Made by a program: the position numbers and the translations under genes. Positions 1 to 64,000 of a DNA stretch of 64,000 bases are shown piece after piece (the stretch's first letter is position 1; each line of letters begins with the position of its first letter). The notes under the pieces were generated by a model, which was not told where the DNA came from, searched no databases, and was given only the letters and a program-made list of their open reading frames with translations. Source of the DNA: Amycolatopsis sp. FDAARGOS 1241 (GTDB lineage Bacteria > Actinomycetota > Actinomycetes > Mycobacteriales > Pseudonocardiaceae); the NCBI RefSeq assembly GCF_016889705.1, contig NZ_CP069526.1:3658001-3722000 (forward strand), written 5' to 3'.

Positions 1-329
1 CCGCCTGTGTGGCCCGCACCATCACCCACCCCGCGGCGCCGGTGGCGTACCGGCCGACCGAATACGTGTGGAGCGACCAGTACGACTGGAAGATCCAGAT
101 CGCCGGACGGCCGCAGCGGGCCGACGGGTTCGAGCTGGCCGGCGACCCGGCGGCCGACCCGCCGCGGTTCGCCGCGCTCTACCGCAGCAGCGGCGCGCTT
201 TCGGCCGTGGTCACCGTGAACTGGCCGAAACTGCTCGTCAACGCGCGGCGCCTCATCGCCGCGGGAACCCCCTACGAGGAAGGACTTTCCGTGCTGGACA
301 AGCTGATCACGCCGGTGGGTGCGGCATGA
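1..329 (+). CDS. FAD-dependent ferredoxin reductase, C-terminal part (5' truncated by window)
   Basis: About 108 codons are open from the first base to a TGA that overlaps the next start (ATGA). The peptide carries the C-terminal reductase domain seen in oxygenase-associated ferredoxin reductases: the YVWSDQYDWKIQIAG strand, a FAALYR segment and a closing amphipathic helix with NWPKLLVNARRLI. The FAD and NADH Rossmann domains must lie upstream of the window. In the family this protein moves electrons from NAD(P)H through FAD to a ferredoxin feeding a Rieske oxygenase or P450. The overlap with the aldolase gene suggests one catabolic operon. Which oxygenase it serves cannot be seen. Confidence 0.8.
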   Translation, partial: ACVARTITHPAAPVAYRPTEYVWSDQYDWKIQIAGRPQRADGFELAGDPAADPPRFAALYRSSGALSAVVTVNWPKLLVNARRLIAAGTPYEEGLSVLDKLITPVGAA

Positions 330-1051
330 GCGGGTACGCGGACGAGCGTCAGCTGGTGTCCGACGCCTGCCGCGTGCTCGCCGCCCGCGGCCTGGCCGAA
401 GGGTTCCTCGGGCACGTTTCCCTGCGCGTGGACGAGAATCGCCTGCTCGTGCGCTGCCGGGGACCGCGCGAGCGCGGGCTCGCCTGGACGACACCCGAGG
501 ACATCCGGCTCGTCGACCTCGACGGCGCGGCCGCGGCGCCCGGGGAACTCGACGGCTGGTGGGCGCCCAAGGAACTGCCGCTGCATACGGAGGTGCTGCG
601 GACCGATCCGGCGGTGACGGCCGTCGTCCACGCGCACCCACCCGCCGTGGTGGCGGCCGACCTGGCGGGGCTGGCGATCCGGCCGATCATCGGCGCGTAC
701 GACATCCCCGGCGCGCACCTCGCGGCCGGCGGCGTGCCGGTGTACCCGCGCGGCGTGCTGGTGCGGAACCGGACGCTGGCGGGGGAGATGGTGGCCGCGA
801 TGGCGGGCCGTCCGGTCGTGCTGCTGCGCGGGCACGGCCTCACGAGCAGCGGCGGATCGGTGCAGGAAGCCGTGCTGCGGGCGGTGTCGGTCGACACGAT
901 CGCGCGGATGGCCTTGTCCGTGGTGAGCGCGGGCGGGCAGCTCACCGACCTGCCGCCCGAGGATCTGGCCGAGCTGCCCGACATCGGCCCGGCGTTCAAC
1001 GAAGGCGTCGCGTGGAGCCACGAGCTGGCGCGGCTCGGCACGCCGGGCTAG
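326..1051 (+). CDS. Class II aldolase/adducin family protein
   Basis: This 241-aa protein is the usual size of the zinc-dependent class II aldolase/adducin family (fuculose-phosphate aldolase, ribulose-phosphate epimerase, various decarboxylases). Visible motifs are GHVSLR near the N terminus, the acidic KELPLHTEVL segment, the metal-binding VHAHPP and a late LLRGHG that supplies a further histidine. The substrate cannot be deduced. The ATG lies inside the upstream stop (ATGA), so it is cotranscribed with the ferredoxin reductase, and it may act on a ring-cleavage or hydroxy-acid intermediate. Its stop overlaps the convergent IclR stop by 4 bp through a shared CTAG. Confidence 0.85.
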   Translation: MSGYADERQLVSDACRVLAARGLAEGFLGHVSLRVDENRLLVRCRGPRERGLAWTTPEDIRLVDLDGAAAAPGELDGWWAPKELPLHTEVLRTDPAVTAVVHAHPPAVVAADLAGLAIRPIIGAYDIPGAHLAAGGVPVYPRGVLVRNRTLAGEMVAAMAGRPVVLLRGHGLTSSGGSVQEAVLRAVSVDTIARMALSVVSAGGQLTDLPPEDLAELPDIGPAFNEGVAWSHELARLGTPG

Positions 1052-1842
1052 TGCAGGAGTGGTGCGGCCTCGGCGATCGTCTCCTTGAGCCGCTCGCCGA
1101 TGTGCCGCACCTCCGCGCGCGAGAGCCGCCCCACCGGCAGCGACACGTTGATCGCGAGCCGCACCGGGAGGTTCCCGGCGGGGAAGGCGACAGCGACCGA
1201 CGCGACGCCTTCCTCGCTTTCCTCGTTGCTGGTCGCGTACCCGCGCCGGCGCACGCCGTCGATCTCCAGCTCCAGCTCGCTTCGGGTGCCGATCGAGTTG
1301 GGCGTGAGCGTCTCCAGCTGCTCGCCGGGGTACATGCGGCGCAGGTCGTCGGTGGAGAACTCCGCGAGCAGCGCCTTGCCCGTCGACGTGCAGTTGGCCG
1401 GCATGGCCTGCCCGAGCCGCGAGGCGACCCGCACCGCGCGGGGGCTTTCGAGGGCTTCGATGAAGCGCACGGTGGTGCCGTCGAGGATCGCGAGGTGCAC
1501 GGTCTCGGCGAGCTCGCTGTTGAGCTTCTCCAGGAACGGCCGCAGCGTCTCGCGCACGTCGAACCGTTGCAGGATCGCGAACGCGACGGCGGTGAGCGAC
1601 GTGCCGGGCCGGTAGGCCTTCGTGCGCGAGTCCTGCCGGATGAAGCCGCGGTACTGCAGCATCGCCAGCAGCCGGTGCGCGGTGGAGGACGCCACCCCCA
1701 GGTACTCCGCCACGTCCGTCATCCGCAGCTCGGGGCGATCCCCCAGCAGCAGGAGGATCCGAAGAGCCTTGTCCACCGAATCGATCGGGTACTGCGGTGC
1801 AGGCGAGTGGGCACCGGCGGCGTCGAGAGCAGGCTTCTTCAT
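1048..1842 (-). CDS. IclR family transcriptional regulator
   Basis: A 264-aa IclR-type regulator. The N-terminal winged helix is clear (MTDVAEYLGVASSTAHRLL, then GFIRQDSRTKAYRPG), followed by the effector-binding domain with TSTGKALLAEF and a RRRGYATSNEESEEGVAS segment typical of the family. I chose the ATG at 1842 over an in-frame TTG at 1860. No good Shine-Dalgarno is visible for either, so the mRNA may be leaderless. The ATG lies inside an 18-bp palindromic site repeated upstream of the divergent ABC operon, which suggests self-regulation and control of the importer. IclR proteins usually sense aromatic or small organic acids. Confidence 0.92.
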   Translation of the reverse strand: MKKPALDAAGAHSPAPQYPIDSVDKALRILLLLGDRPELRMTDVAEYLGVASSTAHRLLAMLQYRGFIRQDSRTKAYRPGTSLTAVAFAILQRFDVRETLRPFLEKLNSELAETVHLAILDGTTVRFIEALESPRAVRVASRLGQAMPANCTSTGKALLAEFSTDDLRRMYPGEQLETLTPNSIGTRSELELEIDGVRRRGYATSNEESEEGVASVAVAFPAGNLPVRLAINVSLPVGRLSRAEVRHIGERLKETIAEAAPLLH

Positions 1843-1852
1843 AGCAGAAGCG
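1833..1852. promoter_or_regulatory. Putative IclR operator, copy 1
   Basis: GCTTCTTCATAGCAGAAGCG has internal dyad symmetry (CTTCT-N6-AGAAG) and covers the IclR start codon. A copy with one mismatch over the first 18 bases lies at 2096-2115. Binding by the adjacent IclR protein is inferred. Confidence 0.5.
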
Positions 1853-1860
1853 TACGGCAA

Positions 1861-2095
1861 CCGGACGATCCGGCCGAGCGGTGATCAGCTTCTCGGGTCC
1901 GGACGGACACTCGCGCGGGGGTGTCGTCGATCGCTTCTTCGTCGCGGTGGGTGGGCAAAGCCCGCCGGTTCGACGGCAGAGACGGGCTCCGTGCGCGCGA
2001 GACGCCGCCGGGGCGTGGCCTCACCCCGGGGCGCCACCCTCGGCCCGTTGCCCGTGCGTCTTGACCCCGACCACAACCTCTGTTAGACAGAGCGC
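1861..2095. other. Divergent intergenic region, iclR / ABC importer
   Basis: No convincing gene is present. A partial third match to the operator half-site (GCTTCTTCGTCGC) is seen near 1929-1946. The segment must hold the promoters for the regulator and the importer, but I could not pick reliable -10/-35 boxes. Confidence 0.5.
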
Positions 2096-2115
2096 GCTTC
2101 TTCATCGCAGAAGAA
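2096..2115. promoter_or_regulatory. Putative IclR operator, copy 2
   Basis: GCTTCTTCATCGCAGAAGAA contains the perfect inverted repeat TTCTTC-N6-GAAGAA and nearly repeats the site at 1833. It ends 12 bp before the importer start codon, a position where a bound repressor would block transcription or early elongation. Confidence 0.5.
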
Positions 2116-2126
2116 ACTGGTGAACC

Positions 2127-3317
2127 ATGACCGTTGCTGTTCAGTTCTCCTCCTCGCCGCGAGAGTCCCCGCCGCGGCGCCGCCTCGGCGCCCTGATCGC
2201 AGCGATCGCCCTCGGGGCCGCCGGGTGTTCCGCGTCGGCCGCGTCCGGGGACTCCGGCGCGTACACCCTGGGGCTCATCACCAGCCAGACCGGGACCGGC
2301 AGCCAGCTCGGCGTCGGCGAGCTGCAGGGCGCGCAGCTGGCGGTGGACCAGATCAACGCCCGCGGCGGCGTCAACGGCAAGCAGCTGCGCCTGCGCACCG
2401 CGGACGACCAGAGCAACCCCGCCCAAGCCGTGCTGCAGACGCGCAAGATGCTGGGCGGTGTCGACGCGCTCGTGGGGCCGTCGCTGTCCGGGCCGTGCCA
2501 GGCCGTGATTCCCCTGGCCACCAGCGCGCAGCTGATCGACTACTGCCTGTCGCCCGGCGTGAAGCCGAAACCCGGCTCGTACCAGTGGTCGGCCAGCGCC
2601 CCGACCGCCACGCTCGCCGACCGGCTGCTCGCCTACTGGAAGGGCCAGGGCCTCACCCGCGTCGGGCTGATCTACACCACCGACGCGAGCGGTCTCGACG
2701 GCGCGCACGCCGTCCAGCAAGCCGCGGCGCACACCGGTGTATCCGTGGTGGGGCAGGCGAGTTACAGCCCCAGCGCGGTTTCGGTGACGTCGCAGCTGCA
2801 GGCCGCCACCGCCGGCAAACCGCAGGCGCTCGTGGTCTGGAGCAGCGGCGCGGCTGCGGGTGTCGCGTTCAAGGGGATCGATCAGATGGGGCTGAAGCTG
2901 CCCGTCGCCACCACCGACGGCAACCTCACCTACGCCTTCCTGCGCCGCATCGCCGACTACACGCCGGACACGCTGCTGATCCCGGCGACGCGTGATTTCT
3001 GGTGGCAGCAGCAGAACCCGGGCGCCCCGGTGCAGCAGCTGGAACGCGGCTACCACGACGAGTTCCGCGCCCGCTACGGCGCCGACCCGGACTTCGGCCC
3101 GGGCGTCGCCTACGACGGGGTGCTCCTCGTCGCGCAGGCTCTCGAGAAGGCCCACGGCGACGTGACCCACGCCCGCGACGCGCTCGAGAGCTTGCGCGGG
3201 GTGTCCGGCGTCGTCGGCACCTACACCTTCGCCCGGGACGACCACCGCGGCATCGACGCCGAGGACGTCGGCATCGTGCGCGCGGTGAACGGCCGGCTGA
3301 CCTTCGTCGGGAGATGA
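2127..3317 (+). CDS. Branched-chain amino acid-type ABC transporter substrate-binding lipoprotein
   Basis: A 396-aa periplasmic-binding protein of the LivJ/amide-binding family. The N terminus has an arginine-rich n-region, a hydrophobic stretch and a lipobox-like LGAAGC (Cys34), so it should be a membrane-anchored lipoprotein. The mature part begins with the typical YTLGLITSQTGTGSQLG and continues with GAQLAVDQINARGGVNGKQL, the diagnostic first lobe of this family. The ligand may be a branched-chain amino acid, an amide or an aromatic acid; the hydrolases downstream and the IclR gene favour a catabolic substrate. It is first in a five-gene operon with 4-bp overlaps. Confidence 0.92.
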   Translation: MTVAVQFSSSPRESPPRRRLGALIAAIALGAAGCSASAASGDSGAYTLGLITSQTGTGSQLGVGELQGAQLAVDQINARGGVNGKQLRLRTADDQSNPAQAVLQTRKMLGGVDALVGPSLSGPCQAVIPLATSAQLIDYCLSPGVKPKPGSYQWSASAPTATLADRLLAYWKGQGLTRVGLIYTTDASGLDGAHAVQQAAAHTGVSVVGQASYSPSAVSVTSQLQAATAGKPQALVVWSSGAAAGVAFKGIDQMGLKLPVATTDGNLTYAFLRRIADYTPDTLLIPATRDFWWQQQNPGAPVQQLERGYHDEFRARYGADPDFGPGVAYDGVLLVAQALEKAHGDVTHARDALESLRGVSGVVGTYTFARDDHRGIDAEDVGIVRAVNGRLTFVGR

Positions 3318-4204
3318 GCTCGACCATGACCGGACTGATCCAGGTCCTCATCGGCGGTCTCGCCGACGGGGCCGTGTACGCGCTGATCGCGCTGGGCGTC
3401 TCGCTCGTCTATTCGATCAGCCGCATCATCAACCTCGCCCAGGGCGGCTTCGTCGTCCTCGCCGCCCTCCTGGCCGTGTCGATCCAGCAGTGGCTGGGTG
3501 TGCCGCCGCTGGTCACGGTCGTGATCGTGGTGCCGTTGTTCGCGCTCCTGATGGCCGGCGTCGAACGCCTCGTGATGGCACCCGCCGCCGCACGGGCCAC
3601 GCCGGACCGGATGCTGCTGGTCACCGTCGGCGTGCTGCAGGCGATCGGCGGGTTGCTGCTGCTCGCGTGGGGCAATCTGCCCTACACGATGCAGCCGTTC
3701 AGCGGGGACACGGCCATCACCATCGGCGGGGTCCGCATCGTTTCGCAGTACCTGTGGATCATCGGCGCGCTCGTCCTCACGGTCGTGGCGCTGTGGTTCC
3801 TGGTGCAGCGCACGAACCTGGGCCTGACGATGCGCGCCACGGCGAGCAACCCCGAAGCCGCCTCGTTGCAGGGCATCAACGTCGGGCGCGTGCGGCTGCT
3901 CGCGTTCAGCATCGCCGGAGCCATGGCCGCGCTCGCGGGCACCACGGTCATCCCGGCGACGTTCCTGCAGTTCTCCACCGTCACGCCGTACGCGGTCGCC
4001 GGGTTCATCGCGGCGGTCGCAGGCGGGCTCGGCAGCACGGCCGGCGCGGTCGTCGGCGGGCTGGTTCTGGGGCTGCTGCAAGGACTGTTCAGCCGCTACA
4101 CCAGCGGTGACCTCGCGCAGGTGATCGCGATGGCGGTGCTCATCGTGCTCCTGCTCGTGCGACCGACCGGGCTGCTGGGGAAGACGAGCGAGGTGCGCCG
4201 ATGA
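3314..4204 (+). CDS. livH: Branched-chain amino acid-type ABC transporter permease (LivH-like)
   Basis: A 296-aa integral membrane protein with about eight hydrophobic segments. The start SRIINLAQGGFVVLAAL and the loop LTMRATASNPEAASLQGINV are hallmarks of LivH permeases, the latter being the cytoplasmic loop that contacts the ATPase. The ATG at 3314 overlaps the upstream TGA; an in-frame ATG at 3326 is an alternative. With the next gene product it forms the membrane channel of the importer. Confidence 0.93.
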   Translation: MSSTMTGLIQVLIGGLADGAVYALIALGVSLVYSISRIINLAQGGFVVLAALLAVSIQQWLGVPPLVTVVIVVPLFALLMAGVERLVMAPAAARATPDRMLLVTVGVLQAIGGLLLLAWGNLPYTMQPFSGDTAITIGGVRIVSQYLWIIGALVLTVVALWFLVQRTNLGLTMRATASNPEAASLQGINVGRVRLLAFSIAGAMAALAGTTVIPATFLQFSTVTPYAVAGFIAAVAGGLGSTAGAVVGGLVLGLLQGLFSRYTSGDLAQVIAMAVLIVLLLVRPTGLLGKTSEVRR

Positions 4205-5184
4205 CCACGCAGGAACGAACCACTCCCACCACCGCGATCGCGTCGCGCCCACGGCCCGGCCGTTCGCCCGCACGCCTGGCCCTGGTGGCGCTCGGCGTGG
4301 TCGTCGCGCTCGTGCTGCCGATGCTGGTGCCCGGCTGGCTGGGCCTGCTCGTGATCGCCGGGATCTTCTTCCTGATCGTGCTCGGGCTCAACCTGCTCAT
4401 GGGCTACGCCGGGCAGGTTTCGCTGGGCCAGACACTGTTCATGGCGCTGGGCGGTTACGGCGCGGGCCTGCTCACCCTGCGCTGGCACTGGCCGACCCTC
4501 GTCGCGATGGTCGTGATGGCGGTCGTCTCCGCCGGCGTCGCAGCCGGGCTCGGCACAGTGTTCCTGCGGCTGCGCGGCTACTACCTCGCGCTCGCGACGC
4601 TCGGGCTCGCCGTGATCACGGAGTCGCTGGCCTCCGGGCTCACCGGGTTCACCGGCGGCCCGTCGGGGCTGGTGGGGGTGCCGAGCCTGCGGCTGGGCAC
4701 GTTCGACGTCTTCAGCGACCAGGCCAACTACTACCTGCTGCTCGTGGTGTGCGGGCTCGGCGCGTGGTTCGTCGGCAATCTGCAGCGGTCGCAGACCGGG
4801 CGCGCGCTGTCGGCGATCGCCGCCGACCCCGCGGCCGCGACGATGCTCGGCATCAACTCCTCGCGCTACAAGACCGGCGCGTTCGTGGTCTCCGCCGTCT
4901 ACGCCTCACTCGGTGGCAGCCTCTACGCGTACTACCTGCGGTTCATTTCGCCGGAAGTCGTCGGCGTGACGGTGGCGCTGAGCATCGTGATCATGCTCGC
5001 GCTGGGCGGCGCCCGCACGATCGTCGGGCCGCTGCTGGGTGCGCTCGTGATCCAAGGGCTGCCGGAGGTCGGGCAGAGTTTCGCGTCGTGGTCGCCGTTC
5101 GTGGCCGGCGTCGTGCTCATCCTCGTGATCACCTACCTGCCCCGGGGGATCTGGGGCACCGTCAAGAAGGCGGCGCAGCGATGA
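4201..5184 (+). CDS. livM: Branched-chain amino acid-type ABC transporter permease (LivM-like)
   Basis: A 327-aa multi-pass membrane protein. After a short polar N terminus the hydrophobic segments begin; LNLLMGYAGQVSLGQTLFMALGGYGA is reduced here to its key part GYAGQVSLGQ, the signature of LivM proteins. The coupling loop GRALSAIAADPAAATMLGIN is visible in the second half. The start overlaps the livH-like stop by 4 bp (ATGA) and the end overlaps the ATPase gene in the same way, so translation is probably coupled. Confidence 0.93.
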   Translation: MTTQERTTPTTAIASRPRPGRSPARLALVALGVVVALVLPMLVPGWLGLLVIAGIFFLIVLGLNLLMGYAGQVSLGQTLFMALGGYGAGLLTLRWHWPTLVAMVVMAVVSAGVAAGLGTVFLRLRGYYLALATLGLAVITESLASGLTGFTGGPSGLVGVPSLRLGTFDVFSDQANYYLLLVVCGLGAWFVGNLQRSQTGRALSAIAADPAAATMLGINSSRYKTGAFVVSAVYASLGGSLYAYYLRFISPEVVGVTVALSIVIMLALGGARTIVGPLLGALVIQGLPEVGQSFASWSPFVAGVVLILVITYLPRGIWGTVKKAAQR

Positions 5185-5954
5185 CGACCGAGACCCCGCT
5201 GCTGGCCGTCCACGGCCTGACCCGCCGCTTCGGCGGGGTCACGGCTGTCGACAACGTCAGCTTCACCGTCGCGGAGGGTACGGTGCGGGCCATCATCGGC
5301 CCGAACGGCGCCGGCAAGACGACGCTGCTGGACCTGATGACCGGCTTCACCGCACCCGACGCGGGTCGCGTCGAGTTCGCCGGCCGCGACATCACCGGTA
5401 TCCGGCCGCACCGGCTGCCCGCGCTCGGTCTCGCGCGCACGTTCCAGTCCGCGCGCCTGGTGGGCACGCTGACGGTGCGCGAGAACGTGATGCTCGGCGG
5501 CTACCGCTTCACCCGCGCGCGGTTCCTGTCCGACGGGCTGCGGCTGCCGCGGACGCGCCGCGAGGAACGCGCGCTCGGCCGCCGCGCGGACGAGCTGCTG
5601 GAGTTCCTGGAACTCGGGGCGTTCGCGGACCGGCCGGCGGGGGAGCTGCCGGCGGGCGCGCAACGGCTCGTCGAGGTCGCGCGCGGCCTCGCGGGCGGCC
5701 CGACGTTGCTGCTGCTGGACGAACCGGCCGCGGGTCTCGACGATACGGAGACCGGCGAGCTCGCCGCGGCGCTGCGGGCGGTGTGCGCCGGCGGGATTTC
5801 GCTCGTGGTGATCGAGCACAACATCGAGCTCGTGATGACCGTCAGCGACCACGTCACCGTTCTCGACGCGGGTCGCGTGATCGCTGACGACGTGCCGCAG
5901 GGGGTGCAGGCGGACCCCGCCGTGATCGAGGCCTACCTGGGAGCGAAGCCATGA
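5181..5954 (+). CDS. livG: ABC transporter ATP-binding protein (LivG-like)
   Basis: A 257-aa ATPase of the Liv importer. Walker A is GPNGAGKTT, the LivG-type sequence GLARTFQSARL follows, and Walker B is LLLLDEPAAGLD with the switch histidine in VVIEHN. The signature helix reads LPAGAQRLVEVARGL rather than the canonical LSGGQ, a deviation common in LivG proteins but stronger than usual here. The start lies in an ATGA overlap with livM and the stop overlaps livF. It hydrolyses ATP on the cytoplasmic face to drive substrate uptake. Confidence 0.93.
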   Translation: MTTETPLLAVHGLTRRFGGVTAVDNVSFTVAEGTVRAIIGPNGAGKTTLLDLMTGFTAPDAGRVEFAGRDITGIRPHRLPALGLARTFQSARLVGTLTVRENVMLGGYRFTRARFLSDGLRLPRTRREERALGRRADELLEFLELGAFADRPAGELPAGAQRLVEVARGLAGGPTLLLLDEPAAGLDDTETGELAAALRAVCAGGISLVVIEHNIELVMTVSDHVTVLDAGRVIADDVPQGVQADPAVIEAYLGAKP

Positions 5955-6709
5955 ACCTGACCGTCCGCGGGCTCGACGCCCGCTACGGCTCCACCCGTGT
6001 GCTGCACGACGTCTCGTGCGAGGTGCCGGACGGCACGATGGTCGCGATGATCGGCGCAAACGGCGCGGGCAAGACGACGCTGCTGAAGTGCATCGCGGGC
6101 CTGCACCGCCCGGCGAAGGGCGAGATCACGCTCGGCGGCTCACCGGTCACCGGCCTCGCCGCGCACCACGTGGCCCGCCGACGAGTGTGCCTCGTTCCCG
6201 CCGGGCGGCAGCTGTTCGGGGATCTGACCGTCGCGGAGAACCTCCGGGTCGGGCTGGGCAGCCGCGGTGAATCGGGGCGGCTGGAGCGCGTGTACGCGCT
6301 GTTCCCGGTGCTGCGGGAGTTCGCGGACCGCCAGTCGGGCCTGCTGTCCGGGGGACAGCAGCAGATGCTCGCCATCGCGCGGGCTCTGGTGCGGGAGCCG
6401 GAGGTGCTGCTGCTGGACGAGCCGTCGCTGGGGATCGCGCCGCTGCTCGTCACGGAAATCCTCGGTGTGCTCCGGCAACTCGCCCGCGACGGCGTGACGA
6501 TCCTGCTCGCGGAGCAGAACGCCGCCGCGGCCCTCGCGATCGCCGACCACGGCGTCGTGATGGAGAACGGCACCATCACCCGCACTGACACGGCCGCGGC
6601 GCTGCTCGCCGACGAGGACGTGAGCCGGCACTACCTCGGCACTTCCGCCGATCCCGTCTCCGTCGGCCACGCGCGGGCTCTGCCGGCCGGTCTGCGGGAG
6701 CCCTTGTAG
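5951..6709 (+). CDS. livF: ABC transporter ATP-binding protein (LivF-like)
   Basis: The second ATPase of the importer, 252 aa. It has Walker A GANGAGKTT, the LivF-specific VPAGRQLFGDLTVAENL, a canonical signature LLSGGQQQMLAIARAL, Walker B VLLLDEPSLGIAP and switch LLAEQN. The C terminus runs about 15 residues past the usual end (after HYLG) and looks unstructured. It closes the five-gene transport operon; the first hydrolase gene follows after 20 bp with its own ribosome-binding site. Confidence 0.93.
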   Translation: MNLTVRGLDARYGSTRVLHDVSCEVPDGTMVAMIGANGAGKTTLLKCIAGLHRPAKGEITLGGSPVTGLAAHHVARRRVCLVPAGRQLFGDLTVAENLRVGLGSRGESGRLERVYALFPVLREFADRQSGLLSGGQQQMLAIARALVREPEVLLLDEPSLGIAPLLVTEILGVLRQLARDGVTILLAEQNAAAALAIADHGVVMENGTITRTDTAAALLADEDVSRHYLGTSADPVSVGHARALPAGLREPL

Positions 6710-6729
6710 TCCACAATGGAGGATCAGTC

Positions 6730-7440
6730 ATGAAGCTCGTTCTGGTGCACGGCGGCTGGCAGGGCGGCTGGGCGTGGGACGCCGTCGCCGACCACCTGCG
6801 CGCGGCCGGTCACGAGGTGTTCGCGCCCACGCTGCGCGGACTGGAGGACGGTCCGGTGGACCGCGCCGGCGTCACCCTCACCACGATGGTCGACGACCTC
6901 GTCCGGCAGCTGGCGGACTTCGACCGCTTCGTCCTCGTCGGCCACAGCGGCGGTGGCCCGGTGATCCAGCTCGTCACCGAGCGCCTGACCGGCCGCGTCG
7001 AGCGCACAGTGTTCGTCGACGCGTGGGTGCTGCTGGACGGCGAGTGCATCAACGACGTGCTGCCGGCCGAACTCGTCTCCGGAGTGCGCGCGCTGGCCGA
7101 GCAGTCCGCCGACAACACCATCGACCTGCCGCCCGCGTTGTGGTCGGCGTCGTTCATGCAGGACGCCGACGCCGCCACCGCGGACGCCGTCACCGCGCGG
7201 CTGGTGCCCACGCCGTTCGGGTGGTTCACCGAACCGGTGCGGCTGTCGCGGTTCTTCACCTCGGGGGTGGCGAGCAGTTACGTGTACCTGCTGGAGGACC
7301 AAGCGGTGCCGCAGACCGTCTACCAGGCAGCGGCGGCTCGGCTCGCGAACCCGCGGATCGTCTCGTGTGCGGGCAGCCACGAAGCCATGCTGACCAACCC
7401 CGGAGAGCTCGCCGACGCGCTGCTCAAGGCGATCGCATGA
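6730..7440 (+). CDS. Alpha/beta hydrolase (EstC/hydroxynitrile-lyase-like group)
   Basis: A 236-aa alpha/beta-hydrolase. The oxyanion motif VHGGWQGGWAW is at residues 6-16, the nucleophile elbow GHSGGG places Ser73, and the catalytic His is likely in CAGSHEAML near the C terminus. The short size and the HGGW start match the group that includes EstC-like esterases, pheophorbidases and hydroxynitrile lyases. A strong ribosome-binding site (GGAGG) lies 8 bp before the ATG. The gene overlaps the next hydrolase gene by 4 bp. It probably cleaves an ester taken up or formed by the upstream pathway. Confidence 0.88.
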   Translation: MKLVLVHGGWQGGWAWDAVADHLRAAGHEVFAPTLRGLEDGPVDRAGVTLTTMVDDLVRQLADFDRFVLVGHSGGGPVIQLVTERLTGRVERTVFVDAWVLLDGECINDVLPAELVSGVRALAEQSADNTIDLPPALWSASFMQDADAATADAVTARLVPTPFGWFTEPVRLSRFFTSGVASSYVYLLEDQAVPQTVYQAAAARLANPRIVSCAGSHEAMLTNPGELADALLKAIA

Positions 7441-8312
7441 GCTTTTCGGGCTCGCTGTACTACGATGAGCTGCTCCCGGACGGCCCGCCGGCGGGCACCG
7501 CCGTCCTCGTCCACGGCGGCAGCCTCACCGGGGCCTGCTACCTGTCCACTCCGGACGGTCGCCCGGGCTGGGCGCCGGCGTTCGCCGCCCGCGGTTACCG
7601 CGTGCTGGTGCCGGACTGGCCCGGCACCGGCCGCAGCGCCACCGTCACGCCGGACGACGTGACGGGTGAGCTGGTGTGCGCTGCGCTCGGCCGGCTGCTT
7701 CAGGAGCAGGAGTCGCCGGTTGTGCTCATCGTGCACTCCATGTCCGGCCCGTTCGGGTTCCGTTTGCTGGCCACGCATTCCGCGCACTTATCCGCCCTCG
7801 TCGCCCTCGCCCCCGGCCCACCAGGCGACATCCAGCCGGAACCCACCGTGCTCCGGTCGACTCCCGACGAACTCGAAATCCAGGGGGAGTACCTGCGCTG
7901 GCGCCTCCCTCGCCGTGGTCTCTGGTGGCCCACCGAGGCGTTCGCTCGCACGAAGATGATCGGTGCCAGCACGCGGTTTCCGTCAGGTGCCTTCGACGCG
8001 TTCCGCCGCCAGCTCGTCCCCATCCCCGCCGGGCTTCTCTCCGAACGCCAGAACGTCGACGGCCGCCAGCTCCGCACCGCGGGCCCCGTACCCGGCACCC
8101 CGGCCCTCGTGCTGACCGGCGATCACGACACCGACCACCCACGGGAAGCCGATGCCGCCACGGCTCGGTGGCTCGCGGACCTCGGCGCCGCCGTCACGCA
8201 CCGCTATCTCGACGACGCGGCCCACACGGGCAACGGGCACCTCCTGATGAGCGAGGACAACAGCGACGAGCTCGCCGAGCTGGTCATCGGGTGGCTGGAA
8301 CAGGCTCACTGA
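7437..8312 (+). CDS. Alpha/beta hydrolase
   Basis: A 291-aa alpha/beta-hydrolase coupled to its neighbour through an ATGA overlap. VLVHGGSLTGACY gives the oxyanion hole, PDWPGTGRS follows strand 4, the nucleophile elbow is VHSMSGP with the serine between Met and Met-Gly substitutes (H-S-M-S-G), and DDAAHTGNGH near the C terminus supplies the histidine. The elbow differs from the strict GxSxG rule because the first position is His-Ser rather than Gly. The substrate is unknown. It is last in the transport operon and converges on the TGT-like pseudogene. Confidence 0.83.
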   Translation: MSFSGSLYYDELLPDGPPAGTAVLVHGGSLTGACYLSTPDGRPGWAPAFAARGYRVLVPDWPGTGRSATVTPDDVTGELVCAALGRLLQEQESPVVLIVHSMSGPFGFRLLATHSAHLSALVALAPGPPGDIQPEPTVLRSTPDELEIQGEYLRWRLPRRGLWWPTEAFARTKMIGASTRFPSGAFDAFRRQLVPIPAGLLSERQNVDGRQLRTAGPVPGTPALVLTGDHDTDHPREADAATARWLADLGAAVTHRYLDDAAHTGNGHLLMSEDNSDELAELVIGWLEQAH

Positions 8313-9279
8313 CCGGCTGCGGCGGAATCGTTCCCCGCCGCGGCAACGGGTCCCTGGTGACGACGGTCCACGCGTGCAGATTCCGGGGTTCGGCCGGCCG
8401 GTCGAACCCCTCCGTGACTTGGTCGTGGACGACCAGCGCGTGGCTGCACGCTTCGTGCCACGCGCTGATACGTTGCTCGCGGGTTGCTGCGTGGCGCGCG
8501 ATCTCGGCATTCATGCCGAGCAGGCAGTGCGCCGAGTGCAGGAACGCGGCGGCCTTCGGATCGTCCGCGTGCTCGAGCTCGAGGGGGGTGCGACCTGCGC
8601 AGACCGCGCAGGCGCACGACCACAGCTGGTCGATCGCCGGGGTGTTCGTGAAGATGCGCCGGCACGTTTCGTACCTGTGGTAGCCGAGCAGCGCCGGCAC
8701 GAATGCCGAATCTCCGGACGAGAGGTGCGGCCGGGCCCGCCCTGATGGGGTGGAGGTGGCGCAGCGAGCCGGTGGTGCCCATAGCGGCGGCGTGTGCGCC
8801 GTGGCGGGGCGCGCCGATCGCGGAGAGGTCGCACCGCAGCAGGAGCACGGGGACAACGCTCGCTTCCAGCAGCCGGAGAACACCGCGGACGACGAACTGA
8901 GTGCCGCAGGGGTCGTTGCCGTGCTCCAGGACCAGCGCCAAGGGGACGGCGTGACGGTTGATCTCGGTGCCGAGGGCGGTGCCGATCGCCGCCGTCGCAA
9001 ACCACCGGGCAGCCAGGGGAAGCACGGCGACGTGGGTTCGGGTTGCCTGGCGGCGGAGCGCAGGATCGAGCGGAGGCCGTTGATGTCGCGAGGTGCCAGG
9101 TAACCCGAGTCGGTGAGCGGAAGCAGGCCCGGTTCGCGTTGGCGCCGGGACCACGCGGGGTACGTGCCACGGCAGGCGCTGATCCGCCGTTTGCCGGAGT
9201 ACCGGTCGGCGTCACACAGGATCGGGCCGGCGAACTCCCGGTCGCGCAGGTACCGCTGTGGCTGGCAGGTAACCGGCAA
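8284..9279 (-). pseudogene. TGT-like (tRNA-guanine transglycosylase superfamily-like) protein, frameshifted
   Basis: Three pieces in two reading frames join into one protein-like sequence. The first (about 9279-9035) has DADRYSGKRRISACRGTY and LTDSGYLAPRDINGLRSIL. The second (about 9035-8735) reads VPLALVLEHGNDP and VPVLLLRCDLSAIGAP. The third returns to the first frame and contains IDQLWSCACAVCAGR, a CxCxxC with a His 24 residues later, which resembles the zinc site of tRNA-guanine transglycosylases. Two compensating indels near 9030-9045 and 8728-8742 break the gene, and the only in-frame starts are TTG codons at 9279 or 9288. Family assignment rests on the zinc motif and a TIM-barrel-like layout and is tentative. 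Sequencing error is the alternative to true decay. Confidence 0.55.
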
Positions 9280-9287
9280 ACACGGCA

Positions 9288-9327
9288 AACCCCTCAGCGA
9301 CGCTGTCCGGACAGCGTCTGAGGGGTT
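9288..9327. repeat. Long nearly perfect palindrome
   Basis: The arms AACCCCTCAGACGCTGTCC and its complement GGACAGCGTCTGAGGGGTT meet without a loop; the left arm has two extra bases (CG) as a bulge. It lies between the TGT-like remnant and the phosphoesterase gene, about 108 bp before the latter. It could be a bidirectional terminator, an operator or a mobile-element end. Confidence 0.6.
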
Positions 9328-9435
9328 CAACCGAAGTTCAATCCCGGGCCACACACCGGAACCCCCCGCGCTCAACCGCCGCGACAACTCTGGCTGGGTT
9401 CCCACCACGGTTCCCCGAAGCCGGAAGGATTTTCG

Positions 9436-10926
9436 ATGAGCACCTCCCCGGAGGCCGGACACGGCCTGACCCGCCGCAGAGTCCTCGGTGCCGCCGCGGC
9501 GGCCGGTGGGCTGGCCGCCGCCGCGACGGTGTTGCCGCCCAACGTGCGCACCGCGCTGGCGTCGCCGCCGCCGAGCGGGGCGAAGCTGGGTGACATCAAG
9601 CACGTCGTGATGCTGATGCAGGAGAACCGCAGCTTCGACCACTACTTCGGGACCCTGTCGGGGGTTCGCGGGTTCGACGACCCGCGCGCGCTGCGGCTGC
9701 CGAACGGCCAGTCGGTGTTCCACCAGCCCGATCCGTCCAATCCGGACGGTTACCTGCTGCCGTACCGGCTCAACACGAAGATCAGCGCGGCGCAGGCGAT
9801 CCCGTCGACGAGCCACGCGTGGGGCGTGCAGCACCAGGCGTGGAACGGCGGCAAGATGGACAACTGGCTGCCCGCCCACCTCGCGGCCGACGGCGCCACC
9901 AAGAGCCCCTACACGATGGGCTACTTCACCCGCGAGGACATCCCGTTCCAGTACGCGCTGGCCGACGCGTTCACCATCTGCGACGCCTACCACTGCTCGG
10001 TGCTGGGCCCCACCTGGCCGAACCGCTACATGTGGCTCTCGGGCACCATCGACGCCGACGCGCAGTTCGGCGGGCCGTCGCTCGAGACCGGGAAGGTGCC
10101 CGACGGTCACTTCACGTTCAAGACCTACCCCGAGCGGCTCACGGAAGCGGGCGTCAGCTGGAAGGTCTACCACTCGCCGGGCGGCGCGACGGGTCTGCCG
10201 CCGTTCTCCGCGATCAAGCAGTACCACGACGCTAAGCCCGGCGACCCGCTGTACGAGCAAGCCATGAAGACCACGCCGCTGGGCCAGTTCGAGTACGACG
10301 CGATGAACGACCAGCTGCCCACCGTCAGCTGGCTGCTGCCGCCCAGCGCCTACGACGAGCACCCGGCCAACCTGCCCGCCGCGGGCGCCACGTTCGTCGC
10401 GAGCAAGATCGACGCCATCGCCGCCAACCCGGAGGTCTGGGCCAAGACGGTGTTCATCCTGTCCTACGACGAGAACGACGGCCTCTTCGACCACGTCCTG
10501 CCGCCCACGCCGCCCGCCGGCACGCCCGGCGAGTTCGTCACGGCCACCTCACCGAGCGGCATCAAGGGCGGCGGCCTGCCCACCGGCCTCGGCTACCGCG
10601 TGCCCTGCATCGTCGTCTCGCCCTGGACGGCGGGCGGCTGGGTCAGCTCGGAGACGTTCGACCACACCTCCCAGCTGCGGCTGCTGGAAAAGATCACGGG
10701 CGTCGCGGAGCCCAACATCTCCGCGTGGCGCCGCGAGACAGTCGGGGACCTGACGTCGGTCTTCCGCTTCACCGACTCCCGCAAGGCCCCGCCCGTCCTG
10801 CCGGACACATCGGGCGTCTACACCCTCGCGCAGTACGAGGTGGCCCAGCTCCCCAAGCCGACGGCGCCGACGAGCGGACAGGAGGTGCCGCACCAGGAAC
10901 GCGGGCACCGGCCCCACGTGAGCTGA
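9436..10926 (+). CDS. Tat-exported phospholipase C-type phosphoesterase (alkaline phosphatase superfamily)
   Basis: A 496-aa protein of the bacterial phospholipase C/acid phosphatase family. The N terminus has a twin-arginine signal (TRRRVLG, then a long alanine-rich hydrophobic region). The mature domain opens with the diagnostic KHVVMLMQENRSFDHYFG, where Glu, Asn and Ser belong to the metal/nucleophile site, and has FILSYDENDGLFDHV and FDHTSQLRLLE, which carry further metal-binding Asp and His. Family members hydrolyse phosphatidylcholine or other phosphodiesters outside the cell and are often induced by phosphate starvation. A GGAAGG sequence precedes the ATG. Confidence 0.9.
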   Translation: MSTSPEAGHGLTRRRVLGAAAAAGGLAAAATVLPPNVRTALASPPPSGAKLGDIKHVVMLMQENRSFDHYFGTLSGVRGFDDPRALRLPNGQSVFHQPDPSNPDGYLLPYRLNTKISAAQAIPSTSHAWGVQHQAWNGGKMDNWLPAHLAADGATKSPYTMGYFTREDIPFQYALADAFTICDAYHCSVLGPTWPNRYMWLSGTIDADAQFGGPSLETGKVPDGHFTFKTYPERLTEAGVSWKVYHSPGGATGLPPFSAIKQYHDAKPGDPLYEQAMKTTPLGQFEYDAMNDQLPTVSWLLPPSAYDEHPANLPAAGATFVASKIDAIAANPEVWAKTVFILSYDENDGLFDHVLPPTPPAGTPGEFVTATSPSGIKGGGLPTGLGYRVPCIVVSPWTAGGWVSSETFDHTSQLRLLEKITGVAEPNISAWRRETVGDLTSVFRFTDSRKAPPVLPDTSGVYTLAQYEVAQLPKPTAPTSGQEVPHQERGHRPHVS

Positions 10927-11125
10927 AGTCCGCTTGCGACGCCAGGAAAGGTGACCGCGACAAGGGCTTGGCGGAACGTGCGACCGGAGAGTGGCCGATG
11001 CAGGTGACGAACTCGGAAGTACTGGATATCTGCTCGCGGCCGACGAGCGGGTGTCGCGACGCGGGGAGACGTAGGCTGGGCGCGCCATTACCGTCGACGC
11101 GCTGACGACGACGTGGACCCTCGAG

Positions 11126-11335
11126 GTGGGGAAGCCGTCGTTGCCGGGCCTGGAACTGGCCGGCGTCCTGATCGAGTTCGGCAACCTCATCGACCGGCTC
11201 GCGGGACTGTGGCGGTCCTTCGGCGAGGGTTCGCTGCCGCGAACGACGTTCGATGACCAGTTCGAGGACGTCGTGGTGGCCCTGGAGTCGTGGCTCGCCG
11301 CGCGGCCGGCTCGGTCAGCCGGCCGCCCGGCGTAG
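11126..11335 (+). CDS. Small hypothetical protein
   Basis: A possible 69-aa protein from GTG 11126. The frame stays open upstream to a TAG near 11081, and the upstream residues (ITVDALTTTWTLE) look protein-like, so translation might begin earlier at a rare ATT codon. The middle (GVLIEFGNLIDRLAGLW) is an amphipathic helix. No family is recognised. The gene ends 18 bp inside the convergent hypothetical gene. Codon use fits the neighbourhood, but the start is doubtful. Confidence 0.35.
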   Translation: MGKPSLPGLELAGVLIEFGNLIDRLAGLWRSFGEGSLPRTTFDDQFEDVVVALESWLAARPARSAGRPA

Positions 11336-11686
11336 CGCGTCGGTGGTGGTTTCCGGGGACGTGGTGAAGCAGAACGCAATCCCGGGGACCAGCCGCGTGA
11401 GGAGGTTCACCACGCGCTCGAACCGCAGCGTGTGCTCCGCCGCCATCGGCACGGCCCCGCCGATGATGGCGACGCGCGGCGGGTTCGCGGCCACCACGGC
11501 GCGGACCCGCTGCGCCGCCTCGTCCGGATCGGCAGGAACCAGAAAGGAGACGATGCCGAAACCCGCGTCGCGCAGCGCCGCTTCGGCGGCGGCGATGCGG
11601 GCCGGCAGGGTCGCCTCGTCGAGACCGGGGTGGCGGCTGTAGTCGAGGGCGCTCGGACGCAAGCCGAGCGAACGGATTCCGGTCAC
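11315..11686 (-). CDS. Conserved hypothetical protein, Rossmann-like
   Basis: A 123-aa protein from GTG 11686. It begins with a short beta strand (IRSLGLRPSALDYSRHPG), followed by a helix, then DAGFGIVSFLVPADPD and VAIIGGAVPMAAEHTLRFERVVNLL, and ends with FCFTTSPETTTDALRRA. The alternation of strands and helices resembles a small flavodoxin-like or response-regulator-like fold. I recall similar short actinobacterial proteins of unknown role, but no function is known to me. It sits just downstream of, and on the same strand as, the DMT transporter (86-bp gap) and could be cotranscribed with it. Confidence 0.65.
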   Translation of the reverse strand: MTGIRSLGLRPSALDYSRHPGLDEATLPARIAAAEAALRDAGFGIVSFLVPADPDEAAQRVRAVVAANPPRVAIIGGAVPMAAEHTLRFERVVNLLTRLVPGIAFCFTTSPETTTDALRRAAG

Positions 11687-11772
11687 GGCAGGGAGCTCAT
11701 GGCCTCCGGACGGCGCCGCCGGCCGCGGGCCGATCGATCCGACGTCACACAGCGCGGCAACCGCCCTGACCG

Positions 11773-12615
11773 CTAGCCCAGCGTGATCGCAGTGACGCCC
11801 GCCGCCGCGATGAGGAGGCCGGTGGCCTGCGTGCGGTTCCAGCGTTCGTGCAGCAGCACCCGCGCCAGGATGATCGTGATCGCCGGGTACAGCGACGTGA
11901 CCACCGCCACGACGGCCAGCTGCCCGGCCCCGGTCGCCGCGACGAACAGCAGGTTGGCCGCGCCGCCGAGGACGCCGCCTGCCGTCGCGGGCCAGAAGGC
12001 GCGCGGCAGGGAGCCCCGCTGCGGCCGGAACCAGAACGCCGCGGCGACCAGCAGCACCGTCCCGACCGCCTGACCGGTCACGAGCGGCCAGCTGCCCGCG
12101 CCCGTGCCCGCCCGGTCGAGGCCGATGAAGAGCAGCGCGAACCCAGCCCCGGCGATGATCCCCTCCACGGCGCCGGACCGCCGCCGCTGCGGCTCGTCGC
12201 CGACGTGCTGCGACACGAGCGCGATGGCCGGCAGCACGAGCACGATCCCGGCCCACGACAGCCACGACAGCCGGTCGCCCGTGGCGAAGCCGACGAGGGC
12301 GGGCAACGCCGCCGCCAGCACCGCCGACACGGGCGCGACCACGCTCATCCGCGCCGTCGCGAGGCCCCGGTACAGCGCGAACGTCCCGACGGCCGTGCCG
12401 ACCCCGCTCACCGCACCCCACACCAGCTCGGCCGGCACCGGAAACCGGGGCCCCGTCACCAGCACCGCGACGAGTGCCGCCAGCAGGCTCCACGGCTGCG
12501 CGAGCACCGCGATCGCGTTCGGGTCGCTGCGGCGCCCGCCCACGCCGGCGACGAAGTCGGAAGCGCCGTAGCTCAGCGCGGACAGCAACCCCAGGAAAAC
12601 TCCCACCCCGCCCAT
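11773..12615 (-). CDS. DMT superfamily (EamA) transporter
   Basis: A 280-aa membrane protein with about ten hydrophobic segments arranged as two EamA repeats. The first ends around ALPALVGFATGDRLS and the second contains the characteristic LYPAITIILARVLLHERW, the conserved end of helix nine. Such proteins export amino acids, nucleosides or other small metabolites. The ATG at 12615 lacks a strong Shine-Dalgarno. The downstream conserved hypothetical gene may be in the same transcript. Confidence 0.88.
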   Translation of the reverse strand: MGGVGVFLGLLSALSYGASDFVAGVGGRRSDPNAIAVLAQPWSLLAALVAVLVTGPRFPVPAELVWGAVSGVGTAVGTFALYRGLATARMSVVAPVSAVLAAALPALVGFATGDRLSWLSWAGIVLVLPAIALVSQHVGDEPQRRRSGAVEGIIAGAGFALLFIGLDRAGTGAGSWPLVTGQAVGTVLLVAAAFWFRPQRGSLPRAFWPATAGGVLGGAANLLFVAATGAGQLAVVAVVTSLYPAITIILARVLLHERWNRTQATGLLIAAAGVTAITLG

Positions 12616-13044
12616 TGTGCAGGCCGCCCGCGGTCACCGTGCGTGCGGCGATAGACGACTCCGGCACGCCGGGCGCCGCGCTCGGTGCGGCACCCCACGT
12701 GAGCAGGGACGGACGTCGACCGCGGACCGGGTTCACCCTCGCGGCACGCGACGCCCAGGAGCTCGCGCGGCATTCGACATCAGCAAACCCGTCCGACGCC
12801 CGCAACGCCGTCGCGAGTTCCGCCACTTCACCTGCCGGCCGACAAGATCCCGGCCGCCGCCTGGCTCGGCACGGCGAGTGCGCATTCGTCCACGGTGCGC
12901 GAACCCGCGGGCGTGATCGGCGCGACCAGGCCCGTACCTGCCGCCCGGGGGTGGCCGACCTGGCCGTGGTCGGCCCGCAGCGTCAGGCGGTCAGGCAACA
13001 CCACGCGCCGTCGATCATGGTGGAGGAGGAACGGCGCGAGACGC
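12616..13044. other. Region without a recognisable gene
   Basis: About 430 bp between the DMT gene start and the 3' end of the panE-like remnant. Frames stay open by GC bias, but none shows a recognisable domain. It borders a cluster of broken genes and is probably degraded sequence as well. Confidence 0.45.
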
Positions 13045-13944
13045 CAGGGGTCAGCCGGGCCGTCGCCGGCGGCCGCGAGGATTGGCACCACCAGCTGGCT
13101 GATCGGCGTCGGGACGCCGTGCGCCCGGCCGCGGCGCAGCACGACACCGTTGCGGGTGTCCCACTCGAGCGGCCGGCCGGCTTCGCGGTCCGCGAGGATG
13201 GAGGTACCCACGTCGGCGGGGTACGCCCGGAAACCGTCGGCGATCTCTTGCGGCACCTGGTCGCTCAGGACCGCGCCCTCGGCCCGGGCGACCGCCAGGC
13301 ACTCCCGGAGGTAGGCCAAGGACAGCTCGGCGACATCGGCCCGGGCAACATGCCGTCGCGGCGGCCCGTGAGGACCATCAGCCCGGCGACCGCGTTCTGC
13401 AGCAGCTTGCGCCACGCGACGGACGTGAAGTCCGCGGCCAGGTCGACCGAGCACCGAGTGCCGCGCAGCGCCTCGAGCACCACGCGGGATGCCGGCGCGT
13501 CCGGCAGCGTGAGGCGCGCTTCGCCACGCAGCCACGCCGAACCGTCGGGCTGTGCTTGGGCGGGGAACCACACGACCGAGGGGATGACCCGCACGCCGGG
13601 CACGTGCGGCGCGACCATCGATTCCTGCTCGACGCCGTTCTGCAGGACACCGACGACGGTGTCCGCACCGCACAGCGCCGTCAGCCACGGTGCCGCCGCC
13701 TCGAGCTGCGTCGACTTGACGGCGAGCAGGACGAGGTCGACCGCGCCGCCGGCCTGTGCCGGGTCGACCCGCACCGGCCCCGACACGACGACGCGACCTT
13801 CTGCCGAGTGCAGCTCCAGGCGTGCACGCGCGGGGCGGCCGCACATCCTCGGGGTACGGCCGACCTCGTGCAGCGCCGCCGCCACGTCGTGCCGATCGCC
13901 CCCGGACCCACGACGGCGACGGTCGGCTTCCCCGGCATCATCAT
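13045..13944 (-). pseudogene. 2-Dehydropantoate 2-reductase (PanE/ApbA-like), frameshifted
   Basis: An N-terminal nucleotide-binding start (MPGKPTVAVVGPGAIGTT) appears from ATG 13944 or 13938 behind a GGGGAG ribosome-binding site. After a single-base shift near 13885-13892 the protein continues in the next frame with VDLVLLAVKSTQLEAAAPWL, VGVLQNGVEQE and AWRKLLQNAVAGLMVLTGRR. A second shift near 13340-13350 leads to RADVAELSLAYLREC and GTSILADREAGRPLEWD, both typical of the PanE C-terminal domain. A third change near 13050 removes the expected stop after VVPILAAAGDG. The intact enzyme would reduce ketopantoate or a similar 2-keto acid with NADPH. Confidence 0.75.
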
Positions 13945-14190
13945 CTCCCCAGAGTTGTCCCGGCCGGTCGAGCGGCACCGGGCGGGACCGCCACACCGTC
14001 GCCTTCGGATCACCGGAAACGGTTCAGCAAGACGGCGCGGCCACCAGCCGCCCGGGCCGGCTCGGGCGGATCATGCCTGAGGCACCTCCGGAAGCCGAAC
14101 CCGGCGATGTGCACAGCCTCGCGCACGCTCCTGGGCGCATCGCACCGCGACCGGCGCCACCTGGCCCACCTACGGTGCGGGGGACCGTCC

Positions 14191-14206
14191 CCTGATCCGG
14201 ATCAGG
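14191..14206. promoter_or_regulatory. Perfect 16-bp palindrome before the codB-like remnant
   Basis: CCTGATCCGGATCAGG is perfectly self-complementary and overlaps the AGGAGG-like ribosome-binding site 8 bp before GTG 14215. Its place fits an operator for the former permease gene, perhaps read by the PucR-type regulator whose remnant follows. Confidence 0.4.
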
Positions 14207-14214
14207 AGGTCGGC

Positions 14215-14750
14215 GTGGCTCAGCGGTCGGTGTCGACGACCACGCCCTGACGAGAGTGCCGGCGAGCGCCCGGTACTCGCGGTGGTCCGTCGCGGTCCAG
14301 CGGTTCGGCCAGGTGTCCGCCCTGTCGTAGTCCCTGCTCGGAGCCACCGTCGGCTTCGGCGTGGGGTTCTGGCCGGCGGTGCCGGCCTTCACCCTCGGCT
14401 CGGTGATCCTCGAGCTCATCACGATCCTCGTGGGCGTCATCGGCGTCCGCGAAGGGCTGTCCACGTCCATGATCGCGCGCTGGATGGGCTTCGGCCGCGG
14501 CGGGTCGCGCTCGTCGGGCCGGCGATCGGGATCAGCCTCATCGGCTGGTCTCGGCATCCAGTCGGCCGTGTCGGCCGAGGGACTCGTCTCGCTGATCGGC
14601 GGGCTGCTCGAATGGGCGTGGGCGCTGGCGTTCGGCCTGCTCGTCACCGCGATCGTCGTTGGTTCCACTCCATGGCCTGGACGGCCTACGTCACCGTGCC
14701 GGCGTTCCTCGTCCTCGTCGGCTATCGATCATCTCCGAGCTGACCCGGCA
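14215..14750 (+). pseudogene. NCS1 cytosine/purine permease (CodB-like), N-terminal fragment
   Basis: Pieced together from several frames, the sequence reads VDDHALTRVPASARYSRWSV, AVQRFGQVSALS, stop, LLGATVGFGVGFW, FTLGSVILELITILVGVIG and IARWMGFGRGGS, matching the start of NCS1 permeases. An amber TAG at 14328-14330 stands where a Gln codon (CAG) would fit. Shifts occur soon after GTG 14215, near 14510, near 14545 and near 14660. The permease breaks off at about residue 180 and runs straight into PucR-like sequence, so the C-terminal two thirds are deleted. Confidence 0.65.
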
Positions 14751-15131
14751 CGCGTCGGCGCGCTCGTCGCCTCCGCCTCGCCGCCACTCGCGCGGAAACC
14801 GGCCACTCGCTCCACGTCGATCAGCTGGGCATGGCACAGCTGCTCCTCGAGTGGACCCGCACCGACACGGTCGAGCCCGCGGCCCGCGCGCTCGTCGCGC
14901 CGTTGCGCGACGTCCCCGGTCCCTTGCTGCGGCCGCTCGCCGCGTACCTCGACGCGGAGTCGTCGCTCGCCGAGACGGCGGCAGTGCTGGGCGTGCACCG
15001 CAACACGGTGGCCGTGCGCGTGGCGCGGATCGGGTCGCTGCCGGGTGTGGATCTCTCCGCGGCCGGACGAACGGCCGGCGCTGCAGCCGGCCTCGCGGGC
15101 GGTGATCCTCGCCGATCCGCCGCCTTCGTGA
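14751..15131 (+). pseudogene. PucR family regulator, C-terminal fragment
   Basis: The C-terminal helix-turn-helix of PucR/CdaR-type regulators is evident: VAPLRDVPGPLLRPLAAYLD, then SSLAETAAVLGVHRNTVAVRVARI and LPGVDL. A frameshift near 15055 is needed to reach the family ending PDERPALQPASRAVILA and a TGA at 15129. No intact N-terminal sensor domain is present. PucR regulators often sit beside codB-like permeases in actinomycetes and control purine or pyrimidine use, so these two fragments probably remain from one locus after an internal deletion. Confidence 0.65.
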
Positions 15132-15285
15132 GGCCAGCGCCGCGAACGGGCATGTCACGCTCGGGCTCGCCGATTGTTTTTTCGGGCGGGTGTCGAATGG
15201 CGCCGGGTGCCTTCGTAGCCAGGGTGGGAGGCGGTCGTTCGCGGTCCGTCTCCGCCCATCCGATCAACGGCACGAGGAGACCATC

Positions 15286-15864
15286 ATGACCGCCACCTAC
15301 ACCTTCGACGTGTTCACCAGCCTCGACGGCTTCGGCTCCCACACCGGCGACTGGGGCGGCTACTGGGGCAAGCAGGGCCCGGAGCTGCTCGAGCACCGCC
15401 TCGCCTCGTACGACCACCCGCAGCGGATGGTCTTCGGGGCCACCACGTACCGGTCGTTCGCGGAGATGCTCGCGCCCGGCGGCGAGCTGGCCGAGGCCCT
15501 CGATCCGTGGGTCACGCGGATGCGGAACCTGCCGGCGACGGTCGTGTCGAGCACGGTGCGAGAGCCGCTCGACTGGCCCGACGCGACCGTCGTGAGCGGC
15601 GATGCGGTCGAGATCGTCAAGCGGCTCAAGGAGGAGTCCGACGTGCCGCTGCGTTCCCACGGCAGCCTGTCGCTCAACCACGCGCTGCTGGCCGCCGGCC
15701 TCGTCGACCGCGTCCAAGTGACGGTTTTCCCGGTGATCACCGGGAAAACCGGCGCGGACCCGGTCTTCCGGGGCGCGGCCGACTTCGACCTCGAGCTCCT
15801 CGAGAGCCGGACGCTCGACGGGCACACCCAGGAGCTCGTCTACCGGCCCACCCTGCACGGCTGA
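15286..15864 (+). CDS. Dihydrofolate reductase family protein (RibD C-terminal domain)
   Basis: An intact 192-aa protein of the RibD-C/DHFR-like family. It starts with YTFDVFTSLDGFG, has the strand-loop RMVFGATTYRSFAEM that binds NADPH in the family, and closes with VDRVQVTVFPVITGKTG and ELLESRTLDG. ATG 15286 follows a clear GAGGAGA ribosome-binding site. Members reduce pteridine- or riboflavin-type substrates, but many actinobacterial copies are uncharacterised oxidoreductases. It is the only intact gene inside a stretch of broken ones and contains a perfect 30-bp DNA palindrome at 15722-15751. Confidence 0.88.
   Translation: MTATYTFDVFTSLDGFGSHTGDWGGYWGKQGPELLEHRLASYDHPQRMVFGATTYRSFAEMLAPGGELAEALDPWVTRMRNLPATVVSSTVREPLDWPDATVVSGDAVEIVKRLKEESDVPLRSHGSLSLNHALLAAGLVDRVQVTVFPVITGKTGADPVFRGAADFDLELLESRTLDGHTQELVYRPTLHG
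15722..15751. repeat. Perfect 30-bp palindrome inside a coding region
   Basis: The arm CGGTTTTCCCGGTGA is followed directly by its exact reverse complement. It encodes the conserved VFPVITGKT segment of the RibD-like protein. Symmetry of this length may reflect codon choice or a binding or cleavage site. Confidence 0.7.
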
Positions 15865-15899
15865 GACATTCGCACTCCGACCGGCGGGTCCGAAGTGGA

Positions 15900-15935
15900 C
15901 CCGGCCGGACGGCGGGTAGGCGCCGTCCGGCCGGG
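15900..15935. terminator. Bidirectional hairpin terminator
   Basis: A perfect 15-bp stem (CCCGGCCGGACGGCG and its complement) with a 6-nt loop (GGTAGG) lies between two convergent genes. There is no T tract, as is usual for actinobacterial terminators. Confidence 0.75.
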
Positions 15936-15939
15936 CGAC

Positions 15940-16409
15940 TCAGCCGGTGAAGTGGATGTAGCGGAAGTCGCGGGTGGCGATGTCGTGGACGAGGTAGTGG
16001 CCGTCGCCCGTCCAGTTGTAGTCCTCGACGGTCGCGGTGGAGCCGTGGACGGAGTCGACGACGGCGACGTGGCCGTAGCGGCCCGCGTCGGTCTGGGCGA
16101 TGGCGCCCGGGGTGGCGTGGAGTCGACGCGGTAGCCGTGTTTGCGGGCGTTGTCGTCCCAGTACTCGGCGTCGCCGTAGTTGTTGGCGCTGGCGCCGCGG
16201 CGGGAGATGGTGAGGCGGCGCACGAGACGCACTCGCGGTTGTACATCTTCCAGTCGTCGCCGACCGGGTCGTGCGGGATGTTGCGCCACTTCGCGGGGTA
16301 GTTGTCGCCGATGAGGTCGACCTGCGCCGCCGGCGCGAGCGTGCCCAGCGACTGCGCTCAGCGCGGCCGCGGCGGCCAGGGTGGTCAGGATCCGGGGGAG
16401 ACGGCGCAT
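15940..16409 (-). pseudogene. Secreted CHAP-domain peptidoglycan amidase/peptidase, frameshifted
   Basis: ATG 16409 follows an AAAGG ribosome-binding site and opens a signal peptide (RRLPRILTTLAAAAALSAVAG). Three indels then alternate the frame. The pieces read VDLIGDNYPAKW and WKMYNRECVSCAA (the catalytic Cys), then ANNYGDAEYWDDNARKHGYRV, then GAIAQTDAGRYGHVAVVDSV (catalytic His), VEDYNW (Asn) and FRYIHFTG before TGA at 15940. All catalytic residues and the order of a CHAP domain are present, so decay or error must be recent. The intact enzyme would cut peptidoglycan outside the cell. Confidence 0.75.
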
Positions 16410-16573
16410 CGCGGTGCCTTTCCGGGGAGAACGGGCGGGGTGGGGAGGCCGTTGCGGACGGTAACCAGCCTCTGAACCCTGCGTGCCAGACTCAAATGGA
16501 CACCCGGTGCTCACCACGGTGGATCCGCAGGTCGGCGGTCCGTGTTCACAGAACTGGCGACCCCGCAGCAGCG

Positions 16574-17370
16574 TCACCAGGTCCAGCACGCGCCGTGGAT
16601 CCCGGGCCGCACGTCCCGCGTCGCGAACGTGACGGCGTGCGTCGTTCCCGCGCGCAGGGGCGCGCCGGTGCGGTGGGGTCCGTCGGGGCGGCGCCGTTCG
16701 AACGACCGTACCTGCCGCGGCAGCCGCAGGCCGAGCTGGACCTCGCAGACGTACTAGGGCACGGGCCGCGTGAAGCGCCGGCCGTATTCGCGGGCCGGCG
16801 AGCCCGGCGGGAGCACGATCTCGTACTCCACGGCCGTGACCTCTCCCGCGGCGAGCACACGGTCCAGCAGCAGCTCCCCGGCCGTCATGCCGGTCTCCCG
16901 GTCCACGCTCACCCGCCCGACGCGGGCGAAGCGCACGCCCTGGTAGCGCGGCTCGGCGGGAAGCGGCCCGTCGGCCTGGTGGTAGGTCCTCATGCGGTCG
17001 ACGCCGTCCATGCCCTCGTCGTCGATCGCCACGTGGTCGTGCACGGACCGGAACGCGAGCTGCCCGTCCGGCGCCGCTCCACCCGGGCCGGCGCGTGCCC
17101 GAGCCACCGCCCGCGCGGTGCCTTCGCGCCGAGCAGCGATGTCAGCGAGCCGGGGGAGAGCTCCAGCACGGCTTCGAGCTGCGTCACGGCGAGAAGCGAC
17201 ATCTCGCGTTCCGGGCGGGACCGGCCCCGGCGTCAGTAGGGCAGCGCCGAGCGCGACAGCGTCACGCAGCGCGCGGCGAGGTGGTGCCGGAACCGGTCGA
17301 GGGACAGCCCGGATTCTTCGATGGCGGCGTCCAGCGTGACCGCGAACGAACCGGAGTGCTGCGCAGACAC
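16574..17370 (-). pseudogene. XRE-type helix-turn-helix regulator, nonsense and frameshift mutations
   Basis: GTG 17370 opens SGSFAVTLDAAIEESGLSL and DRFRHHLAARCVTLSRSALPY, then a TGA stands where the family has Trp. Reading resumes with SRPERE and LLAVTQLEAVLELSPGSL, TSLLGAKAPRGRWLG, completing the DNA-binding domain of a known actinobacterial regulator type. After another shift near 17080 a ligand-like domain follows (VRFARVGRVSVDRETGMTAG, YEIVLPPGSPAREYGRRF), and after a third near 16755 it ends with RDVRPGIHGACWTW and TGA at 16574. Several independent lesions make a functional product unlikely. Confidence 0.7.
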
Positions 17371-17532
17371 GCGATCAGCATGATCAGGACAACCGGGATG
17401 CGGAACTCGCCGACAGTCCTGTGCGCGGGCTCTGCCGTCCCATTGACCGGATGGGCAGAATCGGTCTCAACCTTTGCGGAGCCTCACTCGTCCGACCGGG
17501 AGGAAAGAGCCACCGAAGAGCTGGGGAAGTGC

Positions 17533-18380
17533 GTGCCGCAGGGCGAAGACCGCGGCGGGGAACCGCTGCGCGCGTCGTGGAAACCGTTGCCGGAGCCGAA
17601 ATCCGTGACCAAAAAGGGAGTTCTGCGCACCTACGGGTGGCAGGTGTACGCGGTGCCGGTGCTGCTCGTGCTCACCGTGCTCGTGGTGGTGAACACCGCG
17701 ACGGCACCGCCCTCGTCCACCGCCGCTCAGCCGCCGCCGCACGAGGCACCGGTGGTCGCGCAGGAAGCACCGGCTGAACCGGGCGTCACGGAGAACCCGG
17801 CGACACCCGTCGACGTCACCGCCCCGACCGCCGAACTCCCCGCCGGCGGCCCGTTCACGCAGACCGGGCAAGGCAAGTGGCACGCCGTGCCGGGCTCGGG
17901 CCCGAAGATCGGCACCGGCCGGCGCTACCGCTACACCGTCGAGGTCGAGAACGGCATCGACCCCGCCTCCTACGCCGGCGACGACAGCTTCGCCGCCGCC
18001 GTGCAAGGCATCGTGTCCGGCGCGAAGAGCTGGACCGCCGACGGGAAAGTCGCCCTGCAGCGCGTGGACAGCAGCGTTGCGGACCCCGACTTCCGCGTCA
18101 GCCTGACGACACCCGACACCACCCACCGCGCCGACGCCTGCGGCTTCTCCATCGTGTACGAAGCGTCGTGCCACCGCTGCAGCATGCGCCGCGTGCTGAT
18201 CAACCTGTCGCGCTGGGTACGCGGCGCGAAGGCGTACGGGGCGAACCTGGCGGCCTATCGCGAGGACGCGATCAACCACGAAGTCGGCCACGCACTGGGC
18301 CACTCCCACGTCGGCTGCGGTGGCAACGGTGAGTCCGCGGCCGTGATGTGCCCGGCGGGGACCGGGGCGCCGTCCCGGTG
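17533..18380 (+). pseudogene. DUF3152 metalloprotease-like membrane-anchored protein, C terminus lost
   Basis: From GTG 17533 the protein has the family start EPLRASWKPLPEP, one transmembrane helix (VYAVPVLLVLTVLVVVNTA), a Pro/Ala-rich linker, and the extracellular DUF3152 domain ending in DAINHEVGHALGHSHVGC, a zinc-protease motif HExxHxxxxxH. The sequence then departs from the family after ESAAVM; the usual MMQQ-type C terminus is missing and the frame stays open to 19380 across the antisense of the sigma-factor gene. An indel near 18340-18350 is the simplest cause. GTG 17605 is an alternative start. Confidence 0.65.
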
Positions 18381-18498
18381 GATCACCGCGTGTGCGTCAC
18401 GAATTCGTGGCCTTTCCCGCAGGGACGCCGAACCGTATAACGGCCTATACAGCGTCGGTCGATCCGGTGCCACGGTGCACCGAAGAACCCTGCGGCGA

Positions 18499-19341
18499 TC
18501 ACGGCAGAACGGCGATCTCCAGCTTCGCGAGCCGGTCCGGGTCGGCGATCACCTCGTACGCCGTGACGCGTCCGGCCACCACGGTCACCTTCAGCGCGCC
18601 CACCAGCCGGCCCGCCGGCGCGAGCACGAGCCCGGCCGTGCCGTCCACCAGGGCGAGTTCGGCCAGTGCGGCACGGCCGGCGAAGGCGCGCGTGCCGCGG
18701 GCCACCGCGTCGGCGCCACGCAGGACAGCGGCGGCGCCCGGAGGCAGGGCGGCGGCGTCGGCGTGGCGGACGACGTCGGGGGCGAGCAGCGACAGCAGCG
18801 CGGCCAGGTCACCGCCGCGGGCCGCGAGGAGGAACGCCTCCACAACCTGCCGATCGCGCGCCAGTTCGGGCGCGGGCAGCGCCGGGGTGCCGCGTACGCG
18901 CAGGCGCGCGCGGCTGGCCAGCTTCTTCGCCGTCGCCGGCGTGCGGTCGAGGATCGGCCCGATCGCGTCGAACGGCACCGCGAACAAGTCGTGCAGCACG
19001 AACGCCACCCGCTCGGCCGGCGCCAGCGTCGCCAAGACCACCAGCAGCGCCCGGCCCACCTCGTCGGCCAGTTCGACGTCGCCCTCCGGACCCGCGACGC
19101 CGCGGTCGGGCACGTGCTCGGTGGGCGTTTCGCGGCGGGCGCGCAGCAGGTCGAGGCAGATCCGCGAGACGACCGTCGTGAGCCAGGCCGCGAGGTTGTC
19201 CAGCTCGGGCGCGGCCGCCAGTCGCAGCCAGGACTCCTGCACGGCGTCCTCGGCTTCGGCCGCGGAGCCGAGCATCCGCCGCGCGAGCGAGCGCAGCCGG
19301 GGCCGTTCCGCTTCGAACCGGGCGGCGAGGGTCTCGGGCAT
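18499..19341 (-). CDS. SigJ-type ECF RNA polymerase sigma factor with SnoaL-like domain
   Basis: A 280-aa extracytoplasmic-function sigma factor. Region 2 is FEAERPRLRSLARRMLGSAAEAED and the short AVQESWLR; region 4 is ERVAFVLHDLFAVPFDAIG with a helix-turn-helix up to LASRARLRVRG. After residue 170 comes a SnoaL-like domain (VEAFLLAARGGDLAALLSLLAPDVV) typical of the SigJ/ECF41-like group, which lacks a separate anti-sigma factor and uses this domain for control. ATG 19341 has an AAAGGTGAC sequence upstream. It diverges from an azoreductase gene 67 bp away, the usual ECF41 arrangement in which the neighbour is a target. Confidence 0.9.
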   Translation of the reverse strand: MPETLAARFEAERPRLRSLARRMLGSAAEAEDAVQESWLRLAAAPELDNLAAWLTTVVSRICLDLLRARRETPTEHVPDRGVAGPEGDVELADEVGRALLVVLATLAPAERVAFVLHDLFAVPFDAIGPILDRTPATAKKLASRARLRVRGTPALPAPELARDRQVVEAFLLAARGGDLAALLSLLAPDVVRHADAAALPPGAAAVLRGADAVARGTRAFAGRAALAELALVDGTAGLVLAPAGRLVGALKVTVVAGRVTAYEVIADPDRLAKLEIAVLP

Positions 19342-19408
19342 CAGGTCACCTTTCCTCTTCCTCGTGCGTCGGGTGGGTGAGCGGAGCCGACCGGAGGAGA
19401 GGAACCGG

Positions 19409-20062
19409 ATGACCGACATGCTAGCGCCCCTGCTGCGCATCGACTCGAGCGCCGACGGCGAGGAGTCCGTGACGCGGCGGCTGACGTCGCTGTTCGCGAA
19501 GCACTGGCCCGGCGAGGTGCGCCACCGCGACCTCGCCGCCGACCCCGTGCCGCCGATCAGCGAGGCCTACGCCCGCCTCGGCCGCCGCGTCGAACGGCGG
19601 GGAAGCGTGCCGCTGCCCGAGATCACGGCGCTGGCCGCCGACGACGCCGAACGCCGCGAATGGGAGCTGACCCTCCCGTTCGTCACGGAGGTGCGCGAGG
19701 CCGGCGCGGTCCTGCTGGGCGTGCCGATGTACAACTTCTCCGTGCCAGCCGCGTTGAAGGCGTGGATCGACCGGCTGACCTTCCCCGGGGCGTTCGCGGA
19801 TGCCCTGCGCGACACCAGGTTCGTGGTGGTCTGCGCTCGCGGCGGCGCCTACGGGCCCGGCACGCCGCGCGAGGGCTGCGACTTCCAGGAGCCCTACCTG
19901 CGCACGTACCTGACCAATCTCGGCGTCGCGCAAGAGCACCTGACGTTCGTGGTCGCCGAACTCACCCGCGTCGCCGACATCCCGGCGCTCGCCGGGCTGG
20001 AGCACCTCGCGGAGGAGTCGTTCGCCGCCGCCGAACGCCGCGTCCTCGAGCTGGTCGCGTGA
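19409..20062 (+). CDS. FMN-dependent NADH-azoreductase / acyl-carrier-phosphodiesterase-like flavoprotein
   Basis: A 217-aa flavodoxin-fold protein. PLLRIDSSADGEESVTRRL is the FMN phosphate-binding start, VPMYNFSVPAALKAWIDRL is the strongly conserved middle motif that binds the flavin ring, and VCARGGAYGPGTPREG follows. These are marks of AzoR/AcpD proteins, which reduce quinones and azo compounds with NADH. ATG 19409 has an excellent ribosome-binding site (GGAGGAGAGG). Position opposite the SigJ-type gene suggests induction under redox or membrane stress. Confidence 0.9.
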   Translation: MTDMLAPLLRIDSSADGEESVTRRLTSLFAKHWPGEVRHRDLAADPVPPISEAYARLGRRVERRGSVPLPEITALAADDAERREWELTLPFVTEVREAGAVLLGVPMYNFSVPAALKAWIDRLTFPGAFADALRDTRFVVVCARGGAYGPGTPREGCDFQEPYLRTYLTNLGVAQEHLTFVVAELTRVADIPALAGLEHLAEESFAAAERRVLELVA

Positions 20063-20103
20063 AAAAACGGCCGCCCGCGGGGGAAACTCCCGCAGGCGGC
20101 CGT
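20062..20103. terminator. Intrinsic terminator serving the GH3 gene
   Basis: The stem ACGGCCGCC/GGCGGCCGT, extended inside by GCGGG/CCCGC, is flanked on the left by six A residues. Read on the minus strand this is a GC-rich hairpin followed by U6. It begins just after the azoreductase stop, so it may also slow transcription from that side. Confidence 0.85.
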
Positions 20104-20114
20104 GGTTCAGCGCG

Positions 20115-22772
20115 TCAGGTCAGATCCGAACACTCGAGGGCGTCCGGATCTTTCGCTCCGCCGGGCGACCACCGCACATTCGCGAACGAAGCCGAGAACG
20201 GGCCGTCGGTGTACACCAGGAACGGCGTGTTGATGTTCTCGAAGTCCAGCCCGTTGGCGAAGCACGACAGCGGGATCTTCACCGTCGACTTCTGGCCCGC
20301 GGGCAGATCCGTGAACAGCTTGGTGGCGTTGACCTCCGAGAAGCACGGATAGACGCAGTGCATGCTCACCACCGTGCGGTTCACCGGCGGCGAGTTCACG
20401 ATCACGTCGAACTCGAGCGCCCCGTCGGCGTTGAGGTACCCGCGCAGATCGCTGGTCTGCGGGCTCTGCAGGTACAGCTGCGCCGCGCCGGTGCCGGTCC
20501 ACGTCGTCTTGAGGCCGTCGGCCTGGACGTTGACGTCGGCCGGGGTCACCGAGATCTCCGGGTGCTCGGCGGTCCCGTCCGGCCCGATCTCCGTGCCGCC
20601 CCAGTTCGAGGCCGAGCCGAGGTAGCTCTTGTACGGCGCGACGTCGGTGCGGTCGAAGATCGGCAGGTCCTCGGTCGCGGTCCCACCGCCCCCGGTCGAC
20701 CCGCAGGTCGTCGGGCCCTCGGTTTCGTCGAGCTGACCGATGGTGGTGCGCTGCCCGGTCTTGAGGCCGTAGCCGAGCTTGAACAGCGGGTCGTAGTCCG
20801 GGCTCCACGGGTTGAGCGGCGTCTGGCACGCGCTGCGCGGCCAGGAGTACGACAGCTTGCCCTGGTAGCCCGTGCCGTCCTTGCCCTTGACCATCATGTC
20901 CGCGACGCCGCCACCCTCGGTGCCGGGCAGCCACGCCGCGACGAACGCGTCGGAGCGGTTGATCTCCTTGTTCAGGTACAGCGGCCGGCCGCCGACGTAC
21001 ACGGTCACGACCGGCACGCCCTTGCCGCTGACCTTGTCCAGCACGGCGAGGTCCTCGGGGTAGAGCTTCGCGGCCTCCAGCGACTTGCGCTGCAGGTCAC
21101 CCACACCCTCGGCGTAGGGCGTCTCGCCGATCACCGCGATCACCGCGTCGTAGCCGGCCGGGTCGACGTCACCCTTCTCGTCGAAGGTCACGTTGGCGTC
21201 GCCGAGATCTTCCCTGAGCCCGCCCAGGATCGAGGTGGCGTTGGGGAAGTCGGCGTTGGTGTTGCCCGTGCCCTGCCACGACAGCGTCCAGCCGCCGGTC
21301 TGGTTCTGGATGCTGTCGGCGCTCTTGCCGACGACCAGGACCTTCGACTTCGGCTTGAGCGGCAGCACGTTGCCGTTGTTCTTCAGCAAGGTCTGCGACT
21401 CGCGCACGGCGTCGCGGGCCAGCCACTTGTCGGTGAGCGCCTCGTCGGAGTTCGCGTACGAGCGGTCCGAAGGCTTCTGCTCGTCGAGAATCCCGGCGCG
21501 CAGCTTCACGCGCAGGATACGGGTGACGGCGTCGTCGATGCGCGCCATCGAGATCTGGCCGGCACGGACCTGCGCGACGGTGTTGGTGATGAAGGCCTTC
21601 CAGTCGTTGGGGACCATCACCAGGTCGATGCCGGCGTTGATCGCCTGCGGGCAGCTCGAGTTCGTGCAGCCGGTGACCTGACCGATGCCGTTCCAGTCGG
21701 ACACGACGAGGCCGTCGAAGCCCATCTTGCCCTTGAGGATCTGGTTCAGCGCCTTGTCGCTGCCGTGGATCTTGCCCTCGTTGATGCCGAGGTCGGCATT
21801 GGTCCAGCTGTTGAACGACGCCATCACAGTCTGGGTGCCCGCGGCGAGCGCGCCGTAGTAGCCCTGGCCGTGGATGTTGATCATGTCGGCCTCGGACGAG
21901 GCGTTCACGCCCTGGTCCTGGCCCTTGATCGTGCCGCCGTCACCGATGTAGTGCTTGGCGGTGGCGATCACGCCGTTGTAGTCGATGCGCTTGGTAGCGC
22001 CGTCCTGCAGGCCGTTGATGGCTTCGTAACCGTACGCGCGGGTGATGCGCGGGTCTTCGGAGAAGCCTTCGTACGTGCGGCCCCAGCGGTCGTCCTGCAC
22101 GACGGCCAGCGTCGGCGCGAACGCCCAGTCCTGGCCGGTGGCGCGGATCTGGCGCGCGGTGGCGTTCTCGACGTCGCGCACCAGGCACGGGTCGTGGGCG
22201 GCACCGAGCGCGATGTTCTGCGGGAAGACGGTGGCGCCGTAGACGTTGTTGTTGCCGTGCACGGCGTCGATGCCCCAGATCACGGGGATCTTCGTGCGGC
22301 TGGTCTTCGACGCGCTCCAGTAGGCGTCGGCGAGGTTCAGCCAGTCCTGCTGCGTGGCGTGCTTGTTGCCGCCGGGCCACGAGCCGCCGCCGTTGAGCAC
22401 GGAGCCGATGGCGTACTGCTTGACCTCCGCGGGTGTGATCGCGTTGATCTCGGCCTGGGTCATCTGCCCGACCTTCTCCTCCAGCGTCAGGCCGGAGAGG
22501 ATCTTCGCGATGCGGGCCTCGTCCTTCGGGTTCTTCTGCATTTTGCTGTCGACCTTCGGCCAGTCCGAAAGCGTCGGCAGGGAGTCTTCGATGCGCGCGC
22601 AGCCGTTCTTGTCGAGCGCGGGCTGCCCGATCTCGGGCTGGGTCGCGGCCGGGGTGTCCGCGACGGCGGGGGCGGGCGCCGCGTGCGCGACGCCGCCCAG
22701 GAGGGTGAGGCTCGCGAGCGCGGCGAACGTGGTTCTGCGGGCCCGGGACCACCCGGGGGATCTTCTGGCCAT
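20115..22772 (-). CDS. Secreted glycoside hydrolase family 3 beta-glucosidase (ExoP-type)
   Basis: An 885-aa exported GH3 enzyme. ATG 22772 begins RRSPGWSRARRTTF and a hydrophobic signal ending AHAAPA. The GH3 N domain includes LTLEEKVGQMTQAE, PVIWGIDAVHGNNN and FAPTLAVVQDDRWGRTYEG, with the catalytic Asp359 in LVVSDWNGIGQV. The GH3 C domain has RESQTLLKNNGNVLPLK and VVTVYVGGRPLY. The last 200 residues form a beta-rich region like the ExoP galactose-binding domain (WTGTGAAQLYLQSP). It should release glucose from beta-1,4 or beta-1,3 glucans or cello-oligosaccharides outside the cell. A nested palindrome lies upstream. Confidence 0.92.
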   Translation of the reverse strand: MARRSPGWSRARRTTFAALASLTLLGGVAHAAPAPAVADTPAATQPEIGQPALDKNGCARIEDSLPTLSDWPKVDSKMQKNPKDEARIAKILSGLTLEEKVGQMTQAEINAITPAEVKQYAIGSVLNGGGSWPGGNKHATQQDWLNLADAYWSASKTSRTKIPVIWGIDAVHGNNNVYGATVFPQNIALGAAHDPCLVRDVENATARQIRATGQDWAFAPTLAVVQDDRWGRTYEGFSEDPRITRAYGYEAINGLQDGATKRIDYNGVIATAKHYIGDGGTIKGQDQGVNASSEADMINIHGQGYYGALAAGTQTVMASFNSWTNADLGINEGKIHGSDKALNQILKGKMGFDGLVVSDWNGIGQVTGCTNSSCPQAINAGIDLVMVPNDWKAFITNTVAQVRAGQISMARIDDAVTRILRVKLRAGILDEQKPSDRSYANSDEALTDKWLARDAVRESQTLLKNNGNVLPLKPKSKVLVVGKSADSIQNQTGGWTLSWQGTGNTNADFPNATSILGGLREDLGDANVTFDEKGDVDPAGYDAVIAVIGETPYAEGVGDLQRKSLEAAKLYPEDLAVLDKVSGKGVPVVTVYVGGRPLYLNKEINRSDAFVAAWLPGTEGGGVADMMVKGKDGTGYQGKLSYSWPRSACQTPLNPWSPDYDPLFKLGYGLKTGQRTTIGQLDETEGPTTCGSTGGGGTATEDLPIFDRTDVAPYKSYLGSASNWGGTEIGPDGTAEHPEISVTPADVNVQADGLKTTWTGTGAAQLYLQSPQTSDLRGYLNADGALEFDVIVNSPPVNRTVVSMHCVYPCFSEVNATKLFTDLPAGQKSTVKIPLSCFANGLDFENINTPFLVYTDGPFSASFANVRWSPGGAKDPDALECSDLT

Positions 22773-22858
22773 CGACAGTCCGTTCTGCAGAGGGCGGCGG
22801 GAAGGGCCCAGAAGGGCCCTGGCGATCCTCACCGGACAAACAGGATGGCGTCAATAGG

Positions 22859-22908
22859 TTCAGACCCTACGGAAGTCTGTTAATTCTCGACTCGAATTAA
22901 GGTCTGAC
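22859..22908. promoter_or_regulatory. Nested inverted repeats upstream of the GH3 gene
   Basis: TTAATTC-TCGACTC-GAATTAA (22880-22900) is a perfect 7-bp inverted repeat in an unusually AT-rich patch. It is enclosed by TTCAGACC and GGTCTGAC at 22859 and 22901. The site is about 90-135 bp before the GH3 start and does not resemble the CebR-type TGGGAGCGCTCCCA box. Confidence 0.5.
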
Positions 22909-22988
22909 CGAGGGATGCTCACCGCTGGACCAGACCAGTGCTGGAGGGCAGGGTTCCGTGGCCGCACAGGCAGAGTTCACCGCGGACC

Positions 22989-23906
22989 TCAGCGGATCGC
23001 GCCGGTGGGGAGTAGCGCGTGCACGCCCCACGTCTCGTTCGCGATCTGCGTGACGCGCAGGTCGACCACGGGGCTCGCGAGCGCCAGCGCCGTCGGGCGG
23101 TCGAGGTCGTAGAGCGACTGCAGCCACGTGAGCATCGCGCCGAGCGCTTCCGCGGTGGCCTTGTTGAGGTCCGCGGAGAACCCGAACGTGATCCGGCCGG
23201 CGGGGGCCTCGGCGTGGATTCCGGGCACGGGCCGGCCGGTGACGACGTCGAGCGTGAGCTCCGTGGTCATCGGGCACTCGATGGCCGTGCCGCCGACCTC
23301 GCCGTCGCCCTGCGCCGCGTGGCCGTCGCCGACGTGCAGGTTCGCGCCGGAGACCGTGACCGGCAGGAACAACGTGGAGCCGGCCACGAGCTCTCGGCAG
23401 TCGAGGTTGCCGCCGCCCTCGGCGCGGGGCGGGATCGTCGAGTGGTCGCCGGGTTCGGCGGGCGGCAGGCCGAGGACGCCGAGGAACGGCGCCAGCGCCA
23501 TCGTGTGGCCGAAGTTGTTCGTGCCGGTGGCCCCGGCGAGTTCCCACAGCAGCTGCCCGCGCGGACCGCCGGCGACACCTAGCTCGCGCGTGAGCCAGTT
23601 GTCCTTCGCCGCGGCGGTCGTCCAGCCCCATTCGCCGGGGCGCAGCGCGTCGAGCCGCACCGCGAGCACGGTGCCGGGTTCGGCGCCGCGCACGGCGATG
23701 GGACCGGTGAGGCAGTGGCCGCGGCTCAGGTCGAACATCCGCGGCCGCGCCTCCCCGGGCGTGTGCTGGCGCTCCAGGAACCCGTGGGCGTCGAGCGACC
23801 CCGCGACCACCGTGTCGCCCGGGTCGACGGTCAGGACGGGTGCGGTGTCCCGGCTGAAGGCGTCGATCGTCGTGGCGGGCGTGGGGTCGAGGTGGTGCCG
23901 GGCCAT
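22989..23906 (-). CDS. Acetamidase/formamidase family protein
   Basis: A 305-aa member of the FmdA/AmdA family. It contains VLTVDPGDTVVAGSLDAHG near the start, LTGPIAVRGAEPGTVLAVRLD, the PRAEGGGNLDCREL active-site loop and GDGHAAQGDGEVGGTAIE, all standard blocks of these metal-dependent amidases. It hydrolyses formamide, acetamide or related short amides to ammonia and acid in the cytoplasm. ATG 23906 has an AGGGAG sequence upstream. The C terminus carries the family's DLRVTQIANETWGVHALLP. No permease gene is adjacent. Confidence 0.9.
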   Translation of the reverse strand: MARHHLDPTPATTIDAFSRDTAPVLTVDPGDTVVAGSLDAHGFLERQHTPGEARPRMFDLSRGHCLTGPIAVRGAEPGTVLAVRLDALRPGEWGWTTAAAKDNWLTRELGVAGGPRGQLLWELAGATGTNNFGHTMALAPFLGVLGLPPAEPGDHSTIPPRAEGGGNLDCRELVAGSTLFLPVTVSGANLHVGDGHAAQGDGEVGGTAIECPMTTELTLDVVTGRPVPGIHAEAPAGRITFGFSADLNKATAEALGAMLTWLQSLYDLDRPTALALASPVVDLRVTQIANETWGVHALLPTGAIR

Positions 23907-24069
23907 GCGGGCGCTCCCTGCGGTCGATGCGATCCCCGGATCTTGGCACGGCGGCCCGGCGTGCGGCGCCACCGCGTGAGCAACACCGCCAGCCGGCCGT
24001 TTCGGGTGTCCGCCGTCCGGCGGTCGCGGTCGGTCTCGTGCTCCAGCTGCCAGGCCAGGTTGAGGGTGA

Positions 24070-24957
24070 TCACAGCTTGCCTCCTGTCGTCGTCCTCGTC
24101 CTGACGACTCCCGGGTGGGTCGGCATTCGACAACTGGGTCCGGTTTTCCGTGATGGATCCGGCGATCACCGACGCGAAGACACTCAGCGCGACGATCACC
24201 TCGGCCCACAGGAACGCCGTGTAATCGAGCAGCGAGCCGATCGGCGACGGGCGCCGCGTTGCGGAACGCGGCCAGTGCGAACAGGGACGCGGCCATGAAC
24301 CCGAACGCCGGCCACACCAGCCCGCGCCGGCGCGAAATCAGGTGGCGCGCCCCGAGCGCCACCGCGACCGTGATCGCCCACATCACGAACATCATGAACA
24401 GCCCGAACACGAGCACGCTGGTGGTGCGGGTGAGGTGGACCTCCAGGCCGGCGTCGGCGTCGCCGGTGATCGAGAGGCTGAACAGGCTGTCGACCTTGTC
24501 CAGCGTGAGCTGCACCGGCATCGGCTTGCCGCCCAGCACGGCCTCGAACTGGATGCGGCTGTCGTAGCCGTCGAAGGGGTTGTCGGTCACCGCGCCGCCG
24601 GCGAGCGCGATCGGCAGGTCGGTGCTCGCGATGCGTTCGTGGGCGGGGAAGGTGTGGTCGCCGCGCAGGCTCGAGGAGTTCAGCTGCGTGAGGTCCGCCG
24701 CCGGCGCCGCCCCGTCGTCCTCGCCGAGGCTCCCGCGCGGCTGGACGAGCACCCGCACCGTCACCTCCCGCGCGACGGCGTCCACTTTCTGCACCGTGGC
24801 GTACACGTCGACCCGGGTCGGGCTCGTCGGCGCCCACCGAGTGCCACGTGTCGCCCGCCGTGCGCTCCGCCGCGTGCACCCACACCCCGGCCCCCGCCGC
24901 GACGACGATGCCGGCCACCACGACCCCCGCCGTCCACACCGGACCCCGCCACCTCAT
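24070..24957 (-). pseudogene. DUF4436 membrane protein, two frameshifts
   Basis: ATG 24957 opens RWRGPVWTAGVVVAGIVVAAG (an N-terminal membrane helix) and WHSVGADEP, then a one-base shift near 24828 leads to TRVDVYATVQKVD, the start of the DUF4436 extracellular domain, and on to the second helix LFMMFVMWAITVAVALGA and FGFMAASLFALAAFRNAAP. A second shift near 24245 restores the expected ending SPIGSLLDYTAFLWAEVIVAL and a last helix. The end is unclear; a downstream frame (LNLAWQLEHETDRD) may be extra coding sequence. Function is unknown in the family. Confidence 0.65.
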
Positions 24958-25035
24958 GGCGGTGATCGTGGCACCGGGAACGGTGGCGCGCGCGTGCTCT
25001 CACGTCCCCGGGGTTACGGCCGGGTTGAAGGAGAG

Positions 25036-25049
25036 ACGAACCGGTTCGT
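25036..25049. promoter_or_regulatory. 14-bp palindrome, likely TetR operator
   Basis: ACGAACCGGTTCGT is perfectly self-complementary and lies 11 bp before ATG 25061. AACCGGTT cores are common in TetR-family operators, and a TetR gene ends the same transcription unit, so feedback repression is likely. Confidence 0.55.
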
Positions 25050-25060
25050 ATCCTCAACAC

Positions 25061-26119
25061 ATGGCGTTCTTCAGGGTGGCCAAGCGACGGCAGTGGACTT
25101 TCCTGGACCCGCGTGGCGAGCCGTTCCCGTCGATCGGTGTCGCGCACGCGCACGACACGAATCTGCGTTACGGGCACAACCTGGACATCTGGCGGGAACG
25201 CTACGGCGGCGACCGTGCGAAGTGGCTGCGGGACGGGCTCGGCAAGGACCTGCGCGAGTGGGGTTTCACCACCGTCGGCGCGACAGGGGAGTACATCAGT
25301 GGCACCGGGCTCGGCGTGACGGGCATGGTGGTCGACCTGGGCCACGCGGAGGACCTGCCCGGGGTGGAGGTCGCGGAGGCGGGGTTGCCGTACGTGCAGG
25401 CGTTGCGCGTCGCGGAGATCGAGGCGTGGAACGGCTATCCGGCATTCCGCGATCCCCGCTCGGCGGCGTTCGCCGAGTACTGCGATCACCTCGCGCGCAC
25501 GCTTTGCCGGCCGGACGATCCGCTGCTGCTCGGGTACTTCCTGGTCGACGGGCCGGCCTGGGCGGGCCACCCGACGGGCGCGGGCTGGGCCGGGCCGCTC
25601 GCGGAGATCGCCGAGGCGTACTACGCGACGGCCACCGCGGCGATCCGGCGCCACGACCAGAACCACCTGATCCTCGGCGACCGGTACGGCACGAAAGCGG
25701 GCGCACCGGGCGAAGTGCTCGACGCGGCCGCGAAGCACGTGGACGTGCTGTCGGTGCAGACGTTCCCGAAACCCGGCGGCTTGGCCCAAGCGCTGGAGAC
25801 GATCGAGCGCTGGCACACCCGCACCGGCCTGCCCGTGCTGGTCGCCGACACCGGCAACTGGTGCCCGACGCGCCTGAGCCCGCACCGCACCGGCAGCGCA
25901 GGCGACCAGGCCGAGCGCGCCGAGGGCTACGTCCACACGGCCGAAACCCTTGCCGCGCTGGACTGGTGCCTGGGCTGGCATTGGTGCGCGTACGTGGAGA
26001 ACCCGCAGCGCGGCTGGGGGCTCAAGGACCCGTGGGACGAACCGTACGAAGCGCTCACCGGCCCCGTCGCCGAGACGAACCGGCGCCTCGCCGGCGCCTG
26101 GGCGGCCCGCCGTGCCTGA
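25061..26119 (+). CDS. TIM-barrel glycoside hydrolase-like protein (agarase-related)
   Basis: A 352-aa cytoplasmic protein with no signal peptide. The segment DPRGEPFPSIGVAHAHD, the helix around LRYGHNLDIWRERYGG, and LREWGFTTVGATGE resemble the start of agarase-type (beta/alpha)8 barrels, as does DPLLLGYFLVDGPAW, where the Asp is in the expected catalytic region. The second half has HVDVLSVQTFPKP, LPVLVADTGNWCP and a final GWHWCAYVENPQRGWGLKD. Substrate and reaction are not known. It overlaps the downstream TetR gene by 8 bp, so the two are cotranscribed. Confidence 0.65.
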   Translation: MAFFRVAKRRQWTFLDPRGEPFPSIGVAHAHDTNLRYGHNLDIWRERYGGDRAKWLRDGLGKDLREWGFTTVGATGEYISGTGLGVTGMVVDLGHAEDLPGVEVAEAGLPYVQALRVAEIEAWNGYPAFRDPRSAAFAEYCDHLARTLCRPDDPLLLGYFLVDGPAWAGHPTGAGWAGPLAEIAEAYYATATAAIRRHDQNHLILGDRYGTKAGAPGEVLDAAAKHVDVLSVQTFPKPGGLAQALETIERWHTRTGLPVLVADTGNWCPTRLSPHRTGSAGDQAERAEGYVHTAETLAALDWCLGWHWCAYVENPQRGWGLKDPWDEPYEALTGPVAETNRRLAGAWAARRA

Positions 26120-26672
26120 CGAGACCCGCCGCAACCCGCACGTCCACCGCGCCATCCTCGACGCCGCCTGGGACCTCACCGCCGCCGGCGGCTGGGCCGC
26201 GGTGAGCGTCGACGCGATCGCCGCCCGCGCCGGCGTCGGCAAGCGCACGGTCTACCGCTGGTGGCCGAGCAAGGCGGCCGTCGTGCTGGAGGCGTTCCTC
26301 GACCGGGCGCGCGTGAACCCGGTGATCACCCGCGCCACCACCGCCGAAGGCCTGCTGCGCGCCCACGCCCGCCACTTCGTCGACCTCTACGTGGACACCG
26401 AACTCGGCCGCGTCTTCACCGGCCTGCTCGGAGCCGCCCAGCAGGACCCCGACCTCGCCGCCCGCCTCGGCGAGCACTGGTTCGAGCCCCGGCGCGCGCC
26501 TTTGCGCACCTCCACGGAAGCGGCCCTCCCGCCCGGAACCGACGTGGAGTTGTTGCTGGACTTGGTGTTCGCGCCGCTGCACTACCGGCTGCTCACCGGG
26601 CGCCGTCCGCTCGACCACGCGTATGCGGACGCCGTCGTCACCGCGGTCCTGCTCGGCGGCACCGGGAACTGA
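26112..26672 (+). CDS. TetR/AcrR family regulator
   Basis: A 186-aa regulator starting at GTG 26112 inside the upstream gene. The helix-turn-helix is AAVSVDAIAARAGVGKRTVYRWW followed by PSKAAVVLEAFL. The C-terminal ligand domain (residues 65-186) has LYVDTELGRVFTGLLGAAQQDPDLA and the TetR_C-type end FAPLHYRLLTGRRPLDHAYAD. The overlap and the palindrome at 25036 suggest that it represses its own operon. Confidence 0.9.
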   Translation: MPDETRRNPHVHRAILDAAWDLTAAGGWAAVSVDAIAARAGVGKRTVYRWWPSKAAVVLEAFLDRARVNPVITRATTAEGLLRAHARHFVDLYVDTELGRVFTGLLGAAQQDPDLAARLGEHWFEPRRAPLRTSTEAALPPGTDVELLLDLVFAPLHYRLLTGRRPLDHAYADAVVTAVLLGGTGN

Positions 26673-26722
26673 CGGCGTAGGTTGGCGCTCGAGAACCCGA
26701 TTGCCTGATCGACAGGAGTGAC

Positions 26723-27469
26723 ATGCGCAAGGAGAAGGTGGACGTCCCGGCCGGTGACGGGGTCGCCGACTCGTACCTGGTCGTGCCGGACGGCGGGCCG
26801 CACCCTGGGGTTCTGCTGTTCATGGACGCGTTCGGGTTGCGGCCGCGCATCGAGGAGATGGCGGACCGCATCGCGGAGGCCGGCTACGTCGTGCTCGCGC
26901 CGAACCTGCTCTACCGCGGCGGGCGGTCGCCGCAGTTCGACCTTTCGGGGCTGGGCGATCCGGACAAGCGGGGCGAGATCTTCGGCAAGATCATGCCGCT
27001 GATCCAGGCGCTGGGCACGGACAACGCGATCCAGCGCGACGCCGAGAAGTACCTGGATTTCCTGGCCGCGCAGGAGGGCGTCGCCGCGGGGCCGGTGGTG
27101 ATCACCGGGTACTGCATGGGCGGGACGAACGCGCTGCGGGTGATCGAGGCGTTCCCGGACCGCGTCAAGGCCATCGCGGCCTTCCACGCGGGCGGCGTGG
27201 TCACCGACGGGCCCGACAGCCCGCACCTGGGTGTCGGCTCCATCACCGGCGAGGTGTACTTCGGGCACGCCGACCAGGACCATTCGATGTCGCCCGAGCA
27301 CATCAAGACGCTGGAGGCCGCGCTGGACGAGGCCGGCGTCACCTACCGCTCCGAGGTGTACGAGGGCGCGACCCACGGCTACACCATGTCCGACACCGCC
27401 GCCTACAGCGAAGCCGGCGAGAAGCGGCACTGGGACAACCTGTTCGCGCTGCTGGAACGCGTGAAGTGA
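26723..27469 (+). CDS. Dienelactone hydrolase family protein
   Basis: A 248-aa alpha/beta-hydrolase of the dienelactone hydrolase family. The nucleophile elbow GYCMGG gives Cys131, the family's unusual catalytic cysteine; the other triad residues should be Asp in FGHADQDHSMSP and His in YEGATHGYTM. A strong ribosome-binding site (ACAGGAGTG) precedes ATG 26723. The classical enzyme opens dienelactone in chloroaromatic breakdown, but many members act on other lactones or esters. It is monocistronic and ends at a hairpin terminator. Confidence 0.9.
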   Translation: MRKEKVDVPAGDGVADSYLVVPDGGPHPGVLLFMDAFGLRPRIEEMADRIAEAGYVVLAPNLLYRGGRSPQFDLSGLGDPDKRGEIFGKIMPLIQALGTDNAIQRDAEKYLDFLAAQEGVAAGPVVITGYCMGGTNALRVIEAFPDRVKAIAAFHAGGVVTDGPDSPHLGVGSITGEVYFGHADQDHSMSPEHIKTLEAALDEAGVTYRSEVYEGATHGYTMSDTAAYSEAGEKRHWDNLFALLERVK

Positions 27470-27474
27470 GCCGA

Positions 27475-27507
27475 CGGCGGGGTGGCTCGCGAGGAGCCAC
27501 CCCGCCG
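27475..27507. terminator. Bidirectional hairpin terminator
   Basis: A perfect 14-bp stem (CGGCGGGGTGGCTC and its complement) with a 5-nt loop GCGAG separates two convergent genes. No T tract is present. Confidence 0.8.
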
Positions 27508-27512
27508 CGCGG

Positions 27513-27776
27513 TCAGTCCCGGCTGCGGTGGAACAGCATCCGATAGGCGACGAGGATGATCAGCGCGCCGAGGATGGCCAGGCCCCACGTGCGCAGGTCG
27601 AAGAACGTGCCGAGTTGCACGTGGAAGAGCGTCTTGCCGACCCAGCCGCCCACGAAGGCGCCACCGATGCCGAGCAGGATCGTGATGATGCAGCCGCCGG
27701 GGTCCTTGCCCGGCATGAGCGCCTTCGCGATGAGGCCCGCGATCAGGCCCAGCACGATCCAGCTGATGATTCCCAT
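27513..27776 (-). CDS. GlsB/YeaQ/YmgE-type stress membrane protein
   Basis: An 87-aa hydrophobic protein with three membrane helices. IISWIVLGLIAGLIAKALMPG and the glycine-zipper segment LLGIGGAFVGGWVG are diagnostic for the transglycosylase-associated (GlsB/YeaQ) family. These small envelope proteins are induced by general stress; a molecular role is not established. ATG 27776 is 6 bp after a GGGAGGAC ribosome-binding site. Confidence 0.9.
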   Translation of the reverse strand: MGIISWIVLGLIAGLIAKALMPGKDPGGCIITILLGIGGAFVGGWVGKTLFHVQLGTFFDLRTWGLAILGALIILVAYRMLFHRSRD

Positions 27777-28041
27777 GACTGTCCTCCCGGCCGCGGTGCG
27801 GCGTCGTCCTCCGGCGCGAACCGCGCGTTCGTGAGCGCACAGGATGTCAGGCGCCCGAACGGGTGGCGCGCCGAGTGGTCCCGACGTGAGCTGGATCTCA
27901 TCGCCTCCGCCGCGAGACTCCACAGTGGACCGGACCGCGCTGCGCCGACCTCGCTCGATCGGCAGGCGCGGCGAACATCTGGGATCGTGGAGGGAGAACC
28001 AGTCCGGCCACCGCGAGCACGCCGAAGCAGAGGAGCGGTCC
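27777..28041. promoter_or_regulatory. Divergent intergenic region before the ATP-grasp operon
   Basis: This 265-bp segment must hold the promoters for the GlsB-like gene and the ATP-grasp unit. It includes TCCACAGTGGA (27919-27929), one of several copies of this small palindrome in the window. No clear gene is present. Confidence 0.45.
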
Positions 28042-29283
28042 ATGCCCCAGCCCGCACCGGTCACCAAGAATCCCGACAAAGGGTATCTGGCCGTGCTCGG
28101 CTGGAGTCTCAACGCGGTCGAAGCACTCGATCGCTTCGACCGCCGCTACCTCGTGGTCGCGCCGGACTGGGCCGAGGAGTACTGCGCCGAACACGAAATC
28201 CCCTACCTGCCGTGGAACTTCGAGCGGCTCAACGACCGGTCGATGGAGATCGCCGAAACCCTCAAGCGGGAAGGCGTCGACGTCGCCATCCCGCTGTTCG
28301 AGGAGACGGTGGAGTGGGCCGGCGCGATCAACTCCGTGCTGCTGGACAACCCGCGTCTGTTCGGCCAGGCCATGCTGCTGCGTGACAAGGCACTGATGAA
28401 ACGCCGCGCACAGCTCGGCGGCATCCGCGTCGGGATCTTCGAGGAGGCCCACGCGCGCGACGACGTGGTGCGGTTCCTCAAGCGCGTCAACCAGACGCTG
28501 CTGAAGCTCGACGGGGATCCCAACGATCCGATCCACCTCAAGGCGTTCGACAAGGCCGGCTGCCTGGGCCACCGCGTGATCCGCACGCCCGACGAGATCG
28601 ACATGATCCCGGAGGAGGAATTCCCCGTGCTCATGGAATCCCACCTCGATGGCTGGGAGTTCGCCGTCGAAGCGTGGATCCACCACGGGAAGATCAAGTT
28701 CCTCAACATCTCCGAGTACGTCACGCTGGGGTACTCGGTCCTCGTGCCCGCGACACCGGAACTGGAGCGCTACCGGCCGCAGATCACGGCGCAGATCCAG
28801 AAGCTCGTGAAGACGTTCGACATCGAGTTCGGGTTCGTGCACCCCGAGTACTTCGTGACCAGCGACGGCGAGATGTACTTCGGTGAGGTCGCCTACCGGC
28901 CGCCGGGGTTCAAGGTCTTCGAGCTGCTCGAACGCGCCTACGGGTTCAACGCCTACCAGGGCCTCGCCCTGGCCTTCGACCCGAAGACCACGGAGGAGGA
29001 GATCGACGCGTTCTTCCCGCGCGAGGTCGTGGACGCCTCCGGGGTCGCCGGCTGCTTCGGGGTCTATCCTCGGCGCCGGGTCGTGAGCGAACTGCAGATC
29101 CCCGAGGAGACCGAGGACCACGACTACTACGAGTCCCACGACCTCTCGGCTCCGCTGGAGGAAACGGTGACCAAGCGGACCGCGTTCGGCACCCACTGGG
29201 GACTGCTGTACTTCTTCGGCGACGACGCCTACCGCATGCGCGAGGTGTTGAAGAAGCAGGAAGAGCTCGACTTCTACGTCTGA
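28042..29283 (+). CDS. ATP-grasp domain carboxylate-amine ligase-like protein
   Basis: A 413-aa protein with an ATP-grasp layout. The first 100 residues form a preATP-grasp Rossmann-like domain (YLAVLGWSLNAVEAL). LLRDKALMKRRAQLGG starts the ATP-binding part, FPVLMESHLDGWEFAVEA places Glu199 and GWEFAVE at the nucleotide site, and FGFVHPEYFV with YFGEVAYRPPG (Glu282, Arg286) looks like the Mg2+ and phosphate-binding end. The family joins a carboxylate to an amine or thiol through acyl phosphate. ATG 28042 follows GAGGAGCGG. Only 29 bp separate it from the next gene, a predicted cysteine peptidase, which suggests a joint role. The substrate is unknown. Confidence 0.85.
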   Translation: MPQPAPVTKNPDKGYLAVLGWSLNAVEALDRFDRRYLVVAPDWAEEYCAEHEIPYLPWNFERLNDRSMEIAETLKREGVDVAIPLFEETVEWAGAINSVLLDNPRLFGQAMLLRDKALMKRRAQLGGIRVGIFEEAHARDDVVRFLKRVNQTLLKLDGDPNDPIHLKAFDKAGCLGHRVIRTPDEIDMIPEEEFPVLMESHLDGWEFAVEAWIHHGKIKFLNISEYVTLGYSVLVPATPELERYRPQITAQIQKLVKTFDIEFGFVHPEYFVTSDGEMYFGEVAYRPPGFKVFELLERAYGFNAYQGLALAFDPKTTEEEIDAFFPREVVDASGVAGCFGVYPRRRVVSELQIPEETEDHDYYESHDLSAPLEETVTKRTAFGTHWGLLYFFGDDAYRMREVLKKQEELDFYV

Positions 29284-29312
29284 GCACCCCGCGGGAGATC
29301 CGAGGAACGCCA

Positions 29313-31334
29313 GTGAATCCCACCAGCGACGCCAGGGGTGGCGCCACTCTCGCCAAGCGGCTGGCTTCGCTCGACGACGCCGTCCGGGTGATGGCCGAGA
29401 CCCGGGACTTCGGCAAGCACACGAAGCTGCGCCGGGTGCTGGAGGCGCTGCGGCGCGTGCTGCTGCAGCCCGGCGGTGCCGCCGCCGTCCAGGAGCGGGC
29501 GCAGGCCCTGGAGGAAGCCGGCCTGTACCTGGGCACCGACTGGGCCACGCCGGAGATCCTGCTGCCGGCCCTGGTCGGGCCAGGGCTGCACAGCGGCGAC
29601 GCCGACACGGTCGTGATCGAAGCGACCAGCGAGCTGCGGATGCTCGCGGTCGCGCTGGGTGAGTACGAGCACCCGACGCTGCCGGCCGAGGACGCCCGCG
29701 CGTTCCTCTCGCAGGTGCTCGCGATGAACCTGGAACTGCTGTTCACCCCGCCCACCGAGGCCGAGCGGACGTACGAGGGCCGCACCGCGCAGCTCATCCG
29801 CGCCCTCTTCCGCCACCTCGCCGACAGCATCGGCTACGCGAGCGTGCTGGACAAGCTGGTCGAGGAGATCTGGCGGATCCTGCGCCAGCGCCCGATCCAG
29901 GTCGACCAGGTCCAGTCGCTGATCACCCGGATCGCCGTCTACCGCGGCGACCCCGACGTCGACCTGGGCGCGAAGTCGGGCCAGGGCCTCGACCGGCTCA
30001 TCACCAGCCTGTTCGGGACCACCGAGGCGTGCCGGGAGGATCCGGGTTTCGACGTCTTCCGCTCCCGCCTGGAGGCGATGGACGCCGGCGGCCTGCAGTA
30101 CGAGGCGTCCGGTTTCGCCCGGGCGATGCACGACACCGGGCTGGTTTCGCCCTACCACGCGGAGCTGCTGCGGTTCGTGCGCCACGAGGGCGACTACCTC
30201 GTGGCCGAAGCGCTCGGGCTGTCCGACACCGGCCGCAACTGCCTGCTGCGCTACCGCGATCTCGTGCACCAGCTCATCGAGGAGGCGGTGCACCCGCAGA
30301 CCGCGCAGTGCGTCTACGGGCTCGCGCTGCTGCTCGACCGCGGGATCCTGCACGAGCCCCCGGTGGTGCCCGCGCTGTGGCGCCAGCTGTCGCTCACGCT
30401 CGGGCCGGCCGCGCGCGAGCAGCTGACGTCGGTGTTCGGCGCCGAGCCGGACGCGAAGGCACGGCTGACCGCCGGCGTGCTGTCGATGCTGGGCCTGCCA
30501 CTGGGGGTGGGCCAGGGTGACAACCCGACCTGCCAGTCGGCCCGCGCGCTGTCGATGTGGGCGGCCAACGACCCGGACTACCTGTTGCAGGTCGTCGTGT
30601 GGGCCGCGCGCGACGACGAGATCACGATGCACTTCGAGGGGCAGCCGATCTCGTCGCGCGAGACCGAAGGCGGCGTGGCGCGCACACTGCCGACGGACCT
30701 CGATCCCGTGTCGCTGCTGGTGGTGCCCCACCTCGACCGGATCTACGCCGAGATGGGCCGGCGCTGCGCCGACCGGCCCGGTGACCCGCACCGCTGGGTC
30801 AACCCCGAATTCCACGGCTGGTGGGCCTTCCGCGGGTTCCACATCAACGTCGACGTGGCGACCGGCAACCTGATCGACCTCGACGAGTTCCTGCGCCACT
30901 TCCACGCGAGCTACCACCCGGCCTACAACGGCGACCAGCCGCTGATTCACCCGCAGCCGGCCGGGATCGCCGTCACCGACAGCGCGGCGCGCTACGTCGG
31001 CTGGCACGCGATCACGATCCTGCGGGTCGCGCCGGACCCGCAGGACGTGATGCGCGTGTACTTCTTCAACCCCAACAACGACAGCGGGCAGGACTGGGGC
31101 GCCGGCGTGGTGGTGTCCACCTCGGGCAACGGCGAGCGGTTCGGCGAGGCCTCGCTGCCGTTCGATCAGTTCGCGTCCCGGCTCTACATCTTCCACGTCG
31201 ACCCGCTCGAGCACGGCGAACCCGAGAAGGTGCCCGGCGAGGACGTCGCGCGCATCATCGGCTACATCGAGCGCAGCTGGGGCGTCGACCGGCTGCCCGC
31301 GGGGAGCCCGGAGGCTGGGCCGCCCCCTCACTGA
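29313..31334 (+). CDS. Large protein with predicted papain-like cysteine peptidase/amidase C-terminal domain
   Basis: A 673-aa cytoplasmic protein that I do not recognise as a named family. Residues 1-330 are almost all helical (LAKRLASLDDAVRVMA, LEALRRVLLQPGG). The C-terminal 300 residues contain QGDNPTCQSARALSMWA with Cys407 at the start of a helix, WWAFRGFHINVDVATG, then YVGWHAITILRV (His565) and VYFFNPNNDSGQDWG (Asn586/Asn588). This order, Cys then His then Asn, is that of papain-like or transglutaminase-like enzymes. No signal peptide or membrane helix is seen. The ATP-grasp partner lies immediately upstream. A ligase/protease pair may make and break, or mature, a peptide-like bond. The stop overlaps the convergent SDR gene by 7 bp. 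Confidence 0.75.
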   Translation: MNPTSDARGGATLAKRLASLDDAVRVMAETRDFGKHTKLRRVLEALRRVLLQPGGAAAVQERAQALEEAGLYLGTDWATPEILLPALVGPGLHSGDADTVVIEATSELRMLAVALGEYEHPTLPAEDARAFLSQVLAMNLELLFTPPTEAERTYEGRTAQLIRALFRHLADSIGYASVLDKLVEEIWRILRQRPIQVDQVQSLITRIAVYRGDPDVDLGAKSGQGLDRLITSLFGTTEACREDPGFDVFRSRLEAMDAGGLQYEASGFARAMHDTGLVSPYHAELLRFVRHEGDYLVAEALGLSDTGRNCLLRYRDLVHQLIEEAVHPQTAQCVYGLALLLDRGILHEPPVVPALWRQLSLTLGPAAREQLTSVFGAEPDAKARLTAGVLSMLGLPLGVGQGDNPTCQSARALSMWAANDPDYLLQVVVWAARDDEITMHFEGQPISSRETEGGVARTLPTDLDPVSLLVVPHLDRIYAEMGRRCADRPGDPHRWVNPEFHGWWAFRGFHINVDVATGNLIDLDEFLRHFHASYHPAYNGDQPLIHPQPAGIAVTDSAARYVGWHAITILRVAPDPQDVMRVYFFNPNNDSGQDWGAGVVVSTSGNGERFGEASLPFDQFASRLYIFHVDPLEHGEPEKVPGEDVARIIGYIERSWGVDRLPAGSPEAGPPPH

Positions 31335-32047
31335 GCCAGGTAGCCGCCGTCGACGACGAGCTCCGAACCCGTCACGAAGCTGGATTCGTCACTGGCGAGG
31401 AACAACGCGCCGTTCGCGACCTCCTGCGGGTCGCCGGCACGGCCCATGGGCGTCTGGCCGATCACGAACTCGTTGATCTCCGGGTCCTGTGCTTCGGTGA
31501 GCGGGGTGCGGATGAAGCCGGGGTGCAGTGAGTTGACGCGGATGTTCTCGCGCGCGTAGGTGATCGCCGCGCTCTTCGACATGTTGCGCACCGCGCCCTT
31601 CGTCGCGTGGTAGGCGTGCGCGCCCGCCACCGCCACGCTGCCCCAGATCGACGAGACGTTGATGATCGATCCACCGCCGGTGCGCTGCATGTGCGGCACG
31701 ACCTCGCGCATGCCGAGCCACACGCCGGTCTGGTTGATGGCCACGACCTGCTGCCACGACTCGACCGTGAGCTCGTGCAGCGATTCGTAGGCGATCACGC
31801 CGGCGTTGTTGGCCAGCACGTCGACCCGCCCGTGGCGGCCGGTTACCTCGCCCACGACGCGGGCCCAGTCGGCGTCGCTGGAGACGTCGAGGCGGTGGTA
31901 CTCCACGCCGTCGGCGAACCCGTTCGCCTCGCTGCGGCCGGTGGCGATCACGGTGGCGCCTTCGCGGGCGAAGGTGTCGGCGATGGTGCGGCCGATGCCG
32001 CGGCCGGCGCCGGTGACGAGGGCGACCTTGCCCTGCAGTCGGTTCAT
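31328..32047 (-). CDS. SDR family oxidoreductase (alcohol dehydrogenase)
   Basis: A 239-aa classical short-chain dehydrogenase. The cofactor motif TGAGRGIG is at residues 12-19, LANNAGVIAYES follows, the catalytic Ser is in INVSSIWG and YHATK gives Tyr and Lys. HPGFIRTPLTEAQ and the ending VTGSELVVDGGYLAQ are standard. The motif order suits NAD(P)-dependent oxidation of a secondary alcohol. It diverges from the esterase-BVMO operon across a 212-bp region with a GTGTC/GACAC inverted repeat; oxidation of a cyclic alcohol to the ketone used by the monooxygenase is a natural guess. Confidence 0.9.
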   Translation of the reverse strand: MNRLQGKVALVTGAGRGIGRTIADTFAREGATVIATGRSEANGFADGVEYHRLDVSSDADWARVVGEVTGRHGRVDVLANNAGVIAYESLHELTVESWQQVVAINQTGVWLGMREVVPHMQRTGGGSIINVSSIWGSVAVAGAHAYHATKGAVRNMSKSAAITYARENIRVNSLHPGFIRTPLTEAQDPEINEFVIGQTPMGRAGDPQEVANGALFLASDESSFVTGSELVVDGGYLAQ

Positions 32048-32130
32048 GGTTCCTCGCTCGAAGCTCGAATGGTGTGCACCCAGCTTCGCCCGTCGCGGGG
32101 CGGCCCGGTCGCTCAGTGTGAGACGGCGAT

Positions 32131-32147
32131 GTGTCATTTTGCGACAC
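32131..32147. promoter_or_regulatory. Inverted repeat between divergent catabolic genes
   Basis: GTGTCATTTTGCGACAC has arms GTGTC and GACAC around 7 bp, in the promoter region between the SDR and esterase genes. It resembles the more perfect site at 40846, suggesting a common activator of Fis-type DNA-binding specificity. Confidence 0.5.
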
Positions 32148-32259
32148 CTCGTGGCAGGCGCCGCCGCTGTGGTGATGCTGGGGAAGACCGGCGGCCGGAC
32201 AGGTGCCGGAAACCCCTGCGACCTCGCTGCTGAAGCGGGAATTCCCTCCAGGAGAGCCC

Positions 32260-33177
32260 ATGACAGAGCTCGTGCCACCGCCCGGGCCGACGGATCCGCT
32301 CGCCGAGATCTACGCCGGGTGGGCGGTCGAGATGAACCGCCACCCGGACATGTCGGTGGAGCTGCTGCGGATCGTCTTCGACGACTGGCAGCGCGCGACC
32401 GCGGAGCCCGAAGGCGTGACCTACGCCCACACCGAACTCGGCGGCGTGCCGGGCGTGTTCGTGACACCCGAGGGCGCCGACGGCGACCAGGTGCTGCTGT
32501 TCTTCCACGGTGGCGGGTTCGCCCTCGGTTCCTCGGCCAGTCACCGGAAACTCGCCGGCCACCTCGCGAAAGCCTGTGGTGCCACGGCATTCGTCGCCGA
32601 CTTCCGCCTCGCACCCGAGCACCCGTACCCCGCGGCGCTCGAGGACTGCGTCAAGGCCTTCGACGCACTGGTGGCCCGCGGTCACCGCGTCGCGGACATC
32701 ACCCCGGTCGGCGACAGCGCCGGCGGCAACCTCGCCGTGGCCACCGTGCTGAAGCTGCGCGACCTCGGCCGCCAGCTGCCCTCGCAAGTCATCACGCTCT
32801 CGCCGTGGCTCGACATGGAAAACACCGGCACCACCATCGAGACCAACGACGACACCGACTTCCTCATCGCCCGCGAGGGCCTGCAGGCCAACATCGACCG
32901 CTACCTCAGTGGCGGCGCCGACCCCACCGACCCGCTCGTGAACCCGCTCTACGCCGACCTCTGCGGCTTCCCGCGCCTGTACATCAGCGCTGCGGACACC
33001 GAATCGCTCTACGAGGACAGCGTGCGCTTCCACGCCCTGGCGGCCAAGTGCGGCGTGGACGTCACCTTCGTCGTCGGCGAGGGCATGCAGCACGTCTACC
33101 CGTTCCTGGCGGGCCGCCACCCGCGGGCGGACCAGGAGATCCGGACCATCGCGGACTGGTACCGCGCGGGCCGCTGA
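32260..33177 (+). CDS. HSL-family alpha/beta hydrolase (esterase/lactonase)
   Basis: A 305-aa hormone-sensitive-lipase-type esterase. The oxyanion motif HGGG is at residues 83-86, FRLAPEHPYPAALEDC is typical of the family, and GDSAGG gives Ser153. The Asp should be in YISAADTESLYED and the His in GEGMQHVYPFL. ATG 32260 is preceded by AGGAGAG. As first gene before a Baeyer-Villiger monooxygenase it probably hydrolyses the ester or lactone that the monooxygenase forms, as ChnC does in cyclohexanone degradation. Confidence 0.9.
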   Translation: MTELVPPPGPTDPLAEIYAGWAVEMNRHPDMSVELLRIVFDDWQRATAEPEGVTYAHTELGGVPGVFVTPEGADGDQVLLFFHGGGFALGSSASHRKLAGHLAKACGATAFVADFRLAPEHPYPAALEDCVKAFDALVARGHRVADITPVGDSAGGNLAVATVLKLRDLGRQLPSQVITLSPWLDMENTGTTIETNDDTDFLIAREGLQANIDRYLSGGADPTDPLVNPLYADLCGFPRLYISAADTESLYEDSVRFHALAAKCGVDVTFVVGEGMQHVYPFLAGRHPRADQEIRTIADWYRAGR

Positions 33178-33206
33178 CCTTTTCCACCACGCAAGAAGGG
33201 ACCACC

Positions 33207-34832
33207 ATGCCGTCCACACAGGACACCAGCTTCGACGCCATCGTGATCGGCGCCGGTTTCTCGGGCCTCGCGATGCTGCACCACTTCAACCAGATCGGCC
33301 TGCGCACGGTCGTGCTCGACTCCGCGGACGGCGTCGGCGGCACCTGGTACTGGAACACCTACCCGGGCGCGCGCACGGACAGCGAGTTCTACTACTATTC
33401 GTTCTCCTTCTCCAAGGAGGTCCGCGAGGAGTGGACCTGGAAGGAGCGCTACCCGGCGCAGCCGGAGGTGAAGGCGTACCTGGAGTTCGTCGCGCGCCGC
33501 CTCGACCTGTACAAGGACATCCGCTTCGGCACCACCGTCGAGAGGGCGGTGTACGACGAGGCCGCCAACGCCTGGACCGTCACCACCGCCGACGGACAGG
33601 CGCTCACCGCGACGTATCTGGTCAGCGGCATGGGCGTGCTGTCCGCCCCGAACCTGCCCGACATCCCGGGCGCGAGCACGTTCGCCGGCGAGAGCTACCA
33701 CACCTCGCGCTGGCCGCGCGACCGGGAGGTCGACCTTCGGGGCAAGCGCGTGGGAGTGATCGGGCTCGGCGCTTCGGGGGTGCAGCTCGTGCCGGTGGTC
33801 GCCGAGACCGCGAGGGAGCTGTTCGTGTTCCAGCGCACGCCGAACTACGTCGTCGCGAGCTCCAACCGCGAGGTCGACGAGCAATGGATGGCCCAGGTCA
33901 AGGAGAACTACGACGAAAGCTTCGAGCGGGCCTTCGACCACGGGTTCGCCGTGCCGTTCGTGAAGCCCGAACTCGGCGCGAAGGACGCGAGCCCCGAAGA
34001 GCGCGAGCGCGTGTTCGAGCAGGGCTGGGCCGAGGGCGGCTTCCACTTCATGCTCGAGACGTTCAACGACCTCGCCGTGGACCAGGAGTCCAACGACCAC
34101 GCTTCGGACTTCATCCGGCGCAAGATCCGCGAGACGGTCACGGACCCGGCGACCGCGGAACTGCTGTGCCCCAAGGACTACCCGTTCAACGGCAAGCGCC
34201 CGCCGGGCGGCCACGGCTACTACGAGGCCTACAACCGCGACAACGTCCACCTGATCGACATCAAGTCCACGCCGATCGACGAGATCACGCCGGAGGGCAT
34301 CGTCGTCGGCGGGCAGCTGTACGAACTGGACGTGCTCATCTTCGCCACCGGCTTCGACGCGATGACCGGCACGCTGACCCGCATCGACATCGTCGGCCGC
34401 GGCGGCGAGGTCCTGCGCGAGCACTGGGCCGACGGCATCAAGACCAACCTCGGTGTCTCCGTGCACGGTTTCCCGAACTTCTTCATGATCCTCGGGCCGC
34501 AGACGCCGTACGCGAACCTGCCGGTCGCCATCCAGGCCGGTGTGGGCTGGGTCGCCGACGCCGTCGAGTACGCCCGCGAGCACGGCATCGAGCGGCTCGA
34601 GTCCACGGCCGAGGCCGAGCAGGAGTGGGCCGACGAGGTCCGGCGCGCGGGCTCGGCGACGATCATGGCCAGCGGCGCCAAGGCCAACGCCTGGTTCATC
34701 GGCGCGAACATCCCGGGCAAACCGCTCGAGTTCAACGTCTACATGGGCGGCGCGGACGCGTACTTCCGCCGCTGTGCGGAAGTCGCCGACGCCGGCTATC
34801 CCGGCTTCGTGTCCGAGACCGCCAACGCCTGA
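33207..34832 (+). CDS. Flavin-dependent Baeyer-Villiger monooxygenase
   Basis: A 541-aa class B flavoprotein monooxygenase. FAD binding is by GAGFSG (15-20), GVGGTWYWNTYPGAR is the conserved cofactor region, the Baeyer-Villiger fingerprint FAGESYHTSRWP (159-170) matches FxGxxxHxxxWP exactly, and GLGASG (186-191) binds NADPH. ATGFDAMTG near residue 395 and the late GPQTPYANLPVAIQ are also typical of cyclohexanone-monooxygenase-like enzymes. It inserts oxygen beside a ketone to give an ester or lactone, using NADPH and O2. The neighbouring esterase and dehydrogenases supply and remove its substrate and product. Confidence 0.93.
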   Translation: MPSTQDTSFDAIVIGAGFSGLAMLHHFNQIGLRTVVLDSADGVGGTWYWNTYPGARTDSEFYYYSFSFSKEVREEWTWKERYPAQPEVKAYLEFVARRLDLYKDIRFGTTVERAVYDEAANAWTVTTADGQALTATYLVSGMGVLSAPNLPDIPGASTFAGESYHTSRWPRDREVDLRGKRVGVIGLGASGVQLVPVVAETARELFVFQRTPNYVVASSNREVDEQWMAQVKENYDESFERAFDHGFAVPFVKPELGAKDASPEERERVFEQGWAEGGFHFMLETFNDLAVDQESNDHASDFIRRKIRETVTDPATAELLCPKDYPFNGKRPPGGHGYYEAYNRDNVHLIDIKSTPIDEITPEGIVVGGQLYELDVLIFATGFDAMTGTLTRIDIVGRGGEVLREHWADGIKTNLGVSVHGFPNFFMILGPQTPYANLPVAIQAGVGWVADAVEYAREHGIERLESTAEAEQEWADEVRRAGSATIMASGAKANAWFIGANIPGKPLEFNVYMGGADAYFRRCAEVADAGYPGFVSETANA

Positions 34833-34852
34833 AGCAGCGGGGAGGGATCCAC

Positions 34853-35614
34853 ATGCCCCGCTTGGCGGGCAAGACGGCGATCGTCACCGGTGCGTCGTCG
34901 GGCATGGGCCGGGCGACCGCGGAGCTGTTCGCCGCCGAGGGCGCTCAGGTCGCTCTCACGGACGTCGACGCGGGCAAGGGGGCGGCGGCCGCGGCCGAAA
35001 TCGGGGCCGCCGCCCGCTTCTGGCCCGTCGACGTGCGCGACGAGGGCTCCATCGAGCGCGCGTACGGCGAGATCGTGGCGTACTTCGGCAAGCTCGACGT
35101 GCTCGTCAACTGTGCCGGGGTGATCGGCGTGGACAAGCCGACGCACGAGGTGACCGAGGCCGAGTGGGACCAGCTCTTCGCGGTCGACGTGAAGGGCGTC
35201 TTCTTCTCGACCAAGCACGCGGTCCCGCACCTCATCGCGAACGGCGGTGGCAGCATCGTCAACTACTCGTCGATCTACGGCCTGGTCGGCAACGACGAGT
35301 TCACGCCCTACCACGTGGCCAAGGGCGCGGTGACGATGCAGACCAAGCAGGACGCGGCGATGTACGGCAAGTACGACATCCGCGTGAACTCGGTGCACCC
35401 GAGCACGGTGCTCACGCCGCTGGTGGAGGGCATAGCCGCCGCGTACGAGGGCGGGCTGCCCGCGTACGAGCGCATGATGACCGCCAACCAGTCGCTGCGC
35501 CGGCTCGGCCGCCCGGTCGACGTCGCCTACGCCGTGCTCTACCTCGCCTCTGACGAAGCCTCCTGGGTCACCGGGGTGAACCTCCCCGTCGACGGCGGCT
35601 ACACCGCGCGCTGA
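34853..35614 (+). CDS. SDR family oxidoreductase
   Basis: A 253-aa classical SDR with TGASSGMG at residues 12-19, VLVNCAGVIGVD, the catalytic Ser in VNYSSIYG and YHVAK. The substrate loop VHPSTVLTPLVEGIAAAYEGG is longer than in the divergent SDR, so the two probably act on different alcohols. The ending VTGVNLPVDGGYTAR is standard. A GGGGAGGGA ribosome-binding site precedes ATG 34853, 20 bp after the monooxygenase stop. It belongs to the same operon. Confidence 0.92.
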   Translation: MPRLAGKTAIVTGASSGMGRATAELFAAEGAQVALTDVDAGKGAAAAAEIGAAARFWPVDVRDEGSIERAYGEIVAYFGKLDVLVNCAGVIGVDKPTHEVTEAEWDQLFAVDVKGVFFSTKHAVPHLIANGGGSIVNYSSIYGLVGNDEFTPYHVAKGAVTMQTKQDAAMYGKYDIRVNSVHPSTVLTPLVEGIAAAYEGGLPAYERMMTANQSLRRLGRPVDVAYAVLYLASDEASWVTGVNLPVDGGYTAR

Positions 35615-35637
35615 GCGCGCCGAGAAAGGACGACACC

Positions 35638-37128
35638 ATGACCGCACTGGCCGAATCCCCGGCCGGGCTCTTCGCCGGGCACGAGGTCCCGCTCGGCTTG
35701 TACCTGGGCGGCGAGTGGACGCACCCGGGAAAGACGTTCGAGGTGCTCAATCCCAGCACCGGCCAGGTTCTGGCCGAGGTCGCCGACGGCGGCCCGGACC
35801 ACGCGCTGGCCGCGCTCGAGCACGCCGTCGCCGCGCAGGACGCGTGGCGGCATTGGTCCCCGCGCCGCCGCGCGACGCTGTTCCACCGGGCCCACGCGCT
35901 GCTCCTCGAGCGGGCGGACGCGTTCGCCGACGTGATGGTGCTCGAGAGCGGCAAGCCGCGCGCCGAAGCAGCGGGGGAGTTCGCGTTGTCGGCGGGCTTC
36001 TTCCTCTGGTACGCCGAGCAGATCGCGCACCTGCACGGCACCTTCGCACCCGGCTCGCCCGGCGGCTACCGCGTGGTGACCACGCACCAGCCGGTGGGTC
36101 CGAGCTTCCTCGTGACGCCGTGGAACTTCCCGCTGCTGATGGTGGCGCGCAAGGGCGGCGCGGCGCTGGCCGCCGGCTGCACGGCTGTGGTCAAGTCGGC
36201 GAAGGAAACTCCGCTGACCGCTGCGCTGTTCGTCAAGACGCTGCACGACGCCGGGTTCCCGCCCGGTGTGGTGAACCTCGTCCACACCAGCGACTCCGCG
36301 GCCGTGTCCGACGTGGTGCTCGCCGACCCGCGGCTGCGCAAGATCAGCTTCACCGGCTCGACCGGCGTCGGCAGCCTGCTGCTGGCCAAGGCGGCCAAGC
36401 ACATCGTGAACTCCTCGATGGAGCTCGGCGGTGACGGCCCGTTCGTGGTGCTCGACGACGCCGACGTGGACCTGGCCGTGCGCGAGGCCATCGCGTGCAA
36501 GTTCCGCAACGCGGGCCAGGCGTGCGTGGCGGCGAACCGGATCATCCTGCACCGCGCCATCGCCGCGGAGTTCACGGAGAAATTCGTGGCCGCCACGAAG
36601 GAGCTCAAGGTCGGCGACGGGTTCGACGACGGTGTCGACGTCGGCCCGATCATCACGCCCGTGCAGCTGGAGCGCGTGCAGTCCCTCGTGGACACCTTCA
36701 CCGCGGCGGGGGCCGAGGTGCTCGCCGGTGGCCGGCGCGTCGAGTCGGTGGGTAACTTCTACGAGCCGACCGTGCTGCGGTTGAGCGACGCGGATCCCGC
36801 GCTGTGCAACCAGGAACTGTTCGCACCGGTCGCCGCTCTGTTCACCGTGGACTCCGTGCGCGAGGCGCTGGCCTTCGCCAACGACACCAGCTACGGGCTC
36901 GCGTCGTACCTGTTCACGAAGGACCTGTCGCGCGCGTTCGCGATCTCCGAACGGCTCGACTTCGGCATGGTCGGGATCAACCGCGGCATCATGGCCGATC
37001 CGGCCGCCGCGTTCGGCGGGGTCAAGGAGTCGGGGCTGGGCCGCGAGGGCGGGCACGACGGCATCTACGAGTTCCTGGAGCCGAAGTACCTCGCCGTGAC
37101 CGTGAACGAAGAGGAGGTGGGCGAGTGA
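35638..37128 (+). CDS. Aldehyde dehydrogenase (succinate-semialdehyde dehydrogenase-like)
   Basis: A 496-aa NAD(P)-dependent aldehyde dehydrogenase. VTPWNFPLLMVARKGGAALAAG is the cofactor region, ELGGDGP holds the general base Glu262 and NAGQACVAANR the nucleophile Cys296. The gene follows the SDR by 23 bp and is translationally coupled to the iron alcohol dehydrogenase (GTGA overlap). In a lactone pathway it would oxidise the omega-oxo acid to a dicarboxylic acid, as ChnE does. The resemblance is closest to the GabD group. Confidence 0.92.
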   Translation: MTALAESPAGLFAGHEVPLGLYLGGEWTHPGKTFEVLNPSTGQVLAEVADGGPDHALAALEHAVAAQDAWRHWSPRRRATLFHRAHALLLERADAFADVMVLESGKPRAEAAGEFALSAGFFLWYAEQIAHLHGTFAPGSPGGYRVVTTHQPVGPSFLVTPWNFPLLMVARKGGAALAAGCTAVVKSAKETPLTAALFVKTLHDAGFPPGVVNLVHTSDSAAVSDVVLADPRLRKISFTGSTGVGSLLLAKAAKHIVNSSMELGGDGPFVVLDDADVDLAVREAIACKFRNAGQACVAANRIILHRAIAAEFTEKFVAATKELKVGDGFDDGVDVGPIITPVQLERVQSLVDTFTAAGAEVLAGGRRVESVGNFYEPTVLRLSDADPALCNQELFAPVAALFTVDSVREALAFANDTSYGLASYLFTKDLSRAFAISERLDFGMVGINRGIMADPAAAFGGVKESGLGREGGHDGIYEFLEPKYLAVTVNEEEVGE

Positions 37129-38357
37129 GCACCGAAACCCTGGGGCTGTTGCGCCAGCCGAAGACGGTCCTGTTCGGACCGGGCCGCCGCGCCCAGTTGC
37201 CGTACCTGCTGAAACCGCTGGGCGCCACGGTGCTCGTCTGCACGGACGAGCGGATGGCCGGCAGCGCCGAGTTCGCCGGCATCCGCGACTCGCTGACCGC
37301 CCACGGGCTCGACGTGCGGGTGTTCCCGCGTGTCGAACCGGACCTGCCGCGCGAGAACGTCGAAGCGCTGCTCGCCGAAGTCGACGGCGGCGAGATCGAC
37401 GTGGTGCTCGGCGTGGGCGGCGGCAGCTGCCTCGACTTCGCCAAGGTCGCGTCGATCATGGTGCGACGCGGTGGGAACGTCGCGGACCTCTACGGGGAGA
37501 ATCTCGTCGAAGGGCCGGGCTTGCCGCTGGTGACCGTGCCGACGACGGGCGGCACCGGGGCGGAGGTCACGTGCATCGCGGTGGTCTACGACGCGGACAG
37601 GGGCATGAAGGTCGGTGTCGCGAGCCCGTACCTCGAGCCGTACGCCGCGGTCGTCGATCCCGAGCTCACGCTCACCTGCCCGCCCGGCCTGACCGCGGCG
37701 ACGGGTGCGGACGCGTTGTCGCACCTGGTCGAATCGTTCACCGGCCGGGAGAAGCACCCGGACCCCGAACACCTGCACCGGCACCTCTACGCCGGCAAGA
37801 ACGTGCTCACGGACATGTACGCGCTGCGCGGATTCACGCTGCTCAACAGCTCGCTGGAGCGTGTGGCCCAGGACCCTTCGGACCTGGCCGCGCGCACCGA
37901 CACGATGCTGGGCGCGTTGAGCGCGGGCATGGCCATCAACACCGCGGGCACGGCGGGCGCGCACGCCATCCAGTCGCCGATCGGCGCGCTCACGCACACC
38001 TCGCACGGCTTCGGCGTCGGCGCGCTGCTGCCATACGTGATGCGCTTCAACCTGCCGGTGCGGGAGGCGGAGTTCGCCGAGATCGGCGTGGCGTTCGGGA
38101 TCACCGATCCGGCGCTGTCGCAGACCGCACGGGCGCACGCGGCGATCGAGCGCATGGAGGAGATCCTCGGCGCGCTCGGCGTGCCGCTGAACCTGCGCGA
38201 CCTGGGTCTCGAACCGGACCAGTTCACCTACGTGGCCGAGCAGGCCATGTTGGCCACGCGCTTGACGGCCAACAACCCGCGCGACCTGAGCGAGGCCGCG
38301 ATCGTCGAGATCCTCAAACGCGGGTACGCCGACGACCGCACGTGGTGGGAACTGTGA
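37125..38357 (+). CDS. Iron-containing alcohol dehydrogenase
   Basis: A 410-aa group III alcohol dehydrogenase. The NAD-binding GGGS is at 98-101 (VLGVGGGSCLDFAK), PTTGGTGAEVT follows, and metal ligands are Asp196 and His200 in GADALSHLVESF plus histidines in ALTHTSHGFGVGALLP. The start is GTG 37125 inside the aldehyde dehydrogenase stop. The family oxidises primary alcohols or reduces ketones; here oxidation of an omega-hydroxy acid to its aldehyde fits the cluster. No frameshift or unusual codon use is seen. Confidence 0.92.
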   Translation: MSTETLGLLRQPKTVLFGPGRRAQLPYLLKPLGATVLVCTDERMAGSAEFAGIRDSLTAHGLDVRVFPRVEPDLPRENVEALLAEVDGGEIDVVLGVGGGSCLDFAKVASIMVRRGGNVADLYGENLVEGPGLPLVTVPTTGGTGAEVTCIAVVYDADRGMKVGVASPYLEPYAAVVDPELTLTCPPGLTAATGADALSHLVESFTGREKHPDPEHLHRHLYAGKNVLTDMYALRGFTLLNSSLERVAQDPSDLAARTDTMLGALSAGMAINTAGTAGAHAIQSPIGALTHTSHGFGVGALLPYVMRFNLPVREAEFAEIGVAFGITDPALSQTARAHAAIERMEEILGALGVPLNLRDLGLEPDQFTYVAEQAMLATRLTANNPRDLSEAAIVEILKRGYADDRTWWEL

Positions 38358-39271
38358 CGGACCGTTCCGTCGCGGTGGTGGGCACCGGGGCGATCGGCGT
38401 GGGGTTCCTGGTGCTCTTCGCCCTCGCCGGCGTCCCGGTCCGCGCGTGGGACGCGGACGCGGCGGCGTTCGACCGCGCCCGCGCGGCTGTCGGAGACCGG
38501 CTGGCACTGCTCGGAAAACACGACTTGCTGCCGGCGACGCTCGGGGAGATCTCTTACCACGAGGACCTCGCCGACGCCGTCGCCGGGGTGGCACTGGTGC
38601 AGGAGTGCGCGCCGGAGGACGTGGCGCTGAAACGGGCGCTGTTCGCCGACCTCGCCGTGCGCACCCGCCCGGACACCGTGCTCGCGAGCTCCAGTTCGGC
38701 GCTGGTCCCGAGCTCGTTCGGCACGGGGCTGGGCGGGCGCGTGCTCGGCGCGCACCCGGGAAACCCGCCCTACCTGCTGCCGGTGATCGAGCTGATCCCG
38801 GCGCCGGACACGCGCCCGGAGATCCTGGCTAGCGCACGGGAGGTGTACGAGGGCGCCGGCCTGAAACCCGTGCTGGTGCGCAAGGAGGTCGAGGGGTTCG
38901 TCTTCAACCGCCTGCAGGGCGCGCTGCTGCGGGAGGCGTACTGCCTGCTGCGCGACGGCGTCGCGTCGGTCGAGGACATCGACGAAGTCGTGCGCAGCGG
39001 GCTCGGCCGGCGCTGGAGCGTGCTCGGGCCCTTCGAGACCGTCGACCTCAACACCCGTGGCGGCATCGAGGCGCACGCGGCGCGCATGGGCCCGGCGTAT
39101 GCGCGCATGGGCGCCGAACGCGGTCAGCACGACCCGTGGACCGACGACCTCGTCGCGCTCGCCACGCAGCAGCGGCGCGCCCTCGTGCCGCTGTCCGATT
39201 GGGACGCTCGCGTGAGCTGGCGCGACGAACAGCTGATGCGGCTGCGGGCCGCGCTGCGCCGGGAGCGCTGA
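38354..39271 (+). CDS. 3-Hydroxyacyl-CoA dehydrogenase family protein
   Basis: A 305-aa NAD-dependent dehydrogenase starting at GTG 38354 within the upstream stop. VAVVGTGAIGVGFLVLFALAG is the Rossmann start; VQECAPEDVALKRALFADL, SSSSALVPSS and GAHPGNPPYLLPVIELIP are the conserved blocks, where the His of GAHPGNPP replaces the usual HFFNP. EGFVFNRLQGALLREAYCLL opens the helical domain. Members include lambda-crystallin-like and L-gulonate 3-dehydrogenases, so a hydroxy-acid substrate without CoA is possible. It ends the catabolic operon. Confidence 0.9.
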   Translation: MTDRSVAVVGTGAIGVGFLVLFALAGVPVRAWDADAAAFDRARAAVGDRLALLGKHDLLPATLGEISYHEDLADAVAGVALVQECAPEDVALKRALFADLAVRTRPDTVLASSSSALVPSSFGTGLGGRVLGAHPGNPPYLLPVIELIPAPDTRPEILASAREVYEGAGLKPVLVRKEVEGFVFNRLQGALLREAYCLLRDGVASVEDIDEVVRSGLGRRWSVLGPFETVDLNTRGGIEAHAARMGPAYARMGAERGQHDPWTDDLVALATQQRRALVPLSDWDARVSWRDEQLMRLRAALRRER

Positions 39272-39376
39272 ACTCCTGAAGCCCGGCAGCCGCTCAGGGC
39301 ACAGCGTGGGGATCGGTGGTGTGTGCGGCAGGTCGACGAGGGCGAGGATGCGGTGTGCGACGCCGCTGGTCGGGGC

Positions 39377-40830
39377 TTAGAGCCGTACCGGAGTGCCGGC
39401 GGTCGCGTCGTCCGGTGACCGCCCGTCGGCGGTGGACCGGTGCCGGACGGCCACCGCGGCGCCAGCCAGGTGGCTCACCGAGGTCAGGTCGACGGTGAGT
39501 TCGTGGGTGCCGCCCAGGGTGAGCCGGTGCAGTTCGCCGGCGAGCCGGCCCGAGCTCGTCGCATCGAGCGGGCCGTGGACGGCGACGCGGCTGCCCGGCG
39601 CGTGGGGGTGGTCGAGGTTCAGCAGCACGTCGGGCACCGGCTCGGGCCGGCGCGGCTCGCCGTGGTGGATCTGGTCGACGGTGATCAGCCGCGCCGGGTG
39701 CGCCGGCCGCCGCCGCACGGACGCGGTGGTGCCGTGCTCGTCGCGGTCGATCACGAGCTCGTCGACGAGGGTGCGGGTCATGGCGAGCCCGAGGCCGTGG
39801 TCCCGGCGGAACCCTTCGCCGGCGGGGCGGGCCCGGTCGCGCCAGCGGCCGTCGTCGGCGACGCTGAACCGCGCGACGCCGTCGGTACCGAGTTCGGCGG
39901 TGAGGGTGATGGTGCCGTCGATCGGTCGGGGTGGCTGTACTCGGCGGCGTGGGTGACCAGCTCCACGATCGCGTGCGCGAGCGCGTCGACGTCCTCGTGG
40001 CCCGCGTCGTGCCGGCGGAGCCGGCGCGCGACGGCCACCCGAGCAGGGGCCGGCGCGCCCAGGTCGGCGGCCGGCCACAGGCGCGGCGGCGCCGGCAAGC
40101 TCACACGCTGCGCGGCGAGGAGGGTGATGTCGTCGCTCTGCCCGGTCGCAGGCACCAGCAGTTCGAGGACCTTCGGACACTGTCTATCCACGGTGGACAC
40201 AACAGTGTACTCGAATCCCGCCCGGCCACGCTGTGCGTGGCGACCTGCGCCAGCTCGACCGTGGCTGTGGCCGAGGCCCGCCCGCGGCGCTCGATGATGC
40301 CGTCGCTGTAGAGCAGCACCGCCTCGCCGGGTTCGAGGCGATCCGTCGTGAGGGCGTAGCCGGCTCACGTGTCCAGCGGGCCGCCACTCCCCGTCGCCAG
40401 GTACCGACTGGCGTCCGCGTCCACAACGCACGGCGGCAGGTGGTCGGCCGCACAGACCACGCCGACGACCAGCGCGACCGGGCCGTCCGGCAGCGGGACG
40501 GCGTCGAACCAGGCGCCGCCCGCGGCGGTTTCGGTGTCCGCCGGCAGGTAGCTGCCCGCGATGCGGACCGCAAGAAGGACGGGGAGCCCGGGCGTGAGCA
40601 ACCGCCGCTGCAACGCACTTCGCGTGCCCACCCGTAGCGTTGCTCGGCCTCCGCGGCTTGCCGCGGCATGCGCCACTGCTCGAGGACCCGGTCCGTGGTG
40701 TCGACGCTGTAGCACGTGAGACCGGCGACCGTGCCGTGCTCGTGCACTCGGGGCGAGACCGTGAAGTCGAAGTATGCGCGGACGTCGCCGGCGCCCGGTG
40801 AATTCGGACGAGCGGCGCGCGCGTTCGGTG
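39377..40830 (-). pseudogene. SpoIIE-type PP2C phosphatase with HATPase and STAS domains, multiply frameshifted
   Basis: Reading from the high-coordinate end, pieces in changing frames give a sensor fragment (VRAYFDFTVSPRVHEHGTV), the phosphatase core (GSYLPADTETAAGGAWFDAVPL, then GEAVLLYSDGIIERRG and GQSDDITLLAAQRV), an anti-sigma-type kinase domain (DALAHAIVELVTHAAEYSHP, then DHGLGLAMTRTLVDELV) and a C-terminal STAS-like part (SRVAVHGPLDATSSGRLAG, LTVDLTSVSHLAGAAV) ending at TAA 39377. At least four shifts are needed, near 40645, 40365, 40225 and 39930. The N terminus runs out before the importer promoter. Intact relatives control general-stress sigma factors. Confidence 0.7.
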
Positions 40831-40845
40831 GGAAAAGAACGGGAT

Positions 40846-40860
40846 GTGTCAAATTGACAC
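40846..40860. promoter_or_regulatory. 15-bp palindrome upstream of the sugar-type importer
   Basis: GTGTCAAATTGACAC has 7-bp arms around a central A, 87 bp before ATG 40948. It is a close relative of the inverted repeat at 32131 and is placed as an activator site would be. Confidence 0.6.
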
Positions 40861-40947
40861 GCCGGAGTCTCAGAGTGACCGGCGCCGGTACGCCTGTGGT
40901 GACTGACACTTTTGCCGACTCGGGGGCGGAAAATCGGAAGGCGAACA

Positions 40948-42087
40948 ATGACGATCAAGAAGAGGAACGCGCTGGTGGCGCTCTCGGCGGCACTGCTGCT
41001 GGGCGGTTGTGCCACGGGTGCGCCCGCGGGCTCCGGCAGCGGTGATGCGAGCAACGCGGCGCAGCAGCAGAAGGTCGGGGTGGTGGGCACCCAGGACCAG
41101 ATCCAGGACGTGAAGAAGTTCTGCGGCACCAAACCGCTGACCGTCGCGTTCGCCGACGGGTTCGGCGGCAACTCGTGGCGCAAGATCACGCGCAAGCTGT
41201 TCGAAGAAGAAGCCGCGAAGTGCCCGAACATCACCAAGGTGCTCTACACCGACGCACAAGGTGACACGCAGAAGGCGATTTCGGATCTCAATTCCCTCGT
41301 CGCGCAGAAGGTGGACGTGATCGTCACCTTCGTCGACGGCGGGGAAGCGCTGCTGCCCACGATCAAGAAGGCGACCGCGGCCGGCGTGAAGGTCGTGCCG
41401 TTCGTCGGCTCGCCCGGTGGCACACCGGGCAAGGACTACGTGGACTTCGTGTCCGAGGACATCAAGACCTACGGCTCGGCGCTCGCCGAGTGGACCGTGA
41501 ACGCCATGCACGGCAAGGGGAACCTGGTGATGCTGGGCGGCATCGCCGGCAACTCCTACTCCCAGGGCGTGTACCAGGGCGTGCTCGACGCGGTGAAGAA
41601 GCACCCGGACGTGAAGCTGCTCAACACGGACGGCCCCGTGGCCACCGACTGGGAGCCGGGCAAGACCCAGCAGGTCGTGGCCGGGCTCATCACCAAGTAC
41701 GGCGCCATCGACGGGATCGTCTCGGACTACGGCGGCGGCTCGGTCGGTGGTGTGCGCGCCTTCATCGCGGCCGGCAAGCCACTGCCGGTGTGGTCGGCCA
41801 ACGACTCCAACGAGTTCGGCTGCCTCTGGTACCAGTACAAGGCGAGCCAGCCGAGCTACCAGATCGCCACGGAGTCCTCGCGCAACTGGATCGTGAACGT
41901 CGCCCTCCACAAGGGACTCGCGGCCGCCAACGGCATCGCGGACGACGAACCGTCCACCTACGACCTGAAGATCATCGAGGACTCGACCGGCCCGGCCAAG
42001 CAGCCGAAGTGCGAGAAGTCGCTGCCGCCGGACGCGATCCTGTCCTCGGGGCTCTCGGTCCCGGACCTGCAGGCGCTGTTCAAGTGA
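40948..42087 (+). CDS. Sugar-type ABC transporter substrate-binding lipoprotein
   Basis: A 379-aa type I periplasmic-binding protein of the RbsB-like group. The signal ends in a clear lipobox LLGGC (Cys21). The mature domain shows LTVAFADGFGGNSWRKITRK, LVAQKVDVIVTFVDGGEALLP and a second lobe with GNLVMLGGIAGNSYSQGVYQG and IDGIVSDYGGGSVGGVRAF. GGAAGG precedes ATG 40948. Although the fold is that of sugar binders, such systems also carry other polyols or cyclic compounds, and the shared promoter motif links it to the ketone pathway. Confidence 0.9.
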   Translation: MTIKKRNALVALSAALLLGGCATGAPAGSGSGDASNAAQQQKVGVVGTQDQIQDVKKFCGTKPLTVAFADGFGGNSWRKITRKLFEEEAAKCPNITKVLYTDAQGDTQKAISDLNSLVAQKVDVIVTFVDGGEALLPTIKKATAAGVKVVPFVGSPGGTPGKDYVDFVSEDIKTYGSALAEWTVNAMHGKGNLVMLGGIAGNSYSQGVYQGVLDAVKKHPDVKLLNTDGPVATDWEPGKTQQVVAGLITKYGAIDGIVSDYGGGSVGGVRAFIAAGKPLPVWSANDSNEFGCLWYQYKASQPSYQIATESSRNWIVNVALHKGLAAANGIADDEPSTYDLKIIEDSTGPAKQPKCEKSLPPDAILSSGLSVPDLQALFK

Positions 42088-42124
42088 CCACCCGGCCGCC
42101 GGCAGGAGCGAGGGACGCAACACC

Positions 42125-44641
42125 ATGACGAAGTTCGAAGCACCGCTGGTCGAAGATCCCGGCGTGGCCGTGGCGGCGCCCGCCGCGCTGGCCCTGACCT
42201 CGATCTCGAAGTCGTTCGGCCCCGTCAAGGCGCTGACCGGCGTCGACCTCGAGATCCGGCCCGGCGAGGTCCACGCGCTGGTCGGTGAGAACGGGGCGGG
42301 CAAGTCCACGCTGATGGCCGTCGCGTCGGGGGTGCTGGCCCCCGACGCGGGCACGGTCGTCATCGGCGGCGAGGCGCTCACGTCGGCCTCCCCGCAGCGG
42401 GCCCGGGAGCTGGGGCTGGGCATCGTGCGCCAGGAACCCGCGCTGCTGCCCGACCTGACCGTGGCGGAGAACATGGCCGTGGCGGTCGGCTACGGCCGCG
42501 TCGGCGGGCTGCGCCGTGCTCCGGCGTGGGCGCAGGACCAGCTCGATCCGTGGGGCATGGGCATCCGCGCCCGCAGCCGCGTGTCGGAGCTGAGCGTGGA
42601 GCAGCGGTTCGTGGTCGAGATCGCGAAGGCGCTCGCGCTCGGGCCGAAGGTGCTGATCCTCGACGAACCGACCGAGCACCTCAGCCTCGACGAGGTCCAG
42701 ACGTTGTTCGACCGGGTCCGCGAATGCGTGCGCGCCGGCGCGGCCGTCGTGTACATCTCGCACCGGATCCCCGAGGTGAAGCTCATCGCAGACCGGATCA
42801 CGGTGCTGCGCGACGGTGCGGTGCGCGGCACGTTCGCGGCGTCCGAAGTGGACGAACAGCAGATCGTCGAGCGTGTGATCGGCCGGGCGCTGGAGACGGT
42901 GTTCCCGCCCAAGGGCGGCGGCACCGGCGACGCCGAGCTGCTGCGCGTGGCCGGTCTGTCCGGCGTGGACTTCTCCGACGTGGCGTTCACGGTGCGGCCG
43001 GGGGAGATCGTCGGACTGGCCGGGGTGCAGGGCAACGGACAGAGTTCGGTCATCCGGGCACTGGCCGGGCTCGAACCGGCCGCTGGGACGGTGACCGTCG
43101 CGGGCCGGTCCGTACGGCTGGGCAGCAACGCCTCGGCCGCCCGGGCCGGCACGGTCTACGTCCCGGCCGACCGGCACGGCGAAGGCGTCTTCGGCGCGCT
43201 CGGGGTCGGGGAGAACACCGTGCTCGCCACGCTCGAGGACGTCGCCACCGCGGGGCTGGTGTCGAGCCGGCGCGTCGAGTCCGTCGCGCGCGGCGAGGTC
43301 GACCGGCTCGGCGTGAAGACTCCCGGGGTCGCGACGCCGATCTCCGCGCTGTCGGGCGGCAACCAGCAGAAAGTCGTGCTGGCACGGGCGTTGCTGGCGC
43401 AGCCGCGGCTACTGCTGGCCGAGGAGCCGACGCAGGGTGTCGACGCGGGTGCGCGCGTGGACATCTACCGCATCCTGCGCGAAGCGGCCGACGCCGGCGC
43501 GGCCGTGGTGCTGCTGTCCTCCGACGGCGTCGAGCTGGAAGGGCTCTGCGACCGCGTGCTCATCATGTCCCGTGGCTCGATCGTCGCCGAGCTGGCGGGC
43601 GACGAGGTGCAGGAGGCCGCGATCACGCAGGCGGCGCTGACCGCCACCACGGTCCGGGCGCGCATGGCGGCGCGGGCGCGCCGGTGGGTCACCGCGCACC
43701 GGTGGCTGCGCGGCGACCACACGCCGGCTGCCGTGCTGACGCTCGTGTTCCTCCTGCTCGGGCTCGCCGTCGGCAGCGGGAGCGCGAGCTACTTCTCGGA
43801 GTTCAACCTCTACAACCTGCTGTTCGCCGCGGCGCCGCTGATCCTCGTCGGCACGGCGCAGCACGTGGTGGTGCTCGGCGCGGGCATCGACCTGTCGGTC
43901 GGACCGCTCATCGGGCTCCTGGTCGTGATCGCGTCGTTCTGGGTCGTCGCCGGAGGACCGGCGGGGATCGGCTACGCGCTGATGTTCGGCGCCGCGCTGC
44001 TCGTCGGCGTGGTCAACGGCGTGCTCGTCACCAAGTTCCGCGTCAACGCCGTGGTCGCCACCTTGGCGACGTACATGGCGCTGCAGGGGGTGTACCTCAC
44101 ACTGCGCAGCACGCCCGGCGGAGTGTTCCCCGACGGCGTCACCGCGCAGATCTCGCTGCGCGTCGGGGTGCTGCCGGTCGTCACGATCGGCGCGGTGTTG
44201 CTGATCGCGGCACTGGAGTGGGCCCTGCGGCGCTCGCGCTGGGGCGTGGAACTGCGGGCGGCCGGGTCCAACCGCACGGCCGCCGAACAGCTCGGCATCC
44301 GCGTGGGCCGCACGCAGCTGCTGTCCTACGTGGCCTCGGCACTGCTGTGCTTCCCGGCGGCGGTGATCGTGATGGCGCAGATCGGCATCGGCGACGGGCG
44401 GCCGAGCCTCACTTACACGCTCTCGTCGATCACGATCGTCGTGCTCGCCGGGGCGAGCGTGTTCGGCGGGCGCGGATCGTTCGTCGGCGTGCTGGCGGCG
44501 GCCCTGCTCGTGCAGCAGCTGGTGACGGCGTCGCCGTTCCTCGGGCTCTCGCAGGCCTGGTCGTACTGGTTGCCCGGGCTCATCACGCTGGGGGCGGCCC
44601 TGCTGTATGCCCGGCTGCGCGGCGGAAGGAGCCGGGCATGA
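42125..44641 (+). CDS. ABC importer fusion: duplicated ATPase (RbsA-like) joined to permease (RbsC-like)
   Basis: An 838-aa protein that joins two usually separate subunits. Residues 1-512 are an RbsA-type double ATPase: GENGAGKST (54-62), signature LSVEQ and Walker B LILDEPTEHLS in the first half; the degenerate GVQGNGQSS, intact LSGGNQQKV and LLAEEPTQGVD in the second. Residues 530-838 are a membrane domain with VVLGAGIDLSVGPLIGL and RAAGSNRTAAEQLGI, hallmarks of RbsC. The reading frame is clean across the junction. With the next gene it would give two permease domains per ATPase, one linked and one free. Confidence 0.92.
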   Translation: MTKFEAPLVEDPGVAVAAPAALALTSISKSFGPVKALTGVDLEIRPGEVHALVGENGAGKSTLMAVASGVLAPDAGTVVIGGEALTSASPQRARELGLGIVRQEPALLPDLTVAENMAVAVGYGRVGGLRRAPAWAQDQLDPWGMGIRARSRVSELSVEQRFVVEIAKALALGPKVLILDEPTEHLSLDEVQTLFDRVRECVRAGAAVVYISHRIPEVKLIADRITVLRDGAVRGTFAASEVDEQQIVERVIGRALETVFPPKGGGTGDAELLRVAGLSGVDFSDVAFTVRPGEIVGLAGVQGNGQSSVIRALAGLEPAAGTVTVAGRSVRLGSNASAARAGTVYVPADRHGEGVFGALGVGENTVLATLEDVATAGLVSSRRVESVARGEVDRLGVKTPGVATPISALSGGNQQKVVLARALLAQPRLLLAEEPTQGVDAGARVDIYRILREAADAGAAVVLLSSDGVELEGLCDRVLIMSRGSIVAELAGDEVQEAAITQAALTATTVRARMAARARRWVTAHRWLRGDHTPAAVLTLVFLLLGLAVGSGSASYFSEFNLYNLLFAAAPLILVGTAQHVVVLGAGIDLSVGPLIGLLVVIASFWVVAGGPAGIGYALMFGAALLVGVVNGVLVTKFRVNAVVATLATYMALQGVYLTLRSTPGGVFPDGVTAQISLRVGVLPVVTIGAVLLIAALEWALRRSRWGVELRAAGSNRTAAEQLGIRVGRTQLLSYVASALLCFPAAVIVMAQIGIGDGRPSLTYTLSSITIVVLAGASVFGGRGSFVGVLAAALLVQQLVTASPFLGLSQAWSYWLPGLITLGAALLYARLRGGRSRA

Positions 44642-45639
44642 GCACACCGTCCGGAGTGGACCGGTTCTGGACCCGCCTGGCCGGCGGCCGGTCCACCGCC
44701 ATCTGGGTCGCGTGCGTGGCCCTGTTCGCGATCAGCCCGCTGGTGGCGCCAGGCAGCCTCGGCCCGGCGCCGATCCTGAGCATGCTGCCGTTCGCGGCGG
44801 TCCTCGCGATCGCCGCGGCCGGGCAGACGCTCGTGGTGCAGCAGCGCGGGCTCGACCTGTCGGTGCCGGGCATGATCGCGCTCGCCGCGGCGCTCGGCAC
44901 GGGGCTGCCGCAGAACCACGGCTGGCCCGTGTTCGCGGCCGTCGTCGCCGGCGTACTGGGCCCGGCCGTGGCGGGACTGCTCAACGGCCTGCTGGTGACC
45001 GTGTTCCGGGTGATGCCGCTCGTCGTCACGCTCGGCATGAACGCCGTGCTGCTCGGCACGGTGTTCTCGGTGGCCGGCGGAACCCCGGCGGGCGCGCCGC
45101 AGTCGCTCAACCAGTTCGCGCTCGACCGCACGGGGGGCATCCCGAACACGGCGCTCATCGCGATCGTGGTCGTCGGCGTCACCGGGGTCCTCGCGCAGCG
45201 CTCGACGTTCGGCCGGCGGCTGACCGCCGTCGGCGTCAGCGAACGCGCGGCCGCCGCGACGGGCATCCGCGTGCCGGCGCTGCAACTGCTCGCCTACGGG
45301 TTCGCCGGTCTGTGCTACGGCCTGGCCGGCGTCTTGCTGGCCGGCTACACGAAAACGCCACCGCTGTTCCTCGGCGACTCGTACCTCCTGCCCACGGTCG
45401 CCGCCGTGGTGCTGGGCGGCACGGCGCTCACGGGCGGGCTTGCGAGCGTGGTCGCCTCAGGCGCCGCCGCGCTGTTCCTGACGCAGCTCGGCCAGCTGCT
45501 GCGCGCGGTCGGCTGGCCCGACTCGACGCAGCTGGTGGCGCAGTCCGTGGTGCTGGTGGCGGTGGTGCTGGCCCGCGAGCTCGTGCCCGTGCTGGTGCGC
45601 AGGCTGCGCCGGCCCCGGCCGGTGGCCGCGGCGGTCTGA
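44638..45639 (+). CDS. Sugar-type ABC transporter permease (RbsC-like)
   Basis: A 333-aa permease with 8-10 hydrophobic segments, coupled to the fusion gene by ATGA. VVQQRGLDLSVPGMIALAAAL is the family's defining loop, and GRRLTAVGVSERAAAATGI is the cytoplasmic loop that meets the ATPase. It probably pairs with the permease half of the fusion to form the pore. The C terminus is basic (RRLRRPRP). The gene converges on the regulator with 38 bp between stops; no strong hairpin is seen there. Confidence 0.92.
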   Translation: MSTPSGVDRFWTRLAGGRSTAIWVACVALFAISPLVAPGSLGPAPILSMLPFAAVLAIAAAGQTLVVQQRGLDLSVPGMIALAAALGTGLPQNHGWPVFAAVVAGVLGPAVAGLLNGLLVTVFRVMPLVVTLGMNAVLLGTVFSVAGGTPAGAPQSLNQFALDRTGGIPNTALIAIVVVGVTGVLAQRSTFGRRLTAVGVSERAAAATGIRVPALQLLAYGFAGLCYGLAGVLLAGYTKTPPLFLGDSYLLPTVAAVVLGGTALTGGLASVVASGAAALFLTQLGQLLRAVGWPDSTQLVAQSVVLVAVVLARELVPVLVRRLRRPRPVAAAV

Positions 45640-45677
45640 CGATGAACCGGGCCCTGCCGGCTCGCGGCGGACTCCGG

Positions 45678-47417
45678 TCACGCCGTGAGCCGGTAGGCCT
45701 TCATCTTGCGGTACACCGTCGCGCGCGAGATGCCGAGGATCTCTGCCGCCTTGCCGCGGTTGCCGCCCGCCTCCTGCAGCGCCCGCTGGATCGCCTCCAG
45801 CTCCATGCGCTCGATCATGGTGAGTGGCTGCGCCTTCTGCAGCGCGCGCGGCAGGTCGGCCGGCTCGACCGGCCCCTTTCCGCGGGTCTTGACCGCCTGC
45901 GTGAACACGGCCTTCAGCTCGCGGACGTTGCCGGGCCAGTGGTAGGCGCGCATCAGCTCGAGCGTCTCGCGGCTCGGTGCGCGGCCCACGCCGGGCGCGG
46001 CCGCGACCGCGAACGCGTGCCACAGCACCGAGATGTCCTGCGGCCGCTCGCGCAGCGGTGGGACCCACAGGTGCGCGATGCCGAGCTTCAGCGCGAACGC
46101 CTCGGCGGCCGCCTCGTCGGCGGCGGTCAGCGTCAGCACCACAGGTCCGCTCGCCGGCGTCGACTCGACCACCGAGCGCAGCCCGGCGAGCACCTTCTCC
46201 TCGAGCGTTCCGACGCCCCGGATCACCAGCGGCTCGGCCCCGGCGAGCCGGCCGGCCACGTGCTGCAGCCAGGCCTGCGCGCCGGACACGTGCGCCTCGG
46301 CGGCGTCGACGATCCGGCCGCTGCGGGCGTGCACCTCGGGCCGGAACGGCGCGCCGAGCGCGAGCGACGTCTTCCCGGACCCCGGCTCGCCCGCGACGAT
46401 CAGCGGCGTGCCCCCCTCGCGGTGCGCCGCGACCTCCCGCGCGACCCGCAGCCAGCCGGACGAGTGGCCGGCGAGCTCGTCGCGCCGCGGCCGCTCGGGT
46501 GCCGGCGCGGTGTGGGGAGCCGGTGCGGGCGTCTCGCGGGGGAGCAGCACCACGATGCGGTTGCCCGGGTCGAGGTTGGTCACGGAGATCGTGGCCGGCC
46601 CGTTCGACAGCGGCACGGAGTGCTTGCCGTCGCGCATCCCGTCGTCGCACAGCTCACGGATCAGCCCGATGTCGTCGGTGGAGAGGCTGCCTGCGAGAGG
46701 GTTCTGGATCAGCAGACCCTCGGGCCCGAAGGCGAGCACCGGCGAGGACTGCGCGCGGGTCGCGGTGAGGAAGGCGTTGAACGTGTGCCGGGCCGAGGGC
46801 TGCTCGACGTCGAGCACATGCTGCTCCAGCTGCGTCGTCACGGACCGCAGCAGCGGGCGCAGGAAGTCGGTGCCCGGGCGGACGTCGCACGAGATCGTGA
46901 CGACCGCGAGCAGCTTGCCGGTCGCCGGGTGCAGCACCGGCGCGCCGGTGCAGACGGCGTTGCGGTACAGGTCGGCGAAGTGCTCGGCCCCGCGGATCTG
47001 CACGCTCTTGCCCGTGACGGCCACCGTGCCGACGCCGTTGGTGCCCACGGCGTTCTCCGCCAGCACCGCACCGCGCGACGTGCCGATCCGGTCCAGATGT
47101 GCGGCGGCGGAGGTGTCTTGGCACCAGCGCTGCAGGATCCGGCCGCTGGAGTCGGCGAGCAACACGGCCAGGCCCGTGCCGTCGAGGCTGTCGGAGAACC
47201 GGGCCAGCGGGGCGCGGAACACCTCGAGCAGGTGCGCGTCGAGCAGGTCTTCGCCGACGTGAGGTACGTCGGTGACCATGTCGGGGGTGCCGATGGCGAG
47301 CTGCGAACGCTGCCAGGAGCTCATGAGCTCGACGTCGTGCCACCGTTCGGGCGCCGGCGAGGCGAAGAATTCGTCCTTAGCGCGCTGGATCCGGCTGTCT
47401 TCGTCGTCGTGGGCCAC
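45678..47417 (-). CDS. GAF/AAA/Fis-type transcriptional activator (AcoR/MimR-like), sigma-54 loop missing
   Basis: A 579-aa regulator. Residues 60-200 form a GAF-like sensor (LLADSSGRILQRWCQD, GTSRGAVLAENAVGTNGVGT). The middle is a reduced AAA domain with Walker A GEPGSGKTS, LRERPQDISVLWHAF and YHWPGNVRELKAVF. The GAFTGA loop that touches sigma-54 and a normal Walker B are absent, fitting an actinomycete without sigma-54. The C terminus is a Fis-type helix-turn-helix (GNRGKAAEILGISRATVYRKM). GTG 47417 has AGGGAG upstream. Known relatives activate alcohol, acetoin or monooxygenase genes; here it likely controls the importer and the BVMO operon. Confidence 0.88.
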   Translation of the reverse strand: MAHDDEDSRIQRAKDEFFASPAPERWHDVELMSSWQRSQLAIGTPDMVTDVPHVGEDLLDAHLLEVFRAPLARFSDSLDGTGLAVLLADSSGRILQRWCQDTSAAAHLDRIGTSRGAVLAENAVGTNGVGTVAVTGKSVQIRGAEHFADLYRNAVCTGAPVLHPATGKLLAVVTISCDVRPGTDFLRPLLRSVTTQLEQHVLDVEQPSARHTFNAFLTATRAQSSPVLAFGPEGLLIQNPLAGSLSTDDIGLIRELCDDGMRDGKHSVPLSNGPATISVTNLDPGNRIVVLLPRETPAPAPHTAPAPERPRRDELAGHSSGWLRVAREVAAHREGGTPLIVAGEPGSGKTSLALGAPFRPEVHARSGRIVDAAEAHVSGAQAWLQHVAGRLAGAEPLVIRGVGTLEEKVLAGLRSVVESTPASGPVVLTLTAADEAAAEAFALKLGIAHLWVPPLRERPQDISVLWHAFAVAAAPGVGRAPSRETLELMRAYHWPGNVRELKAVFTQAVKTRGKGPVEPADLPRALQKAQPLTMIERMELEAIQRALQEAGGNRGKAAEILGISRATVYRKMKAYRLTA

Positions 47418-47525
47418 GGTCGGACTCCCTGGGGATGGCCGTCGCGTCCGGGCTCGGCGCACGGCTCAAGCCGGCGCCCCGACCCTGGTGATGCTGGCGA
47501 CATTGGCAGTAAGGTGGGTGGCGGG

Positions 47526-47540
47526 GATCGTAATACGATC
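47526..47540. promoter_or_regulatory. 15-bp palindrome before the GntR gene
   Basis: GATCGTAATACGATC is symmetrical around a central A and is followed by a related half-site ATCATACGA. It lies 57 bp before ATG 47597, in the divergent region shared with the activator gene, and is a likely GntR autoregulatory site. Confidence 0.5.
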
Positions 47541-47596
47541 AGACAATCATACGAGGGGGCGGGCGTGAACACAAAGGTAACCGTTCCGGAACCGGG

Positions 47597-48316
47597 ATGT
47601 CACTCACCGAGCGGGAACGAGGTCTGCTGCTCATGAGCCTCGAGCGGCACGCCGCTCCGCTGCGCCAGCAGGTCGTCCGGCAGCTGCGGAGCGAGATCCT
47701 GGACGGGGTGCGCAAGCCGGGTGAGCGGCTCGTCGAGACCGCGCTGTGCGAGGCGTACGACGTGTCCCGCACGGTCGTGCGCGAGGCGCTGCGCCAGCTG
47801 GAGTCCGAAAGCCTCATCACCATGCGGCCCAACCGCGGGCCGATCGTCACGGTCCTCACCCCCGAGGACATCGAGGCGCTGTACGAGGTGCGCCAGAACC
47901 TCGAGGGCCTCGCGGGCGAGAAGTTCGCCCAGCGGGCGTCGGACGACGACGCGAAAGCGCTGGTGCGGCAGCTGGACCGGATGGAGGCCGCGTTCCCCGC
48001 CGGTGACGTGGCTTCCCGGGGCCGGGAGAAGGACGAGTTCTACCGGCTGCTGCTCGAAGGCGCCCACAACCCGGTGCTGGCCGACCAGCTGCGCGGCATC
48101 CATTCGCGGATCAGCATCTTCCGCCACTTCGCGTTCGTGGACGACCGGCGCGCCGAGCTTTCGCTGCGCGAGGTGCGCGCGATCGTCACGGCCGCCGCCG
48201 TGCACCGCGACCCGGCCGAGGCTCGCCGCGCGTGCGAGGAGCACATCCGGGTCGCCGGCGAGCTCGCCATCGTGGAGTACGAGACCCGCCGCGAAGGCGG
48301 CTCGGTCGCGGTCTGA
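47597..48316 (+). CDS. GntR family regulator (FCD domain)
   Basis: A 239-aa FadR-type regulator. The winged helix is QQVVRQLRSEILDGVRKPGERL and VSRTVVREALRQLESESLI, the GntR signature. The C-terminal all-helical FCD domain has LYEVRQNLEGLAGEKFA, DEFYRLLLEGAHNPVL and the metal-binding His pair near AAAVHRDPAEARRACEEHI. ATG 47597 is used; an ATG at 47633 is a possible later start. It diverges from the large activator, so it may add a second layer of control over the catabolic region. Confidence 0.92.
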   Translation: MSLTERERGLLLMSLERHAAPLRQQVVRQLRSEILDGVRKPGERLVETALCEAYDVSRTVVREALRQLESESLITMRPNRGPIVTVLTPEDIEALYEVRQNLEGLAGEKFAQRASDDDAKALVRQLDRMEAAFPAGDVASRGREKDEFYRLLLEGAHNPVLADQLRGIHSRISIFRHFAFVDDRRAELSLREVRAIVTAAAVHRDPAEARRACEEHIRVAGELAIVEYETRREGGSVAV

Positions 48317-48342
48317 GCGCTCCGCCGTGGCATCATGACCAG

Positions 48343-48359
48343 GCGGAACACTGTTCCGC
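48343..48359. promoter_or_regulatory. TetR-type operator
   Basis: GCGGAACACTGTTCCGC is a perfect 7-bp inverted repeat with a 3-bp centre, 19 bp before GTG 48379 and just ahead of the ribosome-binding site. The form (GGAAC-N3-GTTCC) is typical for autoregulated TetR genes. Confidence 0.6.
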
Positions 48360-48378
48360 TCAGGAGGGAGAGCTGCCG

Positions 48379-48945
48379 GTGAACGAGGCGCGCGCGAAGC
48401 GGGCGGACGCCCGGCGCAACGAGGCGTCGCTGCTGGACGCGGCGGCCGCCGTGTTCGTCGCGTCGGGCGTCGACGCTCCCGTGCGCGACATCGCCGCCAA
48501 GGCGGGCGTCGGCATGGGCACGATCTACCGCCACTTCCCGACCCGCGCCGACCTCATCATCGCCGTCTACCGCCACCAGATCGAGGCGTGCGCCGTGGCG
48601 GGGCCGGCGCTACTGGCCACCAGCCCCTCCCCGCACGCCGCACTGGGCCGCTGGATCGAGCAGTTCGTCGATTTCCTGGTCACCAAGCACGGCCTCGCCG
48701 CCGTCCTGCAGTCTGACGAGACCGGCTTCGAGGCCCTGCACACGTACTTCCTCGACCGCTTGCTGCCGGTGTGCGCGGCGTTGCTCGCCGCCGCGGCCGA
48801 GTCCGGCGAGATCCGCGCCGACGTGCAGGCCTACGAACTCCTGCGCGGCGTCGGCAACCTCTGCATCGGCGCCGAGAACGACGAGCGCTACGACCCGCGC
48901 CGGCTCGTGTCCCTGCTCGTCGCCGGCCTCAAGCGCGCGGCGTGA
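48379..48945 (+). CDS. TetR/AcrR family regulator
   Basis: A 188-aa regulator from GTG 48379 behind AGGAGGGAGAG. ASLLDAAAAVFVASGVDAPV and IAAKAGVGMGTIYRHFPTRADL form the DNA-binding domain. The C-terminal domain (RWIEQFVDFLVTKHGLAAVL, LRGVGNLCIGAENDERYDP) matches the SACE_7040-like group common in actinomycetes. The target outside its own operator is not evident; the next gene, another TetR, starts 37 bp downstream. Confidence 0.92.
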   Translation: MNEARAKRADARRNEASLLDAAAAVFVASGVDAPVRDIAAKAGVGMGTIYRHFPTRADLIIAVYRHQIEACAVAGPALLATSPSPHAALGRWIEQFVDFLVTKHGLAAVLQSDETGFEALHTYFLDRLLPVCAALLAAAAESGEIRADVQAYELLRGVGNLCIGAENDERYDPRRLVSLLVAGLKRAA

Positions 48946-48962
48946 CCGGTCCGCTGGACCGG
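48946..48962. terminator. Short hairpin between two TetR genes
   Basis: CCGGTCCGCTGGACCGG follows the TetR stop directly: 7-bp arms and a GCT centre. It could end the first gene's transcript or serve as operator for the second, which starts 20 bp later. Confidence 0.45.
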
Positions 48963-48982
48963 CTCGTCTAGACTCCGCCGTC

Positions 48983-49576
48983 ATGACCGGGTCGACGACC
49001 ATCCCGCACCGGGAGAAGCTGCTGCGCGAAGGGATGCGCCAGCTCTACGCCCACGGCTTCCACGGCACCACGATCGACGGGATCCTCGACGGTTCCGGTG
49101 TGCCGAAAGGCTCGTTCTACCACCACTTCGGGTCGAAAGAAGCGTTCGCCAAGCAGGTGCTCGCCCGGTACATGCAGTTCCAGCTCGACCAGCTCGGCGA
49201 ATGGAGCGGGCGCGCCGACCTCGCGACGCCCGCGCTGCTGTCGGGCTACTTCCGCGCGATGGCCGAGCGGTTCATCGGCTCGAGCCACGAGCGCGCCTGC
49301 CTGGCGGGCAAGCTCTCGACGGAGCTGGCCGCGGGGCACGAGGCGTTCCGCGCACAGCTCGCCGAGGACCTGGGTGTCTGGAAAGGACGGATCGTCGAGC
49401 TGCTGCGCACCGGCCAGCGCCGTCGCGACGTCCGCGGGGACCAGCCGGCCGAGGTGCTCGCCGACGCCGTGCTCGCCTTGGTGCAAGGGGCTTTCGTCGT
49501 CGCCTTGGCTTCCCGCGACGACGCCTCGCTGGCGTCGGTCGCCACGGCGCTGGAGCTCCTGGTCGCGGCCGGCTGA
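48983..49576 (+). CDS. TetR/AcrR family regulator
   Basis: A 197-aa regulator. LLREGMRQLYAHGFHGTTI and ILDGSGVPKGSFYHHFGSKEAF are the helix-turn-helix; the C-terminal part (GSSHERACLAGKLSTELAAGHEAF) resembles the AcuR/TetR_C_16-like group, several of whose members sense electrophiles or acrylate-like compounds. There is no strong Shine-Dalgarno before ATG 48983. No adjacent target gene is apparent. Confidence 0.9.
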   Translation: MTGSTTIPHREKLLREGMRQLYAHGFHGTTIDGILDGSGVPKGSFYHHFGSKEAFAKQVLARYMQFQLDQLGEWSGRADLATPALLSGYFRAMAERFIGSSHERACLAGKLSTELAAGHEAFRAQLAEDLGVWKGRIVELLRTGQRRRDVRGDQPAEVLADAVLALVQGAFVVALASRDDASLASVATALELLVAAG

Positions 49577-49599
49577 ATCCACAGTGGACTGCCGCGCGG

Positions 49600-50250
49600 T
49601 CAGAACACGAGCACGCCCTGCCGGGCCGGCTGGAGTGTGCCGACCTGCACGGACTTGATCGGGAACTGAGGCACCTGGACGGGCTGACCGTCGGTGCCGA
49701 CGAGGTCGACGGTGATCGTTCCCGTGGCCCCCGGCGGGGTCAGCTCGAAGTTGTTCGCGACGAGCGCGTCGGGGTCGGCCTTGTCGCCGAGGGTCCACTT
49801 GACGCCGGCGAACGCGGCGGTGCCGGGCTTGAGCGTGACGCCCGTCGGCGGGCCGGGGATGTCGACCTTCCGGATCGGGAGGTCCAGCGGTGAGCCGTCG
49901 CCGCCGAGGAACCGCAGCTCGGGCGAACCCGAGACCGTGATCGTGGACTTGCCGCGGTTCTCGAGCGTGAGCAGGGCAACGCTCTCGTCGGGCTGCAGGG
50001 TGAGCTCCGCGTGGAAGTCGGCGGCTGTCGCGGTCTTCGCCGTCTTCGTCGTGTGCGCGGGCGGTTTCGCGGTCGTGGTCGGGGTGGCGCTCGTGGCCGG
50101 TGCGGACGCCGGTGCGGACGCCGACGCGGTGGCGTTGCGGGCCACGAGCTGGTCGGGCGAAGCCGAACCGCCGGTGGTGCCGGTGCAAGCCGTGAGGGAC
50201 ACGGCGAGCGCGGCGAAGGAGACGACGGTGGCCACGGTGGTGACGCGCAT
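49600..50250 (-). CDS. DUF4232 lipoprotein
   Basis: A 216-aa exported protein. The signal ends in the lipobox SLTAC (Cys22), followed by a Ser/Ala/Thr/Pro-rich linker (residues 30-75). The folded part is DUF4232-like: DFHAELTLQPDESVALLTLENRG, then SPELRFLGGDGSPL and VTLKPGTAAFAGVKWTLGD, ending in a beta strand. The family is common on the surface of actinomycetes and has no assigned role. ATG 50250 has AAAGG 14 bp upstream; an in-frame ATG at 50298 would spoil the signal. Confidence 0.85.
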   Translation of the reverse strand: MRVTTVATVVSFAALAVSLTACTGTTGGSASPDQLVARNATASASAPASAPATSATPTTTAKPPAHTTKTAKTATAADFHAELTLQPDESVALLTLENRGKSTITVSGSPELRFLGGDGSPLDLPIRKVDIPGPPTGVTLKPGTAAFAGVKWTLGDKADPDALVANNFELTPPGATGTITVDLVGTDGQPVQVPQFPIKSVQVGTLQPARQGVLVF

Positions 50251-50473
50251 GGGGTGGGCAGCCTTTCTCGAAGTGCCGGATCGTGCCGTCCGGTTCACCG
50301 GGCATCACGGACTCCGCCGGAAAACGGTTCACCGCAACGGTTTCCGCAGGTCGGCGAGGTGCCCGGCGGTCGTCGGTGCTCGGCTCGCCCGGCCGGCGGA
50401 CGGCGCGGGTGCGACGCGCCGGTGGACCGGGCCCACCCGGTGGTCTCGGGGGAGGGGGCTTACGCTGAGCGTC

Positions 50474-50833
50474 ATGGCGGATCGCGCGCTGTGCCTGGAG
50501 CCACTGGAGCTTTCCGGGCGGGAACGATCGGTCCTGCGGAGCGTTGCGGTCCGTAGGGCGAAGTCGTCGTTGTACTGCGAGCTGCAGGCAGGGCACGGCC
50601 AGGAGCACGTGGCGGGCGTCCGTGGTGACACTGGTGCCGGCCCGGCGTGGTGGCTGCGCTGGTGGCCCGGCCGACGCGTGCTGGAGACCCGGGCGGAGTG
50701 CGGCGCGGTGGCCGAAGACGGCGCGGCGTGTCGCGTGCCCGGTGGGCACGAGGGTGGGCACACCTACGACCTCGCCGACCTCGCCACCGCCGAAGAGCTG
50801 GCCGACGCCGGGTGGCCCGGCGGGTCTCGGTAG
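50474..50833 (+). CDS. Small hypothetical protein with C/C/H/H motif
   Basis: A 119-aa protein starting at ATG 50474. The N-terminal half is basic and rich in Ser and Leu; the C-terminal half has ECGAVAEDGAACRVPGGHEGGH, in which two Cys and two His are spaced like a small zinc-binding site (only key residues are given here). I recall similar C-terminal motifs in short actinobacterial proteins without known function. It ends 11 bp before phoU and may be cotranscribed. Confidence 0.6.
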   Translation: MADRALCLEPLELSGRERSVLRSVAVRRAKSSLYCELQAGHGQEHVAGVRGDTGAGPAWWLRWWPGRRVLETRAECGAVAEDGAACRVPGGHEGGHTYDLADLATAEELADAGWPGGSR

Positions 50834-50844
50834 AGTCGCGGGTC

Positions 50845-51492
50845 ATGCGCGAAGGCTTCCAGGACGACCTCGGCCTGCTCGACGATCGGCTCGCTCGCAT
50901 GGGCGAGGCCGCGGCCGAGGCGATGCGCCGGGCGACCCGCGCGTTGCTCACTGCCGACTTGCAGCTGGCCGAGCAGGTCATCGGCGCCGACTCCGCGCTC
51001 GACGACCAGCGCGCGGCGTGCGAAGAGGAGGCCTACGCCCTGCTCGCGCTGCAGGCCCCGGTGGCCGGCGACCTGCGCGGCGTGCTCGCGGTCGTGTATT
51101 GCGCCGAGAAGATCGAGCGCATGGGCGACCTGGCCGCGCACATCGCGAACACCGCCCGGCGCAGCCACCCCGACCGCACCGTACCCGCCGACCTCGAACC
51201 CACCTTCGCCGAACTCGGCGACGTCACCGCCCGCATGGCCGACCGCCTCGTCGAACTCATCCGCAACGGTGGCGAAGAGGGCGGCTACCGCGAACTCAGC
51301 CGCGCCGACGAAACCGTCGACGCCCTGCACGCCAAGGTCCTCGCGACCATCACGTCCGCGAACTGGCCGCACGGCCAGCGCACCGCCGTCGCCGCCACGC
51401 TGCTCACGCGCTTCTTCGAGCGGTTCGCCGACCAGACGGTGTCGGTGTCGAAGCGTCTGGAATTCGCGGCCACGGGCGCTCTGCCGCACTGA
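50845..51492 (+). CDS. phoU: PhoU-type phosphate signalling protein
   Basis: A 215-aa all-helical protein with two PhoU repeats. The first has FQDDLGLLDDRLARMGEAA and the acidic E-xxx-D metal site in DLRGVLAVVYCAEKIERMGDLA; the second repeats it in TAVAATLLTRFFERFADQTV. PhoU links the phosphate importer to the PhoR kinase and turns off the Pho regulon when phosphate is plentiful. Here no pst or phoR genes are adjacent, so this may be a second, stand-alone PhoU. A Tat-exported phosphoesterase and a PAP2 phosphatase are elsewhere in the window. Confidence 0.92.
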   Translation: MREGFQDDLGLLDDRLARMGEAAAEAMRRATRALLTADLQLAEQVIGADSALDDQRAACEEEAYALLALQAPVAGDLRGVLAVVYCAEKIERMGDLAAHIANTARRSHPDRTVPADLEPTFAELGDVTARMADRLVELIRNGGEEGGYRELSRADETVDALHAKVLATITSANWPHGQRTAVAATLLTRFFERFADQTVSVSKRLEFAATGALPH

Positions 51493-51916
51493 TCTTCTCG
51501 CTGCGGCCATCCATTGTGGATGGACAGCCGCGGCGGCTCCAGGTCGGCACCTCGACGCTGATGCCGCCTGCGCCGATCGGGCGCTGATGAATCACCGCAC
51601 CGCCGCCAGGGTCGGCTTCAGGCCCGCGGTCGAGGTGGCGAGCCCCGGCCTTTCCACTGAGGTGCGCAAGTCTTGGCGTCGCCGAGCACGCGCGCTCGGC
51701 TGGGAGTGTGCCGGATTTCGCGACTGCCCGGCGGGTCCCGCACTGACCATCACGCTCGACCTTTCGTTGTGGGCGGGCCGTGTGCTTGCGGAGGCGCGGC
51801 GAAGCTGATGCGGGGTTCGCTGAGGTGCCGAAGGCGGTGACGCCGCATGCGCCAAGCTGCGGTGCCGGGGGGCGAGGCCGGCGACTCTCGCGCGCGTGAC
51901 TGTCCGTTGTGGACGG
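51493..51916. other. Region with no well-supported gene
   Basis: The 424 bp between phoU and the PAP2 gene hold the hairpin CCATCCATTGTGGATGG at 51507-51523, which may end the phoU transcript. A possible 73-aa frame from ATG 51587 to 51808 (RTAARVGFRPAVEVASPG, one central Cys pair) has no recognisable domain and is listed only as a weak candidate. Confidence 0.45.
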
Positions 51917-52822
51917 TCAGCGCCCCTGAGGCGGCCGTCGCAGGGGCTGGTCGGGGTAGGGGCGCGGGGTCGGGTGGCGTGGTGCCGGCGGCTGGTGCCG
52001 GGCCGAGGCGGGCCGAGGTACGGGTGGGAACTGCCGGGTCGGTGTGGTGGCACCCGGGTGGCGGCGCGGCAGGCCCGGAGACGGGCGGGGACCGCGGGCG
52101 GCGGGGCCGTGGTCGGCTGAGGGGCGGGGCTGGCGGGCGCGGGTGAGGACAGCCGGCGCAGGGGTGGGGCGCGTGATCAGTTCGGTGGGGTCGTCGTCGA
52201 GCCGAACCTCGGCACTCGGGCCGAGCAGGTGCGCCGGGACTCGGTCGGCGACGCGCGTCACCAGGGCGGTGACGCGGGCGAGTGCGTAGCGGTTCAGCAG
52301 AGCCGCGACGCCGGCGCCGAGGCAAAGGCCGACGAGGACGTCGTGCGGGTAGTGGGCGCCGACGAAGATGCGGGAGAAACCCATCGCCGCGGCGAGGGCG
52401 CAGAGCCAGGGCCACGCGCGGCGCCAGGCGAACACGACCCCGACGGCGGCCGCGGCGGCGATCGTCGAGTGGTTGCTGGGGAAGGACCAGTCGCCGGGTG
52501 ACGGGCACTCGCCGGCGATCGCCGAGGCGGGCAGGCCGCGGCACGGGCGTTCTTCGTGCACGAAGCTCTTCACGACCTCGCTGACGACGTAGGCCACCGC
52601 GGTGCCGATCGGCGCCAGCAGCGCGAGCGCCATCCGCTCCGCGCCGCCTTCGGTGCGGGCGCGCCACCACACCCAGGCGAACAACGGCACCACCAAAACC
52701 AGTCCGTAGCCGGTGTACGCCAGCGCCAGGTCCCGCAGCCAGCCGGGCGTCGAGACCCCGAACGCCGTGATCGCGTCGTACAACCCGCTGCCCGAGCCGG
52801 TGGGGCGCAGCGCGATCGGCAT
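51917..52822 (-). CDS. PAP2 family phosphatase
   Basis: A 301-aa membrane phosphatase. Its three active-site motifs are KSFVHEERP, FPSNHSTIA (the usual Gly of PSGH is Asn) and SRIFVGAHYPHDV. About five or six membrane helices fill residues 1-195. The last 100 residues are a Pro/Arg-rich tail without predicted structure, unusual for the family and perhaps a read-through of an altered stop. It dephosphorylates lipid pyrophosphates or phosphatidic acid at the membrane. Confidence 0.88.
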   Translation of the reverse strand: MPIALRPTGSGSGLYDAITAFGVSTPGWLRDLALAYTGYGLVLVVPLFAWVWWRARTEGGAERMALALLAPIGTAVAYVVSEVVKSFVHEERPCRGLPASAIAGECPSPGDWSFPSNHSTIAAAAAVGVVFAWRRAWPWLCALAAAMGFSRIFVGAHYPHDVLVGLCLGAGVAALLNRYALARVTALVTRVADRVPAHLLGPSAEVRLDDDPTELITRPTPAPAVLTRARQPRPSADHGPAARGPRPSPGLPRRHPGATTPTRQFPPVPRPASARHQPPAPRHPTPRPYPDQPLRRPPQGR

Positions 52823-52990
52823 TCAGTTCTCCTTACCCGGCGCGTCCGCTACCGGTAACCTCGTGTTCACCTTGATCTTGAGGTTACCGATCCGGCGACA
52901 CGCCGTCGCAAGGCCCTCGGTGTCGCCCGCTTCAGTCCGCTGTGGACCTTCCGGTGAGCGGGAAACGCCGAGGTTGCGGCGATTCCGGCG

Positions 52991-54133
52991 TCAGTCCAGG
53001 CATTCGCGCACGGCGGTGACGAGCCGCGTGGCGCGTGCGTCGCCGTGGCCGACCATGCGGTTGGCGACGTAGGCGAAGGCCACGCCGTGCTCGTCGTCGC
53101 CGAACGCGAACTGGCCGCCGGCGCCGTCGTTGCCGAAGCTGCGGGCGCCGAGCATCGGGCGGAACGCCGAGTGGAGCAGGAACCCCGAACCCCAGCGGGC
53201 ACCCGCGTCGAACCCGAACCAGTCCGGCCCGGCCGACACCTCGCGCACCACGTCGGTGACGGTCTCCCGGGACAGCAGCCGCGGGCTGCCCTCGATCCCC
53301 GTCACCGCGGCCGCGTACACGCCCGCCAGCCCGGTCGCCGACGCCGTCGCGCCCGCGCCAGGCAGCTCCATGCCCAGCAGCGCCGGATCGTTCCAGCCGT
53401 GCGGTTCGTCGAGGCCCGGGAACACGAGCGCGCCGTTCATCGTGACGATCCGGGTCAGGATGTGCTCGGGCGGCGGCATCGGCGGCCGGCCTTCGGCTTC
53501 GACGAGCCGCGCGCGCCGCGCCATCTCGGATGGGGGCAGGCCCAGCCAGGCCCGTAGCCCCAGTGGTTCGCCCACGGTGTCGCGGAAGTACCCGCCGACG
53601 GTCCGCCCGGTGATCCGGCGGACGACCTCGCCGAGCAGGAACCCGAAGACGTGCCCGTGGTAGGCGTGGGTGGTTCCCGGCTCCCACAACGGTTTCTGCT
53701 CTTCGATCGCGCGGATCACCGGCGCCCACCCGGCGATCTCCCCGAACGGCACGGTCCGGTCGAGCACGGGCAGCCCGGCCCGGTGCCCGAGCACCATCCG
53801 CGTGGTGATGTCCGCCTTGCCGTGCTCCGCGAACTCGGGCCAGTAGCGGCTGACCGGTGCGTCGAGGTCGAGCTGGCCGTCCTGCGCGAGCAGGTGTCCG
53901 GCGAGGCTCACGATGCCCTTGGCGCACGAGAAAACCGGCACCACCGTGTCGCGCTCCCAGGCCCGGCCGGTGCCGGCGTCGGCGACCCCGCCCCACAGCT
54001 CGACGACCTTGCGCCCGCCCGCGAATACCGTGACCGCGGCGCCCAGTTCGGGGAAGTCGGCGAAGTTCCGCTCGAACGCGTCGGCGACGGCGCCGAACCG
54101 TTCGACGGCTTCCCCGTGGCGGATCGTGCTCAC
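52991..54133 (-). CDS. Serine hydrolase, class C beta-lactamase-like esterase
   Basis: A 380-aa protein of the EstB/beta-lactamase-like family. The nucleophile is Ser69 in PVFSCAKG (SxxK, Lys72); the second motif is the Tyr of HAYHGHVFG (YxH in place of YxN), and the ending FGNDGAGGQFAFGDDE gives the GxG-type third motif. There is no signal peptide, so it acts in the cytoplasm. Members hydrolyse short esters more often than beta-lactams. GTG 54133 follows AGGAGCAAC. It diverges from an alpha/beta-hydrolase. Confidence 0.9.
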   Translation of the reverse strand: MSTIRHGEAVERFGAVADAFERNFADFPELGAAVTVFAGGRKVVELWGGVADAGTGRAWERDTVVPVFSCAKGIVSLAGHLLAQDGQLDLDAPVSRYWPEFAEHGKADITTRMVLGHRAGLPVLDRTVPFGEIAGWAPVIRAIEEQKPLWEPGTTHAYHGHVFGFLLGEVVRRITGRTVGGYFRDTVGEPLGLRAWLGLPPSEMARRARLVEAEGRPPMPPPEHILTRIVTMNGALVFPGLDEPHGWNDPALLGMELPGAGATASATGLAGVYAAAVTGIEGSPRLLSRETVTDVVREVSAGPDWFGFDAGARWGSGFLLHSAFRPMLGARSFGNDGAGGQFAFGDDEHGVAFAYVANRMVGHGDARATRLVTAVRECLD

Positions 54134-54247
54134 TGTTGCTCCTTCAGGCCGCAGACACCTCGAACGCCGCGCCGGACAGTACGGGCCGCACCACCGGGCC
54201 GACCACCGAATTTGCCGCCGGTCACCCGCTGGTGCCAGGATCCGCGC

Positions 54248-55093
54248 ATGCCGACCTTCGCCGCCCCGGACGGGACCGCGCGCGCGTACCGGGTGCTCGG
54301 CGAAGGCCTCGGCGATCCGGTGGTGTGCTTGCCCGGCGGCCCGATGCGCGCCGGCGCGTACCTCGGTGACCTCGGCGGACTCGCGGCGCACCGGCCGCTG
54401 GTCGTGCTCGACCTGCGCGGCACGGGGGAGTCGGCGGAGCTCGCGGACCCGGCCACGTACCGCCGCGACCGGCAAGTGGCCGACGTCGAAGCCCTTCGCG
54501 AGCACCTCGGCGCGGACCGGCTGGAGCCGCTCGGCCACTCCGCGGGCGCAAGCCTGGCGGTGAAGTACGCGGCCGCGCACCCGCGCCGCGTCGGGCGGCT
54601 CGCGCTGATCACGCCGAGCGCGCGGTCCCTCGCCCTGGACCCGTCGCCCGGTGAACGCCGCCTCGCGATCGCCCGCCGGTCGGCGGAATCGTGGTTCCTG
54701 GAGGTCTCCGGGGCGTACGAAGCCATCGCGGGCCGCCGCGCCACGAGCGCCGACTGGGCCGCCGTTGCGCCGCTGTACTACGGCCGCTGGGACGACGCGG
54801 CGAAGGCGCACCACGCTACGGAAGCCGGGCAGCGCAACGCGAAGGCGGCCCCGGTGTACAACTCCGACGGCGCGTTCGATCCGGTGCGCACCCGGGCGGA
54901 ACTGGCCAGGGTCACCGCGCCGGTGCTGGTGCTCGCGGGCGCGCTCGACTGGATCACCCCGTCCGGCGTCGCGTCTGCGATCGCCGCGCTGTTCCCCGGC
55001 GCGGTGCTCGAGGCGCAGCCGGGCGTGAGCCACTACCCGTGGGTGGACGACCCGGCGGTCTTCACCGGGAACGTCGCGAACTTCCTCGCCTGA
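54248..55093 (+). CDS. Alpha/beta hydrolase (proline iminopeptidase-like)
   Basis: A 281-aa alpha/beta-hydrolase. CLPGGPMRAGAYLGDL gives the oxyanion region, VVLDLRGTGES is strand 4, and PLGHSAGASLAVKYAA is the nucleophile elbow. The Asp is in LVLAGALDWITP and the His in QPGVSHYPWVDDP. The PGGP start and RGTGES resemble prolyl iminopeptidases and tricorn-associated peptidases, but general esterase activity is equally possible. No Shine-Dalgarno is obvious before ATG 54248. Confidence 0.87.
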   Translation: MPTFAAPDGTARAYRVLGEGLGDPVVCLPGGPMRAGAYLGDLGGLAAHRPLVVLDLRGTGESAELADPATYRRDRQVADVEALREHLGADRLEPLGHSAGASLAVKYAAAHPRRVGRLALITPSARSLALDPSPGERRLAIARRSAESWFLEVSGAYEAIAGRRATSADWAAVAPLYYGRWDDAAKAHHATEAGQRNAKAAPVYNSDGAFDPVRTRAELARVTAPVLVLAGALDWITPSGVASAIAALFPGAVLEAQPGVSHYPWVDDPAVFTGNVANFLA

Positions 55094-55096
55094 GCG

Positions 55097-55477
55097 TTAC
55101 TTGTCGGTGGTCTTGGTGCAGGTCACCGGTTTGCCGGGGGCGGGAGCGGTGGCCTTCGCGAGCACCTTCGTGCCGTCGAGCAGGATCCGGCACGACAGCG
55201 TGGCGTCGCCGGTCGGAGTGGCCGTGACCTTGGCGTCGCGGCCCGCGCTGATGATCACGTCCTGCTTCCACGGCAGCCCGAGCGGCCCCGTGAGCTGGTG
55301 GTCCGACGAGTCGTTCTGGTAGCGGTCGACCGACTGGGCGTAGGTGATCCCGGTCGTCGTGCCGCTACCGGTGACCTCGTAGCTGATGGCCCAGGACTTC
55401 CCGGTGGGGTTGCTGCAGCTGACGAGACCGAACGCCGCGGTGAGCGCGACCGCGGCCGTGAGTGCCTTCTTGATCAC
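55097..55477 (-). CDS. MmpS-like lipoprotein
   Basis: A 126-aa exported protein with lipobox GLVSC (Cys21). The mature part, SWAISYEVTGSGTTTGITYA, then LGLPWKQDVIISAG and DATLSCRILLDGTKVL, follows the pattern of MmpS/transport-accessory domains: a beta sandwich with two Cys that may form a disulphide. In mycobacteria MmpS partners MmpL exporters; no MmpL gene is seen here. It ends 4 bp after the convergent hydrolase stop. Confidence 0.75.
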   Translation of the reverse strand: MIKKALTAAVALTAAFGLVSCSNPTGKSWAISYEVTGSGTTTGITYAQSVDRYQNDSSDHQLTGPLGLPWKQDVIISAGRDAKVTATPTGDATLSCRILLDGTKVLAKATAPAPGKPVTCTKTTDK

Positions 55478-55539
55478 GCGGCGAGCGTACTGGCAGTCCG
55501 GTTGGTCCGCTGACGGGCTCCAGGGGCAGGATCAGGGGT

Positions 55540-56154
55540 ATGACGGAGTCGACTGAGCTCGCGCGGACGAGGCGTTCACTGCACGGCGTAGCCGAGTTGC
55601 TGCTGGCCGGACCCCAGTTCCGCAGTTCTGGACGGATCGAGCTGCGCGTGGTGGGGGAGGGGTTCGCGACGATCGCCGAGCCCGCGCTCACCGTCGACGG
55701 ACCACGGCTGGTCACGCCTTCGGGGGCAGTCGATCTGCCCGGCCGTACTTATCGCGAGGTGGCGGCGGAGATCGGCGTCGAGGCCGGCGACCTCGCCGAC
55801 GTCTACTCCGACGGGCCGGGCGTGCGGCCGGACGAAACGATCGAGCTCGGCGCCGGCGCATTGAGCACCTTGCTGCGGGCGTTCGCCGCCGGGGACCGCG
55901 CGCTGCGGGCGTTCGCGCCCGGCGAGACCCCGGTGCTGTGGCCCGAGCACTTCGACGTCGCGATCACCGTCGCGGAGGTCAACTACGGCGTGTCGCCCGG
56001 CGACACGTTCCTGTCCGAGCCGTACGCGTACGTCGGCCCGCACGAGCCGCGGCGGGGCGAGTTCTGGAACGCGCCCTTCGGCGCCGCGCACCCCGTGCGC
56101 GAGGTGCCGGACCTGGAGGCGTTCTTCCGCGAAGGCCAGGCGCTCGCGGGGTGA
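55540..56154 (+). CDS. Conserved hypothetical protein, partner of the predicted nuclease
   Basis: A 204-aa acidic cytoplasmic protein. SLHGVAELLLAGPQFRSSG, IELRVVGEGFATIAEP and a long FDVAITVAEVNYGVSPGD/YAYVGPHEP region suggest a mixed alpha/beta fold; the Tyr- and Gly-rich middle looks like an active or binding site but no motif is recognised. It is followed after 4 bp by the PD-(D/E)XK-like gene, so the two are made from one mRNA. Function is unknown. Confidence 0.7.
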   Translation: MTESTELARTRRSLHGVAELLLAGPQFRSSGRIELRVVGEGFATIAEPALTVDGPRLVTPSGAVDLPGRTYREVAAEIGVEAGDLADVYSDGPGVRPDETIELGAGALSTLLRAFAAGDRALRAFAPGETPVLWPEHFDVAITVAEVNYGVSPGDTFLSEPYAYVGPHEPRRGEFWNAPFGAAHPVREVPDLEAFFREGQALAG

Positions 56155-56158
56155 GGGT

Positions 56159-57298
56159 GTGTCGCTGACGTCCGAGCTGGCCGACCCGGCGAGCGTCCTC
56201 TCGCGGTGGTGCGCCCGCGTCTTCACCGGCACGCCGGCCGTGGCGGCGCACGTCGAAGCGGCTGTGCAGGACGTGCGGCCGGTGCGCCCCGTGCACAAGC
56301 AGGTGCCGCGTCGGCACTGGGCCGAGCTCGGCGGGGCGTTCGGCCAGCGGATCGCCGACCTCGTCCAGCCCGCGCCGCCGTACTACTCGCTGCTGGGCTT
56401 GGTGACGGCGCAGTGGGCCACCGGAGCGTGGGCGCACCGCCAAGCCGCCGAGTACCGGACGCACCGCGGGCTGCCGGCGGAATTCCGTGCCCGCGCGCTC
56501 GGCGTGCGGCCCGCGGCGACGACCTGGCTCGACCTCGGGGAGCAGCTCGGCGGCGCGGTCGCCGGGCCGGTGCCCGGGGCCGCCGAGGTGTGGGCGGAGC
56601 TGTTCGGCCGCGCCCGCGCGTACCAGGAGCGGCACGCGCCGCCCGGCACTCTCGGGACGCCCGGCGTCGAGGCCGGCCTCGCGCGGACGAACTGGGTCCT
56701 CTCGGCGTGCGAGGACGTTTACCGGTCGGGCGCGATCGACCCGCGGCTCGCGCGGGCCGTCGACGGCGGCGGGATGAGCGTCGACGCGTTGCGTGGCCTG
56801 GCCACCGCGGACCAGGTCACGGAGCTGGCCGAGCTCGCCAAGCGCCTGCACGATCGCGGGGCGTTGTGGGAGCTGCGGCGGCTGGGCGGCAACCCGCCCG
56901 AAGGTGAGCAGCTGGGCATCGCCGGGCCGACGATCGTCCCCGGTTGGGCCGACGGCGATGTGCTGCTGGGCGCCGTCGACCCGGCGCGCGGGATCGGCGA
57001 CGGCACCGCGACGCTGCTCGACGTGAAGACCGTGGTCGGCCTCCGCGACCCCGGGAACGTGGGCCGGTGGCTGTGGCAGCTGCTGCTCTACGCGTGGCTG
57101 GACGTCGGTGACCTCTACCGGATCCGCGACGTCGGGCTGCTGCTCGCGCGCCACGGCACCGTCGTCACCTGGTCCGTCGACCAGCTGGCGGAAGACCTGC
57201 TCGGGTCGCCCGACGTCATCGAGTTCCGGCGCGACGAGCTGCGCGAGCTCGTGGGCGGAATCCTCGCTTCGGCAGGGCTGGCGTTCCCGGAGAGCTGA
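56159..57298 (+). CDS. Predicted PD-(D/E)XK (RecB-like) nuclease domain protein
   Basis: A 379-aa protein. Residues 1-230 are helical with no known domain. The C-terminal part carries the PD-(D/E)XK pattern: Asp267 in WADGDVLLG, then TLLDVKTVV with Asp288-x-Lys290, followed by WLWQLLLYAWL with Gln307, the usual order of RecB-type nucleases. VGRWLW before the Gln helix is also typical. The start is GTG 56159, 4 bp after its partner. The last 83 bp overlap the convergent DMT gene. DNA cleavage is inferred from the motif only. Confidence 0.6.
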   Translation: MSLTSELADPASVLSRWCARVFTGTPAVAAHVEAAVQDVRPVRPVHKQVPRRHWAELGGAFGQRIADLVQPAPPYYSLLGLVTAQWATGAWAHRQAAEYRTHRGLPAEFRARALGVRPAATTWLDLGEQLGGAVAGPVPGAAEVWAELFGRARAYQERHAPPGTLGTPGVEAGLARTNWVLSACEDVYRSGAIDPRLARAVDGGGMSVDALRGLATADQVTELAELAKRLHDRGALWELRRLGGNPPEGEQLGIAGPTIVPGWADGDVLLGAVDPARGIGDGTATLLDVKTVVGLRDPGNVGRWLWQLLLYAWLDVGDLYRIRDVGLLLARHGTVVTWSVDQLAEDLLGSPDVIEFRRDELRELVGGILASAGLAFPES

Positions 57299-58217
57299 CG
57301 TCCCGCGGTGCGCGGCCGGCGAAGCACACCGCCGCGACGACGATTACGCACCCGGCCAGCTGCAGCACCGTGGGGTCCTCGCCCAGCAGCACGATGCCGT
57401 AGACCACCGCGCCGATCGGCTGCAGCAGCATGAGCGTCGAGCCCGTGGCCGCCGACATCCGCGGCAGCCCGGCCGCGATGAGCAGCCAGCCGACGACCTG
57501 GCCCACGAAGGCGAGCGCGACCAGCCAGCCGAACCCGGGCCACCCCGGCGTGAAGTCGAGGCGGTGGAAGGGCAAACCGAGGACCACGGCGACGGTGCCG
57601 GCCGAAACCGTCGCGAGCAGCAGGGACCGGATTTGCGTGGCAGGGCCGCTGCTGAGGCGGATGAACAGCAGGTAGCACGAGTAACCGGCGCCGGCGGCAA
57701 GCGCGAGCAGGGCGCCCGACAACGGATCGGAGCCGACGGCGGACTCGCCGAGGAACCCGCCGCTGAGCACGATGCCGACGAGCAGCACCGGGGTGGTGAG
57801 CAGGAACTGGCGGCCCGGCCGTTCGGCGAGGAACAGCAGCGCGAGCAGGGGCACGATGACGACCTGGACACCGAGCAGGACCGTCGCGATCCCGGCGCCG
57901 ACGCGCGGGATCGACTCGCCCCACAGCACGAAGTCGAGCCCCAGGCCCAGGCCGCCCAGCAGCGGGAACAGGACCTTCGAGCGAACGCCGGTGCGTCGCC
58001 ACTCCCAGTAGGCGAGCGCGGCCAGCACGGGCAGTGAGAACAGGCAGCGCCAGAACGAGCTGGTCGCCCCGCTCGTCCCCGAAACCTTGATGAACACCGA
58101 CGACAGTGCGATGCAGAGACTGCCGGCCGCGGCGAGCAGCCGCGGGTCGACGCGTCCGGTGAGCACCGTGATGGGGCCGGCCGCGGGGGGACGGGAGGGC
58201 AGGTCGGTCGTGGTCAC
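57216..58217 (-). CDS. DMT superfamily (EamA) transporter
   Basis: A 333-aa membrane protein with ten hydrophobic segments in two EamA repeats. SSVFIKVSGTSGATSSFWRCL and PVLLVGIVLSGGFLGE belong to the first, TLMLLQPIGAVVYGIVLLGED to the second, with the family's conserved PIGAV. The cytoplasmic tail is basic. It starts with GTG 58217 and diverges from a LysR regulator (73 bp), a usual pairing in which the regulator controls the exporter. The 3' end overlaps the predicted nuclease gene by 83 bp. Confidence 0.87.
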   Translation of the reverse strand: MTTTDLPSRPPAAGPITVLTGRVDPRLLAAAGSLCIALSSVFIKVSGTSGATSSFWRCLFSLPVLAALAYWEWRRTGVRSKVLFPLLGGLGLGLDFVLWGESIPRVGAGIATVLLGVQVVIVPLLALLFLAERPGRQFLLTTPVLLVGIVLSGGFLGESAVGSDPLSGALLALAAGAGYSCYLLFIRLSSGPATQIRSLLLATVSAGTVAVVLGLPFHRLDFTPGWPGFGWLVALAFVGQVVGWLLIAAGLPRMSAATGSTLMLLQPIGAVVYGIVLLGEDPTVLQLAGCVIVVAAVCFAGRAPRDVSSPGTPALPKRGFRPRARAARRAGTR

Positions 58218-58290
58218 ACGTCAAGCGTGGGGTCCGCAACTGTCAAGGACAAGCGAATGTTCCTGCGTCGAATTCGGTAGCATTCCTACT

Positions 58291-59214
58291 GTGTTCAGCC
58301 TGGACCGGATGCGCGCGTTGCACGCGGTCGCGCAGCACGGCTCGGTCGCCGCGGCGGCCGCTTCGCTGCACGTCACGCCGTCGGGGGTGTCGCAGCAGCT
58401 GGCGAAGCTGGAGCGCGAGGCCGGGCAGGTGCTGCTGGAGCCGCGCGGCCGCAGCGTCCGGCTCACCCGTGCGGGCCGCGTCCTGGCCGCCCACGCCGAG
58501 CGCGTGCTGGCCCAGCTGGCCCAGGCGCGGTCGGACCTGGAGCTGCTCAACGAGGAAGTGCTGGGCCCGCTGCGCATCGGTGCGATCCCGACGACCGTCC
58601 ACGCGCTGCTGCCGCCGGCCCTCGCGACGCTGGCCACGCAGCACCCGCGGCTCGAGGTGACGCTGCGCGAAGGGGAAGCCGAGCAGACCATCCCGCAGAT
58701 CGTGACGGGCGACCTGGACATCGCCGTCGCCGAGAGCTGGGCCGACCGCCCGACGGTGCTCCCGCCGACCGTCAGTGCCATCACCCTGTTCTCCGACGTC
58801 GCCGACTTGGTGCTGCCCGCGGGCCACCGCCTGGCCCACCGCCGCACCGTCGATCTCGTCGAGGTGGACGACGTGCCGTGGATCGCCTGGACGGCCGGCT
58901 CGGGCTGCTACGAGTGGCTCGTGCACGTCCTGCGCGCGCAGCAGCTGGAACCGAAGATCAGCTGCACGGTCGGCGGATACCCGACGCAGCTGGCGCTGGT
59001 CGCGGGGAACGCCGGAGCCGCCTTGGTGCCGCGGCTCGCGCGGGGTGCGCCACCGGCCGGGGTGCGCGTCCTGACGACGCGGCCGGCGTTGTCGCGCACG
59101 ATCATCGCGATCTGCCGGGCGGGGGAAGAGCAGCAACGCGGGGTGCGGGCGGCGCTGGACGCGTTGCGCGCGGCTTCGGCCCGGTTCGTGGCGGAGGCGC
59201 AACCGGTGCGGTGA
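58291..59214 (+). CDS. LysR family transcriptional regulator
   Basis: A 307-aa regulator. The helix-turn-helix is RMRALHAVAQHGSVAAAAA and HVTPSGVSQQLAKLEREAG; the effector domain has LGPLRIGAIPTTVHALLPPAL, TGDLDIAVAES and GNAGAALVPRLA. The GTG at 58291 has no Shine-Dalgarno, so the mRNA may be leaderless. The 73-bp gap to the DMT gene must hold both promoters; GAATG-N21-CATTC spans it as a wide inverted repeat. Confidence 0.92.
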   Translation: MFSLDRMRALHAVAQHGSVAAAAASLHVTPSGVSQQLAKLEREAGQVLLEPRGRSVRLTRAGRVLAAHAERVLAQLAQARSDLELLNEEVLGPLRIGAIPTTVHALLPPALATLATQHPRLEVTLREGEAEQTIPQIVTGDLDIAVAESWADRPTVLPPTVSAITLFSDVADLVLPAGHRLAHRRTVDLVEVDDVPWIAWTAGSGCYEWLVHVLRAQQLEPKISCTVGGYPTQLALVAGNAGAALVPRLARGAPPAGVRVLTTRPALSRTIIAICRAGEEQQRGVRAALDALRAASARFVAEAQPVR

Positions 59215-59229
59215 GGCACTCTCGCGTGG

Positions 59230-59436
59230 TCACGCTCGGCGGCCGGGGTCGTTGGGGTGCGGTTCGAGCGGGGTGACGGCCAAGGTCATCCAGTCGTGCA
59301 AGGGCAGTGTGCCGAGGACGTTGCGGCGCAGGTCGGCTTCGTCGTCGGCTCGCCCGAGGCCGACGCTGCGCAGTTCCCCGATCGTCGCGAACATCTGCTG
59401 CGTCGCCGGCTCGGGCTCGGGGAACTCGAAGGGCAC
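59230..59436 (-). CDS. Small hypothetical protein
   Basis: A 68-aa protein from GTG 59436. FEFPEPEPATQQMFATIGEL and DEADLRRNVLGTLPLHDWM look like real coding sequence: charged helices with a conserved-looking Trp. The frame continues upstream to 59565 without a good start. No family is known to me. It borders the repeat array and converges on the LysR gene, 15 bp from its stop. Confidence 0.5.
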   Translation of the reverse strand: MPFEFPEPEPATQQMFATIGELRSVGLGRADDEADLRRNVLGTLPLHDWMTLAVTPLEPHPNDPGRRA

Positions 59437-59510
59437 CGGTCCGCCGTGCTCGGCGGCCGGGCTGGGCAGCCGCCCGGTCGGGCTGATCGCCTGCGCGGTC
59501 GGCTGGGCTG

Positions 59511-60720
59511 GGCGGTGACAGCGGCTCGCGCGAGGCGATTCAGCAGCGCCTGCGGCGCACGGCAAGAATCAGGCGCGGTGAAAATTTGTGAGGCTGCGGG
59601 CCGGTCTGGGCACGGCCCTGGTCGGGTTGATCACCGGCGAGTCGCCTGCTCTGTGACGATCGCTCGCCGACGACGAATCTTCAGCGGCTGCGGCGCAGGA
59701 CAAGAGCACCCGCTGCGGCGAAGTTCTGTTGTCGGGTGGCTGCGCGGCCGGGCTGGGCAGCCGCCGGGTTGGGGGCGCTCACCCGCGCGGCGGACTGCGC
59801 TGCGCGGTCACGATCGGTCACCGAGGGCGGATCTTGCGGCTGTGGCTGGGCGCGGGCGTGCCTGCCGCGTTAGTTCCGTGGGCGGCCGGGCTGTGTGGTC
59901 GGGCCGGTCGCGCGCACGGTCGTTGGTCGGCAGCGCGGCGCGGTGAGTCGCGCTCTGTGGTGACGTTGGCTCGCCGGGGCGGATCTTGCGGCTGTGGCTG
60001 GGCGCGGGAGTGCCTGCCGCGTTAGTTCCGTGGGCGGCCGGGCTGTGTGGTCGGGCCGGTCGCGCGCTTGGTCGGTGGTCAGCGGCACGGTGAGGTGCGT
60101 CGTGCCGCTGACCGTCGCTCGCCGAAGGCGCCTCGGCCGCCGGCTGTGGCTGCGGCGCAAGACCGTCCACCGTAGTGAAACTTGCCGGCGGCGGGACTGC
60201 GTGCTGAGCGGGCGCCCGGTTGGGGCTGGTCGGCCGCGCGGTGAATCGTGCTGCGGTGACGATCGCTCGCCGGGGCGGATCTTGCGCGGCTGTGGCAGGG
60301 AGCAAGAGCGCCCACTGCGGCGAAAGTCGTCGGGCGGTCGGGCTGGGGCAGGCGCCCGGTGGGGCTGATCGCCGGCGAGTCGCTGCCTGGTGACGGTCTC
60401 TGGCCGAAGGCGAATCGGCGGTGGCTGTGGCTGCGGCGCAAGCCGGCCACCGTGGTGAAACTTATCGGCGGCGGGGCTGCGAGCGCCGGTCGCGTGGTGA
60501 ATCGTGCTGCGCGGTGACGACGGCTTGTCGAGGGCGAAGAATCTTGCCTGGCGGTGGCAGGGCGCAAGAGCGCCTACGGCGGTGAAAGTCGCGGGCCGGG
60601 TTGTCCGGGCAGGCCGGGGCAGGCGCCCGGTCGGGTTGGTCAGCGACACGGTGAGACCGCTGTGTGGTGGCAGTCGATCATCGGAAGGGGAGTCGGCCGC
60701 GGGTGCGTGGCACGACCCGC
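59511..60720. repeat. Array of about eight imperfect ~145-bp tandem repeats
   Basis: Units start with variants of GGTGACGATCGCTCGCCG at about 59511, 59655, 59808, 59958, 60106, 60253, 60389, 60513 and a partial unit after 60665. Two 91-bp segments (59825-59915 and 59977-60067), 152 bp apart, differ at one base. Later units alternate: those at 60106 and 60389 share GCTGTGGCTGCGGCGCAAG and GTGAAACTT; those at 60253 and 60513 share GCAAGAGCGCC and GCAGGCGCCCGGT. The period is not a multiple of three, so this is not a repeat protein. Function is unknown. Confidence 0.8.
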
Positions 60721-60886
60721 GGTGAAAAGCCGCGTCCGCTATGGCGCCGGCCGAGCGCGCACAGCTGACCGGACGCGTTCGGGCGGCTCGCAAGGAAGGT
60801 CAGCCGCGCAGTGCCCCGTCGTGTCAACCCAGCTGAGCGCCGGGGAGGTGGCGCGACCCGGCTGGAGCCCACCCCCAGGGCGAAGA

Positions 60887-63190
60887 TCAGCTCCGGCGTT
60901 CCACCAGCCATCCTGGGATCCGGCTGCGCGAGCTGAACCCCAGCTTCCCCAGGATGTGGTCCACATGCGACTCCACCGTGCGGCGGCTGATGACCAGGCG
61001 CTGGGCGATCTCCTTGTTCGTCAGGCCCTCCGCCACAAGTTCGGCGACCTCCAATTCGCGCGTGGTCAGCTCGGGCTCCGACGGCTCCCGCGTGACCGGC
61101 GCGGCCGGGGTCGGCGCGGGGACGTTCTCGCCCAGGATGTGGGCCAGTGCGGCTTCGAAGCTGGTCGCGGCTTCGGCTCCGCGCTTGAAGGCGGTGCGGT
61201 AGCGGGCGTCGCCGAGGGCTTCGCGGGTTTCGTGTTCGCAGGTGGCGTGCTGGGCGAGCGCGCGGGGCTGGCCGAGCAGCACCTTGCCGCCCACCAGGGG
61301 CCACACGCGGTCGGCCACACCGAGCCGCTCGGCGGCCAGCTCGGCGCGGCCCATGGCGGCGGCGGTCCACGCCAGGAACGCGATGCATATCGCCGCGCTG
61401 AGGATGTCGTTGAACTGCCTCGCCGTGCGCACTCCGCGCAGCAGGCCGGCCTCTGCGGCGTCGTGGTCGCCGAGCATCCACTGGCCCAGGGAACGGGCGT
61501 ACAGCAAGTGGGTGCGGGCGCGCAGTTCCCCGGTGCTGTCGCAGATGGCCAGGCCCCGCTCGGCCACGGCGATGGCCGTCGCCGGGTCGCCGGCCCACGC
61601 CTCGGACTGGCCGATGGTCCCGAGGCTCAGCACCTTGATGCTGGTGAACCCGGGAATGGCCGAGAACCGTTCGTTCGCCTCGCGAAACAGCGTGGTCGCG
61701 TTGTGGAAGTCGCCCTGCAGGAAGTGGCACGCGGCGGTGATCATCTCGGTGTGGCCCAGCACCACGACATCGTTGTGGCGGCGGCCCCACTCGTCCGCCT
61801 CCTGGAGGAGTGGCAACGCCGCGCGCGGCTCGCCCATCAGGCAAGCCGCGTACCCGCTGATCCACAACGCCCGTGCGCGGTTTCGGCTCGCTCCTTCGTT
61901 CACGCCGAGAGCCCGCGCGAGCCACAGCCGCCCTTCGGTGAGGTGCCCGCAGTGCAGCCAGAAGAAGTGCAGCGTCACCACCAGGTCGAGACCCGCGGCG
62001 TACCGGCCGGGCGTGCTGAAGTCGTGTTCGAGCGCGGTCCGCAGGTTCGCGTGGTCGCGCCGCGTGGTCGTGTACACCTGCACCTGGTGCGCTCCGGTGT
62101 CCCAGTCGCGCTGCGCGTTCGCGGCCAGCCGGTGGAAGTACTCGCTGTGCCGGTCGCGCATCGTGGGTTCGTCACCCGCCTCCGCCAGCTTCTGCCGCCC
62201 GTACTCGCGGATCGTCTGCAACATCCGGAACCGCGTCGGTGCGCGGTCGTGCGTGGTCTGCACGAGGGACTTGTCGACGAGCGCCGCCACGAGCGCGAGC
62301 ACGTCGGCGCGCTCGATGCCGTCGCCCGCGCACACCTCCTCGGCCGCGTCGAGGTGGAACCCGCCCGCGAACACCGAAAGCCGCGTCCACAGCAGGCGCT
62401 GCCGCGGGGTGCACAGCAGGTAGCTCCAGTCGATCGTGCCCACCAGCGACTTCTGCCGCTGTGGCGCGAGGGCGTTGCGGCTCAGCAGCTGGAACGTGTC
62501 GTCCAGCCGGTCGAGCAGCTCGTCGACGGACAGCGTGCGCACCCACACCGCCGCCAGCTCGATGGCCAGCGGCAGCCCGTCCAGGCGCCGGCACACCTCG
62601 ACGACGCCGGCCCAGTTGTCGGCGTCGAGCGAGAACCCGCTCGAGACCGCGGTGGCGCGCTCGGTGAACAGCGTCACCGCGTCGAGGCTCACAGCGTCGG
62701 CGAGGTCGCGCACGGGCCGCACCGCGAGCGGTTCGACGGCGTACACGCGCTCGCCTTCGACGGCGAGCACGTGCCGGCTGGTGGCGAGGATCCGGATGTC
62801 CGGTGCCGCCGCGAGGAGGTCGCGCGCGAACCGGGCGCACGCCTCGGCCAGGTGCTCGCAGTTGTCGAGCACGAGCAGCATGCTCTTGCCGCGCAGGTAC
62901 TCCGTGAGCCGCGCGGGCGGATCTTCGTCGGCGTCACGGATCCCGAACGCGGCCGTGACGGTCTGCGCGAGCAGCGCAGGATCGTGGAGGTCGCCGAGTT
63001 CGATCAGCCACGCGCCGTCCGGGAACGTGTGCCGCACCTGGTCCGCGACGCGCACGGCCAGCCGCGTCTTCCCGACGCCCCCGGCTCCGGTGAGCGTGAT
63101 GAGGCGACTCGCGGAGAGCAGCCTGCGAATCTCGGACAGTTCCCGCTGGCGGCCGATGAAGCTGGTCAGCTCCGCAGGCAGCGTCCCCAT
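60887..63190 (-). CDS. LuxR-type regulator with NB-ARC ATPase and TPR domains
   Basis: A 767-aa regulator of the AfsR/LAL-like kind. The N terminus is an NB-ARC/AAA module: SFIGRQRELSEIRRLL, Walker A GAGGVGKT (35-42), LLVLDNCEHLAEAC and GLPLAIELAAVWVR. A TPR-like helical region follows (residues 330-680). The C terminus is a LuxR helix-turn-helix: LTTRELEVAELVAEGLTNKE and RLVISRRTVESHVDHILGKLG. I chose ATG 63190, 7 bp after GGAGG, over one at 63205. It senses an unknown ligand, and ATP-dependent oligomerisation is expected. Its 3' end meets the repeat array. Confidence 0.92.
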   Translation of the reverse strand: MGTLPAELTSFIGRQRELSEIRRLLSASRLITLTGAGGVGKTRLAVRVADQVRHTFPDGAWLIELGDLHDPALLAQTVTAAFGIRDADEDPPARLTEYLRGKSMLLVLDNCEHLAEACARFARDLLAAAPDIRILATSRHVLAVEGERVYAVEPLAVRPVRDLADAVSLDAVTLFTERATAVSSGFSLDADNWAGVVEVCRRLDGLPLAIELAAVWVRTLSVDELLDRLDDTFQLLSRNALAPQRQKSLVGTIDWSYLLCTPRQRLLWTRLSVFAGGFHLDAAEEVCAGDGIERADVLALVAALVDKSLVQTTHDRAPTRFRMLQTIREYGRQKLAEAGDEPTMRDRHSEYFHRLAANAQRDWDTGAHQVQVYTTTRRDHANLRTALEHDFSTPGRYAAGLDLVVTLHFFWLHCGHLTEGRLWLARALGVNEGASRNRARALWISGYAACLMGEPRAALPLLQEADEWGRRHNDVVVLGHTEMITAACHFLQGDFHNATTLFREANERFSAIPGFTSIKVLSLGTIGQSEAWAGDPATAIAVAERGLAICDSTGELRARTHLLYARSLGQWMLGDHDAAEAGLLRGVRTARQFNDILSAAICIAFLAWTAAAMGRAELAAERLGVADRVWPLVGGKVLLGQPRALAQHATCEHETREALGDARYRTAFKRGAEAATSFEAALAHILGENVPAPTPAAPVTREPSEPELTTRELEVAELVAEGLTNKEIAQRLVISRRTVESHVDHILGKLGFSSRSRIPGWLVERRS

Positions 63191-63272
63191 CGAGACCACC
63201 TCCACGCGTCGGAGTGAGCGTACGTCGCGCGGTGGCCGATGTCAGGTTTCTCCGGTTCATCCGGGCAGCACC

Positions 63273-63311
63273 GAACCCCGTACCACGTCTTGTCTCCGTG
63301 GTACGGGGTTC
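63273..63311. terminator. Strong hairpin terminator
   Basis: A perfect 15-bp stem (GAACCCCGTACCACG and its complement) with a 9-nt loop (TCTTGTCTC). It lies 70 bp after the stop of the small minus-strand gene at 63382 and separates it from the LuxR-type gene. Confidence 0.8.
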
Positions 63312-63381
63312 AGCCGGGGCTCACTCGGTCGGGGGGAGAGCGAGCACCTCCTTTTTCCGCGGGATCGTCGGCTTTCTCCTT

Positions 63382-63576
63382 TCAGGCAGCCAGATCCGGT
63401 GCGGGCGGTCTGGTGTCCGATGCGGGGGAGTGCAGTGCTTCCCGGTCGCGCCCGGCGGGCTCGCAACCGGGGCGCCAGGTACCGACGTGCGTCCACTGCC
63501 GACCCCACGTGTAGCTGATGAGGACCGTGGACCGGAAGCAGACCGGGCACGGCTGGCGAGGGCTGTCTATCGCCAT
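63382..63576 (-). CDS. Small Cys-containing protein, possible zinc ribbon
   Basis: A 64-aa protein from ATG 63576, with an excellent ribosome-binding site (GGAGGTG, 5 bp spacing). RQPCPVCFRSTVLISYTWG holds a CPVC pair and is followed by WTHVGTWRPGCEPAG with one more Cys and a His, enough for a small zinc site. The rest is a flexible Ser/Pro/Arg tail. No family name is known to me. It is a single gene with its own terminator. Confidence 0.65.
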   Translation of the reverse strand: MAIDSPRQPCPVCFRSTVLISYTWGRQWTHVGTWRPGCEPAGRDREALHSPASDTRPPAPDLAA

Positions 63577-63790
63577 CGGGCACCTCCGTGTCGGGTTTCG
63601 CTTCGCACCTCTCAGAGTGGCGCGCGGCCGCTGCCGGCACATCCGGAGACCTACGGAGAAATTACGTACGCAGGCGTGTGCGGGCGGGGTTCGGCAGAGG
63701 TTCACCGGCGCTCCAGCCCGCCGACAGGTCCGGGCCCACGAGACGGGGTGGAATCTCCCGGATCCGCTTGACGCAAGGGAGAAGCCCACC
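63577..63790. promoter_or_regulatory. Divergent intergenic region
   Basis: This 214-bp segment separates the small Cys protein from the secreted protein and must hold both promoters. It is richer in A and T around 63655-63675 (GAGAAATTACGTACG), which may mark a promoter, but I cannot assign the boxes with confidence. Confidence 0.4.
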
Positions 63791-64000
63791 GTGTCCACCT
63801 CTTCCCGTCCCCGCCGGGCGCTCGTGGCGGCCGTCGTCGCCGCAGGCGCGGCGGCGGTTCTGTCACCCGTCGCCGAGGCTGCGGTGCCCGGTCTGGCCGG
63901 CTACACCTGGACCACCGACGCCGTCGCGCCCGGGGTCACCGTCCGCACCGGTGTGCTGACGCAGCAGAACCACAGTCCGTTCTGGACGGTGACGATCACC
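63791..64000 (+). CDS. Secreted phosphodiester glycosidase-like protein, 3' truncated by window
   Basis: GTG 63791 follows AAGGGAGAAG and opens a signal peptide (RPRRALVAAVVAAGAAAVLS, then EAA). The first mature residues, LAGYTWTTDAVAPGVTVRTG and SPFWTVTIT, match the beginning of bacterial phosphodiester glycosidase (NAGPA-like) proteins, where VAPGV and the WTV strand are conserved. Only about 70 codons are inside the window, so the domain itself cannot be checked. In the family such enzymes cut sugar-phosphodiester bonds, for example in cell-wall polymers. Confidence 0.6.
   Translation, partial: MSTSSRPRRALVAAVVAAGAAAVLSPVAEAAVPGLAGYTWTTDAVAPGVTVRTGVLTQQNHSPFWTVTIT

Follow-up and report, generated by a model that had tools for sequence, protein, structure and literature searches.

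An ATP-grasp ligase-like gene linked to a putative papain-superfamily cysteine enzyme gene in Amycolatopsis and distantly related bacteria

The combination of an ATP-grasp enzyme with a transglutaminase-like or papain-like partner is a known kind of arrangement. In glutathionylspermidine synthetase/amidase (GspSA), an ATP-grasp ligase is fused to a papain-like (CHAP-type) cysteine amidase, so that one protein both forms an amide bond and hydrolyses it. The Anbu operon, according to passages of PMC6376114 and PMC5666114, comprises genes for an ATP-grasp protein, an alpha-E protein, a transglutaminase-like protein and Anbu, with a proposed, unconfirmed role in peptide synthesis and processing. 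Passages of PMC12239564 describe both RloABC of Pseudomonas, in which an ATP-grasp protein is accompanied by an inactive, membrane-bound transglutaminase-like protein and a secreted aspartic protease, and RimK/RimB, in which a protein is extended by an ATP-grasp ligase and a separate protease acts on it or with it. ATP-grasp ligases also modify tubulin (passages of PMC4431377); vasohibin, a detyrosinase, is described as a papain-like C-H-S enzyme in a passage of PMC10318531.

Here we analyzed a window of 64,000 nucleotides from Amycolatopsis sp. FDAARGOS 1241, in which an ATP-grasp gene precedes a gene for a putative cysteine enzyme. The first-pass annotation of this window knew of no described system with such a pair, which was an overstatement, as ATP-grasp proteins occur beside transglutaminase-like proteins in the Anbu operon and RloABC; a search of the literature (open-licence PMC papers only) found no description of this particular gene-pair family.

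Position, linkage and spread of the gene pair

The two genes and the ligase features discussed below are as follows.

28042..29283, + strand: gene 1, 413 aa from an ATG start; protein resembling ATP-grasp carboxylate-amine ligases
28846..28899, + strand: putative ligase metal/ATP site, with Glu269 (28846-28848), Glu282 (28885-28887) and Arg286 (28897-28899); codons checked
29269..29280, + strand: ligase C-terminal tail Asp-Phe-Tyr-Val, near-invariant
29313..31334, + strand: gene 2, 673 aa from a GTG start; putative cysteine enzyme of the papain superfamily, N-terminal part predicted helical

The order proposed at the outset, an ATP-grasp gene followed after 29 bp by an ORF of 673 aa, was correct in coordinates and strand, and the whole unit spans 3.3 kb. 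Protein searches at E 0.001, with about 8000 candidates scored per search, revealed that gene 2 resembles at least 2627 to 2787 protein clusters and gene 1 at least 1768, the latter number possibly taking in other ATP-grasp families. Comparison of the window copies with eight relatives gave dN of 0.02-0.11 and dS of 0.32-0.68. Because thousands of clusters resemble them and dN is well below dS, these comparisons indicate that both ORFs are genuine genes and not chance ORFs, and that both are under purifying selection.

The two genes were adjacent and in the same order in 80/80 fetched loci, which are the best 80 of at least 579. Among 60 Amycolatopsis genomes, 23 contained both genes and 37 neither, and in each of the 23 the genes sat side by side on the same strand. 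Of 369 genomes from the class of Oceanimonas, 13 carried a long relative of gene 2, and all 13 also contained the ligase; the arrangements in these 13 were ligase-first (8), cysteine-enzyme-first (2), convergent (2) and apart (1). Genomes with non-neighbouring genes, which had been named as evidence against the pair, do exist to a limited extent: the two genes lie about 57 kb apart in one genome (G635), and there are four extra single copies. The comparison of gene neighbourhoods across genera proposed at the same time revealed that the pair is kept across lineages and that linkage mostly held despite changed order. Since linkage persists through rearranged gene order, we argue for a shared function, and the genomic comparisons support the two genes as a functional unit.

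The pair is carried by distantly related bacteria, namely actinobacteria and gammaproteobacteria, including the genera Streptomyces and Rhodococcus, and is absent from most genomes sampled. A tree suggests that the pair has crossed family and phylum boundaries, and its horizontal transfer is well supported. Identity of gene 1 to the window copy was 73-92% across the two phyla; it is unusual for a ligase to be so strongly constrained, yet dispensable to most sampled genomes. Neighbourhood comparisons, one of which scored five candidates per genome between lineages, revealed that the two genes alone are common to different lineages. No third ORF of at least 70 aa, as called by a crude ORF caller, was common to more than 9/80 loci; the commonest neighbour was a short-chain dehydrogenase-like cluster found in 9/80 loci and not in the window, and a second cluster also reached 9. 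By blastn or tblastx, the 600 bp on either side of the window pair resembled none of the other flanks in an 81-member set.

Conserved residues and predicted folds

Gene 1 of the window matched Pfam ATP-grasp_4 with E 2.2e-4 and 21.3 bits, below the curated cut-off of 27, and 15/15 aligned relatives matched the same family with E values no higher than 1 (best 5.5e-6). By profile, the closest solved structures were two L-amino acid ligases, 3vot and 4wd3 (E 0.005-0.006). Glu269, Glu282 and Arg286 align in HMMER with Glu, Glu and Arg of both structures and were invariant in 22/22 rows; in ATP-grasp enzymes, Glu, Glu and Arg at such positions have a catalytic role. Gene 1 probably joins molecules with ATP. 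Its structure model had a mean pLDDT of 47, and hydropathy indicated no membrane segment in either protein. The homologue lists hold the best 120 of thousands of relatives for each gene; names among the 120 matches listed for gene 1 are merely general (carboxylate--amine ligase, ATP-grasp domain-containing protein, hypothetical protein, acetyl-CoA carboxylase biotin carboxylase subunit family protein), and the named relatives among the 120 listed for gene 2 are hypothetical or uncharacterized proteins.

The C-terminal tail of the ligase was -DFYV or -DFYI in 91/91 copies tallied (L072, a split match, was omitted) and -DYYV once among the 22 copies of a more divergent set. This tail resembles an HbYX motif, which would make the ligase a possible partner of the 20S proteasome; this partnership is disfavoured because gammaproteobacterial copies also keep the tail.

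Gene 2 contains the following features.

29346..30497, + strand: helical N-terminal region, residues about 12-395; AlphaFold2 predicts helices only
30498..31232, + strand: putative catalytic region, residues about 396-640
30513..30533, + strand: Gln401 to Cys407, QGDNPTC, oxyanion-hole position and nucleophile, both by analogy; codons 401 and 407 checked
30783..30797, + strand: Asp491-Pro-His493-Arg-Trp495, resembling the transglutaminase His motif; evidence for a rival active site
31005..31007, + strand: codon of His565, invariant in 84/84 and 26/26 rows
31068..31100, + strand: Asn586 (31068-31070) and Trp595-Gly596 (31095-31100), invariant in 84/84 and 26/26 rows

The window copy had no Pfam or NCBIfam match at E 10. 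Relatives of gene 2 searched one by one against Pfam (22 and 24 members) gave chance-level rows only (best E 0.032 and 0.028, respectively), with no match at E 10 to clan CA families, including Peptidase_C1, and none to the transglutaminase core (PF01841). The positions given in the first-pass annotation for Cys407 (DNPTCQSA), His565 (GWHAIT) and Asn586/588 (FFNPNND) were correct, and the codons of residues 407, 565 and 586 were verified. Gln401, Cys407, His565 and Asn586 were invariant in 84/84 aligned rows, an alignment from which 9/92 loci had been dropped because the match was split or a stop interrupted the tblastn span, and again in 26/26 rows of the more divergent set, in which Gly402, Pro405 and Thr406 were invariant as well. 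Several other His residues (473, 493, 535 and 628) were also invariant in these 26 rows, and His565 is therefore a candidate, inferred catalytic His. For pattern tests, the forms of the papain Cys and His motifs were those of PROSITE. The ordered Cys and His pattern occurred in 3/768 other ORFs and 121/20000 shuffles of the gene 2 protein, and the pattern of Cys, His, Asn and WG occurred in 0/768 and 0/20000, respectively; the strict papain-type Cys and His pattern was present in 20/26 rows.

The proposal of a long helical region ahead of Cys407 agreed with the AlphaFold2 model, in which only helices are predicted there, with pLDDT mostly 70-95 and a dip at about 181-250; loose structural matches of this region were to helical-repeat proteins only. 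pLDDT was low at residues 396-406, 545-565 and 587-611, i.e. around the active-site residues, and the models of both proteins predate the finding of the divergent rows. Foldseek with the gene 2 model gave no match at E 0.001 in the PDB or among viral models, and comparison of the gene 2 sequence with solved structures gave nothing usable (best E 0.021, a piece of NusA over the helical part). VIA-align revealed a weak match to one cysteine protease, Pd_dinase, in four entries (6w4n, 3pw3, 5wdk and 5wdl), all aligned within residues 407-640 of this low-confidence model. hhalign of gene 2 against seven Peptidase_C1 rows gave E 0.13, no better than shuffled controls. From the original suggestion of a papain or transglutaminase triad, the Cys, His and Asn in papain order stand, joined by an invariant Gln at -6, and neither family has a Pfam match at E 10.

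Proposed function and rival explanations

Our preferred reading, to which we assign a probability of about 0.36, is a self-contained, horizontally spread cytosolic pair that ligates and releases, both enzymes acting on the same amide-linked product in reversible modification of a target. Gene 1 would be an ADP-forming ATP-grasp ligase that forms a bond between a carboxylate and an amine, and gene 2 a papain-superfamily cysteine enzyme, either an amidase or a peptidase, with Cys407, His565 and Asn586 as its catalytic residues and Gln401 serving the oxyanion. The long helical region of gene 2 may hold the substrate. The ligase would make an amide bond and the cysteine enzyme would then cut the same product, and the outcome would be reversible modification of a conserved target, either a small molecule or a protein; we infer the fold and activity of gene 2, the common product, the direction and the reversibility. 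The near-invariant -DFY(V/I) ending of the ligase finds no explanation in this reading. The earlier idea that the pair might ligate and cleave is supported in part, by the functional unit, the residues in papain order and the Glu, Glu and Arg of the ligase; a peptide or protein tag would be one possible product.

Two-step biosynthesis is a possible, tentative alternative. The ligase would produce a dipeptide or another amide, and acyl transfer by the cysteine enzyme, acting as a transpeptidase or acyltransferase on the model of phytochelatin synthase, would yield a small metabolite in place of a reversible mark. The small-molecule L-amino acid ligases closest to gene 1 fit this pathway, patchy distribution and transfer suit an accessory metabolite, and the neighbourhood comparisons revealed no linked gene for a macromolecular target. 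However, no transporter, regulator or extra enzyme was common to more than 9/80 loci, and the identity of the ligase between the two phyla is unusually high for an enzyme of specialised metabolism.

It is doubtful that gene 2 is no cysteine enzyme and serves as a scaffold for the ligase, with Cys, His and Asn in structural or metal-binding roles. The missing sequence family, the weak and noisy fold matches, the low confidence around the active site and the other invariant His residues would all suit a scaffold, whereas catalysis is favoured by the order of the residues, by the Gln at -6, by the contexts of His and Asn and by invariance at 42% identity, together with the four entries of one cysteine protease that align with the expected portion of the model. 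We rate as rather unlikely a mobile system that writes and erases a peptide-like mark, equivalent in bacteria to the tubulin tyrosine ligase/vasohibin pair, in which the ligase would add the mark, a new papain-superfamily enzyme would remove it and -DFY(V/I) would be a docking peptide for that partner or its first substrate.

The transglutaminase triad consists of Cys, His and Asp. Gene 2 could be of this type, using Cys407, His493 and, for example, Asp514 to transfer or cross-link acyl groups instead of hydrolysing a papain-type substrate, which would relate the pair, as a two-gene form, to the ATP-grasp/transglutaminase neighbourhoods already described. hhalign of gene 2 against 13 transglutaminase rows gave a borderline score of 22.9 (E 0.0097) over His493 only, setting ADRPGDPHRWVNPEFHGWW against DAHAW, the transglutaminase His motif, and Asp491, His493 and Trp495 were invariant in 26/26 rows. 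None of 60 column shuffles scored as high, but 5/60 block shuffles did, and Cys lies outside the 22 aligned columns. Asp514 was replaced in 4/26 rows (Asp590 was Glu in 1/26), and PF01841 went unmatched in all 22 and 24 members. According to passages of PMC10318531, the transglutaminase-like cluster is mostly without the oxyanion element, whereas papain-type clusters retain it. The invariant Gln at -6 fits the papain type better, and the residue order and the weak fold matches to a protease also point to it. We regard the transglutaminase type as unlikely and gene 2 as more likely of papain type.

An anti-phage or other conflict role, with the ligase checking or arming the protease of a mobile two-gene unit, would account for the presence of two genes only, their patchy occurrence and movement between genomes, and their varying context. 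Conflict genes are usually less conserved than this pair, however, and gene 2 matched neither PADLOC (covering systems published to 2023) nor PHROG at E 1. No phage record matched the pair, and of 12 IMG/VR stretches that fit a pattern none was a true relative. Among plasmid records, that of Halomonas sp. PA16-9 was the only one for gene 2, apart from two further rows at E 6, and was found for gene 1 together with 10 records below 60% identity; the neighbours in 16 gammaproteobacterial loci look, by eye, housekeeping or metabolic. We therefore consider such a role improbable. RiPP maturation, in which the ligase would install rings in a precursor peptide whose leader the cysteine enzyme would remove, is the least probable, as no third ORF of at least 70 aa common to more than 9/80 loci and no match to the window flanks offers a linked precursor, even though graspetide loci typically pair ATP-grasp ligases with peptidases and some branches have no visible precursor (passages of PMC8939145).

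A new amide-based modification may emerge from the pair, or a new cysteine enzyme family. Since the unit is small, accessory genes were not found and the pair occurs in Streptomyces and Rhodococcus, the reaction is open to direct search.

Comparison with known systems

The L-amino acid ligases BL00235 (3vot) and 4wd3 share the Glu, Glu and Arg of gene 1, with only about 120/413 gene 1 positions aligned, and we know of no cysteine-enzyme partner for them. The protease aligned with the catalytic part of the gene 2 model, Pd_dinase, is from Parabacteroides and presumably belongs to family C1B. RloABC is an operon that likewise includes an ATP-grasp protein and a transglutaminase-like protein, but gene 2 has an invariant Cys and no predicted membrane segment. 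In the Anbu operon, too, an ATP-grasp protein adjoins a transglutaminase-like protein; that operon, however, has four genes, including those for a proteasome-like subunit and alpha-E, whereas the pair has two, with no third neighbour common to more than 9/80 loci, and gene 2 has a conserved Asn at the papain position, a conserved Gln at -6 and a long helical region. RimK/RimB and tubulin tyrosine ligase/vasohibin resemble the pair by description, each combining an ATP-grasp ligase with a separate protease, although RimB is an aspartic protease and vasohibin is eukaryotic. GspSA is a single chain with a CHAP-type amidase, whereas here two genes are separated by a stop codon between the separate matches in 80/80 loci and gene 2 has no CHAP Pfam match; common to both is an ATP-grasp ligase combined with a papain-like, in our case putative, cysteine enzyme.

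Arrangement and co-occurrence of the two genes

Inspection of the window, part of a 9.8-Mb genome, confirmed the two ORFs, their 29-bp gap and their + strand as claimed in the first-pass annotation, and a codon check placed the residues named for gene 2 at the correct positions.

28042-29283, +: gene 1, ATP-grasp ligase-like protein, 413 aa (ORF call)
29269-29280, +: ligase C-terminus -DFY(V/I) (tally of ligase copies)
29313-31334, +: gene 2, putative papain-superfamily cysteine enzyme, 673 aa (ORF call)
30783-30797, +: invariant Asp491-Pro-His493-Arg-Trp495 of gene 2, resembling the transglutaminase His motif

The pair was kept adjacent, as proposed, in the 80 fetched loci (the best of at least 579): gene 1 lay immediately 5' of gene 2 in 80/80, one of which (L038) is truncated by a contig end, with 15-134 bp from the ligase stop to the gene 2 match start. 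Third genes recurred in at most 9 of the 80 loci. Related loci shared flanks (e.g., the upstream 600 bp matched by up to 13 others), as did pairs in a comparison of 12 regions; for the window copy, in contrast, neither 600-bp flank matched any other locus in a set of 81.

Gene 2 was found in 23 of 60 Amycolatopsis genomes, and the identical 23 contained a strong gene 1 match; the 37 genomes lacking gene 2 included 3 with weak ATP-grasp matches only. Comparison of window 24500-34500 with the 22 other Amycolatopsis carriers revealed that in 20 the DNA common at the pair's place extended only from ~28019 to at most 31346; flanks were also common to the window in G481 and G458. The comparison of 12 regions agrees with this result. 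Just upstream of the pair (~27500-27800), the DNA finds matches at different locations in many Amycolatopsis genomes, and a small - strand ORF there presumably resembles a GlsB/YeaQ-type membrane protein. After the pair (31400-38400) lies a run of ORFs resembling, by eye, short-chain dehydrogenases, alpha/beta hydrolases, flavin monooxygenases, and aldehyde and alcohol dehydrogenases; among the 12 regions compared, this run was common to G481 only.

In the class of Oceanimonas, the gene 2 search matched 14 of 369 genomes, including an 18-bit fragment in G119; gene 1 was absent from G119 and present in all 13 others, with the ligase first in 8, the cysteine enzyme first in 2, convergent genes in 2 and genes 57 kb apart in 1. 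In locus L157 the cysteine enzyme comes first, with ~1.4 kb separating both genes. Neighbourhood held in most genomes and failed in G635, where a gene 2 relative (L158 8114-10306, -; 42-44% identity) lies ~57 kb from the ligase.

Extra single copies occurred for gene 1 (G440, G712) and gene 2 (G518, G626). In G440, a second intact ligase (L121 9624-10865, -; 91% identical) has no adjoining cysteine-enzyme gene, and a full pair is also present. G518 and G626 likewise carry a pair besides second, more divergent gene 2 copies (L154 8898-10889, +; L155 593-2581, -; 51-53% identical), which had no ligase match within the fetched stretch.

Distribution and probable transfer

The pair was rare in even samples (2/149 genomes of the phylum and 5/150 of the order, the window's genome included). 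Among the matches listed, the nearest named gene 2 relatives came from Amycolatopsis. In a gene 2 tree (84 rows; quick method, one run, midpoint root), 14 Streptomyces-family rows formed a single group nested in Pseudonocardiaceae rows, and the Oceanimonas row sat on a long branch in the part with Nocardia. Protein distances of the two genes were correlated (r 0.90, 84 rows), as expected for linked genes. The pair seems to move as a cassette. Searches of plasmid and phage collections yielded almost no copies of it. The sole plasmid record with the pair, L085 (NZ_CP040452.1, Halomonas sp. PA16-9; 1.83 Mb), shares its neighbours with genome copy L147 and may be a piece of chromosome; its gene 2 match is split in two pieces near the end of the gene.

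Sequence features of the ligase and the putative cysteine enzyme

Gene 1 of the window matched Pfam ATP-grasp_4 below the curated cut-off (E 2.2e-4), and all 15 aligned relatives matched at E up to 1 (best 5.5e-6). Its profile reached the L-amino acid ligases 3vot and 4wd3 (E 0.005-0.006), with the stretch HPEYFVTSDGEMYFGEVAYRPPG aligned to their Glu, Glu and Arg, which were kept in 22/22 rows from actinobacteria and gammaproteobacteria (73-92% identity to the window copy). Since the AlphaFold model was poor (mean pLDDT 47), this fold assignment is sequence-based. The ligase tail was -DFYV or -DFYI in 91/91 tallied copies and -DYYV in 1 of the 22 more divergent rows; gammaproteobacterial copies retain it as well, and the partnerless L121 copy also terminates in -DFYV. 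Because protein termini are commonly variable, yet this tail is near-invariant, it probably has a function; it resembles the tails by which proteasome activators dock, which follow a hydrophobic-Tyr-any (HbYX) pattern.

Gene 2 residues 385-640 were used for profile comparison, with column shuffles, block shuffles and the reversed profile as controls. Comparison with 7 Peptidase_C1 rows (1 apparently in the wrong frame, 2 without the Cys part) gave a local score of 17.6 (E 0.13) and placed GQGDNPTCQSARALSMWA in register with the catalytic Cys helix; this score was equalled or beaten by 7/60 column shuffles, by 8/60 block shuffles and, at 17.7, by the reversed profile, so this match is chance-level. 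Comparison with 13 transglutaminase rows gave a score of 22.9 (E 0.0097) for residues 486-507, a level reached by 0/60 column and 5/60 block shuffles; Asp-Pro-His493-Arg-Trp aligned with Asp-Ala-His-Ala-Trp, and the alignment stopped short of the Cys. This transglutaminase-like motif sits within a protein of papain-like Cys/His/Asn order. Gene 2 is likely a papain-superfamily cysteine enzyme, and the residue order and the Gln tentatively favour the papain over the transglutaminase type.

Proposed function and known systems

Strict co-occurrence, together with linkage surviving rearrangement, supports one pathway for both genes, the direction of which neither line of evidence tells. ATP-grasp ligases form an acyl phosphate that an amine then attacks, and in papain-superfamily enzymes a thiol attacks an amide; given this chemistry, the ligase would make an amide bond and the gene 2 enzyme would break or transfer the same bond. 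Reversible modification is our tentative first choice (probability roughly 0.36); two-step biosynthesis by the two enzymes, the second choice, we consider somewhat less probable. The ligase evolved more slowly (dN 0.02-0.05 vs 0.04-0.11 for gene 2), consistent with a ligase contacting a constrained target or partner.

The clearest mechanistic parallel to the pair is GspSA. ATP-grasp and transglutaminase-like genes are described as neighbours in Anbu operons (PMC6376114, PMC5666114) and RloABC (PMC12239564), and graspetide relatives include peptidase-linked ATP-grasp branches without precursors (PMC8939145). Compared with these systems and GspSA, the pair is set apart by its two-gene make-up, by the predicted helical N-terminal region and the conserved Asn and Gln of gene 2, and by the absence of any family matching gene 2.
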